From: Mesostigma viride
Lineage: Eukaryota > Streptophyta > Mesostigmatophyceae > Mesostigmatales > Mesostigmataceae
Direction of reading: 5' to 3'
Assembly: GCA_009746045.1 (NCBI GenBank)
Contig: RPFO01000165.1
Span: 2,147,521 to 2,211,520, forward strand
Length of the DNA: 64,000 nucleotides
Position numbers and translations under genes: made by a program. Positions 1 to 64,000 of the stretch are shown here, in pieces. Each line of letters begins with the position of its first letter. Position 1 is the stretch's first letter. The notes under the pieces are model-generated. The model worked only from the letters and a program-made list of their open reading frames with translations, ran no database searches and was not told the DNA's origin.

Positions 1-695
1 CGACCCCTTGGGCCGGTCCGAATCCACTATACAATAATCAATCACGACTCACTAAAGAACCCAAATCAGCCAAAGATTCGTTAAGCAACCAGCCGACCCT
101 ACAGGTCCCCACCTAACCTCAGCTGGTGCAACCAAACACGAATCTTTGCAAGCAAGTCGTATAAAACCTACAATTAATTTTCTCGGACCGCTAATTAATA
201 GCCACCGACCCTTATAAACAACCGGGTCATCCAAGGAAAATTCGGGCGAGCAGGAAACCCTTTGTACAGATCGAATTCGTCAGCCCATGTCGCAGACAGC
301 CTTCCACATCCAGGCCAAGGCATGGCGGCCTTATCTTTCCCGCATGCGTTAATTAAACTATATTCAGAGAAAACCGATTCTATGCACACTGCAGTAATAG
401 TATTATGGTTTCAAAGCAGAAAATGATCGTCAAAGCAATTATTGTCAGAGCGGATTCACCATAGATGAAAAATGCATATTGTATACATGTGTGGATGCGT
501 CCATGTGAGTCCGTCCATGTTGCGCAGAAACACCCGTTTAATAATTGCCAGGACCAACCCAACTAGCTGCTTTCCACATTTAATCACAAAACAAGAGGTG
601 TGAGGCACGGGGGTGTACAGGGGCACAGGTAGAGGGTGGCGGTTCAAAGGGTGAGCGAAAAGTAGTTGGCCATGGATTTGGCAATGCAAGCTTAC
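1..695. other. Region downstream of the last recognised exon
   Basis: No supported feature was found. It should hold the 3' intron and terminal exon of the amidotransferase, or lie beyond a truncation point. Only a weak GLTWTHPH match is visible on the minus strand near 487-515. Confidence 0.3.
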
Positions 696-750
696 CCTGA
701 ACTTTTGTGTAGGATCATAGAAAGCCTCAATGAGCCCATCTGGGGAATAC
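696..750 (-). CDS. Exon 8 of the glutamine amidotransferase (last one recognised)
   Basis: The exon encodes [18 protein letters not shown] between acceptor TTCTCAG and donor GTAAGC. Relatives continue with a GLQFHPE segment carrying the catalytic His and Glu. No exon encoding it with proper splice sites was found in 1-695. Confidence 0.85.
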
Positions 751-3700
751 CTGAGAAGAGTAGCAGGGACAGGGCCGGGAAACAATTAAACCGAAACAGG
801 GGAAACGCCAGGACAGCACAAATTTCCACGAAGATGGGAACTTATTAAGCCAGCAAGAACAACATCAAGCCCTTCATGTTCCTTGAGGGGTGGTGCTACT
901 GCCAGGATCACCCCACAGCACAGGTCAGAACGCTGCTCTTAATCGTGTACAAGCACACAGCATAGAATGGCACTGGGATGCAAATATGTTAAGTGAACGA
1001 TCTCTAGCCAGTCTTAACCAGCACAGCCACTCAGAGCACTGCATGTATACAGCTCAGCATGATTCGCTAATCTGCAGCGCTGATATGTAGCCAGTCTCCA
1101 CGTCTGATTATTTAAACCCAAAGGGGAAAAAGAAAAACTGCATTAACAGGATAGAAAAAGGGTGCTGATGCATCAGAGCAGGGACACAATTTGCAGGCCT
1201 TCACTGCTGAACAAGAGGCTACTTGATGAGCTACCGGAACGAGTGCCACGCCTAGACAATGGCTCGAGTTGACTTACGCCATGGGTTTCAAGCTGTTGGC
1301 CAGGCGCTTTGACCCTTGGTGGTGGTAGCTGTTCACCGGCATGGCTTCCTGCACGAAGCAAGTTGAATACTCCGCCAATTGATCAGATAACTTACAATGG
1401 CGTTGGGCAGCATGAAGAGAAAAAGGCACCATGCAAGTGCACAAACATGGCGCTGACGCATTCACCGAGGCAAGGTCAACGTATGGCAAACCTCATAGAG
1501 AAGACAAGTGGAGGAGAGTGGCGTCGTAACAAAATGCCGCAAGACCACAGAATAATAACCCTGCTCCATGTTGGTGCAGCCAGCCAAAGCCACCACAACC
1601 ATATTTCCTTATGCACGTGGCCAAGTGCATGACATGACATTGATCTTCCTTACATGCCTGTCATGGCCACATTGCCATGGACCCCGTTGGAAACAAAACA
1701 ATTTCACATGCTTGCGGCAGTCTAACTAGGCCTGCGTGCCTTGCCACCCAAGGAAAATCCAGCAGCCAACAACTTTTCAAACACAGTCAACTCCATGCCT
1801 GATCCGCAGCGAACAACCAATTTCACATCCTACAACGAGCATCCCAACAAAACAGCTTTCTAACTCCCCATTGTTGCCAGGCCCTGACAGCATTGAATAA
1901 TAACTTTTGCCAGCGATCACTGCATTGCGTGGCCGTACAACCTGCACAGTAATGATCATGGGTTTAAAATACCTTCCCACCCCGAGAGATAACAGGACCA
2001 TCTCGGAGACATCCGTGTAGCCCCTCACCTGGGGCCCATACCAGGACTCGAGCGGTGTGCCTGGCAAAATGCGGATCGGGTGGCGGAAGCCATCGTAGTC
2101 ATCTGCGCAGGGACAACATGCAACCCGAGAGAGAAAGGCCACTACGCGATGAGTGATGTTAGGAAATACGCATCTGCCCAAAGCAGAAAATGAATTGACA
2201 AACCAAAAAGTTACCCAGTCCGTAAACAATGCCACCGCTATGACCATCACAGTTTTCAAAGTACCAAAACCTGTGCAACATCCCTGTGCAAAGGATTTAC
2301 CAGTCCCTGACACCAACATGTTTTGCCCTAGTGGGCATGCCACCCATGGTGCGCCAGTTGCCCTTCATGCCGCAACTATGGGGCAAGCCGCATCATTACT
2401 ATCGTGCAACGAATACAGCACAAGCCGCACAAGCCGCAGCGCCAACCACCACTCAGCACCCACGCAACCATGTGGGTAGTGACCGCCTCCACGACGGATA
2501 TGCAGCCCCATATTAAGCGCCCTGAGCAGCAGAAACTATGGCCAGGTTAACACAGAGGATCACTACTGCGCTCCAAGTGCTATACTTAGTACTACTACAT
2601 TTGAGTGACTACGGGATCTGTCTGTGTAACAAGAACCAGACGAGGGCGACTAGGCCTATGTTTCTTGGCCTGAAAACTGCCTGCATCGCACCCCAAGGCC
2701 CCAGCCAGAGCAGCAAAAGTAGAGCACATCCATGGAAACATTGTCCATATTTTTTAACCCTTAGTCCGCTAACCCCCCGACCTGTCGGGGGGTTTGACTA
2801 ACGGTCGAATTTCGCGCCGCGCCGAGAGCGCCGCGCCACTTGTGACGGAGGACAGTTGTCCGGTGGGTCCGGGAACACTTAGGGACGAAGGTGATGCCTA
2901 GGTTTGGGGGTAATATCCGCCATAGCCTGGTAATTATAGGGCTGTAATCATAGGGGGTCACATGACTTTGGCGGGAAATTTTCACTCGCGCGCGCGCGTG
3001 ACGAGATATGGCTACCAACGTGCCGTTATCAGGGAAATTTTGCGTCTCGCGGCTAGAAACGGTTTAGAATGTTGCTCAGAATGATGATGCGTGATTTTCG
3101 TAGGTCAGGCATGGCCAAACTTGTAGGATTGGGAACATTGAGGTGGAAAAATACTGCCTTCTTGGTCGTCAGTGCCAGATGAGTAATCGCTTACCACATT
3201 TCCATTTTATCCTCATGGCCGGGCAGTCTGCGCCAGCCCAAGCATCCAGATTAGGTACGGGATCTCCGCTGATGCGTTTGCTGGGAATGCGGACGCGTTT
3301 ATAGGTAATCTTTGAACACAGCATCAACTGGTAATCATAATGGATGCATGCATGATGCGGCTATGGCGACCTATGCCTGTAAAGCAATGGTATGTGTGAG
3401 ATATGAGGGTCCCGGCCACTGGAATCCGGTCAGGACGTGAACGAGCCAGGTACGGCAACGTGTTTGCGTGTCTTTTGCAGCGGAATACGTCTCCCATGCA
3501 TTATATTTGACGAGATTTTTAGTGCACCTTTCAGCAAGCTTCTATGCCTGCTAAAAAGTGCGGTATTAGCCCTGAAAGTTACCAGTTTATGGCATTTCTT
3601 TGGAGCATATCATTTCGTTAATGCAGGTAGGCAACATGTTTGTATTCCAGCACCTTTGGCAATCTTTTATAGCTTGTTATAATGCATTCTTGTATTGCAT

Positions 3701-6700
3701 GTCATAGATGGCTGTTTACGCGCGTGTAACCCACACACGTATATGAGCACCTTATATAGGTCTAATGGGTTATCCGGGTGGTCTGACCCAAGGAAACCAC
3801 CATCGGACTATCCAACTAAGTTGTCCAATGTTGATATTGAGATTTCCTACCCTACCTGGAAAGTTAGGGGGGGGTAGACTTTTCCTTGAGGAAAAAAGAT
3901 CGTCTTTTGGCCAACTTTGAGTAGAGCTATCATCCAAATGCTTTGATAAATCCGTGATATTATTGCATATTCTGAAAGCCCTTGAAGTGTAGATACTCCT
4001 AGCATCTTGGTTGGGGGTATTTGGAGTTGTGGCCTGTGAGTTATGATTTTTTTCATTTTCAGGGGTATGAAAGTGCCAAAAATGGGTCAGCGGACTAAGG
4101 GTTAAAAAAGGTGTGCATTCGTGTGTTTTGTGTGATAATAATACATCACTAATCATAAGTTTATCTGCTTTATAAAACACAGCATAGCATACTAGCAATC
4201 ACTTTAAGGCAATCTATTTCCATGCAAAAACATACATGATCACTTACCATAGTCAACGAGTTTCATCCGACACAATATACTACCTAGTGTGATCAGTGTG
4301 GACATCGCGCTTCAGGTGATGAAATAGGATCACTCGCTGTAGTTTAAGCACTTGCAATTGAAGATACTAGCACACACTGTAGTCAACGTGCTTCATGCAA
4401 CCCAGAAAACTATCACTCACTGTAGACAATGCGCTTCATGCGCCCCAAAATACTAGTACTCCCTATAGAATGCGGTTCGTGAACACACATGATACTATCA
4501 CTCACTGTAGTCGATGTGCTTCATATGCATCGGCAGCTCCAGCTCCACGTCGTAGTAGAGCGACCCGCCCATGCACACGTTCAGCAGCTGGCTGCCGCGA
4601 CATAGACCTGGCATGTGCACGGATAAGGGCATGTGATAAACAGTGGAAACGGGGTGTTTCACGGGATTAGTGGATGGGCATGGGGGGGGGGGGGCTGTGC
4701 AATCGCAGGAACCCGGGAGGGAGTCTGATGTTGGTGGGGAGAGGCTGTTACACTTTTTCGCCAATTGACCTTTCCAAAATGCAATGCACAAAATCCATGC
4801 AGTAGATAGAAGAACCAGAAGGTGAAATCCTGTGACAGCCCAGTGCCTATCAACGCTCACCATTGAGCGTCAAACCGGGGCTATTCAAGACTTGAGCCAT
4901 GATGATCACCGTCTGGCCGACGAGCAGGTGCCGAATCACCACAACAACGGCGCCTTGCAGTGGATCCTGCAGAACAGATTGCTGGGCATCCACAGCCTGT
5001 GATGCTCTCATGTGCCCAGCAGCATGTGGCATGACCCCACAGAAACACAGGGGGACTTAATCAAATAACACAAAGTACAGGCCCCTTCCACATATTAAAA
5101 CACCTTCCTCAGCACGAAAGGGGGTGAAATGAAATAAAGGGAGACAGGGAGGGGGTCAGAAAGAGGGTGGGGTGGGGTGGGGTTAAGGTGGGTGGGGTGG
5201 GGGGAAAGGTGGGAAAGGGGCAAAGGAGGGGGGAGAAGGGTGAGAAGAAAACAAACGTACCTTCCTGGGACCGTCTCTTAAATGGCTTGAAGAAAAAAAA
5301 ATTGCCAAAGACAATTCCATAAAACCCATCCTCAGCATAGGGCTTCAACATTGCCCTAATAAACCTCCAACAATGAATCTGCCAGTACGATTACATGTAT
5401 GAAACATGACAGTATGCGAACGGTGAGGCCCCATAAAGGAAAACCCTTCTCAATCTTGAGAAACGATGCCATCTGCCAATCTCCCCAGGGTATAGCGCAT
5501 GGTACAAAATGCACCCAGGCATGTAGAACACGGCAACACCAATGCACAGATTCCCCTGCAATAGATGCATCATTCTAATTTTGCCGTCCCCCCCCCCCCC
5601 TCCCCAACCAGAGGTGCTAACCTCTTTCATTTCCTAGAGCATCAATGCTTACGTGGCGACGTTTAAATGGCTCCAGAGCCACAGGCTCCACATAACTTGA
5701 CAGTGCTCGGAGGCCTCCCAATGAACTGAGCGATACCCTGATAATTTAAGTGCGGCACTCATCTAGGTAGCGGGTCCCCCACTCCTGTGCACACTTAATA
5801 AGTGGCGCTCACCTAGGTAGGGGATCCCCCGCTTGAGCGTGCGGGTAATGAGCTCAATCTCCAGCGCGTCCTTGCTCGTGTCCGTCGATGTATCGCTCGC
5901 GTGCAGCAGCTTCACCTTCTCCAGCAGCTGGCAATCGCGGGTCAACAGCAGTGGCAGAACATGTTGATGCTTTCAAAATAACTTCTGATCGCGTAACGCC
6001 ATCTGAGTGCTAAACATTGCCAGCCACAACAAAGAACAAACTCTTGAAAGGAAGATGCACGAGGGCTATGAAAGATTCCAAAAGGCAGCCTTGCAAAGTG
6101 TGTCACGCAGATTGTGCATACCGCGCAGCTATCATGAGTGCGGGCCATAAAACATTCGACGGTGCAATAATGATCAGGCAGCTGGACCCAGCAGTCCTGG
6201 GATTTGCACCTAGAAACAAGCGTGTGTCCTCACCCCTAGATCAATGCCGCGGCAATGACACCATAGCACACATTCACACATGTATTCCCCCCCACCGATT
6301 GAATGACACAAACAGACGGACTGCGCATGTGGGGGCTGACAAACTGCAGCAGCCATCGTGTCAGAGCAGCAGCATATGGAAGAATCAGGTGAGCCGTCCC
6401 ATTTCTGGGCAACTTTTATGTAGCCCCTTGTATTGAGAGCGAACCAACAACCAACAAGTTGTCAAACAGGAGCTTGCAGTCGACCATGACTTACCAACTG
6501 CGGTAAGAGACCACAAAGTTCCGCTATGAATCCCCTTGCCAATAGATTGAAAAACCTTGCCAATAGATTGCTGAATACTTTGCACGCTAGCACTACCAAG
6601 CATATCAGAACCAAGCTCCACTTTAAATCCTGAGGTTCGTACTACAACTGACATGCAAGGAGATACAATCACCAAACAACGCGGGCAATAATGGGGCTAT

Positions 6701-9700
6701 ACCACGGGAAGAAACAGGGGGCATTTAGCAAAAACAATTTTAATCAGCCATTCACGTCCAGCATTCCACAAGTGCCCTGTCCTGCACGTCTCTCAACTCC
6801 GCAACCTAGCCATGCTTGAGCCACCACCGTGTCTCCTCTGCCATCTGTGACAAGAAGATTCAAAATGTTTGTAACATTGCTGACAACCCCCCCTCCCAAC
6901 AAGTGTTGGCTCCAACACCCACTTTCCCCCCACACCTAACGATCACTAATTCCCCAAACCATAACTAGCTCCAGCTCGAGTAATCAACGCGGTTGCAAGA
7001 TAACCATGGGCGCGACATAATGTGCACAAGCACCTCCTGCACGGTGGCCTCATCGTCCGGGTCATACACGCGCAGCCCCTTCTTGCTGGCAAAATCCTTA
7101 TCAATGTCCTCCCCCTCCACCACCAACAGGCCATGCATTGGCTCATAGCTGGTGGGCCACAGGTGGAAGATCATACAGTGATAAGATGAGGTACATATTT
7201 GCAAACAAGGGCCCGACATTATCCGTAGAATGGCGCCCATTATGGCAGGAAACTGTCAAGGATGAGAAAGCTTTTAAAATGTACAGTAGAAATCACCATG
7301 GCAGGGATGCTCAACGGGAAATGTTTAACCCAAAGCAGCAACACATCAACAATTCAATTACAATGCCAACAACAAGGAACAACAACAAGACATTAGACCC
7401 TTATCACTGGTAATCTGACTAAAGCCATGTTCAGACACTCCCATGACCTCTAAGAATGCAGGAGGGGGGACGTCATAGAAAAACTGCCCACTCCAAGTTT
7501 GGTCCGACGGGGCTCTGACAGACGTGAAGCCAGCTCCAAAATCGCCCCGGCGCCAGAATTATTAAAAAGGTGTGCGCTCAAGTTGGCTTTTTTAGAACGG
7601 CGCGAGGAAAATAGAACCAGAGAGTGCTCGGCAAACACACCCGGCGCCTGGTTTTCAGGAAAGGTGCGCGCTCACCGTGAGACTAGGTATTGGTCCACCG
7701 CTTTGGCTTACATCCCGGAGTGAGGTACTCGTGGACGTACTAATGCACATATTACTTACAACGGTAATTACACGGTCATAAATTACAAGACACGTGGCGA
7801 AACTAGGAGTGATCTTGGTGGCGTCAGATACAAGTCCTGACTGTGCCGACTACCTCCCTAGCGTATAAATGCCACGTGCCACACGTCCAACGTGCACACC
7901 GTTTCGCCCCGACGGACCCATTTTGGCAAAGGTGTACGCTCAGCCATTTTTCACTTTGGCTGGTGACGGACGGCGCTGGACGGCAAAAAAGTGTGTGGGC
8001 AAAATGGGGGGGTATGTCCCCCCTCCTAAGAATGCCATGACTTCACTGCACCGCAAAAACCGTCCTTCAGCTCTGCAATATACACTCCCTCGAGAACAGA
8101 GTTGTAGGTAGAGTTGTAGCGCTGGTGACTCGGTGCCTGGCTGGCAGCATGCATTACACCTGCATCATTCTGAGACCTCTTTGTGTGACAATGCCTCCCC
8201 CCACGCCCATCTACCCATAGAGATCCAACCTTTGGGGCCATCTAACCAGCACTTCATGCATTTTCTATAAGTATAGCCTTTCCCTCCAATTACAGCCATT
8301 CACATCTTCAGCTGGGTTGCCGAGATTTGAGACGAGTTAGTACAAACTTGCACAAACCATTACCTTTAGCTCAACATAGCCGATGCTAAGACACCTAGTA
8401 GTGTCATCCACGCCCTCAGTGGGGTTCACGCCTTAACTTGGGTGGCCGCGATTGGGCGGTGGAGCAAAATTTTGGCGCAAATAACTGTACTTCGATGTTT
8501 ATCTACTCCCTTCCTCCGTCTAGGTGCACATGGTCAAATGATAGAAATGTTGAAAATGAGATGTAAAGGAAAGAACCTGCACAAAATGTTCAAAAGAACA
8601 TGGGTAGCGCAGAACACCAGTAAACTGCAACCTTTCCAACTACCCCTTTGTCTTCCATGGTCCTCCATGAACGAAATCTGGGTGACGTTGCAGTGTGCCC
8701 ACCAAGAATACGCCACTAAAAGTTCGAAGCCATGCCGATGTGCAAGAACACCCAGGTCCTATATATATACATAGAGAGAGAGAGAGAGAGAATGTTACGT
8801 TTAAAAAATTTCCAAGGCAACCAAACAACACAAGAGAAAAGAAGCTAGCGAAGAAACTAGCTACCTAGACAGGAAGGAAGTATATATATGTCACTAGCTC
8901 AGCATACAGTGCATATTTGGTTCAGGATACGCATCAATGATGTCTTGTGTCAGAGGCAAGCGCGGCACCACGACTGGGACAGCGCCATTCTTGAGGATGA
9001 GCTCAAGATGATACTCCCCTACAAAATTGACATATCTGCACAGCCACGTCCAAGCAGCAAAAACATGCAAGCATCTTAAATACCTGAAACACACAAGAAC
9101 CAGATAAGAACTTCATGCATTTTAGACGGAAGGCGACTTGAAGCAGCATATGACCATAGCTAGCTCTTGCCGTGATACGGCTAAACGGAGAAACGGCAAG
9201 GGAAGCACAAGCTATTATACAAAGAATAATCTTGACCAAATTGTTTCGCACAATCTGAATCTGGCCCGAGGCATGCAACTACAACACTTCACACTCCGGC
9301 AGTCATTTCATCTATTAGCAGCACGCCACGCAAAAATCATAATGCCAGTCAAAACAACAATCGGCCGACTCGTTCACCCAAATTCCTTTCATGGCTTAAC
9401 CCATAGGAACACAAGGCGGGGCGAAAGACAACGAAAGCCTTCATGTCGTATCGACATTGCCAACGCATCAGCATGCTGATGTCTGCTGTAATGTTTAGTC
9501 ACGTCACGGCGGCCGGGCAGCATTTACTGACAAGCTTCCCTAGTTTGCGGGCAACCGGATGAAGCAAGTCGTATATCCTGCAATCAAGAAAAAGGTTGCC
9601 CGTTAACGAAACTTCACTACGAGCTAAACTGCGCATAGTAAAAAGATTGAGGAAGCCGGCAACTTCTCGAAAATAAAAACTCACTTGTCTTTTCGTTTAT

Positions 9701-9758
9701 GCCTGCGGGAGACCACGAGAATCCGGGGCTTGTCCGTAAGCATCCTCCCAAGTTCCAT
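696..9758 (-). CDS. Class I glutamine amidotransferase gene (peptidase C26, GAT1_2.1/PuuD-like), 8 exons, 3' end not found
   Basis: Exons in coding order: 9758-9685, 9035-8931, 7148-7034, 5927-5813, 4607-4506, 2102-2029, 1348-1278 and 750-696. All junctions are GT-AG and all phases agree; together they give 711 nt, or 237 codons. The protein opens with a strand like PRILVVSRR, then [22 protein letters not shown], the nucleophile elbow [11 protein letters not shown] with its catalytic Cys, [24 protein letters not shown] and [13 protein letters not shown]. This is the motif order of plant GAT1_2.1 and bacterial gamma-glutamyl-GABA hydrolase (PuuD). Such proteins hydrolyse the glutamine side-chain amide or gamma-glutamyl amides through a Cys-His-Glu triad. 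The C-terminal exon with the HPE part of the triad was not found, so the gene may be truncated, diverged or continue outside the window. Introns are 0.5-2.4 kb and rich in transposons. I am confident of the family and less so of the substrate. Confidence 0.9.
1278..1348 (-). CDS. Exon 7 of the glutamine amidotransferase
   Basis: The exon encodes [18 protein letters not shown] and KPM. The VNSYHHQ signature is strongly conserved in GAT1_2.1 and PuuD-like proteins. The donor is GTAAGT, and the last codon is completed by exon 8. Confidence 0.9.
2029..2102 (-). CDS. Exon 6 of the glutamine amidotransferase
   Basis: The exon encodes [20 protein letters not shown]. The acceptor is GCGCAG and the donor GTGAGG. 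Joining it to exon 5 restores HIDYNDYDGFRH across a split Asn codon. Confidence 0.88.
2758..4101. mobile_element. piggyBac-type MITE in intron 5
   Basis: The 1344-bp element is flanked by TTAA at 2754-2757 and 4102-4105. Its ends are inverted repeats, CCCTTAGTCCGCTAACCC on the left and the same with one mismatch on the right. TTAA duplication and CCC ends are the mark of piggyBac elements. No transposase is present. About 250 bp of its left end matches the left end of the transposase-carrying element (24226-24270 joined to 32095-32310). About 330 bp of its right end matches 34640-34914 joined to 54119-54149. It is therefore an internally deleted relative of that element, inserted in the host gene. 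Confidence 0.87.
4239..4530. repeat. Minisatellite of about 43 bp overlapping the exon 5 donor site
   Basis: Related units begin near 4239, 4326, 4369, 4411, 4454 and 4498, a spacing of about 43 bp or twice that. The core reads CACTGTAGTCNANGTGCTTCAT. The last unit contains the 3' end of exon 5 and its GTGAGT donor, and the 4411 unit keeps the same donor sequence. Confidence 0.7.
4506..4607 (-). CDS. Exon 5, with the catalytic cysteine
   Basis: The exon encodes [20 protein letters not shown] and then MHMKHIDY. The Cys of GLCRG is the expected class I amidotransferase nucleophile. The donor GTGAGT lies inside the last unit of a tandem repeat of about 43 bp that runs into the intron. Confidence 0.92.
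5142..5250. repeat. G-rich tract in intron 4
   Basis: Runs of three to six G separated by A or T fill about 110 bp on the plus strand, which is C-rich in the transcript. The tract could form G-quadruplexes on the non-template strand. No gene overlaps it. Confidence 0.5.
5742..5848. repeat. Two-copy tandem duplication of the exon 4 end
   Basis: The segments 5742-5794 and 5797-5848 are diverged copies sharing CTAGGTAG and TCCCCC cores. The second holds the functional exon 4 donor. The first has lost its donor GT. Confidence 0.55.
5813..5927 (-). CDS. Exon 4 of the glutamine amidotransferase
   Basis: The exon encodes the helix [18 protein letters not shown] and the strand GIPYLG that leads into the nucleophile elbow. 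The donor is GTGAGC. A decayed tandem copy of the exon end lies just downstream at 5742-5794, where the donor GT has become AT. Confidence 0.88.
7034..7148 (-). CDS. Exon 3 of the glutamine amidotransferase
   Basis: The acceptor is CCACCAG and the donor GTGCTT. The exon encodes [16 protein letters not shown], the conserved motif of the family's substrate pocket. It continues with a longer acidic and basic segment than in typical relatives. Confidence 0.88.
7460..8027. mobile_element. MITE with 8-bp target duplication in intron 2
   Basis: The 568-bp element is flanked by AAGAATGC at 7452-7459 and 8028-8035. Its termini are inverted repeats AGGAGGGGGGAC. An 8-bp duplication is typical of hAT and P elements. 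The termini are not the usual CAGNG of hAT, so the superfamily is open. It has no coding capacity. Confidence 0.8.
8773..8791. repeat. (AG)n microsatellite
   Basis: A perfect AG dinucleotide run lies in intron 2, just after a short AT run. Confidence 0.9.
8931..9035 (-). CDS. Exon 2 of the glutamine amidotransferase
   Basis: The acceptor is GTGCAG and the donor GTATCC. The exon encodes [17 protein letters not shown] and a following VPVVVPRL strand, a strong match to the N-terminal part of plant GAT1_2.1-like proteins. It joins exon 3 through a split Ala codon. Confidence 0.88.
9685..9758 (-). CDS. Exon 1 of the glutamine amidotransferase
   Basis: The ATG at 9758-9756 follows an in-frame TGA 18 nt upstream. 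A second in-frame ATG at 9743-9741 could also start translation. The exon encodes the first beta strand (PRILVVSRR) and a basic stretch, and ends two bases into a codon before GTGAGT. No clear mitochondrial or secretory targeting peptide is visible. Confidence 0.8.
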
Positions 9759-10130
9759 ACGCAGATGATAAATTCAGCAGCACTTAACCCCGGCCCAAGG
9801 CCAAACGGGATTACGAGAAATTGCCAGGCCTATCACAAGTACCTATCCATGGCTGGCTGTTCTGTCCGGGCAACGCGGACAGAAATTGAGGATATTCCTG
9901 TCCGGGCGTTTCAAGGAAACAAATGTTCTTTTCATGTGATTTGGATTGGTTTTTTATGAGTCGTACGACTCGCGTGAGTTCGCGTCGCGATGGATCCAAG
10001 CGTCGACAACGTATCCGTGCACGCATGTGCCTGGTGCCATGTGCCATGTGCCAACTGCCAAGCCCTTCGGGGTGCTGACGTGGTTCGCGGGCGTGCATCA
10101 GCCCGCTACCGGCCCGAAAGGCTGTGCTGA
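9759..10130. other. Upstream region of the amidotransferase gene
   Basis: This should hold the 5' UTR and promoter. I see no TATA box. A short hairpin around 9866-9886 (CTGTCCGGGC facing GCGGACAG) and a repeated CATGTGCC motif near 10024-10052 are the only visible structures. Confidence 0.3.
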
Positions 10131-10157
10131 GTGGAGGTAATTTTCCAGGTAAATAGG
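10131..10157. repeat. Probable left target duplication of the LINE
   Basis: A sequence opening GTGGAGGTAATTTTCC and followed by GGTAAAT recurs with two or three differences at 17756-17781, on the far side of the LINE remnant. It fits the long target duplication made by a LINE. Confidence 0.5.
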
Positions 10158-11064
10158 GGTACGTTTATTCCAAATATAGCCAGTAGTTAATCCCTGCTAA
10201 GCCTAGGGTATCAAGATGTCAGTGGCTAAAACGGAGCCTTACTAGACCACGGAAGCCACTGGACTTCTAACGGGTGGTCATTGGGCATGTGGGTAAAGAT
10301 CCTGTTTTTGCCCATGAGGTCATGAAAGATCTCAAGTGGGCGGGGCTTATCCTGGTCTGCGCCGGGGTCCCAAATTTTGTTTTGTTCATTTGCAACCATC
10401 CAGTAGCGTCGCATGCCGGAGTTCCATAGGTAAATGAAGCGTGAGAGAACCCCAGCTTTGTCGAAAACTGTGCGCCTATTGAACACCACGTCATTTCGCA
10501 CCGTCCACATTGTATATAACATGCATGTGCGGAGCCATATCCACGCTTGTTGTGCAAAGGTGAGCTCAAGGCCAGGGGTGCCAGTGATGCCAAAGATAAT
10601 TGAGCGGGTAGACACCGGTATGATAGGCTCACACGTCTAGGCTGCCCATAAACCAATCAACCAGGTCCAGACTCCCTGGAGGTTACACCATAAAAATCGG
10701 TGTTCCACTGTTTCATTGGGGTTGGTACATAAACATGTGGCAGGGTGTTGAAATCGTCGGTGGAGGATCTCCCCGACCCCGATGGACCGGTGCATCAAAA
10801 GGTGTTGTACGTCGGTCGCGCGGCGATCGATCAGCGGGTGGTCAGCGGCGAGGGTGATGTTGCGGACCCAGGTGTGGCCAGGCCACTCAGTAGCGCCCCA
10901 GCGTGTCCGTCCGGGGTGGAATTGATGGTTTTTATGCAAGAGCATTGTGTAGCCCCACTCTGCCGTGTACTCGTAAAGGCCTTTTACAATTCTGCTGTCA
11001 CCCTGATTTAGCACCCAGCCAATTCCACTGGATCCAATGACAACATGTCCAGGCGGGTTGATCC
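10150..11064 (-). mobile_element. LINE remnant, 3' part, with C-terminal zinc-binding domain
   Basis: Two minus-strand frames (11161-10637 and 10615-10226) carry the C-terminal features of a non-LTR retrotransposon ORF2. These are TRWGATEWPGHTW, a CLCTNPNETVEHRFLWC zinc-binding motif (CxC...H...C) and MLYTMWTVRNDVVFNRR, as in the zf-RVT domain. The copy is 5' truncated and frameshifted between the two frames. Its upstream part continues at 17187-17755 on the other side of a copia insertion. Confidence 0.7.
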
Positions 11065-11809
11065 TGTTGAAAGAACTAATGGGTTTGCCTTCTACAATGC
11101 TTGTGATTGGAACCCAAATGTGCCTGTCCTTGCAGGTACAGGCTATGGAGGATGGAAGCAAAGAGACAGAGACTCAGTTTGAGGCAGAATGATAGTGAGG
11201 AGTACCTTTGGCAAGGCTCCTCAGTTGTTTTATTAACTCGAGGAAAAAACACAGGCAGAAAACTGGAATGACCTGATTGGCTGGCTAGGAATGTGCCTAG
11301 GAATATTCTCATGTAATACTCAGGCCACCAATCAGGTTAGGTCAGTGTACAGGCTACCAATCAGATCTAGACAAGAATAAATCTTATCTTGTAACTGCTG
11401 TACAGCCTTATCTTGTAACTGATGTACAGTCTTAACTTGTAACTGCTGCACAGTAATCTAACTATTTAATAAAAGATCTCTCTGTGTGTGATCTGATGAT
11501 GATGAAGTAAATCTGGCGTGAACATATCAGCGCCACATCTGACATGCACAGTGTACATGTCAATCAGTCAACTGTCCTGTCATAGATTCTCATCTGACAT
11601 GTCATAGGTCAGCTGACATAGACAGATTTGTCAGCTGCCTATAAGGATCCACTTGGCATAGGTACTAATCCCTGATTACTAAAACTGGCCACAACTTTCT
11701 CATTTGTAGGCCAAATCCAACGGGATAAAAAACAGTGGCTCCTGTACAAGAGCCTCTATCTATCTAGCCAGGTCAGGTGGGTACAAATACAAGGACCATG
11801 TCCTTGACA
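11065..11809 (-). repeat. 3' LTR of copia element A
   Basis: The 745-bp direct repeat has TG...CA ends and matches 16442-17186. It is the downstream LTR in the minus-strand orientation. Confidence 0.95.
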
Positions 11810-11818
11810 CCCCCCTTA
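11810..11818 (-). promoter_or_regulatory. Polypurine tract of copia A
   Basis: The minus strand reads TAAGGGGGG immediately before the 3' LTR, as expected for the plus-strand primer. Confidence 0.75.
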
Positions 11819-11911
11819 CAACACATGACCTTGCTCTAGTGCTATCCTGTCAAGTATAACACTTAGAGCAAAAAAAGCTCTCAGCCCCTGTGGGCATATA
11901 CAACTGCATAT

Positions 11912-14900
11912 CTAAGTAGACACCAGCAGCTTGTCCCGCAGGGTGATGAACCGTGCCCTTCCCAGGGCCTTGGTGAAGATGTCAGCCAGGTTGTCCTTGC
12001 CAGGGCAGTGACGCATGCAGATGGAGCCCCCCTCCACCTGCTCACGGATGAAGTGGTAGCGCACGTCGATGTGCTTGGTGCGCTTGGGGTGCACAGGATC
12101 CTTGGCCAGGGCCACCGCGCCAGTGTTGTCGCACAGCACGGTCGTGGGCCCCTCCACCGGTGCACCCAGGTCTCCCAGCAGGCGCCTGAGTGGCAGCACC
12201 AGCTGGGTGACGCTGCTCGCAGCAATGTACTCTGCCTCGCAGGAAGACAGAGCAACAATGGGTTGCTTGCGGCTGCACCACTCCACGGGCGCACCCCGGA
12301 ACAGGACCAGGTTGCCCGTCACAGAGCGTCTGGACTCTGGGCAGTTAGCCCAGTCAGCGTCAGTCCAGGCCTCCAGCCCCCCTTCCTGACCATACCGCAG
12401 ACCCTTGTCCCTCGTGGTGTAGAGGTACCGGATCAGGCGGTCGGCAGCCTCCATGTGGGCTGCCGTGGGTGCCTGCATGTGCTGAGCCAGTTGGTTGACA
12501 GCAAAAGCAATGTCTGGACGTGTCCACAGCGCGACATACAGCACGGCACCGGTTTTGGACTGATACAGCTGGGTGTCCGGGGCATTGAGCTGCATTCCCC
12601 CCTCGCGTTGGGGACTAACACGGGACACACTGACCGGGGTGCGTACAGGGAAGGAGGGAGAAAGCCCAAAGCGGGCAGCCAGGGCCTCAATATACACAGT
12701 TTGGTGCAAGGAAAGAGACCGGGAAACAGGGTCGACATGGAGAGAAACACCGAGGAAAAAAGAAGGGTCATCGGACTCGGTGATCTGAAACTTGCTGGCC
12801 AAACGATGAGACCACGAGGCCAGCCAGGAAGAGGAAGGACTGCCTGCAATAATGTCGTCGACATGGACAAACACAAACGTACGAGACGTGGGATACACGT
12901 ACAGGCAGGAATCCGTTGGGCTTTGTACAGCACCATCGGAGAGAAGATAGGCACTAAATGTTTTGTGCCAGTTACGTGGTGCCTGCTTGATGCCATAGAG
13001 GCTGCGTTGCAGCTTCCACACCAGCACATCACCAGCGGCATCACGCTGCTCAAAGCCAGCAGGAGGACGCACATAGACGTCCTCAGAAAGTGGGGCGTAC
13101 AAAAACGCAGTGCGAACATCAAGTTGCTTCAGCACATACCCAGACGAGACACCAAAAGCTAGTGCCAAACGAATGGTGGAGGAACGAACAGTAGGGCTAA
13201 AGACCTCAGTGAAATCTATGCCTTCCCGCTGAGCAAAGCCCTTCACAACAAAACGGGCCTTGAAACGGCCATCGCTTTTGACAGCAAACACCCACCGAGA
13301 TGGAAGGACCTTGGCAGTGCGAGGAAGAGACTTGGAAGAAACGAGTGAATATACTGCATGCTCGCGAATGCTAGAAAGCTCACTATCCATCGCAGCACGC
13401 CACTCAGGGCTAGCATGGGCCTCAGCAAAAGAGGAGGGGATGGACGTGGAACCTGAGCTAGTGTGGAGTGAGAAAGTATCAAACAGATCACGCACACTCA
13501 TGTAGTCAGGGTAAAAACGAGCCCATTTAGGGGAAACACGATCAAGAGGGGTTGTGGGTAACACCTGAGCGAGGGGATCATGTGCAACGCCGTCGGACAC
13601 CAGTGCAGCAGTGGCCATAGCGGCAGCCGGTTGCTTGCCGCGGAGGGCCTGCACTAATTTGTGTAGCTGGGACGAAGAAGGAGATTCAGCAGCAGGTGTG
13701 TCTGCCGTCGACACGTGTCCAGGTGGTGTAGAGGTAGAAGCCGACGACGCCTCCAGCGCAGGACTTGGTGCGAAAACAGGTGCAGACTCAGACTCAGCGG
13801 GTTTGGGCTCAGGACTTGGCGCTGGCGCCTCCTCCAGTGGCGAGCCCCCCTCACCACTGGCATCCCCCGACAAAGCCTCCAGTGGCGAGCCCCCCTCACC
13901 ACTGGCATCCCCCAAAGCAGTGCCCCCACTGCTGGCAGCGCCCACAGCAGCGTCCTCACTGCTGGCAGCGGCGCGCCGCGCCATGGCTCTAGTCACAGGA
14001 CCAGAGGGCGGTAGGGCCAGAGTAGTATCAGGCCCAGGGACAGAATTCTCAGTGACCGGTGGCAGCAGAAGCTCGGAAGCCTCCTCCCCCTCCACCAGTG
14101 CCGGCAGCAGCTGAGGTGATGGCAGGGCGTCGTTGCGCCAGGCCTCATTGAAGGCCACGTGGCGACGTTGCACCAAAGTGCGAGTGGCGGAGTCCAGGAT
14201 CAGATATGCCGGCGAGTCGGGAGCATAACCGACAAAAATGCCAGGCATGGCCTTGGCCTCCAGCTTGCCACGATGCCCTTCCACACGATGCCAGGCTGGG
14301 CAGCCGAAAATGCGCATGTGCGACAGATCAGCGTGATGACCTGTCAGCAAAAAGTGTGGCGTGGCATCACCAGGATTCGAGGAGCACGGCAGGCGGTTCA
14401 GGATATAAATAGCACACTGGAGTGCCAATGCCCAGTATGCCTTCCCCAGGCCGGCGTGTGTCAACATCGCCAGAGTCATGCCCATTGCCAGGCCCCAGAG
14501 CCGCTCCGCTACGCCGTTCTGCTCAGGGCAGTAAGGCGCGGAGAACTCCTGGTGGACGCGGTGTTCAGCACACACCGCCCGCCAGGCTTGACCGGTGAAG
14601 ACCGCGTCATTGTCGGTGCGCAGCACGACAGAGCCGGCGTAGAAGGGGCGAATATCGCGGACGAGCAGCTCTGCAAACCGCCCCACCGCCTCGTCCTTGG
14701 TCTTGAGCGCAAACCCCCATCGCCACCGAGTGGCATCGTCAGTGATGCCCAAGAAGTAGCGGGCTCCCCCCAGCGACTCGACGCTCATCGGGCCCAGCAG
14801 GTCGCCATGAAGCTTGGCGCGCGGCACAGTGGATCGCCGCTGCCCTGGCGGAAATGGCTGGCGCTTGATGAAGCCAGCCGGGCAGGATGGGCAGCCAGGA

Positions 14901-15451
14901 GCAGTTGGACTCCTCGTCGTCAAGTTGGATGCAGGGATGGCAACCAGCTTCTTGATGCGGTCGGCACCAGCATGGCCCAAACGCCAGTGCAGCAGCAGGT
15001 TAACCGGCCGCTCCACCGTCACAGCAGCCATCGCTGGCGCTGTCTTCGCCGCAGGTAACACGTAGATGTTGTTCTGCATGGCGATCTTGTGATGCTTGTT
15101 ATCCAGCACCACTGTCTCTTTGTGGAAATCCACCTTGTGACCTGCCTTTGCGAGTTGCGCGACTGAAAGGAGTCGTGCATTCAGGCCAGGTACAAGCAGC
15201 GCTCCTTGCAAGCGCACGCTGTGGCCAGGAAGCTCCACAGCGATGGTGCCCTGGCCGGTAGCGTGCAGCTGTCCGCCGGAGCCAGCGATTGCCCTGCTGT
15301 GGGGGGTCAGAGACACAAAGTCAGAACGGCACGGGGACATGTGGCTGCTCGCAGCCGAGTCCAGCACCCAGGTGAGGTTGTCGCACGTATACTGCGTGAG
15401 AGCAGCAGCCTCCAGCGGCGTCGACGGCGACTCCTCGGCGATGGTGACCAT
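11912..15451 (-). CDS. Pol of copia A: protease, integrase, RT, RNase H
   Basis: The 1179-residue frame has the full copia set in order. Protease is WVLDSAASSHM with catalytic Asp about residue 31. The GAG_pre-integrase zinc finger has His 155 and 160 and Cys 187 and 190. The integrase catalytic triad is Asp 217 (HGDLLGP), Asp 280 (RTDNDAVF) and Glu 316 (QNGVAERLWG). RT shows KARFVVKGFAQ, LDVRTAFLY, KLQRSLYGIKQAPRNW and the catalytic FVHVDDI. RNase H shows WTDADWANC, SSCEAEYIA and PGKDNLADIFTKAL. No internal stop interrupts it, so apart from the gag-pol shift upstream the element looks competent. A long GA-rich linker of tandem SGEGGSPLE-type repeats lies between integrase and RT. Confidence 0.95.
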   Translation of the reverse strand: MVTIAEESPSTPLEAAALTQYTCDNLTWVLDSAASSHMSPCRSDFVSLTPHSRAIAGSGGQLHATGQGTIAVELPGHSVRLQGALLVPGLNARLLSVAQLAKAGHKVDFHKETVVLDNKHHKIAMQNNIYVLPAAKTAPAMAAVTVERPVNLLLHWRLGHAGADRIKKLVAIPASNLTTRSPTAPGCPSCPAGFIKRQPFPPGQRRSTVPRAKLHGDLLGPMSVESLGGARYFLGITDDATRWRWGFALKTKDEAVGRFAELLVRDIRPFYAGSVVLRTDNDAVFTGQAWRAVCAEHRVHQEFSAPYCPEQNGVAERLWGLAMGMTLAMLTHAGLGKAYWALALQCAIYILNRLPCSSNPGDATPHFLLTGHHADLSHMRIFGCPAWHRVEGHRGKLEAKAMPGIFVGYAPDSPAYLILDSATRTLVQRRHVAFNEAWRNDALPSPQLLPALVEGEEASELLLPPVTENSVPGPDTTLALPPSGPVTRAMARRAAASSEDAAVGAASSGGTALGDASGEGGSPLEALSGDASGEGGSPLEEAPAPSPEPKPAESESAPVFAPSPALEASSASTSTPPGHVSTADTPAAESPSSSQLHKLVQALRGKQPAAAMATAALVSDGVAHDPLAQVLPTTPLDRVSPKWARFYPDYMSVRDLFDTFSLHTSSGSTSIPSSFAEAHASPEWRAAMDSELSSIREHAVYSLVSSKSLPRTAKVLPSRWVFAVKSDGRFKARFVVKGFAQREGIDFTEVFSPTVRSSTIRLALAFGVSSGYVLKQLDVRTAFLYAPLSEDVYVRPPAGFEQRDAAGDVLVWKLQRSLYGIKQAPRNWHKTFSAYLLSDGAVQSPTDSCLYVYPTSRTFVFVHVDDIIAGSPSSSWLASWSHRLASKFQITESDDPSFFLGVSLHVDPVSRSLSLHQTVYIEALAARFGLSPSFPVRTPVSVSRVSPQREGGMQLNAPDTQLYQSKTGAVLYVALWTRPDIAFAVNQLAQHMQAPTAAHMEAADRLIRYLYTTRDKGLRYGQEGGLEAWTDADWANCPESRRSVTGNLVLFRGAPVEWCSRKQPIVALSSCEAEYIAASSVTQLVLPLRRLLGDLGAPVEGPTTVLCDNTGAVALAKDPVHPKRTKHIDVRYHFIREQVEGGSICMRHCPGKDNLADIFTKALGRARFITLRDKLLVST
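13825..13945. repeat. Short tandem repeat inside the copia A pol linker
   Basis: A unit of about 48 bp containing CTCCAGTGGCGAGCCCCCCT is repeated in tandem at about 13833 and 13879. It encodes repeated GDASGEGGSPLE in the low-complexity linker between integrase and RT. Confidence 0.7.
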
Positions 15452-15554
15452 GCAGAAGCCAGGCGGCAGTTCAGCCGCCTCCTGAGTTGCGTTGGCAGCG
15501 GATCCAGCAGGTGCGTTGCGTCCCTTGTTCTGGTTCCCTCGGTTGCCGCCCTTG

Positions 15555-16428
15555 CCCCCCTGTGCTGGTTGGGGTACCAGCGTGGGGCCTTCTCAGGATG
15601 CTCCTTCCAGCAGTCTTTGTCCTTGTGATTTGACAGGCCACAGTGACTGCATTTCTTGGTCCCCCCGTTCCCCTTGCTGTTGGTGTGGTAGGCCTGGCCA
15701 GTGCCAGCACTCTCCTTTTTCACCACAGCACGTCCCCCCTTGAGCAGATCCTCCGCCTCCATGAGTGCCCTCTTCACCACAGGTAGTGGGTCCTCCTCGT
15801 TGAACCGTACAGACACCAGCGCAGGGCGGTACTCGTCTGTCAGTGCTCCCAGTAGAATGGCAGCAAAATCACGGTCCTGGATGACTCCCCCTGCAGCCTG
15901 GTAGTCAGCACGTAGAAGCTCCGCCCTCCTCACAAGCTGTTGCATGGTCTCGTTAGGAAGCTTCTGTAGGCGGTGCAGCTTGCTCCTCAGCTCAAACCTG
16001 TGACTCTTGGTTAGCCTGGTTTGCTCATAGTTCTCCATGAGACACTGCCATGCTTGGCTACCAGTTTTGTTGGCCACAGTGGCCATTAGGCGTGCAGCTT
16101 CACCTGTTAGACAGGTGAGCAAAGCTGCCCACAGGGCCTTATCAGCCCTGTCATTCTCCTCAGTACCCAGCAGGACAGCATCCAAACTGAAAAGACTGAC
16201 AACAGCCAAAAACAAATTCTTCCACTCCTCCCACTTGCTGTAATCATCACCAGCTGCACCAACAAATTTCTTGCAGCTCTTGGCAACTGTTGAAACAAGA
16301 GAGGTGTAGTCAGGCTGTCTGGTAGCAGTTTGGGTGTCTTGATCCTCCATGGTTGATCTGGGTCTGGGTGTTGTCTCTGGGGTAGTCAGATGAATGTCTC
16401 TGCTCCTCAAATGCAGGGTAGGCATCAA
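15555..16428 (-). CDS. Gag of copia A
   Basis: The frame starts at 16428; an alternative Met lies at 16350 (MEDQDTQ). It encodes a UBN2/Retrotran_gag-like capsid region (KWEEWKNLFL, LTGEAARLMA, LRADYQAAGGVIQD) and one zinc knuckle, CSHCGLSNHKDKDC. Gag packages the element RNA into virus-like particles. The frame leaves the pol frame at a run of six G on the coding strand (15555-15560). One more G would make gag and pol a single ORF, the normal copia arrangement, so this is a small indel or a sequencing error. The zero frame runs on without meaning to 15307. Confidence 0.9.
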
Positions 16429-16441
16429 ACCTCCGATACCA
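16427..16441 (-). promoter_or_regulatory. Primer binding site of copia A
   Basis: Directly after the 5' LTR the minus strand reads TGGTATCGGAGG, close to the initiator-Met tRNA complement TGGTATCAGAGC used by many copia elements. Confidence 0.8.
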
Positions 16442-17186
16442 TGTTGAAAGAACTAATGGGTTTGCCTTCTACAATGCTTGTGATTGGAACCCAAATGTGC
16501 CTGTCCTTGCAGGTACAGGCTATGGAGGATGGAAGCAAAGAGACAGAGACTCAGTTTGAGGCAGAATGATAGTGAGGAGTACCTTTGGCAAGGCTCCTCA
16601 GTTGTTTTATTAACTCGAGGAAAAAACACAGGCAGAAAACTGGAATGACCTGATTGGCTGGCTAGGAATGTGCCTAGGAATATTCTCATGTAATACTCAG
16701 GCCACCAATCAGGTTAGGTCAGTGTACAGGCTACCAATCAGATCTAGACAAGAATAAATCTTATCTTGTAACTGCTGTACAGCCTTATCTTGTAACTGAT
16801 GTACAGTCTTAACTTGTAACTGCTGCACAGTAATCTAACTATTTAATAAAAGATCTCTCTGTGTGTGATCTGATGATGATGAAGTAAATCTGGCGTGAAC
16901 ATATCAGCGCCACATCTGACATGCACAGTGTACATGTCAATCAGTCAACTGTCCTGTCATAGATTCTCATCTGACATGTCATAGGTCAGCTGACATAGAC
17001 AGATTTGTCAGCTGCCTATAAGGATCCACTTGGCATAGGTACTAATCCCTGATTACTAAAACTGGCCACAACTTTCTCATTTGTAGGCCAAATCCAACGG
17101 GATAAAAAACAGTGGCTCCTGTACAAGAGCCTCTATCTATCTAGCCAGGTCAGGTGGGTACAAATACAAGGACCATGTCCTTGACA
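16442..17186 (-). repeat. 5' LTR of copia element A
   Basis: The 745-bp direct repeat is the partner of 11065-11809. Transcription should start here and run leftward. Confidence 0.95.
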
Positions 17187-17755
17187 GATCCCACATGTAG
17201 CCAAATAATAGGAGCGTCGGGAAGGTTGGGGTTGGGTTGGTATACACATGATTGTTCAAGGGACCAAGGTACAACCCGAATCCGGTGGCATAGCTGGGTG
17301 GGGAGGAACACAACTGCAGTTGTAAGTTGAGCCAGACAGCCGTTATGGCCGCTCAGCGGCGCCAGTAGTTGAACGTGCAGGGTTCCAGGGGGGAGTTCTG
17401 CAATCACCTTCCCCGAGCATGTTGCGGTCGTGCTGTATGGACAAAAGCAGCACCATTCACCAGCTTTATAGGGGGCACGGGGAGAAGTCATGAGTGTGTG
17501 CCAGCGGGGGGGTAGGGCTTGTACTAGCGCGGCCCGGGCAGCATAAGTAGGCATATTGGGGACCCAGGCAGCCAATTCGTTATATGTTAAGAGGCGGTAG
17601 CAATCACCGTGGAGAATATACAGGTGGAGAATAGTGGTTACAGGGTGGGGGGATGTTATGAAGCCTTCATAGGGGTTAGGGCCACTTAAGCATCCAAAGG
17701 GGCGATTAGAGGGTTGAGGTATATATCATTAAAGAATAGGGGTTGGCGTGCAGGA
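17187..17755 (-). mobile_element. LINE remnant, upstream part
   Basis: A minus-strand frame around 17575-17150 reads RLLTYNELAAWVPNM and then PRAPYKAGEWCCF. This resembles the stretch between the RT and the zinc-binding domain of L1-like ORF2 proteins. It is continuous with 10150-11064 once the copia element and one GATCC are removed. No RT catalytic motif remains. Confidence 0.55.
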
Positions 17756-17781
17756 GTGGAGGTAATTTTCCCGGGTAAATC
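17756..17781. repeat. Probable right target duplication of the LINE
   Basis: This is the partner of 10131-10157 and brackets the LINE plus the copia element inside it. Confidence 0.5.
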
Positions 17782-18237
17782 AAGGGTAAATGGGTATTTT
17801 TATCAAGTAACAAGTTTTGCGGGCTTCGCCCGCGACATTAGAGCTCGTACTTTTTGTGGCCGGTCCCCGGCCAGGGAGCCCCGGCTAGGGATTGCGTGAC
17901 ACCACGTACCGCCGCCGAGGGCCAAGTGGCGCTAGCCTCGCCAAGGAGCGCGCGCTAGCTGTAGGGTTTCGACCACAATATTCATGGAGGTTGGCAAAAG
18001 GGTGAAGAACCCCCCCCCCAAAAAAAGTACAAAACTGTTACGTCGCGTAACAATCTGTCGCAGTTACGGACGTAAATTAGGTCCTTTTCCCCAGTCGTTC
18101 TTAGGTTTACGTGTAGCTTGTACCGGTGGACACTGGTGTCCCAGTACCGTGGTGCATTGGATGCATTTGGCGTCGCGCCGCGTACTTTAGCACGTCGTAC
18201 GTACCTGCACCTATTCTTAGGACTGAGTCCCCTTCTA
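17782..18237. other. Intergenic stretch left of the 1.15-kb array
   Basis: No gene is visible. There is a short hairpin GCGGGCTTCGCCCGC near 17819-17833. CCCCTTCTAGT appears twice near 18229-18250, where the tandem array begins. Confidence 0.35.
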
Positions 18238-19930
18238 GTCCCCTTCTAGTTACTACGATTAACACGGACGAAAAAATTGGTCAAACAGTGAGGCCCGAAA
18301 AGTGGCCCGTACGAAAACCGCAAGCGCAGGGCGGCCGATAGTCAGGGCGATTCGGAGATCCGCGGTGGCGACCAATCGGAGCAGTTGCCCGAAAAGTGGC
18401 AAACTAGGGAGATCGAGTCTCACACGTTCTGAACGGGGGCTGAAACGTCTGATCTGTCCAGATCGGTTCAGAACTTTTGCGGGCAGGGGGGGATCCGGTT
18501 CAGCAGTTTTTTCAGCAGGGGGGGCGGCCCGCCAATGGGAGGATCAAGAAAACACAGGCAGGTTGACGGACCTGAAACGCGATGTCAAGTTGTTGCGCGG
18601 CCCTCAAACTCTTGCGCGAAAGCATCTCTTACGAAACATCCCATGCCTTGCGGCGATCAACTTCGGCTACTGCGCCCATCGCTAGGCCGAGAGCGCGCCG
18701 TCCTCAAATTTCCTAGCGTTCAGTGCGGCAGCTCGACGGAACGTCCAGAAAATGTTTAGAAGCCGTAACATTTTGGGCGTTATGACCGTTTCAATTTACT
18801 AATTTCGTTCAGAAACCGTATTTATGAGGGATTCCGTATCACTTTGCGATTCAGACCGAAGTTATAGTCTAAGCGTGATCTGGCTGATATTTATTCTAAA
18901 ATTATACGCAAAATTTGACTTGGAGGAGCGGAGCGTAGTACGATGCTTGCTGGACGAACTTTGCGAGATTCTGAGCCGATTCTGGACTCAGCGCAGAGAG
19001 AATCTAAATTTTGCTGAAATAAAATGTGCTACGAAATTTTGCCCTGAACGCATGCTAAATTCGGCCTGAAATCGTTTTTGGTTGAGCGGTCACTAGTTTC
19101 GAGCAATAAAAACGAATTTAGGCCGAGTTCAGGCCGAATTTTCGTAGTTCTGAGGAATAAAAATTGATTTGGAAGATTTCCCCGTGAGGGACGGAGCGTG
19201 GGATCGACGGTGCGGCGGGCCGGCGCGAGCGCGCGCGATGGGAAGCCCCCAAAGGAAGGCCGCCGAGCGTTCGCCCCCCGGCGTCGTGGCCGGCCCGGTA
19301 GGCATGTTGAGCTAAACGTGATGCCATCACAAGTATTGCACGAGTTCTGGGGCCCATCTTTTTCAGTCCAAGTTGGATGGAGTCTAACGACGATGAACAA
19401 CTGCTGAGAGCTGAAAGGAAACGATTGTTGTATTAGCAATAATACAATGAGTGTGACGGAAGCTTGAGGGCTCAGAATGGAACGTCTGGGCAAACTCGGG
19501 TGCTGCGGCACTCCCCAGTGCTACGCCTATATGCCTATGGCGGTGCTACCTGCAGCACCTCACCAGTGGACAACTGTACACTGCAATGCCATGCGACCAC
19601 GTCACTAGCACCAACTACACTCGGCCCGTCCAGAACCGGATAACCCGGGTCTGGCGGGTCGAGCTAGAGTCTAGGCATAGTCTGGCACTAACCGCACATC
19701 GGTCCACATGACACCTCAGTACCGTACACCCTGCCGTACAGTACTGAGGTGTCCCGCTCAGCCGCGGTAGGCAATACGCGGCGCGCAGGCCGGAAATCCG
19801 TGTGTCAGCCTAAGCATCTCATCTAACTGCGGGCGCTCCGCCCGGCGGGTCGAAGCTTTCGGCGAAGGCCTCAGGGCCCCTGGTGGCGTAGTGCGTCCGA
19901 AAAAGTGGGGGGCCTTGGCCCCCCCACCTT
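18238..19930. repeat. Unit 1 of the 1.15-kb tandem array
   Basis: The unit runs from GTCCCCTTCTAG to the next copy. It is 1166 bp after removing a 527-bp insertion at 19304-19830. It is nearly identical to unit 2 over its whole length. No start codon or known domain supports the frames inside it. Confidence 0.85.
19304..19830. mobile_element. Insertion of 527 bp in array unit 1, possible solo LTR
   Basis: Unit 2 reads straight through this point (GGTAGGC joined to GGGCGCTCC), so the segment is an insertion. It begins ATGTTGAGC, ends ATCTAACTGC and has no ORF. A palindrome near 19711-19755 pairs ACACCTCAGTACCGTAC with GTACAGTACTGAGGTGT. No clean target duplication is visible. Confidence 0.5.
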
Positions 19931-21096
19931 GTCCCCTTCTAGTGACTACGATTGACACGGACGAAAAAATTGGTCAAACCGTGAGGCCCGAAAAGTGGCC
20001 CGTACGAAAACCGCGAGCGCAGGGCGGCCGATAGTCAGGGCGATTCGGAGATCCGCGGTGGCGACCAATCGGAGCAGTTGCCCGAAAAGTGGCAAACTAG
20101 GGAGATCGAGTCTCACACGTTCTGAACGGGGGCTGAAACGTCTGATCTGTCCAGATCGGTTCAGAACTTTTGCGGGCAGGGGGGGATCCGGTTCAGCAGT
20201 TTTTTCAGCAGGGGGGGCGGCCCGCCAATGGGAGGATCAAGAAAACACAGGCAGGTTGACGGACCTGAAACGCGATGTCAAGTTGTTGCGCGGCCCTCAA
20301 ACTCTTGCGCGAAAGCATCTCTTACGAAACATCCCATGCCTTGCGGCGATCAACTTCGGCTACTGCGCCCATCGCTAGGCCGAGAGCGCGCCGTCCTCAA
20401 ATTTCGTAGCGTTCAGTGCGGCAGCTCGACGGAACGTCCAGAAAATGTTTAGAAGCCGTAACATTTTGGGCGTTATGACCGTTTCAATTTACTAATTTCG
20501 TTCAGAAACCGTATTTATGAGGGATTCCGTATCACTTTGCGATTCAGACCGAAGTTATAGTCTAAGCGTGATCTTGCTGATATTTATTCTAAAATTATAT
20601 GCAAAATTTGACTTGGAGGAGCGGAGCGTAGTACGATGCTTGCTGGACGAACTTTGCGAGATTCTGAGCCGATTCTGGACTCAGCGCAGAGAGAATCTAA
20701 ATTTTGCTGAAATAAAATGTGCTACGAAATTTTGCCCTGAACGCATGCTAAATTCGGCCTGAAATCGTTTTTGGTTGAGCGGTCACTAGTTTCGAGCAAT
20801 AAAAACGAATTTAGGCCGAGTTCAGGCCGATTTTTTGTAGTTCCGAGGAATAAAAATTGATTTGGAAGATTTCCCCGTGAGGGACGGAGCGTGGGATCGA
20901 CGGTGCGGCGGGCCGGCGCGAGCGCGCGCGATGGGAAGCCCCCAAAGGAAGGCCGCCGAGCGTTCGCCCCCCGGCGTCGTGGCCGGCCCGGTAGGCGGGC
21001 GCTCCGCCCGGCGGGTCGAAGCTTTCGGCGAAGGCCTCAGGGCCCCTGGTGGCGTAGTGCGTCCGAAAAAGTGGGGGGCCTTGGCCCCCCCACCTT
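19931..21096. repeat. Unit 2 of the 1.15-kb tandem array
   Basis: This 1166-bp uninterrupted unit is the best reference copy. It contains the hairpin GGGGGGCCTTGGCCCCCCC just before the unit boundary. Confidence 0.85.
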
Positions 21097-21815
21097 GTCC
21101 CCTTCTAGTGACTACGATTAACCCCAACGCAAAAGTTTGGCAAACCGTGAGGACCGAAAAGTGGCCCGTACAAAAACCGCGAGCGCAGGGCGACCGATAG
21201 TCAGGGCGATCCGGGGATCCGCGGTGGCGCCCAATCGGAGTAGTTGCCCGAAAAGTGGCAAACTAGGGAGATCGAGTCTCAGGAGTTCTGAACGGGGTCT
21301 GAAACGGCAGTTATGTCCAGATCCGGTTCAGCACTTTTGCGGGCAGGTGGGAGGCCAGCCAATGGCCGCGGCCAGATAAAAATACGGAACCCGGCACGAT
21401 GTCGGCTTGTTGTGAGCCCAGTCAAACAATGTCTCGAATCAAACATCCCATGCCTTGCGGAGATCAACTGCGGCTACTGGGCCCATCGCTAGGCCGAGAG
21501 CGCGCCGTCCTCGAATTTCGTAGCATTCAGTGCGTCAGGTCAACGGAGCGTTCAGAAATTGTTTAGAAACCGTGAAAAATATGTTTAGAAACCGTAAAAT
21601 TTTGGGCGTTACGGCCGTTTTGTTGTCCGCATTTCGTTCAGAAACCGTGTCACTGAGTTGTTCCGTAGCAATTTTCGATTCAGACCGACATTTAAGTCTG
21701 AAAGAGATCTGACTGAATTTTATTTGAAAAGTGCGAGCAAAATTTGACTTGGAGGAGTGGAGCGTAGTACGATGCTTGCTGGACGAACTTTACGAGATTC
21801 TCTACCGATTCTGGA

Positions 21816-22767
21816 GTTGTACAAGCTAACGCTTATACTTTTTATGCGCAAACCTTTTAGCTAAGGTTAACGCATATTCTTACATCCTGCGCAGGATGTA
21901 AGAATATGCGTTAACCTTAGCTAAAAGGTTTGCGCATAAAAAGTATAAGCGTTAGCTTGTACAACTTAAAACCTTTGCGCGTTGGGGCGGAATATTAAGC
22001 GGCTCCCTAACTAGGGTTTACTTCCGCATCGACTTACTAATTCGATATCGAATTACTGATTCGATATTAATTAATCCCGGGAAGGTCCGATATCTACCTC
22101 GCTAGGCGATTAATTAGGTCCGACCGGTGCCCCGGCGGATCCTCCCAAATAATCCCTACTCGGCACTGGCCCCACGAGGTTTCGAACCCATGACTTCCGC
22201 GCCGCGCCGGTTCTAAGTTGTACAAGCTAACGCTTATACTTTTTATGCGCAAACCTTTTAGCTAAGGTTAACGCATATTCTTACATCCTGCGCAGGATGT
22301 AAGAATATGCGTTAACCTTAGCTAAAAGGTTTGCGCATAAAAAGTATAAGCGTTAGCTTGTACAACTTAGAACCGGCGCGGCGCGGAAGTCATGGGTTCG
22401 AAACCTCGTGGGGCCAGTGCCGAGTAGGGATTATTTGGGAGGATCCGCCGGGGCACCGGTCGGACCTAATTAATCGCCTAGCGAGGTAGATATCGGACCT
22501 TCCCGGGATTAATTAATATCGAATCAGTAATTCGATATCGAATTAGTAAGTCGATGCGGAAGTAAACCCTAGTTAGGGAGCCGCTTAATATTCCGCCCCA
22601 ACGCGCAAAGGTTTTAAGTTGTACAAGCTAACGCTTATACTTTTTATGCGCAAACCTTTTAGCTAAGGTTAACGCATATTCTTACATCCTGCGCAGGATG
22701 TAAGAATATGCGTTAACCTTAGCTAAAAGGTTTGCGCATAAAAAGTATAAGCGTTAGCTTGTACAAC
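21816..22767. repeat. Perfect 952-bp palindrome with three nested 150-bp palindromes
   Basis: Reading both strands, 21816-22291 is the exact reverse complement of 22292-22767. Within it, 21816-21965, 22217-22366 and 22618-22767 are the same 150-bp perfect palindrome, beginning GTTGTACAAGCTAACG and centred on ATCCTGCGCAGGAT. The two 251-bp segments between them are inverted copies of each other and contain a tRNA B-box-like GGGTTCGAAACC. There is no ORF. It is inserted with the next palindrome in unit 3 of the tandem array. Confidence 0.97.
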
Positions 22768-22768
22768 T

Positions 22769-23216
22769 GAATTAACTTGGGTGCTCGGAAGTGGTTATTC
22801 CGGGCAAAATAGTGTTCCGGCCCGATTTGCCTCAGGCGGCAAAAAGGTTCCGGCACTATTTAAGGTAACTAAAACCTGTGCAACTTGGAGGTCAGGGGTT
22901 CGAATCCTCACTGAGGCAGCTCCGGCGCATTTAGTGGTGCGTGCTCAGCGGCCTAGGCGGATGTCTCGGGCTCTTCGTCCCCCCTCCACGAGGCCAGGTT
23001 TTAGTTACGTTAAATAGTGACGGAACCTTTTGCCGCCTGAGGCAAATCGGGCCGGAACACTATTTTGCCCGGAATAACCACTTCCGAGCACCCAAGTTAA
23101 TTCGGCCGAATTAACTTGGGTGCTCGGAAGTGGTTATTCCGGGCAAAATAGTGTTCCGGCCCGATTTGCCTCAGGCGGCAAAAGGTTCCGTCACTATTTA
23201 ACGTAACTAAAACCTG
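22769..23216. repeat. Three-armed foldback repeat, including a perfect 222-bp palindrome
   Basis: One arm of about 110 bp starting GAATTAACTTGGGTGC occurs at 22769-22878 (+), 22995-23103 (-) and 23108-23216 (+). Arms two and three form an exact 222-bp palindrome centred at 23105/23106. Arm one differs at a few positions. The 116-bp spacer between arms one and two holds a B-box-like GGGGTTCGAATCC at 22895-22907. Confidence 0.93.
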
Positions 23217-23632
23217 ACTGAGCGCTGATAGAATCTTAACTTTGCTGAAATCAAAAGTGCTACGAAATTTAGCCCTGAACGCATGCTAAACGTGGCCTGA
23301 AGTCGTTTTTCGTTGATCGGTCACTAGTTTCGAGCAATAAAAACGAATCCAAGCCGAGTTCAGGCCGAATTTTCGTAGTTCCGAGGAATAAAAATTGATT
23401 TGGAAGATTTCCCCGTGAGGGACGGAGCGTGAAATCAACGGTGCAGGGGGCCGGCGCGAGCGCGCGCGATGGGAAGCCCCGAAAGGGAGGGTCGAGCGTT
23501 CGCCCCCCGGCGTAGTGGCCGGCCCGGTAGGCGGGCGCTTCGCCCGGCGCGCGGAAGCTTTCGGCAGAGGCCTCAGGGCCCCTGGTGGCGTAGTGCGTCC
23601 GAAAAAGTGGGGGGCCTTGGCCCCCCCACCTT

Positions 23633-24225
23633 GTCCCCTTCTAGTGACTACGATTAACCCCAACGCAAAAGTTTGGCGAACCATGAGGCCCGAAAAGTGG
23701 CCCGTACAAAAACCGCGAGCGCAGGGCGACCGATAGTCAGGGCGATTCGGAGATCCGCGGTGGCGCCCAATCGGAGCAGTTGCCCGAAAAGTGGCAAACT
23801 AGGGAGATCGAGTCTCACACGTTCTGAACGGGGGCTGAAACGGCGGTTACGTCCAGATCCGGTTCAGCACTTTTGCGGGCAGGTGCATGGGAGGCCAGCC
23901 AATGGCCGCGGCCAGATAAAAATACGGAACCCGGCACGATGTCGGCTTGTTGTGAGGCCGTCAAACTCTTGGCACGAAGCATCTCTAACCAAACAAGCCG
24001 CCGTAGGTTAACGCTTCTGCGACGCACAAGTACAACAGCTCGGAGTATAGAACCCGCCGTCCTCAAGTTTCGTAGCGTTCAGTGAGACAAGTCGACGGAA
24101 TGTCCAGAAAATGTAAAGAAACGGTCATACGTTGGGCGTTATGGCCGTTTTCCTGTCCGCATTTCGTTCAGAAACCGTTTCACTGAGTGTTTCCGTAGCA
24201 ATTTTCGATTCAGACCGACATTTAA
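23633..24225. repeat. Unit 4 of the array, left part
   Basis: The unit continues after the 30-kb nested insertion at 54150-54686. Left and right parts together give about 1.13 kb. The break is at TTAA (24222-24225). Confidence 0.85.
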
Positions 24226-24270
24226 CCCTTAGTCGGGAAACCACCCGACCTGTCGGGTGGTTTGACTAAC

Positions 24271-24887
24271 AGTTAACGTAAAGGATTTACGTTAGATGGA
24301 TAGAGATTGTTACGCTCTTTCCAACGGCACCTTGAACGCCTCATTTGGTTAAGGAACGTAAAAGTTATGACGTTTCCTAGGCTGTGCCGACAGTACCCGG
24401 CGCGCCACTGTGGGCGCGTACGGACACAGGATGTACAAGTGTCACTTTGATAGTCCGCAGGACGTTGACAGGACTTGTACAGGACTTGATGGTCAATTGA
24501 TAGGTAGGCGCACTGTAGCGCGCCAGGACCTATGAGACAATTGATGCTGAGTAGTGTACGGATAGGTCCACAGGACTAGCCGTATGGACAATTGATAGAT
24601 CTGCGCGCCAAAGGCGTGCCAGAGTCTGTGTAATCAATTGATTGACAGTTCAGCTGTGACAGTGCAGCTGAATACTTGGACGCGTCCCTAGCAAGCTATA
24701 TGAGTGACTTGGTCACACCGGGACGCTAGTTCTTGCGTGCACGTTCTCTTGGCACTGCGACCCTGTCGTCTGTGCTGCGTGCAGTCTTGGAAGTGACGTG
24801 ACTTACGTCTGTGTTTCCTGATTATTAATAAAGGCAACTTCCTGCAAGAACCATGGCGGAATTCGTGGCATTCTTACCCTCACAACT
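24271..24887 (+). repeat. 5' LTR of element B
   Basis: The 617-bp direct repeat opens AGTTAACGTAAAGG and closes TACCCTCACAACT. An ATTAATAAAGG near 24825 may serve 3'-end formation. The partner is 31478-32094. Confidence 0.93.
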
Positions 24888-24911
24888 CGTATTACACGCT
24901 CTGTCAAAAAG

Positions 24912-25622
24912 ATGCCAAATTCGGAAGAATTTCGGATTCCGGACGATGAGGAAATAGCCGCTCCGCCGGCTGGTTCTTCGTCAAGACCGACGGTGCCGTC
25001 GTGGCAGCAATTGCTCGACGAAGTAACGGTCTCGCTCGACGAGCTTCATCGTCAGCAGCGTGCAGCTCACGCATTGCTCGGGGATAACCCCGAGGACCCC
25101 GATTTGCCAGCACTGGTGCCGGCAATCCGCAACCTGTTGGACCAGATTCGAAACATTTTATCGACATTTACGGTCCAGGTGCGGGGAGGTTTGCGGTCGG
25201 TGACCGAAGTCACGACTGCCATTGAGGAGTTGGACAACGTCCTCTCTTCACTCACCGGTTACCAGAGAAACCTGCAAAACTGGGCATCGCTACGCACGGG
25301 GGGCGCGCCGGCGGTGTCGACAAATTTGTTTCAGGATCTCGCGCTGTTATCGCTGCTCACTCGCGGCGTACGCAGTCGTGAGCGCCAGGTTTTAATTAAC
25401 CTGGTGGCATTTCTCGCCTCTGTGCGAGAGTGGATTCCCGCGGGGTGGGAATTATTGACGATCTTTACACATCCTCTGCGCCTCGTCGCGCGTCGGCGCG
25501 TCGCAACTTACGCGGCGGGGAGCACGCCGGTTTTAATTCATACCGGTGCAGGTCCGGAGCTGGATATGGAGGATCGTGAGTTCGTATACACGTACTGCGA
25601 CTTCAGGGGCCTTGACTACTAG
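24912..25622 (+). CDS. ORF0 of element B, unknown 236-aa protein
   Basis: The ORF begins with ATG 24 nt after the 5' LTR and precedes gag. I do not recognise it. The N-terminal 30 residues are acidic and Pro-rich. The rest looks helical (LLDEVTVSLDELHRQQ, IRNILSTFTVQVRGG, IEELDNVLSSLTGYQ), followed by a more hydrophobic part (VLINLVAFLASVREW) and a basic RLVARRRV patch. No zinc finger or enzyme motif is visible. Element D has an ORF in the same place, also helical, with no clear similarity by eye. It could be an extra structural protein or an N-terminal gag domain translated separately. Confidence 0.65.
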   Translation: MPNSEEFRIPDDEEIAAPPAGSSSRPTVPSWQQLLDEVTVSLDELHRQQRAAHALLGDNPEDPDLPALVPAIRNLLDQIRNILSTFTVQVRGGLRSVTEVTTAIEELDNVLSSLTGYQRNLQNWASLRTGGAPAVSTNLFQDLALLSLLTRGVRSRERQVLINLVAFLASVREWIPAGWELLTIFTHPLRLVARRRVATYAAGSTPVLIHTGAGPELDMEDREFVYTYCDFRGLDY

Positions 25623-25790
25623 TCGGCCTAATTTTCTTTGCAGTACTCGTCGACATTTTTTTGTCGAATTTTCAGCGGCAATTCGCGGGGCGGCAGCGAC
25701 ACCGGCGCAGGCGGCAGTGGCGACACAAAAATTTTGTACATATTTTCTGCTGCTTTGTTAAGGTGTTCTTTGAATAGCTGGTAGTGCAGG

Positions 25791-26905
25791 ATGGCTGAGG
25801 GACGCCGTAGCAAGGGTCCAGCCAGTGGGAATAATAATGGGGGTGCTGGTAGTGGAACCGCTCACGTAGATGACGTGGGGCTTACCGGAGAGATTACCAA
25901 CCTTCCTCACAATAATAATAATGCACAAGCTATTCATGGCTTTGATCTTACCACACAGGGTCTTTTAATTGTCAATCAGTTGCAGCCTGTAACCTCAGAC
26001 TCCAAGCCTAAGCAGGCTGAAGAGTTTGTGGAGGGATTGGAAGGGTTCCCTAGCTTGTACGGTGGTACAAATTACTATCAAATCTGGATAGGCAGTAGCA
26101 CTTTTGGCAAGTGTACTGACCAGATTAAGGACCTAACCAGGGAGTGCAAAAAGGCCAATAAGGCCTGGGCACTGTACGTGGCTGAGCTGAAGGAGCTGCT
26201 GGAGACCAACGAAAGAAGGTCGGCATCCATTGGCAGGACAAGTACCAAGGGTGGGAGGTCAAGGGGGACCTGATCCAGAACTTTCTCAACTATTGTAAGA
26301 TGGTTGAGGAGGGCAGGGCTCACGGCTTTAATGTCGCTGATAACATAGCCCTAACCAACTGGCTCAAGGTTTCTGGGCTGGATAAGGCGACACGTGGCTC
26401 CTTAAAAGTCATGTGTGCCCCACACTCTACCCTGAAGGCCTACAAGGTCATCATTAAACAAGCTCTCGAGGCAGAGGAGCTGTTTGAGGGTGGAGTGCCA
26501 GCAGTGAAGGCTACCCAGGCAGGCGGGCGTACCCAGGGTGGCTCCAAGACGTCTGAGGCTGACCGAAGCCAAGGAGGGCGTAGGGGCAACCATCACAAGC
26601 GCAAGGGAGATCATTCACCTGATTCTGACAGGAGGTCACACTCCAAGTCGGTGTTCAGGCGGGTGGGTGGTCAGCCCAAGCAGGGCAACGCGTCTGACAA
26701 TGGGGGCAGTGGCCAGGGCAAGTCCAAGATACAATGCTACCTGTGCAAGGGGTGGGGGCACATCAAGAAGGAGTGTCCCAGCTTCAAGAAGTCCCAGGGC
26801 CAGGGCAGCAACAAGAATAACAACAACAACAAGAAGAACAACAACAAGTCCCAGGCAGGCCAGCCTTCAAAGGGCAGTCAGCAAGAAGACAACAAGGAGC
26901 AGTGA
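25791..26905 (+). pseudogene. Gag of element B (one frameshift)
   Basis: The first frame (25791-26273) covers the N-terminal and capsid parts. The second (26300-26905) continues with MVEEGRAHGFNVADN and ends in a zinc knuckle CYLCKGWGHIKKEC and an Asn/Lys-rich tail. The shift falls near 26212-26220 and would be closed by one more A in GAAAGAAGG. The segment WEVKGDL...GRAHGFNV aligns by eye with FEIKGTV...GAKHGFNL of element D gag, so the two gags are homologous. Confidence 0.85.
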
Positions 26906-27046
26906 CTGTCTGAGGCAACCCCTACACACCTTAATTCACCCAAGGGGGAGGCCAGGTGCTCCAATGCAGATTTTATATCTGGGCAACAAGAGGGTGATCT
27001 CCAGGTTCAGTGTGGCCCCAGGTCACCTGGAGAGGTACAGGTTCCT

Positions 27047-28651
27047 ATGAAGACGTCCTTGACAGCTGATGCAGCTGTAAGAATGTCTGACCCTATGCAT
27101 CCTCGTGCTGGGCACGAGGGTGGACCTCTCATTTTGAGAGAAACCAATGTACAACCACAGAGGGGTGTGAAGGCCTCTGGTGGTATGCATGTGGTCCCTG
27201 CTGGCGGTCCAGGTGTTGGGCATGAGCAGGGTGACTCAGGCTCTGAGTCAGAACAGGATGGAAGTCAGCATGGTGATGCTGGACAACCTGACAGCACAGT
27301 CCTGACTGTGCCAGGGACTGCTTCCTCTGTGTACCAGGAGTTGGGTGCCCGAATCCACAACATGTTTGGGCATGCCACTTCTCTGTCAAACAACTTTGCC
27401 TTCCGTATGGGCAGGGCACCCCTTCTTAAGGCGTGTCAGCAAGCTGCCTCACGGTGTAAGTGCCAGTTGTCCTCCAACAAGCCCAGGAAATCACATGCCA
27501 AAGCTCTACCTCAGAGCATTGGTGATCTGCAGTGTGATATCCAACACATCAGGGGCATGCAACTGTTGGTGTGCGTGGACAGGTACACGAAATACAAGGT
27601 GCTGGAGCATTTACCTTCTATGAAGAACAGGTACTTGCTGGCTGCCCTGCAGAATGTAAGAGCCAAGTTTCCTACCACAAGGATCCAGGTGGACATGCAG
27701 TTTCAGCATCTCAAGGGTGATCCTACCCTTCCTGAGTTGCTGGTTACACCTAGGGAGGCTCATGGGCAGCAGGGTGCTATCGAGAGGGCAATCCAGGAGG
27801 TCAAGAAATTGATCATCTCTGAAGACTGGGTACCCTTGTCTGCACCTGCACTTGTCAGGAGTGCATGGCTGAGGAACGTGGAGCAGCAGCTGAACAGCAG
27901 GGTTAACTTCTACTATGATGGAGTTGCTGTCAGCCCAATGGGTCTATATCATGGCCTGTGCCCACCACATGTGCTGGAGGGCTGGAAACATGCTGCACAT
28001 GTCACCTTTGCCAAGCTGAGGGAGAAGGACCGGGGTTGGAAGATGCTGGAGCCACAAGTGGGTCAGAAGGTCCTAGCTTGGAAGGAACCTAGCCTTTATG
28101 GCAAACGTGGTAGCTGGAGTCCTGGGGTGGTTACCCAGGTTGATGAAGCTAGCCACGCATGCTTGGTCAGCATGGAGGACGAACCAAAGCATGTACACCG
28201 GCTGAGTTGGTCATATGTCAAGCCTAACCTGATGAATGAGGGCAGTCAGGCACAAGGCTCACAGGATCTGCAGGATTTTCAGGTCCCAGGTGACATCACT
28301 GACGCAACGACCACATCTGTTGCAGGGGAATCTGTCAGCCCTGGCCAGGTTGCAGAGGTACTTGTTGAACAGGCTGCAAGGTCAACAGCTGGGGAGTCAA
28401 CTGTCAAGCCCAAGGCACTAACCAAGCCCAGGGGGACAAGTTTGGCTGGATTGATTGGGGCTCTACAAAGGGCCAAGAAGCAGCCCAAGGTAGCCAAGCT
28501 CAGGTGGCATGGCAATCTGGGGCTGGACACTGCCTTAGAGGTAGACACTAATTCTCAGGTTCCATCATTGGGACCAGGGCTGCAGCAGGGTACAGCATGT
28601 CTGAACCCAGCTATCAGTTTGTGTCTGACTTCAGTGGCGGGGTACACGTGA
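27047..28651 (+). CDS. Integrase and start of protease, element B
   Basis: The 534-residue frame has an HHCC-type zinc finger (RIHNMFGHA...CKCQ) and an integrase core. The core's triad is Asp at 27536 (LQCDIQHI), Asp at 27692 (RIQVDMQF) and Glu at 27782 (GAIERAIQEV). An SH3-like C-terminal part follows, WKEPSLYGKRGSWSPGVV to HRLSWSYVKP. The protease opens after the integrase at LEVDTNSQV. A one-base loss at about 28560 (GTTCC for GTTTCC) then throws it out of frame. Gag ends in a stop 141 nt upstream, in contrast to element C, where gag and integrase share a frame. Confidence 0.88.
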   Translation: MKTSLTADAAVRMSDPMHPRAGHEGGPLILRETNVQPQRGVKASGGMHVVPAGGPGVGHEQGDSGSESEQDGSQHGDAGQPDSTVLTVPGTASSVYQELGARIHNMFGHATSLSNNFAFRMGRAPLLKACQQAASRCKCQLSSNKPRKSHAKALPQSIGDLQCDIQHIRGMQLLVCVDRYTKYKVLEHLPSMKNRYLLAALQNVRAKFPTTRIQVDMQFQHLKGDPTLPELLVTPREAHGQQGAIERAIQEVKKLIISEDWVPLSAPALVRSAWLRNVEQQLNSRVNFYYDGVAVSPMGLYHGLCPPHVLEGWKHAAHVTFAKLREKDRGWKMLEPQVGQKVLAWKEPSLYGKRGSWSPGVVTQVDEASHACLVSMEDEPKHVHRLSWSYVKPNLMNEGSQAQGSQDLQDFQVPGDITDATTTSVAGESVSPGQVAEVLVEQAARSTAGESTVKPKALTKPRGTSLAGLIGALQRAKKQPKVAKLRWHGNLGLDTALEVDTNSQVPSLGPGLQQGTACLNPAISLCLTSVAGYT

Positions 28652-28768
28652 AGGTACTGGGTGAGGTATTCATTCCTATCCTTGGACAGGACACTGCTTT
28701 TTGTGTCTTGGAGGGCTATCAAGGACCTGCTCTTCTGGGGCAGAATTTCCTATGCCAGGATGGGTAGT
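28535..28768 (+). pseudogene. Retropepsin-like protease domain of element B
   Basis: EVDTNSQV is followed, in the shifted frame, by SDFSGGVHVKVLGEVFIPIL and PALLGQNFL, the flap and ILG parts of a retropepsin. It lies downstream of the integrase and upstream of RT. The active-site Gly of DTG is replaced by Asn, as in element D. A second one-base loss near 28766 separates it from the RT frame. Confidence 0.8.
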
Positions 28769-30528
28769 GATCACGTCCTCTCTCCTGACTAAGGAAGGGG
28801 CTGGTCAGGTCCCACTGATTAATTTCAGGACCACTCACCTATCACGTGCAGTAACCAGGACGGTTAAGCGTGTGCAAGTGTGCCAGGGGCAGGAGCCCTT
28901 GGTTGATGACCTCATACTGCCAGCTGCTAGTCATCCAAGCAGTTTGGGCATTGGTCCTCACTCACTTGCTGGACACAGCCCTATCAACTACCAAGGCCTG
29001 GTGAAGCTCATGTCCTCTCCCATTATGTGTCCCCAGGTCACACTGGGTCTGATTAAATCTGGGGAGGACTGGATCTCCAAGAAATGCGTGGAACCTGTCA
29101 ATGACCTGCCTCCTGCACGACGTCTACTCAAGCTCAAGTTTGTCATCAAGATGAAGGAGGTGGACGGGGTCAAGGTACCACATGTCAGGCCAGTGCTGAA
29201 TGAGTTCAAGGGTACTGGTGAGTGCACTGCTGAGGAGTTGTATACCCCTGGCATGCTGCATGATACTTGGAGGCTGCTGCTGTGTGTCTTTCTAGGCCTT
29301 CTCAACAAGGGCTTGGACTATGGCTCAGTGGTGATAGACTTCAAGAGGGCATTTCTGGAGGGTGATGCAGATGTGGCACAGGAAAAGTGGGAGGGCAAGA
29401 CGCCTTTCTATGTTAGGGTGCCTGCTGTATGGAAAAGGGACATCCACACGGAGTTCCTTAAAATCCTCAAGGGCCTGGAGGGCCTGAGGTCAAGTCCAAT
29501 AATCTGGAGGGAGACTCTCAACCGTTTCCTGAAGGAGCATTGCAACTTGAAGGTCTCTCCTGTAGACCCCTGTCTGTTTCTGGGGCAATGGGAAGGCCTG
29601 CCAGTGTATGCTTCGCTGCACGGGGATGACCTACATCTGATAGCTCCCACGTCGTGGCTTAAGGAGCTGATCTCCATCATTAAGTCCAAGTTTCCTCTGG
29701 GTAGGGAGCAATGGCAGGTGGAGAATGAGCCTCTGCTGTTTGTGGGCATGGAGGCCACACTGGTGAAGAAGGGGGGAGTGGCGTATGCTGCTGGTGGGGG
29801 GCAATGACTATCAAGAGACCCTCATTAGCAAGCTTCCTCCAACCATCACACAGGCACTGTGTCCCATGGTGAGGGGCATGGTTGCTTGGGTGGCAGGCAT
29901 TTCCAGGCCAGACCTTATGGTCATAGCCAGGTTGCCTGATGACATGCTGGTGGAGCTAGGGTCTGCCAAGGTGGCTGATCAGGTCAGGGCTTCATCTGGC
30001 ATTCTGTTGTCTGCAGTGGATTTATCACAACCCATTTGCATGGAGCTGTATGTGGATAGCTCAATGGACAGCAGGCAGGTCTCCAAGGTCAGGGGCAGGG
30101 CTGCAGGGCTCTTTGTGCTCAGACAGGAAGGCCTGGGGAGTTTGGTGAGCTGGTTTAGTCGCCTGCACAAACGGGTGGCTGTCAGCAGTGATGTGGCAGA
30201 ATGCAGGGCTATTTGTGAAGGCATTCACACAAGCCTTTATCTGAAGGAGTTGCTTCATCAGATGACTTCTAACACTCCTTGGCCACTTCAGGTTACCACT
30301 CTTCTAAAAACAGACTCCATGGGGATGGTGCAGTTTGTGCACAGGCAGATGGCCAGAAGTAGGGACTTGGATTATCTCCTTCTTAAGGAGTTGTCCTCCT
30401 TGGCCAATATTGAGCATATCCCTGGGGTTGACAATCCTGCTGATGCTTTGACCAAGCTAGTGCAGAAGGCAGCAGTGCAATACAAGGTTCTTCAGTCTCT
30501 GATGGACCCATCTCAGCAAGCTGTCTAA
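28769..30528 (+). pseudogene. RT and RNase H of element B
   Basis: RT motifs appear as KFVIKMKEVDG, ELYTPGMLHDTWRLL, VVIDFKRAFLEGDAD, EGLRSSPIIWRETL and the catalytic HGDDLHLI, in a frame reaching 29807. After a run of six G near 29770 the frame changes, with one extra G needed, to 29785-30528. That frame holds RNase H: LYVDSSMDSRQV, AECRAICEGIHTSL, LLKTDSMGMVQFV and GVDNPADALTKL. The fold is copia-like, but the polymerase motif HGDD replaces YVDD. Confidence 0.87.
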
Positions 30529-31477
30529 GCTGGTGCATGGTTATAGGGCATTGGAGAGCAGATTGTGTGGTAGTGTCAGCATTGTGACTGGCATAATACC
30601 TGTATTTTAGTCTGTACTAAGGCTCATGGACCATGGTACACTCACTCTGATTTTAATCAGGATACAGCCAGGTTTTGGCTGGGGTTCATGCTGTTGACTA
30701 CACAAGGTTGACAGGTCCATTACAGACCATGTATTCTATTTTAAAAGAAATGTATATTTGTACATACTTCTCACAATGGTCTGGGAACCTTTATTCTGGG
30801 GTTTATAGGGCGGGGTTCGATTCCCTGGTATTATGTTTCTACAAGCTGGCCTGTTCAGGTGTTTGCCTGTTCAGACTTCCCTAGTTCCCCAGGGCAGGAT
30901 TTAATTGTTGCCTATGTGTTTCATTTTGTCATTTGTTTGCTGTGGCAGTTTACCATCTGGCAAGTAGACGGGCGCCGTAAGACGGGCGCCAATAGACCCC
31001 TGTTGAGAGAATGACAGGCAAACTATTGTAATACGCCTTACTTTGTCAAGTGGTATTTTAATTGTCATGGATTTATTGTACTTATATTGAATATGTACTG
31101 GGTTTTATGGGATTAGTATCTGGGATTAATGTAACTCACCGCCAGAAGGTCATTGTACTGGAGGCTCTACCGAGGTGATGGGATTAATTCCTGGAGAAGA
31201 CCTCATAGAATTAACCTGTATGTATTTAATTTTGTGTGCTTCTAATATCTGGTGGTACTCTGTAATGCCACTTCCATAGGTTTTTATCCATTTCTCATGA
31301 ATGGTTTTCCCTGTGGCAGATCTGTTTCTTTTCCAGTTCCTTAAAAGAAAGGGCTGGGGGAATGGCATTGGCCATTAAAGACATCTGTTCAAGCTTCAAG
31401 CTGGAGTGAAGGACATTTCAAGCTACTTCAAGGGTCCCTGGCAGGGGATGTGATCCCTAAAGAAAAGAAGGGATTGG
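30529..31477 (+). other. 3' non-coding region of element B
   Basis: This carries a T-arm-like hairpin CGGGGTTCGATTCCCTG at 30811-30827 and two GGGCGCC motifs at 30970-30976 and 30984-30990. Element D has the same arrangement. The purine-rich tract before the LTR ends at 31477. Confidence 0.6.
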
Positions 31478-32094
31478 AGTTAACGTAAAGGATTTACGTT
31501 AGATGGATAGAGATTGTTACGCTCTTTCCAACGGCACCTTGAACGCCTCATTTGGTTAAGGAACGTAAAAGTTATGACGTTTCCTAGGCTGTGCCGACAG
31601 TACCCGGCGCGCCACTGTGGGCGCGTACGGACACAGGATGTACAAGTGTCACTTTGATAGTCCGCAGGACGTTGACAGGACTTGTACAGGACTTGATGGT
31701 CAATTGATAGGTAGGCGCACTGTAGCGCGCCAGGACCTATGAGACAATTGATGCTGAGTAGTGTACGGATAGGTCCACAGGACTAGCCGTATGGACAATT
31801 GATAGATCTGCGCGCCAAAGGCGTGCCAGAGTCTGTGTAATCAATTGATTGATAGTTCAGCTGTGACAGTGCAGCTGAATACTTGGACGCGTCCCTAGCA
31901 AGCTATATGAGTGACTTGGTCACACCGGGACGCTAGTTCTTGCGTGCACGTTCTCTTGGCACTGCGACCCTGTCGCCTGTGCTGCGTGCAGTCTTGGAAG
32001 TGACGTGACTTACGTCTGTGTTTCCTGATTATTAATAAAGGCAACTTCCTGCAAGAACCATGGCGGAATTCGTGGCATTCTTACCCTCACAACT
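31478..32094 (+). repeat. 3' LTR of element B
   Basis: The 617-bp direct repeat shows two substitutions against the 5' copy (in the GATTGANAGTTC and TGTCGNCTGTG segments). Confidence 0.93.
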
Positions 32095-32303
32095 CTAACG
32101 GTCAAATTTCGCGCCGCGCCGAGAGCGCCGCGCCACTTGTGACGGATGACAGTTGTCCGGTGGGTCTGGGGACACTTAGGGACGAAGGTGATGCATTGGT
32201 TTGGGGGTAATATCCGCCATAGCCGTGAAATTATAGGGCTGTTATCACAGGGGGTCACGTGACTTTGGCGGGAAAATTTCGACCGAACGCGCGCGCGCGG
32301 ATA

Positions 32304-34433
32304 TGGCGGATGCGCTCAAAAAAATTGGCTAGGGCGAGTTTTGCGCGTCGACGGAAAGGAATTTAACACTACGGACACTTACGCAGGCTGTGTGACCGAT
32401 GTCGTGTACTCAGGAGGCAAGGCTAGGTATAAATTCTGCCTCCATTTCGATGATGATGGCAAGGATATCTGGTACGCTCTTGACCAGGTTGAAAAGTGGT
32501 GGGCAGAGCAGGGCAGCCGAAGCTTTCGCGAGGCAGGCGATGGTTCCGATTCCTGCCAGTCAGATTCGTCTGCAGGCAGTGACGAACTCTCGGATGCGAG
32601 TGCTGCAGACAGTGATGCGCAAGGCAGCGGTGGTGATGAAGACGATGGTGTCGAGGACGGGGATGGTGAGCCACGACCAAAGCGTGGCCGGCCTGCTGGG
32701 TCTCGCGGCCGGGGTAGGGGGCGGTCCCGTGGCCGGGGCATGCAGGCCTGCACAGGGCCGGGGCAACCAAGAAGCCTCCGAGTTCGCCTGGGAATCGGAA
32801 GATATCGAGACAACTGAGGCAGGGAACATCGGCGCTGCAAGAATGTGGAAGGATTACGCCAAGCTCTCTGTAGCAGGCTTTTTCTTCTTGCTGCTCGAGA
32901 TGTCTTTCATCACCAAGATCGCCGAGTGGACCAACCTCAAGGCTCAGCAGCGTTTTGACAAGCTCGCTGCGCAGGGCAAGGCTGGGCGTGCATGGACCAA
33001 GACCTATGCAAGTGATATCCTTCGCTTTTTTGCATGCGTCATCCTCATGTCCATTCACTGGCAAAATAGAGCCTTTGCACCCTTCTGGAGTGCTGATCCT
33101 TACGTGGGCCTTTCAGCCATCAGTGCAATAATTACTTTCACCAGATTTCAAGACATTCTTCGCAACCTGTCAGTTAGGGACCCCACGGAGAGCAGGCCAG
33201 CCAAGGGGGAGGAGGGCTATGATCCATTGTGGTATGCTAGGGTCATGATTGAGCGCGTGCAGAAGCGGCTGCTAGTGGTGTTTCGGCCCAGCGGGGTGGT
33301 CACAGTCGATGAGTCAATGCAGTTTCAAAAGTCCATGTGCGAGATCAGGCAGTACTGCAAGGATAAGCCATCACGGAGTCGCTGGGGGGTGAAGCATTGG
33401 GCTCTAGCCTGTGGCAGCACTGGCATTCTTGTTTACTTCATCCCGTACCTCGGTGGTGGCGTATGGCCGATAGGCTGCCCAACCCAGGAGGAGCTGGATT
33501 TCTTTGCTGCTGCTAGTGGTATCGGGTCGTGCTGGGTGGCTGCCCTGGTTCACGCTTGCAAGGGTGTCTTGCAGCCTGCCTCCACCATTGTCGCTGACAA
33601 CCTCTTTAGTAGTTCTGTAAAGCTAGTCGAGTGGCTGGGCTGGAAGGGTTACACCTTTGTGGGCACTGTGAGGAAGAGCAGGACATGCTACCCTCGTGAC
33701 ATAAACATTACTGAACAGGAGGCAAAGGCACAGGGGCTGAGGCGTGGCAACACCTTGCATCGCATGCTAGCATTGCCAGGTGGCAAAGTGGTGACTGCCC
33801 TTACGTACATCGACAGCAAGGTCGTCCGGTTCTACTCATCACGACACGCGAGCCCTGCCCAGGACCCCTCCAACAAGAAGAAGCGCTGGAACAAGGCAAC
33901 GGGTGCTTACGAGGACGTGCACATTCCCAAGATCAAGCACTTCTATGATCAGCATAATTAAAAGCGGGGTGGACAGATTTGATCAAGTGGCTTCGTACTA
34001 CCACATGGAACTCGTTACCAGGCGCCCATGGCAGTGTACATTTTTCTGGTTGCTGAACCTCGTGGTGGTGACAGCCTACAAGTATCAGCAGCTAGTAAGG
34101 GGGAAAAATGCTTTCTTTAGCCAACTTGAATTCAGGGCACAACTGGCCAGGGAGTTGTTAGAAAAGGCAGATGCCCTGGACCAGCAGGCTCGGCGCGGGC
34201 CAGTTCGCGAGGCTGGTACCTGGAGAAGGCCTGCAGCCACGTTCCCTGAGGCTGCCACACATGCTCCCGGTCTTAGTGATGTGACACACGTATGTGCTGC
34301 ATGCAAACAAAAGAGCAACATCAGCAGAATATGTGTTGGATGCAACGTGCACCTGCATCCCGAGCCTGGCTGCTGGGCGCACTGGCATAACCAGGTCAAG
34401 GGCAACTTTTGCCGGTCCTCGGGTGATGTTTGA
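32304..34433 (+). pseudogene. piggyBac transposase, broken by two or three frameshifts
   Basis: The N-terminal part (32341-32770) has a Tudor-like FHFDDDGKD-type segment, a Ser/Asp/Glu-rich stretch and an AT-hook-like KRGRPAGSRGRGRGRSRGRG. The catalytic core is in the frame reaching 33961. It has Asp at 33308 (TVDESMQF), Asp at 33596 (IVADNLFSS) and Asp at 33812 (YIDSKVVRF), with KHWALACGSTG between, as in the DDE_Tnp_1_7 family. The C-terminal part (33903-34433) gives SGVDRFDQV, then a cysteine-rich finger CAACKQKSNISRICVGC plus Cys and His. Shifts lie between 32690 and 32780 and at about 33960 (CATAATTAAAAG). The ATG at 32304 closes after nine codons, so the start is unclear. Confidence 0.88.
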
Positions 34434-34914
34434 GCCACCACCGGCTTGTGTTATTGCACATCATGTTTATTTGACAGTGACAACATGTTTATGGCACTAT
34501 AACATATGTAAAACATCATGCAAGCCATGCAAGGGTTGACATACCAATTTCCCTGTTTTTGGCTGCTCGTAGTCATCTGCCAATATGAACGTGATATAAG
34601 CATTATAATGCAATTCTGAGTGCACCCCCCCCAGTTGGGGACCTTTGGACTACCTGTCTACACTATCCAGCCATGCATTTGTGGTTCAGAACCATCCTAA
34701 AGATTTGAGGTGGGGGTTAACTTTTTCTTGCGCGAAAAAGTTCGTCTTTTGTCCAACTTTGACAGTAAATATCTTGCAAACCGCTTTATGGACTCAGGAT
34801 ATTATTGCGTATTCTGAAAGCCCTTGAAGTGTAGATGTTCCTAGCACCTGGGTTGAGGGTAAATTTGGAGTTGTGGTCTGTGAGTTATGATTTTTTTATT
34901 TTCAGGGGTCTGGA
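34434..34914 (+). other. 3' non-coding end of the piggyBac element
   Basis: No gene is present. From about 34640 it matches the right end of the intronic MITE (3777-4079), including TTTTCTTGCGCGAAAAAG versus TTTTCCTTGAGGAAAAAA stem-loops. Confidence 0.7.
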
Positions 34915-35569
34915 GTTGGCATATTGGGGCACCAATGTGCTAGATGGATGCAGGTTGAGGAGACCTTTCTAACGCCGTGTCAACCGCCTAGAACAGACAA
35001 GGGACTAGAAAGATATCAGGTCCCGAAGTACTGCCGACCGGCGGGCGAGGGCGGTGCACTCTCAGGGCATAGTGGACAGGACACGTGGCAGGCCGTGCCT
35101 GCACAGGCTTAGCCTGAACTCTCACGTGACTGGGACACAGTGTACTGAGGGCTCAACGGTCCTGTGGCTAGTAGTAGCCAGCCAGCAGGTCTGCAAGGAT
35201 GTAAGTCCATGCAGGACAGTTGTGGCAGGTCCTGTGCTGTCCTAGACACAGGATAGCCAGAGATTCCTGTATGCTGCCTGCAACAAGGATGCAGGGCAGC
35301 GATACGAGGCTCTGGCAAGGTAGCGTTGCACAGCGTTGCTCATGACCGAGGAACAAGGATGGAACGAGGTTGCATATAGCTCGAGGCTCAACGAGGCAAC
35401 GAGCGTCTTCACACACGAACCTTGGTCGTCACGACGAGTGGCGAGCCTATCGAGGGTCGTAGGCCTGGTGTGAGGATAAAGGTTGCTAGCCAGCAGCCTA
35501 GGGTCATTCCAGCCGGCAAGGAGGTCCCAGGAGCTCGAACAAGCTCTGCTGACGAGTTGCTGCGCAAAT
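34915..35569 (+). repeat. 5' LTR of element D
   Basis: The repeat opens AGTTGGCATATTGG and closes TGCTGCGCAAAT. The partner is 53462-54118. Confidence 0.9.
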
Positions 35570-35594
35570 CGTACTATTGCTTCCAAGCGCTTTC

Positions 35595-38500
35595 ATGTCT
35601 GGTTCATCGTCAAGCAGCCACGGTGCTGGTGAGGCGAACGAGCAGAGAGACGCGCAAGCGTTTTTCCCCTACCGTAACCAAGCAAACGCTCCAACATTCG
35701 TGCAAGCGGCCTACGTAGCGAGGCACTTGGCAGAAGAGGGGTGGGTAGTTAAAGCCCGACCGGCTCAGCTATGGCGGTCGGTCACGTTGAGCTTGGGATA
35801 AGGTGAACACAGAGAACTGCTGTCGGAGCTGGCCCACCACTGGTTTATGTCTTAGCCAGCAAACCCTATCCGGTTAGCCGTAACCGTGGGACAAGCTAGC
35901 CGTCCGTACTGACCCGGATGAGGCCCCGGACTGGGGCCTAGGTGGCGCCGGCCCTAGGCGCCGCCCTTAGACCGGTCGCCCGCATCGGACCGCCGGATTA
36001 TAGCCGGCGGCTGAGCGGACGCTAGCGGAAGGCGTGCGGACGGACATGGGGAACTCAGAGCCAGATCCTAGGGCTCTAGAGTTACTCAACTCCGACATAC
36101 TCTTTTGTTCTTTGATTAATTATCAAAATAATTACATCAAATGCAGACCATACAAAACCCTCTAAGGTAGGGAACTCAAGGGGGCCTCAAGGCCGTCAAA
36201 ATCACCACGGTATCGACCCGCGCCCTTGTGATCACACATGAATAGTGATGTAATAAGTATCGAGAAAAAAACAACTATGCCACCAGACAAAAGGTGACCC
36301 ATTTATTAGGACCAGTGACCCGCCGACGGGCCCAAGGCACCGTCCAACGTGGCTAGGGTATGGTCAGGACAAGCAAAAAAAACTACCACCATGATATTCG
36401 TGAATGCTAGCAACACAGGGTGAGTTATGGCTGTATTCATAAAGCGCCCGAGCCGTAACCCTGTGTGGCTCACGGGTGTTGCATCGTCATGCGCTTGCGC
36501 AACACTGCGTACTGCGGGGCAGCCTCCCGCGCCTCCTTGGTGAGTGCATCCGCGGGATTGAGTTCATCCGCGATGTGCTGGAGACGCGTGACGCAGGAGG
36601 CCGCCTCAGCGAGTACGAGGTAATCAACGTCCTGTGACCGCGCATAGGGATTGTCAAGGAAGGCCAAACAACTTTGTGAGTCAGTGTGCACCGTGCTAGT
36701 CCAGTGAAGAGTGAACCCACACGAGCCAAATACCCAACCCAGCAAGTACCGCAGCCACATGCCATGTGAGATAGCTGAAACAATGCCCCGGCATTCAGCC
36801 GTGTTGGGGCTAGTGGCAATGCGGCTGTGCAAGCGCGAGTACCAATCTAACAACATGCCAGGCTGTCCCTCATTGCTAATAAAGAACAGTGCCCCCATGC
36901 GGGCCCGCACTTGGCTGACTGTGCGCGTCTCTAGATTAGCATCCGTCACTATCTCGAGGTGCACCGGCTGTGAGCAATCGAGCCCACGAAGCACAATGCC
37001 GGGCGTCATGGCCAGCTGCCGCCGAACATGAATGGACCCTAGTCCTTCCAGCACATCATCGGGCAGGCGAGCGAGCACCGCCAAATCAGGTGCCACCGTG
37101 TCCGCCAACCACCCGAGCTTGCCCTTAACCGAGGGCCCATGGGTTGCCAACAGCGGGGACGGGAGGTCGGCCAGCAGGTCAACCACATAGTTGCGGCTAT
37201 CCTGCATGTGCATGACCCATTCGCCAGAACGCGAATCCCGCTGCAACGTAGACTGCACGCCGCAAAACACCACGGGTTTACCCTCCTCATGATCCACCGC
37301 CCTGCCCAGGGGAAACTTAGCCGCCACTGCAGCAAGAAACTGGGTAGCAAAGGTGCGAGGTGCCACCAGCTTGAAGTCATCGCCATGCCACACGAAGAGG
37401 GCTGGCTCGCCAGGGACGCCGGTGGGGACCACAAAGAAGTTAGGATCCGCGCGATGGTACGTGGCCCCTAAGCTCTGCAAGACCTCCTCCGCGGAAATGC
37501 GGAAGATGATGGGAGAGCTCTGCAGCCCCTCCACCCCTGTCAACAGCTCGATATACTCGCTGCCAATGGTGCCATCCTGCCAGACCACCGGGACCTTCAC
37601 CACGTAGCGGGTGCCTTGCCATGTTTGCTGCGCGACCCCAGCGTCGCTGTGGAGGAATGCCCGCTGAAAGTCACCGCACCACATCCCGTAGTCCTTGCCC
37701 GCGTTCCGCTTGCCCAAGTAGATGACCGTCAGTAGCCGATGCGAAACATGGTTGAGCCCAGGGGTATAAAGATCCTTGGCGTCCAGCGGGGAGGACCCCT
37801 TCGTCTCCGTGACCACGGGCCTTACCCGGAACACCACCGAAGAGTTGGTCTCGTCCGGCTTGTAGGTGAGCACGAACTTCAACCGCAACCGCGTGGCCCC
37901 GGCTGGCACACTCTCCAATCCTCGGTAGACCTCGCGCTCTCGCCACTGCTCCTTGGCTCGAATGAACGCGTCGCGCCACAAAGCAAACTTGAGAGGATCT
38001 TGACAGTCCAGGACAAGTTGCTCCCACGTCACAGGGCTATCCGCCGCCAGTGAGTGTGAGTGGAGGCCGAAGCTGCGCGGGTGCCAATCCTGAGGCTGAA
38101 TGATGGACTGGACGAGCGGCGGTGTGGAAAACGCCGCCATCGGTAAGCGCCGCACGACGCCGGGCTGCCCGACCACCACCCCCAATGGAGCGTGGTACTC
38201 GCGAAGCGGGATGCTGCCCACCCCCGCGACTGACAGCAAGTCAGCGGACACTGAGAACCCCGGGTATGATACGAAAGGTTCGCCCAGCAAGGCCACATCC
38301 TCGTAGCCATCCACGACGTGAAACGGCGTGTCAATGCCCAACACCGGCAGCACCACCATCCCGGTAACTTGATATGCCGAAGTGCCTGCAAAGTCGGTCA
38401 CCGATTTGTACGGCGACTCTAGCACTGGATACAGGGTGGCTGCCCGACGAGAGATAATAGACACGGATGCTTGCGTGTCCACAGCCACCAGCTGCCACGG

Positions 38501-41500
38501 TCTACACGTAGGAAACAAGGCTGACTTAACCGGCCTGACCCCCTGTGAGAGAGTTTTGACCTGAGCCACCCCTGATGCAGCTTTCGCTTTAAGCGCCTGA
38601 GCACGCCACAAGGCCGTGACCGTTGAAGCCAGGTCCCTAGGTGGGCGAGGCGCATGGGCAGGACCCTGACCCTCCGGCGAGGCCACGCTAGGCGGGCCTC
38701 CCACATTATCCGTGGCTAGCACAGGAGGTGAGTCACTACGTGCACTAGGTCCCGTCAAACCCACCCCATCCTCATCCCACCCATCCACGGGGTCATATTG
38801 GGGCCCAGGGGAGGGGGGGGTGTAGCTGTGTCTGCCCCTGGGAGCGACCCGTGGGGTACCACCTCAGATGCTACGACAGGCGCATTATCCTTCACTACCC
38901 ACCCCAGTGCCCTGTTGGCTGCCAGCTCACTCTCCATGCTATCCCCTTGCTTATAGCCTGCCACCGATGCCCATGGTACCCTATACACCCGATCATTCCA
39001 CTCTATGTCTATGACCCGCAGCGGCCAGTCTAACTTTGTGATGGCCCCAGGCCCCTGCATGGTGCCCCGTTTGCCGCTGGGCGAGCTCTCCTTGTGGAAC
39101 ATGACCAACTGCCCGACCTCAAAAGCGCTAGACAAATCAGGCAGCGTGGCATCCTTGAGCCGCAGCTTGGCGGCGGTATCCTGTAGATGCTGTTGGTATG
39201 CCTCTACTACCTCGGGTGAGTAGGTGCCCGCTGACAGCCCCCGAGGCGTGACTAGCCCAAAGCCCTTGACATCAAGCACGTGCCTATGGTTGCACACATG
39301 CATGAGCTCCTTGCACCACGCCGTCTTGACCGCGTAGGATTTGCCATGTGGGTTATCCTGTCGCTTGGCTGCCACAGTCTTGACATAGCTTACAGTGCGA
39401 TCTATCATGCCCATATTGCCGTGATCCTCACGCCCCACGATGACCACGGCCTCCATCCCCGGCAAACCTTGCACACAGCGGAACTGCTGGTCTAGCATGA
39501 GCTCCACTACGGGATGAAAGAAAGCCAGGCTGATCTTGATAGCCCTGTGCAGGTCAGCCTCAAACATGTGAGGCAGCGGCTCAATGTAGGTGGCCTTGCT
39601 GAACCTATCCTTGACTATGAAATAGGTGTCCCCCCTTCCATGTGCATGACATCCCCCACAAGGTACCCTCGCTCCAAGGGTGGAGTCTTGGCATGCCGCC
39701 TACGCGACTTCTTCCTGATCTTGATGCAGGCAGGACACTGAGCACGCACATTCTTCAGCTCGTTGTATAAAGGTGCCCCCAACATGTGTGCCCCCTCTAC
39801 CTCGGCTTGGGCCTCATGCCCGTATGCACGGTGCATCTGGTATGCTAACAGTTTCAGGGTGACAGCCTGAGGTGCAGTGGCATTGTCAGGATTCTCAACA
39901 GGTGGGGTGACTACTGGGGTAGTGACATTGGCTAACTGGGCAGCTTCAGAGGCTGCACGAAAGGCCGCCCGTGTGAGCACCTTGCCAATGTGAAGATCCA
40001 CACTAGGGTGGTGTGTACCGAGAACATCTGCCCGCCCAGCATTCTCTTGCACTGTCACAACATTCCTCATAGGCCCAACCGCCCCAGTATCTAGCTGGGG
40101 TGCTGCAGTAGTGCTTGGTCGCTCGGCGTTGTACACACCCGACCTAGAAGACACCACATTGCTTAGGTCACGCATTGTAGACCCGTGCTCAGGAAGCACG
40201 TGATCCTGGCGCGACAGAGCCAGAGCAGCATCAACGGATTGCGTGAGCACATCACGGAATGAGACAGAGGATGCAGTCACGTTGCTTTTAGGAACGACGT
40301 CAGGCTCTACGACGGCCCGGTTCAGCGTGACGCATTGAGCAAAAGAAGGGGTATCGAGCGTGCTCTCACCTGACTTTCGTGCTGCCCGTCGCTCTGCCCA
40401 CTCCTCGCGTGTGCCGTGGACGACGATGCGCTTGGCCTTGCACGCCTCCACGCTGTGACCACGCAGAACGTCGTGGCACTTGCGGCAAAGGTTGTCCTCG
40501 AGCTCCAGGTCCGGGCGAACTCGGCAGTCATCCCGGACATGGCGACGTCCGAAGCAGCGCTCACAGCGTTGCTTGCGGTCAGTAGACGCCCCCTGCTGCC
40601 GCTTGGCCGGGGGATGATCACCCTGCTTGGCGTCGCCACCATGCCCGCGCTTGCGCCCTCGCTGGCCCCCGTTGTTGCCGTGGCCGACGACCTTTTTCAG
40701 GATGGCCGTAAGCTCCGACCGCGTAATTGGAGCCTCTGCGCCTGAAGAAGAAGACGCGCCGGCATCCACCTTGCGCAGGGATGGCAGAGCAGCCGAGGCA
40801 GCCGGCTTGGACTGCGCACTCTTGAAGCATGAGATCAAATACAGCATGCCCTCGTCGAAACTGACAGCACTCTTCTTTTTGAGTTCCGTCGCTATGGTCA
40901 GATGCACATCCGACGACAGGTCGCATTTCTTGAGAAATCGATTGCACAGGAAAATGGGCTTGAGAGTATCTAGCAGCTTGTGCTTGTGCACGAAGACCTG
41001 GAAATCACGTGCAGCCCCGGGCAAATTTGCCTTATTAACTGCATAGCCCTCGAAGTCGTTGAAGGCTTGCTCGTCGGCCTCTTCCTTAGACCGCGACAAG
41101 TGGGCATCTAGACCGTTGTAAAAAACTTCCCAGGTTTGTTTGTTGTCGTCCGCAATGCGAACTAGATTGGCAATGTTTGGGTGCTTTGTTGTACTGCAGA
41201 ATACTGCACGGAACTTGCCAATCAGCTCCGAATCTTTGTCTGCGCGTCCATCGCGCAGACGCTTGAGAGCAGCTAGAAAATCTGCTGCGTCGTCCGCCGT
41301 ATAGTCGGCAGGTAGATCCGCGGGCACCTCCGTTTGCTTGAGAGGGCCGCGATTCAGTGCATCGTCAGCAGCAAGCATCAGATGCTTGAACTGCTTGGCC
41401 AGTTCAGGTTGCGCCACGAGGGTTTGCATCAACCTCGTGGCCTCGTCCGCACTAAAGCGTGGCAGGACGGTCCCTGCGGCCTCGCCACTTGGCGTATCTG

Positions 41501-42891
41501 TGTGTTCGCCCGTGCGGCTCCGTGTACCGGAAGCCATCGGGATTTTTATGAATACAAGTTAAAGCCCGACCGGCTCAGCTATGGCGGTCGGTCACGTTGA
41601 GCTTGGGATAAGGTGAACACAGAGAACTGCTGTCGGAGCTGGCCCACCACTGGTTTATGTCTTAGCCAGCAAACCCTATCCGGTTAGCCGTAACCGTGGG
41701 ACAAGCTAGCCGTCCGTACTGACCCGGATAAGGCCCCGGACTGGGGCCTAGGTGGCGCCGGCCCTAGGCGCCGCCCTTAGACCGGTCGCCCGCATCGGAC
41801 CGCCGGATTATAGCCGGCGGCTGAGCGGACGCTAGCGGAAGGCGTGCGGACGGACATCGGGAACTCAGAGCCAGATCCTAGGGCTCTAGAGTTACTCAAC
41901 TTGGGTGGCGGTGAGTGGGGGAGGCAACAGGCCAGCGGCGGCGGACCCGATTATACAGCGGGCTCGTGTCGTGATTTCTCCGGGTGAGACAGGGCGAGTG
42001 GCGGTGGAGGAGTTGGTGCGCATTCGTGACGCGCTAGCTGAAACTGCTAATCGTGTGGAGGTCGCCTACCAGGGCGCCCATATCACGCTAGCCGGTCTCG
42101 ACCTAGCCAGGGAGGCGCTTAGCCAGGTCGTGGCGACAGCGCTCGGCAGCACCAGACTGTTCAACCACTGGGTGGCGACAGCAGTGCTAGGAGAGGGGGT
42201 ACCAGACGCCGACATCATCCGGAACGCCCGAGCTCGCGAGGCGGTGAATCCTTGGAGCACGGCGGAGGTATTTGCTCAGACCATTGAGAATCTTGTTGCT
42301 GTCCTTTTGCAAGAGTCGAGAGGGTACGCAGACAGGTTCTATATTACCACGCAGCCTTTCGGAGTGTACTCCAGGCTTGATACACCAAGGCCGGAAACCA
42401 CCACTGCGTGGGGTCCGGAGGTGGAGATTGTCACGGGTGTCGAGAAGACGCCTGAGGACGTCCATTTTGAGTGGACAGACAAGCCAGAGGGCTCCGTCAA
42501 GCGCTCAGCCCAGCAGATAAACGAGGGCGACGGCACTACAGAAACCTACGAGGAGAGGCAGAGGGCAGATCTGCACATCCCTCGTGAGGTGACTCACGAG
42601 TACGACCGTTACGGCCGAGGCGAGCAAAACGAGCTTGTCGGAGGCGGTAAGCGGTGGGTACGCGATCTTGCTTGGCATCGCAACCCAGGTGAGGAACAAC
42701 ACCCAGTCGAACGCAAGGCAGACGGGCGACCTGTGACCTGCGTGCTGGGAGAGTTTAACCCAGACCTCCAGATTGTCGCAGCGGCAGCAGCAGCCACATC
42801 GGTTGCTGAGGGTGTTGAGCAGCGTCCAGACCGTGAGGAGGGGCAGGCGAGTGCAAGCCAGGAGGCGGCCTCGTCTGGAGTAAGTGCGTGA
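35595..42891 (+). CDS. ORF0 of element D, split by element C
   Basis: The ATG at 35595 opens a frame that enters the left TGGGT duplication. It resumes without a shift at 41902, so removing element C and one TGGGT leaves an ORF of 378 codons ending at 42891. I do not recognise the product. It starts Ser-rich, then has helical segments (VEELVRIRDALAETANRVEV, LARLALSQVV-like, VFAQTIENLVAVLLQE) and a charged C-terminal half. It sits between the 5' LTR and gag, as ORF0 of element B does. That the frame is still open despite the age of the LTRs hints that the protein was kept under selection until insertion. Confidence 0.7.
35747..36091 (-). repeat. 3' LTR of element C
   Basis: The 345-bp repeat begins AGTTAAAGCCCGACC and ends GTTACTCAACT on the plus strand. 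It contains GGCGCCGGCCCTAGGCGCC, a GC-rich inverted repeat. Confidence 0.95.
36092..36469 (-). other. 3' non-coding region of element C
   Basis: It lies between the pol stop and the 3' LTR. An A-rich purine stretch (minus strand CAAAGAACAAAAGAG) lies next to the LTR and may be the polypurine tract. Nothing else is recognised. Confidence 0.4.
36470..38788 (-). CDS. Protease, RT and RNase H of element C
   Basis: The 772-residue frame starts with a Pro-rich linker. A retropepsin domain follows: VAVDTQASVSII with Asp about 104, then VLPVLGIDTPFHVV and ALLGEPF at 166-172. RT shows LRLKFVLTYK, YTPGLNHVSHRLLTVIYLG, CGDFQRAFLHSDAG with Asp 373, EGLQSSPIIF and HGDDFKLVAP at 468-477. RNase H shows IVTDANLETRT, AECRGIVSAI, VHTDSQSCLAF and LNPADALTKEA. 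The protease thus lies just before RT and after integrase. The frame joins the integrase frame across a run of eight C (coding strand, 38813-38820) if one C is added. There is no internal stop. Confidence 0.92.
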   Translation of the reverse strand: MDGWDEDGVGLTGPSARSDSPPVLATDNVGGPPSVASPEGQGPAHAPRPPRDLASTVTALWRAQALKAKAASGVAQVKTLSQGVRPVKSALFPTCRPWQLVAVDTQASVSIISRRAATLYPVLESPYKSVTDFAGTSAYQVTGMVVLPVLGIDTPFHVVDGYEDVALLGEPFVSYPGFSVSADLLSVAGVGSIPLREYHAPLGVVVGQPGVVRRLPMAAFSTPPLVQSIIQPQDWHPRSFGLHSHSLAADSPVTWEQLVLDCQDPLKFALWRDAFIRAKEQWREREVYRGLESVPAGATRLRLKFVLTYKPDETNSSVVFRVRPVVTETKGSSPLDAKDLYTPGLNHVSHRLLTVIYLGKRNAGKDYGMWCGDFQRAFLHSDAGVAQQTWQGTRYVVKVPVVWQDGTIGSEYIELLTGVEGLQSSPIIFRISAEEVLQSLGATYHRADPNFFVVPTGVPGEPALFVWHGDDFKLVAPRTFATQFLAAVAAKFPLGRAVDHEEGKPVVFCGVQSTLQRDSRSGEWVMHMQDSRNYVVDLLADLPSPLLATHGPSVKGKLGWLADTVAPDLAVLARLPDDVLEGLGSIHVRRQLAMTPGIVLRGLDCSQPVHLEIVTDANLETRTVSQVRARMGALFFISNEGQPGMLLDWYSRLHSRIATSPNTAECRGIVSAISHGMWLRYLLGWVFGSCGFTLHWTSTVHTDSQSCLAFLDNPYARSQDVDYLVLAEAASCVTRLQHIADELNPADALTKEAREAAPQYAVLRKRMTMQHP
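38813..39640 (-). CDS. Integrase core and C-terminal domain of element C
   Basis: After TYFIVKDRFSKATY the frame reads VVIVGREDHGNMGMIDRTVS, carrying the likely second Asp region and the region of the catalytic Glu. Here the expected Glu position reads MIDRTV, so the catalytic acid may be Asp or lie nearby. An SH3-like part follows: KESSPSGKRGTMQGPGAI to VYRVPWASVAGYK. The first Asp is in the preceding frame (VGDVMHME). The two frames join across a run of six G (39630-39635) if one G is added. Confidence 0.75.
39615..41537 (-). CDS. Gag and start of integrase of element C
   Basis: The 640-residue frame starts 20 nt after the 5' LTR. It has a helical capsid-like region, then two zinc knuckles, CERCFGRRHVRDDC and CRKCHDVLRGHSVEAC. 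A long Ser/Thr-rich spacer follows, then the HHCC finger of the integrase (MHRAYGHEA...CPACIK) and the first catalytic Asp in GDVMHME. No full protease lies between the knuckles and the integrase finger. A lone LDTGAVG there is followed by too short a stretch to be a retropepsin. Confidence 0.87.
   Translation of the reverse strand: MASGTRSRTGEHTDTPSGEAAGTVLPRFSADEATRLMQTLVAQPELAKQFKHLMLAADDALNRGPLKQTEVPADLPADYTADDAADFLAALKRLRDGRADKDSELIGKFRAVFCSTTKHPNIANLVRIADDNKQTWEVFYNGLDAHLSRSKEEADEQAFNDFEGYAVNKANLPGAARDFQVFVHKHKLLDTLKPIFLCNRFLKKCDLSSDVHLTIATELKKKSAVSFDEGMLYLISCFKSAQSKPAASAALPSLRKVDAGASSSSGAEAPITRSELTAILKKVVGHGNNGGQRGRKRGHGGDAKQGDHPPAKRQQGASTDRKQRCERCFGRRHVRDDCRVRPDLELEDNLCRKCHDVLRGHSVEACKAKRIVVHGTREEWAERRAARKSGESTLDTPSFAQCVTLNRAVVEPDVVPKSNVTASSVSFRDVLTQSVDAALALSRQDHVLPEHGSTMRDLSNVVSSRSGVYNAERPSTTAAPQLDTGAVGPMRNVVTVQENAGRADVLGTHHPSVDLHIGKVLTRAAFRAASEAAQLANVTTPVVTPPVENPDNATAPQAVTLKLLAYQMHRAYGHEAQAEVEGAHMLGAPLYNELKNVRAQCPACIKIRKKSRRRHAKTPPLERGYLVGDVMHMEGGTPIS
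41557..41901 (-). repeat. 5' LTR of element C
   Basis: The 345-bp partner of 35747-36091 differs by GATAAGG for GATGAGG and CATCGGG for CATGGGG. Confidence 0.95.
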
Positions 42892-42945
42892 GCCTGAGAA
42901 GGTTCCAGCAGCCATATCTGCGTGTGTTGTCTGTAGTATTTTATA

Positions 42946-43853
42946 ATGCTTCGTAACACGCGTGGGAGCGGCAGCGGGAGCGGGGCGGGGGCGGGTGATG
43001 GCGGTGGTGAGGCAAGGGCGGATACGGGAGGCCCAGCCAGCGTCGTGCCAGAGGGACAGCCAATCCCAACGGCAGAGGGCGCCAATGGCAGGAGGGCATC
43101 CATCCGGAAGAGGAAGGAGGTGGCACAAGGGGAGGAGCGTGCGGGGTGGCCAACCGACGGCGTGATGCTGACGGGGGAGGGCCAGGAGGATGCTGAACGT
43201 CAAGGACCGGGTAAGAGACCATGTGTGCCTGATGCTAGTGTCACTCCACCTGCAGCTAGTGTTCCTGCGCCATGAGCACCAGTAGGAGCTGCTGTCATTG
43301 GCAGTGACCCTCGTGCTTTGCCTGGGACTAGACCTCACATGAGTGCTGTGGCTGTGATGAATGGCCAGAAGCCTCTCAAGCCTCCTGTGGGACAGGAAGA
43401 GCTGGACAAGTGGTTGGAGGATATGGAGCTAGTTTCTTGCTCTGTAGATCCCACTGTCAACCTTGTGCAGGTATTCCACACATCCACGACTAATAGAGAT
43501 TCCAGTGAGCGTGTGAGGGACAAGGCTAGGCAAGCTGTCAAGGACAAGCTGACTTGGTCTCAGTTCCTAGAGGGCCTATGTCAGGAGTTCTCTGATAAGG
43601 TACTCAACCTCACTAATCACTATAAGCTCAGCTATGATACCTTTGAGATCAAGGGCACGGTAGCTGAGGAGCTGCAGCGGCTCACACGCATCAGGGAGAA
43701 GGGGGCCAAGCATGGCTTCAATCTGACTGACAGAGCAGTGGCAGATTACTTCCTGGATCGCATGGGGCTGAGTGTGGATGGGAGAAATGCAGCTAGGATG
43801 TTTGCTGATCAGACAGATGGGACGTGGACAGCCTTACAAAGGGTTATTTTTAA
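42946..43853 (+). pseudogene. Gag of element D, N-terminal and capsid part
   Basis: The frame starts at 42946, 55 nt after ORF0. It has an in-frame TGA at 43273-43275, then continues through MNGQKPLKPPVGQEELDKW, FEIKGTVAEELQRL and KHGFNLTDRAVADYF until a TTAA element enters at 43854. The region from FEIKG aligns by eye with gag of element B. Confidence 0.8.
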
Positions 43854-46526
43854 GGGGAGGTGGCACCCCAAAACCCAAAAAAACTGACATATGCTAATAT
43901 CACTTGAAATTCATTTGCACAATGCTGAATTATGATTGGGGGCACTAAATAACATCTCTAGTGAGTTGTCCATGCACTTGTTGGGGGTACTACCCCCATA
44001 TATACTCTGATCAGCCATATATACTACCCCCATATATACGCCAATAACGCGCTATAAATAGCAAAAGACGCTAATTAGGGCTGAGTATGCCCCAGCCAAT
44101 GCACTTATTTGTTGGCTACCAAAAATCAAGGTCATATAGTTCCCTGAGTTTGTAGCTTGCTGAGCTATTTACATCATGGAAATGGCAAAACCTTGAACAG
44201 TTATTAATTTTCCCGCAAAACAGGTCATTTTTTACCGGACATTGGGAGTAAACCTATCATAAACACTTCCGATAAGGCCACAAAATCAACAAAAATTCCG
44301 GCTAACAGGGGGACAGCAGTGTTCCAAGTCCCAGGTCATTCCGACAAGTCTAGCTCAAGTTATTGCGTCAGACGTGTTTTCAAAAAAATGCCCGCTAAAA
44401 CAGAAAATGTCACTATATCAGCCCTTGTAAGCATCCTGCACAAGGCAGGCAGGGCAAAACCAATCCCCCTTGGGCTCCTTAGTCAACGGGGGGTCAGCGC
44501 AGCACCCATGCAGTCCTCCCTTGCACCCGAATGTGCTGCACAGCAGGAAAGGGACACCGTCAATTTCATCCGGGGAAGCACATGCAAGGCAAGGAATATT
44601 ATCAACATCATTCTCATCATCACTACTACCTTCCCCATCGTCCCCCTGCCCCTCCCTTTGCATCACGTCGTGGCAGCCACCCTTAACACAGGTCATTCCG
44701 ACAAGTCTTGCTCAAGTAATAAGGTTATGCGTGCTAAAACCTGAACATAAGCTTAAGGGGGGGTTCTTTGTATATGGCCACTTAGGCATGCTGTTTTCCA
44801 TCCAAAAAGCCAGACAGCATGCCCCACTCGATCACAAAACATAAGCAAACGGCTAGGCACCACATCTTCCCTCACCTGCCCTCGGCATGGCCAACCTTGC
44901 CAGTGCAAGCATAGCAACACGATCGCTAGGCATACATGCCAAGAGAGCATACACTATACTCTACCCAAGGTTACCTTGTAAACTTCATGCCAAGAACTCA
45001 GCAAATCTATGATCAAAAGCACATATAATTAACTCTAGCACACTGATGACGACACATGCTCAAGGTTGGGGGTCACTGTGGCACGCACTGATGGGTTTCC
45101 TAGACGACCACTCACTACCTGACAAGGCGCTAAGGACCACTCAGAAAGCAAGTAAACACAATCACACTTTACATGCCATCAACATGGATCAAATCCATGC
45201 TGAATATGATGTGAAGTACAAAGGGGTGGCCACGCACCTCATACTCCTTCACCGTCCCTCGAGCATGGCCAGACTTATAAGTACGTGAATAGCAATAATG
45301 ATTATGGCACTAACATGCATTACCAGCATTTTCTATGTTTCTCCCAGGTTAGATTGTAAGGGTTATGCCAACCAAGCTTACCAACACAGCAACAACTCCT
45401 TAACTGAACTACCCGACATGGGCAACAAACTGGAACTATGGAGGGCAAGGAACCAAGGAGATCATGGCATACAAAGCTTGTATGCAGTCAACCATGTCAA
45501 CCATGGTTGGCTCAGTAACATTGCTGTCTTGTCACATCATCATAACAAGGAAAGCTAAAATAAACCAATGATGGCAGCTATCTACATGCAGTCACACAAA
45601 TGCAATATCTCCAACATGATCGTCGATTTAAAAAATTCCTTCCCTGCACGATAAAATGCAAAGAAACCAGTGGCGGCCGTTCAGCTTCTGACCGCTGTGA
45701 TGCCGCTGCGAGGAAAGGGTGCGTCACTATCACACAACAAGAAGCGTCCATACGCACAACATCCTTGCCAGAACACGTGCTATGAAATCCCTTACGCCTT
45801 CCCTAGGATCTATCGGCTGAGACTGAAGCGGATTTGATCAAGACATCAACGAAAACAAGCTAAAGCTGACAGGTATTCGTCAACACGACAGCAAGCAACG
45901 GAGAGTTAACTGGCGGAAACTGACCAAAACGAACGCAAAAAACTTCGAACGATGAGCTCTTCGAAGAAAGAACTGATAGTAGATAACAGTCGCCACAAAT
46001 TTATACCTTGACCTCGTAGATCCCTCGCCCAGGCGCGCAACAACGGCCGTTCTTCCAAGGAAGGTTCCGACATGCACTGCGCAGGCCTGAAAAAATACTT
46101 ACCGAGAATGGCCGAAAATGTAGCAAAAAGCACCCGTTCGGTTTAGAACTCGATGCTACCGATATGAATGCATCCTTCACGGACAAGAAGACCCCCAAAA
46201 CTGAGAATTTACTGCCGCAATCACGAATTCTATTTTATTCCGCGCGACCAAAAAATGCAGATTACCCCCCATGCCGATGGCAGTAAAAGAAAGCAGCGAT
46301 ATTGTAAACCAGCCACTTGCCGCCACAAACCAACATTATTAAATCATCCTCTTCAACATCCAAGCATTTTTTTTGCATTTCTCTAGCCCTACATTGCTAG
46401 TTTCGCCTAAACGCAGTCGCCATGGCCACTTCCGCAAGTGGTGCGCGCACGGAGCACCCACTTTTCACGGTACGGCCGGTGCCGCGAATTTTTTCGCGCG
46501 GAAAATATTCGGCGCGCCACGTCCCC
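43854..46526. mobile_element. TTAA-flanked DNA element carrying a PHD-finger segment
   Basis: The 2673-bp element is flanked by TTAA at 43850-43853 and 46527-46530. Inverted ends read GGGGAGGTGGCACCCC and GGGGACGTGGCGCGCC. Removing it and one TTAA rejoins the gag frame of element D. TTAA duplication suggests piggyBac, but the ends differ from the CCCTT type seen elsewhere in this window. No transposase was found. Confidence 0.8.
44418..44696 (-). CDS. PHD zinc finger segment inside the TTAA element
   Basis: The minus-strand frame has the C4HC3 pattern of a PHD finger: CLAC, LLCSTFGC, GLHGCC and GDWFCPAC, with the usual spacings. PHD fingers bind histone H3 tails in chromatin proteins. There is an acidic stretch DDENDVD before it. 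It is bracketed by direct repeats of GGTCATTCCGACAAGTCT at 44334-44351 and 44691-44708. Its frame is open, but no other exons are recognised, so it is probably a captured piece of a host gene rather than a whole gene. Confidence 0.7.
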   Translation of the reverse strand: MTCVKGGCHDVMQREGQGDDGEGSSDDENDVDNIPCLACASPDEIDGVPFLLCSTFGCKGGLHGCCADPPLTKEPKGDWFCPACLVQDAYKG

Positions 46527-46705
46527 TTAACATCCGTCCATCTGACAATGCTGCTTGCAAGGCAGTCCAGGTGACTGGTGCCCCTTCAGCCTCCGCTCAT
46601 CAGGTCCATGGTGATGCCCCTGGGCAGGGTGCTCAGGTAGATCCCAAACCTAGTAGGCGTCAGAGGGCTAACAGGCGCAGGCAGAACTACGCCCAAGCAA
46701 GCTGA
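46527..46705 (+). pseudogene. Gag of element D, middle part
   Basis: The frame continues from 43853 across the excised TTAA element (ATTTTTAACATC). It runs in a Gln/Arg-rich stretch to a stop at the edge of the next insertion. Confidence 0.7.
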
Positions 46706-47224
46706 CCCCATAGGCTCCGCCTAATGCTAGCTTCCGCGGCGGTCTAGCGGGGCCCCAATAGCCCCGCCCGCCACCCGCCAACCGCCACCCCCCAGAAAAA
46801 ACACGCTTATAAGGGGAAAAAAACGATGGATTGACATCGCCTGCGGGCGGAGGGATCGCGTGGAGTGGCTACCCTTGACTGGGAAGATGACAGAAACGCG
46901 GACCCGAGGCTCGCAGCTGACGGGGCGGACAGGCGTGGAGTCGCTACCCTTGACTGGGAAGATGACAGAAACGCGGGTTCGAACCCCACCACCTTTTGTT
47001 TTTTTGTTTCTTTCCTCCCACCGAGTCTAAGGGCCCTTTTGCCCCCACGCCCCCCACGGCCCCCACGCCCCCCACGGCCCCCACGCCCCCCACGGCCCGC
47101 CCACGGCACCCACGCGGGCCGACAGAGGGCCGACAACACACGCGGCCCACGGGAGGGAATGGGGGCACACGCGCCCCGAGGGGGGAATGGGGTCACACGC
47201 GGGCCGAGGAGGGGAATGGGGTCA
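46703..47224. mobile_element. Possible small TIR element with tRNA-like repeats
   Basis: The segment separates two parts of the D gag. Its ends are TGACCCCAT and its reverse complement, with no clear target duplication. Inside, a segment of about 50 bp (GGCTACCCTTGACTGGGAAG is part of the first copy) occurs twice, at about 46865 and 46944. The second is followed by a B-box-like GGGTTCGAACCCC and a T-run. CCCCCACGGCCCCCACG tandem repeats lie at 47040-47110. Confidence 0.45.
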
Positions 47225-47538
47225 CCCTCGTGAAACGTAGAATGGTAACCAGGGTGGCAAGGGCCAGCAGCAGGGATCCAAAGGCAAGGGTCAGCAGCAG
47301 GCTGGAGGTCACCAGGGCGGTCAGCAGAATTAGGGTGGCCAAGGGCAAGGCAAGAGCCAGCTAGGGCCAGGGCACCCAGGCCAGTCAGAGCAGCCAGAAC
47401 CAGGGTGGCCTGAAGAAGGCTGCTGCTGGGAAGGATGACAAGTGCTTTGGATGTGGCAGGACGGGTCATTGGCGACGTGACTGCCCAGACCAGGCCAAGT
47501 CTGTTGGAGCAGGCTCTGGCCAGGTGGGTAAGCCATGA
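47225..47538 (+). pseudogene. Gag of element D, C-terminal part with zinc knuckle
   Basis: A Gln/Gly/Lys-rich stretch is followed by CFGCGRTGHWRRDC, a retroviral-type zinc knuckle, and ends at TGA 47536-47538. At least one frame irregularity occurs in the low-complexity part. Confidence 0.7.
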
Positions 47539-48250
47539 CTTGATGTGTTGTCCCCTGTAAATAGTCAATCACCCCTAGTGGGACGAACAGTTGTACATAT
47601 AGTAATGGGGGTGTCCCTCTTGTGCAGCAGCAAGGGGTTGGGAATGATGAGGTGCTTCCACTCAATGATTGCAATAACGCTGCTGCAGCAGTGGAATTCC
47701 CTGTGCCTGTGGCAGGTGCAGGGTCTCCAGTTGTTGGGGTTGACTCTGGGAGTCAAGCCGCCAGACTGGAAGGACCTGCAGCTTCTGTGGGAACCGGGGC
47801 TGGCTCTGGGAGCCGAGCTACCTTGGAGGAGGTCCCTGGAGCAAGAGAACAGCAGGTGGGTTGAGCTATCCCAAGCACACAGTCTTTGTCACGTTCCTCT
47901 CTGTGCAGCCAGGCTGACAGGGGTTGAGCTACAAGGGTTGGAAAATGCTGAGGCCCCAGGTGGGACTGAGGGTCAGGATGTGGAAGGAACCGTCATTACC
48001 AGGCAAGCGTGGCAAGTGGCAAGATGGGCAGGTAACCCATGTTGAAGAGGCTAACCATTCTTGTCTGGTGGCTTTGGAGAGTAATCCCAAGCACGTGTAC
48101 AGGCTATCCTGGGCTCACGTCAAGGAGAGGAGGCCAACTGCAATCTGGCCTGAAGACGGCCCTGATCCTCCCTTGGAGGGAGATGAGCAGGAAGAGAGCC
48201 AGGCAGTAGATGCTAACCCACCATGCTTGGATGATGGTCTGTCCTCCAGA
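47539..48250 (+). pseudogene. Integrase remnant of element D, catalytic core deleted
   Basis: Only the C-terminal SH3-like part is recognisable, WKEPSLPGKRGKWQDGQV to YRLSWAHVKER, matching elements B and C. The HHCC finger and catalytic core seen in B between gag and this part are absent. The copy could not integrate by itself. Confidence 0.75.
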
Positions 48251-49265
48251 TGGATGAGGGTGAGCAGGAGTCTGCTGAGACGTCTGTCACAAGGCCACAG
48301 GTGGCCAGGGCTGCACCACAGTCCAGGGGGCTGCTGATGGCGGACATCATTCGAGCTCTGCAGAACAGCAAGCGTGATCCCAAGGTATCTAAGCTCACGG
48401 GATGGGGGTCATGTGGGGCACCAGCACTAGAGGTGGATACCAACTCACAGGTGTCCATTCTAAGGGTAGAGGATGCTGCAGGCTTGCAGTGGTCATCCCC
48501 TAGCTGCCTAGCTGTGTCTGATTTCTCTGGGAATGTGTCCATGAAGATCTTGGGAGAAGTGAGTGTGCCTATCCTGGGGGTGCCCACCACGTTCAGTGTG
48601 GTTGAAGGGTATCAGGGGCCTGCCATTCTAGGTCAGAGCTTCTTGTGCTTGCCAGGGGTGAGGATATCCTCTGAGGAACTAGCATTAGAGGGGCAGGGCC
48701 GCCTTCCCTTGCAGAGATATCGCTACTCCCAGGGTCTTAGTGTGGCTGTAAGGGCTGTGAGGGGTCTAGAGGCAGAGGGTCCTGATACAAAGGAGCCCAT
48801 TGCTGGGTACCTGCTGATCCTCCCTACTACGTTTGACCCACGTGATCAGTTGGGTGTGCAGCGGTACCAGATCCCAGGAACGAGTCATGTACCTTGGCGC
48901 AAGCTAGTGGAGATGATGCAAAGCCCCAAGATGGCTAAGGCATGGACTCTTGGCTTTGTTGCTTCTGGGCATGAGTGGATAGTTGCCAACTGTGCAGAGC
49001 CTGTAGATGTCCTCCCTGAGGATCACCAGCTGCTCAGGTTGATGTTTGTCCTCAAGCTCAAGGAGGTGGATGGCGTGCAGGTGCCACATGTTAGACCAGT
49101 TGTGACTGAGTACCATGGCACTGGACAGTTAGCAGATGAGGAGCTTTACACACCAGGGATGCTGCATGATACATGGAGGATTTTGTTGTGCATTTACTTG
49201 TCTTTTCTGCAGAAGGGGATACCCTATAGCTCTGTGTTGGTAGATTTCAAGAGGGCTTTTCTTAA
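48250..49265 (+). CDS. Protease and first part of RT, element D
   Basis: The frame holds a whole retropepsin domain: ALEVDTNSQVSIL, VSDFSGNVSMKILGEVSVPI and PAILGQSFLCLPGV. RT then starts, with RLMFVLKLKEVDG, ELYTPGMLHDTWRIL and VLVDFKRAFL. It is cut inside the RAFL motif by a TTAA element. As in B and C, the protease directly precedes RT. Confidence 0.88.
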
Positions 49266-51347
49266 CCCTTAAACTGTACTGAGTCCGTTTTCGTGGCGCC
49301 AGTTGAACTCGCGCCACTCTAACGGACTGAGTTTGTGGCAGAACCAGGCGCCGCGCCAATAATAATTTAACGGTCAAACCTGGGGGGATCGAAAGATCTA
49401 GACGTAAGCTATGCCTGGCGCTATTCAGACCGTATTTTGGACACCTGGCCAGGGAGATATGCTTGAGCAAAGTTAGGGGGGTACCATGGTCCAACGGGAC
49501 CGACGTGCATGAAAAATATTGACGCGCACGGCTATGGCGGTGCACGCAACTGACTGGTACGAGAGAATGGCTTGACATAATGGACTCAAATTTTGTAGGC
49601 ATGATTTTCAAGTCCTAAAAACGTTTTATCCCCAGCCATGGAACGTTTGAAGATGCGTAGATGGGTCATCGGGGTGCTGGTCGGCGCAGCAAATCATGTC
49701 AGCGGCCAGGCGGTGACAGTGCGAGTGCTGCATGTTGCTAGGCGGAAATTTTCGAGGTATTTGCGCATGGATAAACCTTTGACGTTGTTCCCAACCAGAT
49801 TTGCTAGAATTGGCAGCCAGGAAAGGCTCGAGGCTACGTCCATGAATCGGGCGTGCTGGCTCCCGCAGGAAAGGTAATCTGCTGTTCCGACCTGGTACGT
49901 TCTAGCCTCCTAGCGTGTTCCGTTAACCGTATATGGTTGTATTATCGTTTATAAATAATATCAGGGTTATAATCGAGGGCTTGTGATTGTCATTTTGTTG
50001 TTTTGCTCCCTCTACGCATCGGCTTGTCATAGTTGTGGAATACCATCAGGTCAAGCAGATTTTGGACCATGTTTGGTCGCTGTTAGCTGAGGCTGCAACG
50101 GAAATAGCGTGATAACGGTTGGTATTGGTTAGTAATATGGTAAAGGTGATTACCCAATGCTTTTCCTGGCTCAAACAGCCCGAGACAAGTTCTTTTCTGA
50201 CCAGTTTTAGGCATGGCTTCTTGTTTTGCTGGCCAACGCCCACCTTCTGATTTTGCATCCATTGCATGTGACAAACATGGAGATACCCAATACCTGTTTG
50301 CATGGAAGCATTACCAACTTGTTCATTTTGTTTTCTTTATTGTTGCAAAGAACGTGGAGGTGTTTTGTCATTCATCGGGTGGGTTAGTGATGTAGCTCCT
50401 TGCCACCCCTTTGACGCGCGCTTGAGGCCTTGATTAATGAGCCTTTCACCTATTTTTTAGCATGGTCTTGTGTCTTATATGCTGGCTCAGATCTCAGCTT
50501 CCACGCTGGGCCAGTGGCTGGCCTCGACGACGACGACGCCCGCCGCCAGCGTGCCATGCAGCCCTTGTCAGCCCGCAGCCCGGCTGGCCGCGCATGGGCT
50601 GAGGCCAATGGCCGCACGACCCGCACGTTGGCAGCTGGCACCCAGCTGACAGGGCCTTGTAGGAGGCAGGATCTGCGCACCCAGAGGCGCAATCCGTAGT
50701 TTGGCACATAGCCAGGTAGCCCAATTGACAGTTAGCTACACCCTTGGCTAGTCTTGCGCTATGTATACCGCACGCGCGCGCTAGTGCCATTTTGGCCCCT
50801 TGCGGCATGTTGGCATGTGTTATATGGCATGGTCTCTTGTTTTATCACCTGGGTATGGTGCATGATGCCCAATTGGGCATCCCTTGTTGTTTCATGCCAA
50901 TTGGAATAAAGTTTTGTGTTGTTATGCTACCATTTATACCCCTGCCAGCTGGCACCGTTATAACGGTGCCAGCTGGCTTTGGCCATTTTGTAGCTAGCGT
51001 CCACAGTGTTGTGACATTTCATGTTGTGAATGCATTGATGGCATGTCTATGATTATAATAACCTGCCTTTAAAAGGCCAGGGCCAACTGATTTGTGTAAA
51101 TGGTCGATAATTCATTATATATGTCTCCAACCCCATGTGCACTGTACCCCCCTGAGGGGGGTGCTATTTTTAGCAGGTGTAGGGCATGGATATGTGACCA
51201 ACCAAATTTCCCAAACATTATTTGATATAAAAGCATGCTTGGTTCCAAGGGTGGGCCAGAAAATGTTATTTGGCTAGTTACTCTCAGGCGCACAAAGATA
51301 CCCAAACTCAGTCCGTTCTCGTGGTTCGAGTTTTGACAGTTGAAGGG
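49266..51347. mobile_element. TTAA-flanked piggyBac-type element inside the D reverse transcriptase
   Basis: The 2082-bp element is flanked by TTAA at 49262-49265 and 51348-51351. Its ends are CCCTTAAACTGT and CCCTTCAACTGT, with a further shared block reading GACTCAGTACAGT/ACTCAGTCCG-like. No transposase is recognised. A perfect 34-bp inverted repeat, GCCAGCTGGCACCGTTA and its complement, lies at 50944-50977. Removing the element restores the RT reading KRAFLKGD. Confidence 0.82.
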
Positions 51348-51351
51348 TTAA

Positions 51352-52524
51352 GGGTGATCAGCAGGAAGCACAGGATACTTGGCGCACAATACCCCCTTTC
51401 TTTGTTAAAAGGTGCCTGCAGTGTGGAGGGCAGAGCTGAAGACGAGGTATTTGAGGATTCTCAAAGGCGTGGAAGGCCTTAGATCGAGTCCCATCATCTG
51501 GAGGAAGAGCTTGGAGAAGTACCTCAGGTCTGTCTGTGGTCTCTCAGTCTCTCCAGTTGATCCTTGTCTGTTTCAGGGTAGCTATGAGGGGCTGCCAGCG
51601 TTTGCCTCCCTGCATGGTGATGATCTGCATCTCCTGGGCCATCCCACTTGGCAAGAGTTGACTCTGGCCAGGATCCAGAAACGGTTTGAACTGGGTAAGA
51701 TCCAGTACATGGTTGAGAATGAGCCCATGGTGTTTTGTGGAATGCAGGCGACCTTGGTCCATCAGCAGGGTACATGGTCCATCCAGCTGGAGGGTGGTAA
51801 GGATTATCCTCAGCAGATCATAGATGCCTTGCAGGAGCCCATCACCCAGGCCAGATGTGCAACAATACGAGGTATGTTGGCATGGCTGGCCAGCATTTGT
51901 GCTCCTGACCTGTTGGTACTGAGTCGGTTGACCGATTCCCAACTGGTTGAGGTGGGTGCTGAGAGAGTGGTAGAGGCTGTTCGCATGTCTCCCCCTCTCA
52001 TGCTGGGTCCTTTGGATTTGTACAGGCCTTTTGACATGATGCTCTATGTGGACAGTTCTATGGATAGTAGGAAGGTCACAGAGGTCAGGGGCCGTGCAGC
52101 AGCATTAATATCCCTGGTGCAGGAACAGTCCTCTCTGGTCTGCTGGTACAGTCGGTTGCAAAACAGGGTAACTCCCAGCAGTGACATTGCTGAGTGCAGG
52201 GCAATCTGTGAAGGGCTTCATACTGCTCTTTACTTGAGGGAGCTATTTTACCAGCTATGTCAAGTGGCTTCCTGTCGGTTGCAGATGCACACACTGGTAA
52301 GAACTGACAGCATGGGCATGGTGCAGTTTGTGCACAGGCAGCTGGCCAGGAGCAGGGACCTTGATTATTTGTTGCTCAAGGAAATGTCTTGCTTAGCTAA
52401 CATTGAACATGTGGCTGGCGTGGACAACCCTGCAGATGCTCTCACCAAGCTGGAGGAGAAGGCTGAGCTGCAATACCCTTTGCTTCGTGGGCTCATGGCC
52501 TCCAAGGGGGGAGGGCCAGAGTAG
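51352..52524 (+). CDS. Rest of RT and RNase H, element D
   Basis: After a short shifted stretch the frame from about 51412 reads VEGLRSSPIIWRKSL and the catalytic HGDDLHLLG. RNase H follows: LYVDSSMDSRKV, AECRAICEGLHTAL, RTDSMGMVQFV and GVDNPADALTKL. It is uninterrupted from 51412 to the stop. One base is missing or added near 51408. Confidence 0.87.
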
Positions 52525-53461
52525 ACCAAACAGCCTTGCTCTAGGTGGGAGGCATCCCAGTGGGCTGGGCAGCCACGTGGTGGCTGACAGCAGGTCCTTC
52601 AGAGTTCAGACACACTCTGCTGGACAGGGGTCAGGGTGGAGTCACTCCCCTGGCTGAGAATTTCGCCTGGCTCTGTCATGGAGCTGCAGAAGAGTCTTAA
52701 GGACTTTGTAATGGGCCTTGGGTCTTCATGGAATGGACCCTGCAAGGGCAGCCCAAGTGTTGGCTCTAACAGGTTGCTGTACATTTGTATATATTCTCTG
52801 TAACCAACCTGTTGCATGCTAATAAAATCCCTGGTTGTGTGACCATGTTGGACGTGGTTGCCAGGGGCCTCACTATGGGTTATACTTCTTTATAATAAAA
52901 CATAATCTTGTTATTGTCATGTCTTGTTGTTTGTGATGCTCAGTTCCAGGAGCTGATCCAAACCTGGAGGATATGGGGTGGGGTTCGATTCCCCAGCTGA
53001 CCTCAGCCTGGCATGTATGAATCCTGAGTTTATCCCTCAGTGAGGACATGGGCTCCCCATGTGTTGGCTAACATTTGTCAGGGCTCTCTCAGTCTTTGGA
53101 AGGATTTAAAAGATAAAGGAGGCTCCGTGGCGGGCGCCATATGAACGGGCGCCTGTGATAACTGGATGACCAGGAACTCACAATAGTACGTTCATGGACT
53201 CCTCTATCCAAACTCCTCTGACTAAGTGAAGACCTAACTTTAATCTACACCAGGTTCCCAAAGAAAGGGTTGGGATGTCATGTGGGTCAGAGGGCAACCT
53301 TTGAACCAATGAGCAGGCCTAGCTAATATTTGGAGGCACCTCAGGTTCCAAAAGAAAAGGCAGGTCTGGTCTCTGGGAGGGATCAGATGTTTGAAGGCTT
53401 GTGGGGACAGTGGCTGATAGGTTCTCAGGCTGGTCCAAGCTCCAAAACAAGAAAGGGTTGG
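52525..53461 (+). other. 3' non-coding region of element D
   Basis: It carries a T-arm-like hairpin TGGGGTTCGATTCCCCA at 52979-52995 and two GGGCGCC motifs at 53132-53138 and 53147-53153, at almost the same distances as in element B. Part of the 53240-53460 stretch has repeated purine blocks (CCAAAGAAAGGGTTGGGAT-like). Confidence 0.6.
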
Positions 53462-54118
53462 AGTTAGCATATTGGGGCACCAATGTGCTAGATGGATGCA
53501 GGTTGAGGAGACCTTTCCAACGCCGTGTCAACCGCCTAGAACAGACAAGGGACTAGAAAGTTATCAAGTCCCGAAGTACTGCCGACCGGTGGGCGAGGGC
53601 GGTGCAACTCAGGGCATAGTGGACAGGACACGTGGCAGGCCGTGCCTGCACAGGCTTAGCCTGAACTCTCACGTGACTGGGACACAGTGTACTGAGGGCT
53701 CAACGGTCCTGTGGCTAGTAGAAGCCAGTAGCCAGCCAGCAGGTCTGCAAGGATGTATGTAAGTCCTTGCAGGACTGAGGCAGGTCCTGTGCTGTCCTAG
53801 ACACAGGATAGCCAGAGATTCCTGTATGCTGCCTGCAACAAGGATGCAGGGCAGCGATACGAGGCTCTGGCAAGGTAGCGTTGCACAGCGTTGCTCATGA
53901 CCGAGGAACAAGGATGGAACGAGGTTGCATATAGCTCGAGGCTCAACGAGGCAACGAGCGTCTTCACACACGAACCTTGGTCGTCACGACGAGTGGCGAG
54001 CCTATCGAGGGTCGTAGGCCTGGTGTGAGGATAAAGGTTGCTAGCCAGCAGCCTAGGGTCATTCCAGCCGGCAAGGACCAGGAGCTCACAAGCTCTGCTG
54101 ACGAGTTGCTGCGCAAAT
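53462..54118 (+). repeat. 3' LTR of element D
   Basis: The repeat opens AGTTAGCATATTGG. It shows more than ten differences from the left copy, including small indels near 53606, 53722, 53757 and 54076. A purine tract ACAAGAAAGGG precedes it. Confidence 0.9.
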
Positions 54119-54149
54119 TCTGGAAGTGCCAAAAATGGTCCTCCCGACT

Positions 54150-54686
54150 GAAAGAGATCTGACTGAAATTTTTTTAAAACAGTACGAGCAAAATTTGACT
54201 TGGAGGAGCGGAGCGTAGTACGATGCTTACTGGACGAAGTTTTCGAGATTCTGTAGCGATTCTGGACTGATCAGCGCTGATAGAATCTGAATTTGGGTGA
54301 AATCATAAGTGCTACGAAAATTTGCCCTGAACGCATGCTAAACGTGGCCTGAAATCGTTTTCGGTTGTGCGGTCACTAGTTTCGAGCAATAAAAACGAAT
54401 CCAAGCCGAGTTCAGGCCGATTTTTTGTAGTTCCGAGGAATAAAAATTAGTTTGGAAGATTTCCCCGTGAGGGACGGAGCGTGGGATCGACGGTGCGGCG
54501 GGCCGTCGCGAGCGCGCGCGATGGGAAGCCCCCAAAGGAAGGCCGCCGAGCGTTCGCCCCCCGGCGTAGTGGCCGGCCCGGTAGGCGGGCGCTCCGCCCG
54601 GCGGCCCGAAACTTTCGGCGGAGGCCTCAGGGCCCCTGGTGGCGTAGTGCGTCCGAATAAGTGGGGGGGCTTGGCCCCCCCACCTT
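54150..54686. repeat. Unit 4 of the array, right part
   Basis: It continues 23633-24225 after the nested insertion, starting GAAAGAGATCTGACTG as in unit 3 at 21689. Confidence 0.85.
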
Positions 54687-55889
54687 GCCCCCTTCTAGTG
54701 ACTACGATTAACACGGACCCAAAAGTTTGGCGAACGGTGAGGCCCGAAAAGTGGCCCGTACGAAAACCGCGAGCGCAGGGCGACCGATAGTCAGGGCGAT
54801 CCGGAGATCCGCGGTGGCGCCCAATCGGAGCAGTTGCCCGAAAAGTGGCAAACTAGGCAGATCGACTGTCACAAAGGCTGAACGGGGTCTGAAACGGCAG
54901 TTATGTCCAGATCCGGTTCAGCACTTTTGCTCGCAGATGGGAGGCCAGCCAATGGCCGCGGCCAGATATAAATACGGAACCCGGCACGATGTCGGATTGT
55001 TGCGCGCCCCGTCAAACAATGTCGCGAACCTGAACATTCCAAACAAGCTGGAGAAGGTTAACTGATCTGGGACGAGTAACTCCGCGTACTCGGCCCATCG
55101 CGAGGTCGAGAACGCGCCGTTCTCGGGAGCTGTACAACCCCGGCATGTACAGGCAAGGTTTGTTCAGTTCAACTGAATTGAGTTGTACTGAACGTCCAGA
55201 AAATGTGGAGAAACCGTAACATTTCGGGCGATATGGCCGTCTAACTAACGTTCAAATTTCTTTCAGAAAACGTATTCCCGAGCTTCCGTATTACTTTTCG
55301 ATTCAGACCGAAGTTATAGTCTGAACGTGATCTGACTGATATTTATTCTAAAACGACGGAGCGTTCATTTACCGTATTGCTGCGAGATTCCGTAGAACTG
55401 TTCGATTTATATAGATGTTGAAGACTTAACGTTGTACGAACTAAATTTTACTTGAAGAGTCCACGTACAAATTGACTTGGAGAAGTTGAGCGAACTAAGA
55501 TGATTGCTGGACGTATTTCTGCGAGATTTCGCACCGAGTCTGGATTCAGCGCATTTAAAATCTGAGGTCCGCCGAAATGTTACGGAATTTAGGTCTGAAC
55601 GTGGCCTGAAATTGTGGCCACTGCAGACTCTGCTGCCCAATCGCCCATGGCGTGGGATTCAACTAATTAAGGCGTGCCTGTATTTCATGATGTGTATAGC
55701 ATTGTATGCTTATATATAATGGTCGATCGACGAAAGTTAAAAATGGTATATAGACCCCAACATAAGGTTATTAGCGTGTAAAGTGAATTCGTAGACGTAA
55801 ATGTCGAGACAGTGCTCGGAAGAGTTCAGAACGATGAGGAGACGGAATGCGAAGAGAAAGTCGTTAGTTACAGTTATGTCCAAATCCGG
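54687..55889. repeat. Unit 5 of the array, diverged
   Basis: It starts GCCCCCTTCTAGTG and follows the other units to about 55615 with growing divergence. 55616-55870 has no clear match and no gene. A short array-like TTATGTCCAAATCCGG lies at its end, where the hAT element is inserted. Confidence 0.7.
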
Positions 55890-56429
55890 CAGTGTACAGC
55901 CATACGCAATACGCAACCATACGGGGCCCATGGGTATGGTGTATAATACGCCATACGGGGTATAATACGCAAATCATACGGGGACTCTTGAAAATGCTGT
56001 TTTTTGCATGGTTCAGGGGGTTCTTCAACATTCTGACCAATCAGGCATGTTTTTTGTGTGTTCTTGCAACACCACTTGCCTTTATTTAACACATCATCAC
56101 ATAATATTGCCGTTGCCGTCGCTGCATGCCTACAAATACAAGCATTGTACATCTGTTGTTATTAATAATGTCTGTAAATAGCACACGGTCAGTCGGCCAA
56201 CTTGCCAAAGGTAATAAGACATTGTGCCAGAAACAGACATCTTGCCTACTCGTGGTAGGCCACCATGCAATATTTATCTACATGAAGCAAGAATCCATAC
56301 GGGCTGCCAACAATGTGGCTAGCGTGCAGGATACCATGCATGCCAGCAACCCGACCCAGCTTCCCTAAACCATTAACACATATGGTACGGTGGCTGGCTA
56401 GCAGCAGCCTGCATGGCTAAATAAGGCAT

Positions 56430-56729
56430 TTATGTGCATCGCGAGTCACACCAAATACCCCGCAGCCTGCGACGTAATGCCTCCGGCGGCCTCTTGCACT
56501 CGCTCACTCTTGCCTCCTTCGCGTACGTAGCGCCCATGATATGGCGGGTGCTAGCCTTGCTCGGGTGGTAGAACCCGAGAATTCTGCATCCAAAAGTGTG
56601 CACGTCACTTAGCTTGTAGTTACCTGTCGGCTGCCCTTTCTTGTTGAGAGTCTGTTCTTTCACGATGTGTGTCCAGACAGTCTCGAATACGGCCTGCATC
56701 TCGTCGGCCCAGTCATCATCGTGTTCCAT
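56430..56729 (-). CDS. Hypothetical ORF in the hAT-type element
   Basis: The 99-residue minus-strand frame starts MEHDDDWADEMQAVFETVW and contains LNKKGQPTGNYKLSDVHTF. I do not recognise it. It reads like protein rather than random sequence and could be a captured exon. Confidence 0.35.
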   Translation of the reverse strand: MEHDDDWADEMQAVFETVWTHIVKEQTLNKKGQPTGNYKLSDVHTFGCRILGFYHPSKASTRHIMGATYAKEARVSECKRPPEALRRRLRGIWCDSRCT

Positions 56730-57039
56730 AGACCCACACCATCACCCTCGCTAGCCATGGTGCCTGGATGTCAATTGTGCTACGATTAAATGTTAGGTGC
56801 CAGATGCGCGCCCTTGTTGGCAGACAACATAACTTCGTCACCTAATTTCCTCGTCCTTCGTCTCCTAGACCCTAGTCCGACACGCAGCAATCTGCAGCAA
56901 TGCACGTACAGTCGTACATGCACGGCCAGCTTGGCACCTGCATGTCGTTCGCGGAGTTCCAGGTCGCCTAGATACAGTCTAGTTCCGGCTCCACGTGCCG
57001 TCCAAAATGATGCCAGAAGCTACTTCGAACGCGGTTCAT

Positions 57040-57100
57040 ACGCAAAAAATACGCAAAAAATACGCAATACGCAAAAAATACGCAAAAAATACGCAGTGCG
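57040..57100. repeat. AATACGCAAAA tandem repeat
   Basis: The unit AATACGCAAAA and shorter variants repeat about six times near the right end of the hAT-type element. Confidence 0.75.
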
Positions 57101-57190
57101 TATTTTTTTTCCCATTTTCATACGGAAATCTTGCGTATGGCGTATAATACGCGCCATACGGCGTATTATACGCCGTATGGCTGTTCACTG

Positions 57191-57290
57191 AAATCCGGTT
57201 CAGGCACTTTTGCGGGCAGGTGGGGAGGCCAGCCAATGGCCGCGGCCAGATAAAAATACGGAACCCGGCACGATGTCGGCTTGCCAGGTT
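57191..57290. repeat. Array-unit fragment right of the hAT element
   Basis: GCACTTTTGCGGGCAGGTGG and the following 60 bp match the 1.15-kb units (for example 21330-21410). Together with 55870-55889 it is the target of the hAT insertion. Confidence 0.75.
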
Positions 57291-57575
57291 GTGAAATACG
57301 TCGGTACGTCAAATACGTCGGCCTCCAAAATACGGGTATATACGTAGACCCCGGCAGAATACGTCGGCTTGAATACGGCAAAATACGACAGTGTGCAATT
57401 CGGCCTTTAGAGCATGGTTATGAATGGGCCTTTTGGGTTTGAGGCTTTAGGGTATAGTTATGCAATATGGTTACCACTCATGGCAAGGTGCAGTCAAGTC
57501 AGAACACTGACAACCATTACCATGCATGAATGAGACAACGAGCTATCAAATCTGATCATCCTATATCAAAATGGG
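57291..57575. other. Repeat-derived stretch
   Basis: AATACGTCGG-like motifs recur at 57294-57372. A CAGTGTGCAATTC at 57378 could be another hAT terminus, but no partner end was identified. Confidence 0.3.
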
Positions 57576-58019
57576 TCATGAATGAATAACTAGTTGCCTT
57601 TTCTTTTGCTTCTGAAGAAGTTTGCCTGCCAGCAGCCACCGACTGGGAGCAGTGATCAGCCCTTTGTACTGACTCAGGCCGGAAATCATTGCCTTGAAAA
57701 ACCGGCTCTGAGCCGCGTGAAAGGAAATTGCATTCTCAACACAGAAGTTGGCCACCAGGAGCTGGCACTCCTCTTCGTTGCAGGGGTTCACAAACCTCGT
57801 CATTGTTTGCTGGCGAGGATCACCTGCAATGGCCGACCCCGAAGCAAGGCCCTGGCCGCTCTCCGCCACTGCCCTGAAGCTCAGGTGCTGCTGCTTCTTC
57901 GCCTTCAGCCCGGCCTTCTTGGCCCACAACTCTTGGAATTCTAGCTTCCGTTTCCCAATCTTTGCGTCAGGGCAGGCCTCTATGTCGCGTCTGCGTGCCA
58001 CAATCTCCGGCGCCACCAT
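57576..58019 (-). pseudogene. hAT-type transposase fragment (DUF659-like N-terminal region)
   Basis: The 147-residue frame has a basic N-terminal part (KKAGLKAKKQQHLSF). FCVENAISFHAAQSRFFKAM, then LITAPSRWLLAGKLL, follow. This is the pattern of the region before the catalytic core in hAT transposases (FFYENNIPFNVVDSPSFK-type). The RNase H core and C-terminal dimerisation region are missing. It lies outside the CAGTG element at 55890-57190 and is probably a separate insertion. Confidence 0.55.
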
Positions 58020-58121
58020 GGCGGCTGGCCACTCAGCTTAATTTGGTAAAACCCAAATGAGCTGAGCTGATGTGCCTGCCTTAACTGCATGCCCTGTGGG
58101 GTGGGCGAGGACCTGTCCCAT

Positions 58122-59430
58122 GATTTATTCGAATTTCAGCATACCATTCGATATACTTTAGAGATATTTCAGCGTCAGATACTTGGAAATTTCGTTACGG
58201 TCGTATCTCCAGTGAAATTCTGACAAATTTCTCCGCTCGGACTGAACCACAATCAATTTCCGCATACCATTCGCGTCGGATACTTGGAAATTTCGTTACG
58301 TTCGTATCGCCAGTGAAATTCTGACAAATTTTAATCTGAACTATTTCGCCCCACCCTGACTGAACGCCAGTTCGGCTCTGAACCTTCCACCCGTCCTGCA
58401 AATTTGATCCATCCGTTCAGAAAATCGCATTCCATTGACGTTGTGGCCGTTATTCGAGCGCGTTATTCGAAACGGCGTGCACCGGTTGGTCCCCGTCCAA
58501 AGTGGTGCAACGGGAAACTGTGAAAAGTTTTAGTACAGATATCGGTTCGCCAGTAGCTTGTTTGACGGTTAAACAAGTCAACGCGCCGTAATTCCTGAGG
58601 CCGCGCGGATTGGCGAGACGCCCCACCTGCCCGCAAAAGTCTGAACATGTTCAGTTTTTCAGACCCGTTCAGGAAAACACGACACTCGATCTCTAAGGTT
58701 TGGGGAATTTCTTTGTACTACGCGATTGGCCATCTCGCTACGGTTCTGGACGTCGTCCGCTCCCGCGCTAGGGGGCGCGGGGGACGGCCCCACTTTCGGC
58801 CTACGGCCTCGGCCAAAGTTTTCGGGCTTCGTAAATCGTAGTTACATTAGGGGACAAGAAAAAAGTGGGGGAGGGGGGGCTATCGCCCCCCCTCCCCGAC
58901 TTGAGAGGACGTGACTCGCCGCTAGCGGCCCAGAGGCCGATAGTCGACCTTCTGGGCGCCAACCGCACCGGCCCGCGCGACGCGCCAAGACCCTTCCACG
59001 GAGGACGCGCGAGCGGACGATTCCGACCGGGACGAACCACCGCCGTGCGCCACGCGCAACGGACCCTTCCCCGTGAACACCGTGGAAGCTCTCCGAGCTT
59101 GAGATACTTGGAAATTTCGTCACGTTCGTATCGAAAATGAAATTTCTGACAAATTTGTCAGCTCGGACTGAACCACAATGAATTTCAGCATACCATTCAA
59201 GTATGTTCAAGTTGGGGGCCCCTTCGGGGTCCGGACTTTTTGGCGCCTGAGCGGGCGATTGGCGCGTACACCCGCGGGGTGCGTTCTCGGGAACGCCGGC
59301 GCCACGCGGGGCGCGCAGCGCGAAGGGGCAGTGGCCGAGGGCGCCGAGGCGGGGGGGCCAGCGGGAGCCCAAAAATTTCGGCTTCGTACGGCCCGTCCGC
59401 GGGCGGAGCCCCCTGCTTAGAATTACGTAC
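58122..59430. repeat. Inverted relative of the array family, copy X
   Basis: It is highly similar to 62617-63483. Parts match the reverse complement of the 1.15-kb units, for example CACCTGCCCGCAAAAG and AAATCGTAGTTACATTAGG next to a GC-rich hairpin GGGGGGGCTATCGCCCCCCC. GATACTTGGAAATTTCGT recurs near 58171, 58276 and 59103. No gene is supported. Confidence 0.8.
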
Positions 59431-60436
59431 ATGCAAATTCGAGGCTATGGCGGTGCAGAAAACTGATTGGTGTAGGAGCATCGACAGTGCATGGATTCGT
59501 TCCAAATATTGTAGGCATTTTTTATGAGTTATGGCTGGGATGAGTAGGTCATCCAGCAACATCTGGGTGTAGTTCGTGGCATGTTTCCCTACCCTTTTGG
59601 GAATGCCCTTGGGGCCAGGCCAGGTCAGAATATGCCGCCCTGGCCGGCCAAGCCGCTGGGGCCTGCCAGACCAAAGTCCCTATATGAGTGTGCTTTGGTC
59701 CCAATATGGACACTAAACTGTTTTAGGTTAGTTTGTGGACATTACCATGCAAGGTGCAACTGGCTCCTATTGTTAGGCGCGAGTTGGACACGATTTGAGG
59801 GCTAAAAGCTAAAATTGTTTGCTGACACAGCTAGCCCGCAACACACGTAGCATAGTTGTCACACTTCATGTAGTGTTCAAGTTGGGGCATGATGCAGACA
59901 ATGTTTGTTCCAACTCTGATTTATTATAATGAGTTGTCTTGAGCACTTCATAATGAGATTAGCACAGCTCATTTTAAGACACACCACCGCATCTTTATCA
60001 AACAATCCCATCCAATTCCCAACTTCACCATGGAATGGCCATCAAATGTTAGCATGTGCACGATCGCTCATGCCCACTTCAAAATCACCTGAAGAAAGAA
60101 AGTTTTGTATTCGCTAACTTCTTTATAACCACCACCAGTATGGGGCAACCACAGGCCCTCACTGTGACCACTGTGACCACGGCAAGGGCACGCCATCACA
60201 TGCAGCCATAAATGTATCTAACGAAGCAAGGCCAGCTGGTATCCAGGCGGCATGTTGCCACCACACACGTCTCGGTTACGGCGCGGTCACCCATCTTCAT
60301 GTCCCTGCAAATATGCACCCCATAGCAACGTGTGACAACCCACAAGACCCCACGGTGCCCTTTTGCGGGATCGCAGGGCATGGCAGGGCATGTGCGTGTG
60401 TACCACCCCTACCTGCCTGCCCAACGCCCCACTCCC
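59431..60436. other. Unassigned region
   Basis: No gene is supported. The first 110 bp (GGCTATGGCGGTGCAGAAAA and following) resemble 49530-49610 inside the TTAA element, so a piggyBac-type remnant is likely. Confidence 0.35.
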
Positions 60437-61430
<994 letters not shown>

Positions 61431-62616
61431 TGCCTACACATGCAAAGGAAACAAACATGGCCCCGCTGGCACAATCCAAAGCACACCTGGTTGATCAGGT
61501 AGCGGGCACGCCTGCACAATGAGACATCAAAATTACACAGCCAGCAAAGCAAAATTCAGTGTGCAAGCGAATGGGGCCTACGTTTGACAGCAAGTATGAT
61601 GAATGAAAAGCACAGCATGACACACCCCTAGTTGCTGACCTTCACCCATATAGCCCAGTGAAAACCCACGTGCAAAGCAAGGCAGCTTATCACACGCAAA
61701 AGCACCGTCAACGTCAGGCAGCACAGCAGTCAACGACTCCCGAAATTGGTGCATGAGCAATCATCCATGAGCAAACATGGGCTTTCCCTGCCCAGTCTGT
61801 TCCAGAAGAAAGCAACACGGATAACGTGGCAATAACATTCCCAAGGAGAATGAAGAGGACGCACCCCACGGATACGACAATGGAAGACAGACTCTTGGTC
61901 CGGTACGTGCACGCTGCGACCAAGAAAATTCGTCTGGAAAAAGGGAAATTGCATCAGATGACGGTAAACGTAAATCACATTAGATAAAAGCAGATACATT
62001 GACCACATCTTTGACACAAATCGCCATCGCCAGCGTTCGTCCCGTGCCAAGCAATCCAGCGCTCAATCGCAATTGTCTATGGTGACACCAGACATTCGTT
62101 TGCCCCATCCCACGTCTTCCATGAACATCAAAACTGATTTTACAAGGCGTGAAATACGTAAAACTGAAGAATGACGACAATGAAACAAAACAATCTGATG
62201 ACGACGTTCGATTTCCAGGTCGCTGGCTATTTTACAGCAAATGCCATAGCGACACGGACCTCTCCCACGCAGGTTGCACGGGGTTGACGCCCCGCCAGCT
62301 CAGAAAGTTTCCTACGTACTCTTCCAATACAATTTTTGACGTATAAAAACCAGGAATTCGCATTCCCCATCCCGATTTCACATGCTACGTCGCCCGCCAT
62401 CGCCAGCCAGCAACAACTATGGTTGCTTCCGCAGCACGTCGCCTTGTTTCATTAAAATTTTTTGCCCCGACCATGCCGCTTTTATTATTCACGTTCACTT
62501 TACCCATTGCCACTGCCAGCCTGGTGCGTTCGACGCGACGCTCGCCCCGCCCTGCATGCGAACTAAAATGCAGGCGGGGGGGGCCAGGTGGCCAGCGGGA
62601 GCCCGAAAAACAAATT
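61431..62616. other. Unassigned region with a possible gene start
   Basis: No known domain is found on either strand. A TATA-like GTATAAAAA at 62340-62348 precedes plus-strand ATGs at 62382 and 62419. The latter opens MVASAARRLVSLKFFAPTMP and a hydrophobic stretch resembling a signal or transit peptide. The frame runs into the repeat at 62570, so if it was a gene it is cut. Confidence 0.25.
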
Positions 62617-64000
62617 TCATCCTGAACTATTTCGCCCCACCCTGACTGAACGCCAGTTCGGCTCTGAACCTTCCAACCGTCCTGCAAATTTGATCCATCC
62701 GTTCAGAAAATCGCATTCCATTCACGTTGTGGCCCTAACCTCGAGCGCGTTATTCGAAATGGCGTGCACCGGTTGGTCCCCTTGTCCAAAGTGGTGCAAC
62801 GGGTAGCCGCGAAAAGTTTAGGAGAGATCCATTCGCCAGTAGCTTGTTTGACGTTTAAAAGAGTCAACGCGCCGTAATTCCTGAGGCCGCGCGGATTGGC
62901 GAGACGCCCCACCTGCCCGCAAAAGTCTGAACATGTTCAGCGTTTCAGCACCCGTTCAGACTTTGTGACAGTCGATCTCCAAGGTTTGGGGATTTTCTTT
63001 GTACTACGCCGATTGGCCATCTCGCTACGGTCCTGGACGGCGTCCGCTCCCGCGCTAGGGGGCGCGGGGGACGGCCCCACCTTCGGCCTACGGCCGCGGC
63101 CAAAGTTTTCGGGCTTCATAAATCGTAGTTACATTAGGGGACAAGAAAAAAGTGGGGGAGGGGGGGCTATCGCCCCCCCTCCCCGACTTGAGAGGACGTG
63201 ACTCGCCGCTAGCGGCCCAGAGGCCGATAGTCGACCTTCTGGGCGCCAACCGCACCGGCCCGCGCGACGCGCCAAGACCCTTCCACGGAGGACGCGCGGG
63301 CGGACGATTCCGACCGGGACGAACCGTCTCCGTGCGCCACGCGCAACGGACCCTTCCCCGTGAAGACCGTGGAAGCTCTCCGACCGTGAGATACTTGGAA
63401 ATTTCGTCACGTTCGTATCGAAAATGAAATTCTGACAAATTTTCAGCTCGCACTTAACCACAATGAATTTCAGCATACCATTCGATATACTTTAGAGATA
63501 TTTCAGCGTCAGATACTTGGAAATTTCGTTACGGTCGTATCTCCAGTGAAATTCTGAAAGATTTCTCCGCTCGGACTGAACCACAATCAATTTCCGCATA
63601 CCATTCGATATACTAAATATAATTTTGCGTTTCCGGTCAGCAACGCTATGAACGTTTTCGTTCGTAACGGAAAGTTCCGTCTCGTTTGATTCTATTTCCC
63701 CTGTTCAGGCGGGAACGTTTCTGTTCAGCACGTAACTGTCATTTCGTCTCGCTTGCTTATGAAATTTCACATCCCACGTCCTGTGCCCCCAAAAGTTTTA
63801 GTACAGATATCGGTTCGCGACTTTTTGTTTGACGGTTAAATAAGTCAACGCGCCGTAATGTCCTGAGGCCGCGCGGATTGGCGAGACGCCCCACCTGCCC
63901 GCGAAACCCTGAACATGTTCAGCGTTTCAGACCCGTTCAGAACTTGTGACAGTCGATCTCTAAGGTTTGGGGAATTTCTTTGTACTACGCGATTGGCCAT
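62617..64000. repeat. Inverted relative of the array family, copies Y1 and Y2
   Basis: Y1 (about 62617-63600) matches copy X. A second copy begins in tandem: AAAAGTTTNAGNNNAGAT at 62811 recurs at 63792, giving a period near 980 bp, and continues out of the window. The hairpin GGGGGGGCTATCGCCCCCCC recurs at 63163. Confidence 0.8.

What the first reader, a model, noticed from the sequence alone, without database searches (positions are those of the whole stretch)
36470..41537. LTR retrotransposon lineage with the protease between integrase and reverse transcriptase
Element C reads gag with two zinc knuckles, HHCC integrase, SH3-like domain, retropepsin, copia-like RT, RNase H. Elements B (27047-30528) and D (47924-52524) show the same order independently. 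Known copia elements are PR-IN-RT-RH, and gypsy and BEL elements have the protease first. No complete protease lies upstream of the integrase in B or C. Three separate copies make a chance rearrangement unlikely. To my knowledge this order is not one of the described LTR classes.
Basis: partly seen in the sequence, partly recalled or inferred. Interest (0 to 1): 0.88.

Follow-up and report, generated by a model that had tools for sequence, protein, structure and literature searches.

The report
Algal retrotransposons with relocated protease domain
A group of recently active jumping elements in the green alga Mesostigma viride encodes its enzymes in an unusual order, with a protease-like domain between the integrase and the reverse transcriptase.

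Summary
The window is from Mesostigma viride. Element C is a complete LTR retrotransposon (35747-41901, minus strand; target duplication TGGGT; LTRs 343 of 345 identical). The order integrase, retropepsin-like domain, copia-like RT, RNase H was read in full in C (two frames) and in D (L053), Mv25522, Mv26004 and a foreign ENA protein; in B across frameshifts; in families E and F in part. In D and Mv25522 it is one open frame. The window's own D copy lacks the integrase core. Evidence for a protease is moderate: PF13975 matches 4 of 7 members (best E 0.00086), and 0 of 200, 0 of 300 and 0 of 200 column shuffles reach the profile score against gypsy proteases; but reverse HMMER failed and structure prediction was off. 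The DTG glycine is Q, N or M in all eight sequences. No protease was found upstream, though one of those scans had little power. B and C LTRs end AGTT..AACT; B, D and Mv25522 have gag-UGA-pol in one frame. Ten literature searches listed nothing with this order. New variant of a known kind; activity untested.

The parts
41557..41901 (-). element C, 5' LTR (345 bp; AGTT..AACT)
   Evidence: 343 of 345 identical to the 3' LTR; TSD TGGGT on both sides
35747..36091 (-). element C, 3' LTR
39630..41537 (-). element C, gag with two CCHC-type motifs, linker and HHCC (HHCC about 39630-39884)
   Evidence: CCHC motifs read by eye (Pfam gave no significant match)
38788..39633 (-). element C, integrase core (D, D, D) and SH3-like end
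38195..38497 (-). element C, retropepsin-like domain (DTQASVS .. LLGEPF)
   Evidence: (PF13975 E 0.16)
37256..37891 (-). element C, reverse transcriptase (HGDD box; limits approximate)
36473..36961 (-). element C, RNase H (limits approximate)
24271..24887 (+). element B, 5' LTR (AGTT..AACT)
   Evidence: 615 of 617 identical; TSD CTAAC
31478..32094 (+). element B, 3' LTR
25785..26905 (+). element B, gag (broken frames) ending in TGA followed by C, in frame with pol
   Evidence: (zf-CCHC E 0.0016)
27272..28237 (+). element B, HHCC, integrase core (D, D, E) and SH3-like end
   Evidence: (rve E 0.016)
28538..28764 (+). element B, retropepsin-like domain in two frames
29100..30504 (+). element B, RT and RNase H in two frames (start approximate)
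   Evidence: (RVT_2 E 6.1e-7)
34914..35569 (+). element D, 5' LTR (AGTT..AAAT)
   Evidence: 98.76% identical in aligned letters; TSD TCTGG
53462..54118 (+). element D, 3' LTR
47536..47538 (+). element D, UGA (followed by C) between gag and pol
47873..48124 (+). element D, remaining end of the integrase
48412..48720 (+). element D, retropepsin-like domain (DTNSQVS .. ILGQSF)
51409..52524 (+). element D, later part of RT and RNase H (earlier RT part ends near 49272)
11912..15592 (-). element A, ordinary copia pol used as control (protease region before integrase)
   Evidence: LTRs 11065-11809 and 16442-17186, TSD GATCC, 745 of 745 identical

Best explanation
C, B and D belong to a lineage of LTR retrotransposons in Mesostigma viride whose Pol runs integrase - retropepsin-like protease - reverse transcriptase - RNase H. 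Shown: the order, in several families; near-identical recent copies; 5-bp target duplications; a copia-type RT-RH. Inferred: Gag-Pol is made by reading through an in-frame UGA after gag (B, D and Mv25522 families) or by a change of frame at the integrase/protease border (C family); the protease domain dimerises in the particle and cuts itself out between integrase and RT, freeing Gag, integrase and RT-RH; the cDNA is then integrated by DDE chemistry (third residue D in the C and Mv25522 families). Also inferred: an ancestor lost the copia protease before the integrase and gained, or moved, a retropepsin to a place after it.
For: One-frame order: L053 (1197 aa; 22 of 110 listed matches of the D family have a 1197-aa open frame by my count) and Mv25522 (1249-aa frame in 13 of 71 listed matches by my count; sequence). 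P0005 and P0006 hold the order in one protein (P0006 is a gene model); in P0005 Pfam puts rve at 214-265, PF13975 at 557-628, RVT_2 at 751-923 (E 0.15, 0.086, 0.014). Family E: 38 of 38 listed matches are open 1196-aa frames colinear with P0005 at 63-64%. Family F: integrase E, DTQAQVS and RT start in one stretch. Protease: PF13975 in 4 of 7 members, best 0.00086 over positions 14-91 of 92; hhalign scores 29.6, 28.6 and 22.7 against ten gypsy-type proteases of the same genome, reached by 0 of 200, 0 of 300 and 0 of 200 column shuffles; of 33 windows before/over the integrase and 51 after it the five best all overlap this domain. Conservation 49% in the main part of the domain (29% in the window with DT) against 12-17% in the linker before it. 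RT-RH matches copia element A, probability 97.5, E 6.9e-12. Recency: 57 of 57 listed C-family matches are 100% identical in PR-RT-RH (a capped best-first list).
Against: No structure. No significant PDB match for protease or integrase. Reverse HMMER search did not separate gypsy proteases from shuffled decoys. The platform's hhalign gave only probability 9.8, E 0.0033, and the score fell as families were added. 3 of 7 protease members have no aspartyl-protease match in Pfam. G of DTG is absent in all eight sequences. Used singly, 4 of 5 protease pieces score no better than gag pieces (10.9-14.3 against up to 16.8), so that scan cannot exclude a diverged upstream protease. Integrase against element A's integrase: 38 of 100 shuffles reach the score. 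No unusual RNA structure after the UGA codons or the C run. RT tree unresolved.
Confidence: 0.8

Rival explanations
1. The domain has a retropepsin fold but is dead or structural, and processing is done by a host or trans-acting protease or does not occur.
For: G of DTG is replaced by Q, N or M in all eight sequences.
Against: D-T, V-S after it and the second-motif G are invariant in the seven aligned members although these are only 30-53% identical to C; the main part of the domain is as conserved as RT; element A, with identical LTRs, has DSAAS in place of DSG, so that position is not fixed.
Confidence: 0.15
2. The DT[QNM] domain is not a retropepsin; the true protease lies upstream, too diverged to see, so the order is ordinary copia.
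For: Only weak matches; reverse HMMER negative; no PDB match; single-sequence scans of gag frames have little power.
Against: PF13975 is the only family hit by more than one member (4 of 7) and is hit by none of the gag, 5' or gag-integrase frames scanned; profile scan peaks at this domain only; shuffles never reach the score.
Confidence: 0.05
3. Chance rearrangement, nested insertion or assembly chimera in this window.
For: C is nested in D, and the B and D copies here are broken.
Against: Perfect 5-bp duplications around A, B, C and D; the order recurs in open-frame copies on many contigs and in a protein from outside this assembly.
Confidence: 0.01

Closest known systems
Ty1/copia (Pseudoviridae)
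   Same: Integrase before RT-RH; RVT_2 is the only RT family clearly hit; RT-RH aligns with copia element A; 5-bp target duplications; CCHC gag.
   Different: Protease-like domain after, not before, the integrase; HGDD (HADD in P0006) instead of the FVHVDD/YVDD type; LTRs of B and C end AGTT..AACT; DT[QNM]; no Pol_BBD or SH3_retrovirus match.
Ty3/gypsy, BEL and Retroviridae
   Same: The protease-like domain resembles gypsy-type proteases (PF13975); protease directly before RT.
   Different: There the integrase comes after RNase H (passages of PMC12440569 and PMC8742986); here it comes before the protease. RT is of RVT_2 type.
Gmr1-type gypsy elements
   Same: A known change of the integrase position in Pol (passage of PMC2774666).
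   Different: Gmr1 is gypsy with a copia-like integrase position; order with protease after integrase is not described for it in the passages seen.
Troyka
   Same: A lineage with non-TG..CA LTR ends, proposed as a superfamily (abstract and passages of PMC12440569).
   Different: Animals only, 3-bp TSD, CG..CG ends, gypsy order.

Membership tests
Ty1/copia (Pseudoviridae) | Pol order PR-IN-RT-RH | tested here: not met
   IN-PR-RT-RH in full in five sequences, with frameshifts in B, in part in E and F
Ty1/copia (Pseudoviridae) | RVT_2-type reverse transcriptase | tested here: met
   below Pfam's cut-off throughout: B 6.1e-7, F (P0003) 6.9e-6, P0006 0.00031, D 0.0022, P0005 0.014; none for C or Mv25522; RT-RH aligns with element A
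Ty1/copia (Pseudoviridae) | 5-bp target duplication | tested here: met
   B, C and D, 3 of 3
Ty1/copia (Pseudoviridae) | TG..CA LTR ends | tested here: not met
   AGTT..AACT in B and C, AGTT..AAAT in D; element A has TG..CA
Ty1/copia (Pseudoviridae) | primer binding site for initiator tRNA-Met | not tested
   sequence next to the 5' LTR looked at only by eye
retropepsin (aspartyl protease of LTR elements) | profile similarity to known members | tested here: met
   PF13975 in 4 of 7, sub-threshold; hhalign above all shuffles, but weak and negative in reverse HMMER
retropepsin (aspartyl protease of LTR elements) | D-T/S-G active-site triad | tested here: not met
   D and T kept, G replaced by Q, N or M in 8 of 8
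retropepsin (aspartyl protease of LTR elements) | fold, dimer and activity | not testable with these tools
   structure prediction switched off
retroviral-type integrase | HHCC and D, D, E | tested here: met
   HHCC and the first two D invariant in 6 of 6; third residue E in B, D, P0005, P0006 and F, but D in C and Mv25522; rve in 4 of 6, best 0.0059
Ty3/gypsy, BEL | order PR-RT-RH-IN | tested here: not met
   integrase precedes protease and RT

The most novel reading that the evidence does not exclude
A superfamily-level branch of LTR retroelements that lost the copia protease and gained a gypsy-like retropepsin between integrase and RT, uses a DT[QNM] active site and, in part, a DDD integrase on AGTT..AACT ends, separates Gag-integrase from protease-RT by a frame change in one family, and also exists outside Mesostigma (host of P0005 unknown).
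Probability: 0.4. Interest if true: 0.87.

Novelty: new variant of a known kind. Interest (0 to 1): 0.76.

Why it matters
The order of Pol domains is a main character by which LTR retroelements are classified. A conserved, recently active lineage with the protease after the integrase would show that the protease can be moved or replaced, would make protease capture testable, and offers natural DT[QNM] retropepsin-like domains and a DDD integrase for enzymology. Pfam hardly detects these elements (C and Mv25522 Pol: no match), so they may be overlooked in other algae.

Tried and rejected
Second host: P0003 and P0004, labelled Prorocentrum lima, were first taken as dinoflagellate relatives. P0003 is identical to 117 of 134 listed Mesostigma matches by my count and P0004 matches C at 119 of 126 residues, differing only at its start; contamination is the simple reading. 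P0005 is kept as foreign: best match in this assembly 63-64%.

Upstream protease: a DTGA string in C before the integrase was considered a relic; the window holding it scores 10.2, noise level. Gag and 5' frames score at most 16.8, below the highest shuffle (17.8), but this single-sequence scan has little power, since 4 of 5 protease pieces tested alone score 10.9-14.3 (C 23.1).

Negative or unhelpful: integrase against element A; PDB searches; reverse HMMER; NCBIfam, 0 of 7; protease against element A's protease, uninformative, as the gypsy profile also fails there; RNA folds at recoding sites; RT tree; collection scans; scan with A1 not run. The B-family genome search did not complete. Assembly error at the C run is not excluded (PacBio plus Illumina polishing; PMC6947507 passages).

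Full report
Source. The window is C1912:2147521-2211520 of a 440-Mb assembly; the closest named proteins are Mesostigma viride gene models. M. viride is a streptophyte. A published M. viride assembly of 442 Mb reports LTR elements as 27.9% (PMC6947507, passages).

Anatomy. Element C: LTRs 35747-36091 and 41557-41901 (343 of 345 identical), TGGGT on both sides; in element sense the LTR runs AGTT..AACT. C lies inside element D (LTRs 34914-35569 and 53462-54118, TSD TCTGG), which is further interrupted at 49273-51408. Element B: LTRs 24271-24887 and 31478-32094, TSD CTAAC, AGTT..AACT. Element A (LTRs 745 of 745 identical, TSD GATCC, TG..CA) is an ordinary copia: Pol_BBD 75-151, rve 257-356, SH3 417-484, RVT_2 747-987.

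Order. In C, gag-to-integrase and protease-RT-RH lie in two frames that overlap by 106 nt in 20 of 20 copies looked at; these were taken from 57 listed matches, all 100% identical in PR-RT-RH, so they are a selected set. In 2 of the 20 gag and integrase form one 934-aa frame. Other families need no change of frame inside Pol. D copy L053 has a gag frame (359 aa, zf-CCHC 2e-5), one TGA, then a 1197-aa frame with HHCC, D-D-E core, SH3-like part, DTNSQVS domain, RT and RNase H. Mv25522 (P0002; L029-L038) has a 1249-aa frame with the same order, preceded in frame by gag and one TGA. P0006 (gene model Mv26004) and P0005 (ENA contig of 6224 bp) have the order in one protein. Family E matches P0005 at 63-64% in 38 of 38 listed matches, all open 1196-aa frames (37 over 12-1213, one over 38-1213); I read 187 aa of one, from the protease to the start of RT. 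For family F (P0003) I read 466 aa from the integrase E through the protease to the start of RT, not its HHCC part. B has the order across frameshifts.

Is it a protease? The piece of C alone gave PF13975 (gag-asp_proteas) at E 0.16 as its best of 24,736 Pfam families; 1 of 3 members matched then. With more members: 3 of 5, 4 of 7, best P0005 at 0.00086 over model positions 14-91 of 92, with PF13650 at 0.047; no other family is hit by more than one member. All are below Pfam's cut-off. Against ten gypsy-type proteases of the same genome (L054-L063, ten of 150 listed matches to PF13975) hhalign scored 29.6 with four families, 28.6 with six and 22.7 with eight; column shuffles reached these in 0 of 200, 0 of 300 and 0 of 200 (highest 17.8). 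The platform's own comparison gave E 0.0033, probability 9.8. A scan with C, Mv25522 and D: 33 windows before and over the integrase peak at 11.4; of 51 windows after it, the five best (25.6-27.5) overlap this domain and the sixth has 15.6. Against: the lineage profile in HMMER did not separate real gypsy proteases from shuffled ones; PDB matches were not significant, though two of the five listed chains are named 'protease, tethered dimer' (E 0.99 and 1.4); no structure could be predicted. D-T, the following V-S and the second-motif G are invariant in seven aligned members. G of DTG is Q (C, F, P0006), M (Mv25522) or N (D, E, P0005, and B by reading). Mean pairwise identity is 49% in the main part of the domain and 29% in the 40-column window that starts with DT, against 12-17% in the linker before it.

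Upstream. Gag, 5' and gag-integrase frames of B, C, D and Mv25522 have no aspartyl-protease match in Pfam. They score at most 16.8 in a single-sequence profile scan, but 4 of 5 protease pieces tested singly score only 10.9-14.3 there, so that scan has little power.

Integrase and RT. HHCC and the first two D are invariant in six families; the third residue is E in B, D, P0005, P0006 and F and D in C and Mv25522. rve matches 4 of 6, best 0.0059. Comparison with element A's integrase was not significant. The SH3-like naming of the last part rests on position, the GKRG-containing pattern and a non-significant match to PHF1 (E 1.2). RT-RH of four families aligns with element A over 433 columns, probability 97.5, E 6.9e-12; the RT box is HGDD, HADD in P0006. 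The tree with one copia reference was unresolved.

Making Pol. In B, D (two copies) and Mv25522, four sites, gag and pol share a frame with one UGA between, each followed by C. UGA-C as a leaky context is recalled; no unusual RNA structure follows. Read-through is an inference. In C the border between the two frames holds a run of C; the pattern occurs 244 times in the genome, and of the 100 places listed 88 have the window's length and 12 are longer, by my count. A transcript-derived protein, P0004, reads across the border. Programmed shifting, mixed populations of copies and assembly error are all open.

Spread. P0003 and P0004 are most simply Mesostigma sequences in a Prorocentrum lima data set. 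Scans of viral contigs and prokaryote genome contigs found no relative. The three protein searches scored only the 8000 best candidates each, so absence elsewhere is not shown.

What is known. Ten full-text searches listed no title or abstract start that describes this order; lists were capped. I saw passages of PMC2774666, PMC2836005, PMC6947507, PMC7027972, PMC8742986 and PMC8515867, and abstract, introduction and passages of PMC12440569. A sentence in PMC8742986 places the integrase of Pseudoviridae 'upstream of the protease domain'. Taken literally it would make this order the copia order; the Pseudoviridae profile lists protease, integrase, RT-RH, and element A shows that order, so I take the sentence as a slip for RT. 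Repbase and GyDB could not be searched.

Verdict. The element works like a copia-type LTR retrotransposon but does not meet copia's order and LTR ends, so I file it as a new variant, not as a copia member. Protease activity is unproved.

Noticed in passing
window 38788-39633 and L031:199-1134: Third catalytic integrase residue is D instead of E in the C and Mv25522 families; 29 to 31 residues lie between the second and third catalytic residue in B, C and D (my count), against about 35 usually (recalled).
   Followed up: partly
window 26903-26905, 47536-47538; L053:2459-2461; L064:1798-1800: gag and pol in one frame separated by a single UGA followed by C, in three families.
   Followed up: partly
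proteins P0003 and P0004: Public protein sets labelled Prorocentrum lima contain Mesostigma retrotransposon proteins, probably cross-contamination.
   Followed up: partly
window 21815-22768 and 22995-23216: Large inverted repeats without spacer (477-nt and 111-nt arms, 100% complementary) in a zone of direct repeats (18229-24225) that recur near 54167-54977; real palindromes or assembly artefacts.
   Followed up: no
window 32396-33958, plus strand: DDE_Tnp_1_7 transposase (E 5.1e-37), piggyBac type by recall, just after the 3' LTR of element B.
   Followed up: partly
window 41890-42891 and L053:1-903: D carries a 5' frame of about 300 aa before gag without a clear family match; C is inserted in it here.
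   Followed up: partly
window 10637-11170, minus strand: Weak zf-RVT match (E 0.021), perhaps a non-LTR retrotransposon remnant beside element A.
   Followed up: no
window 11912-15592, minus strand: Copia element A has DSAAS where DSG would be expected, with LTRs 745 of 745 identical.
   Followed up: no
window 58711-59149 and 62998-63436: Direct repeat pair of about 430 nt, 4.3 kb apart, possibly another repeat element.
   Followed up: no
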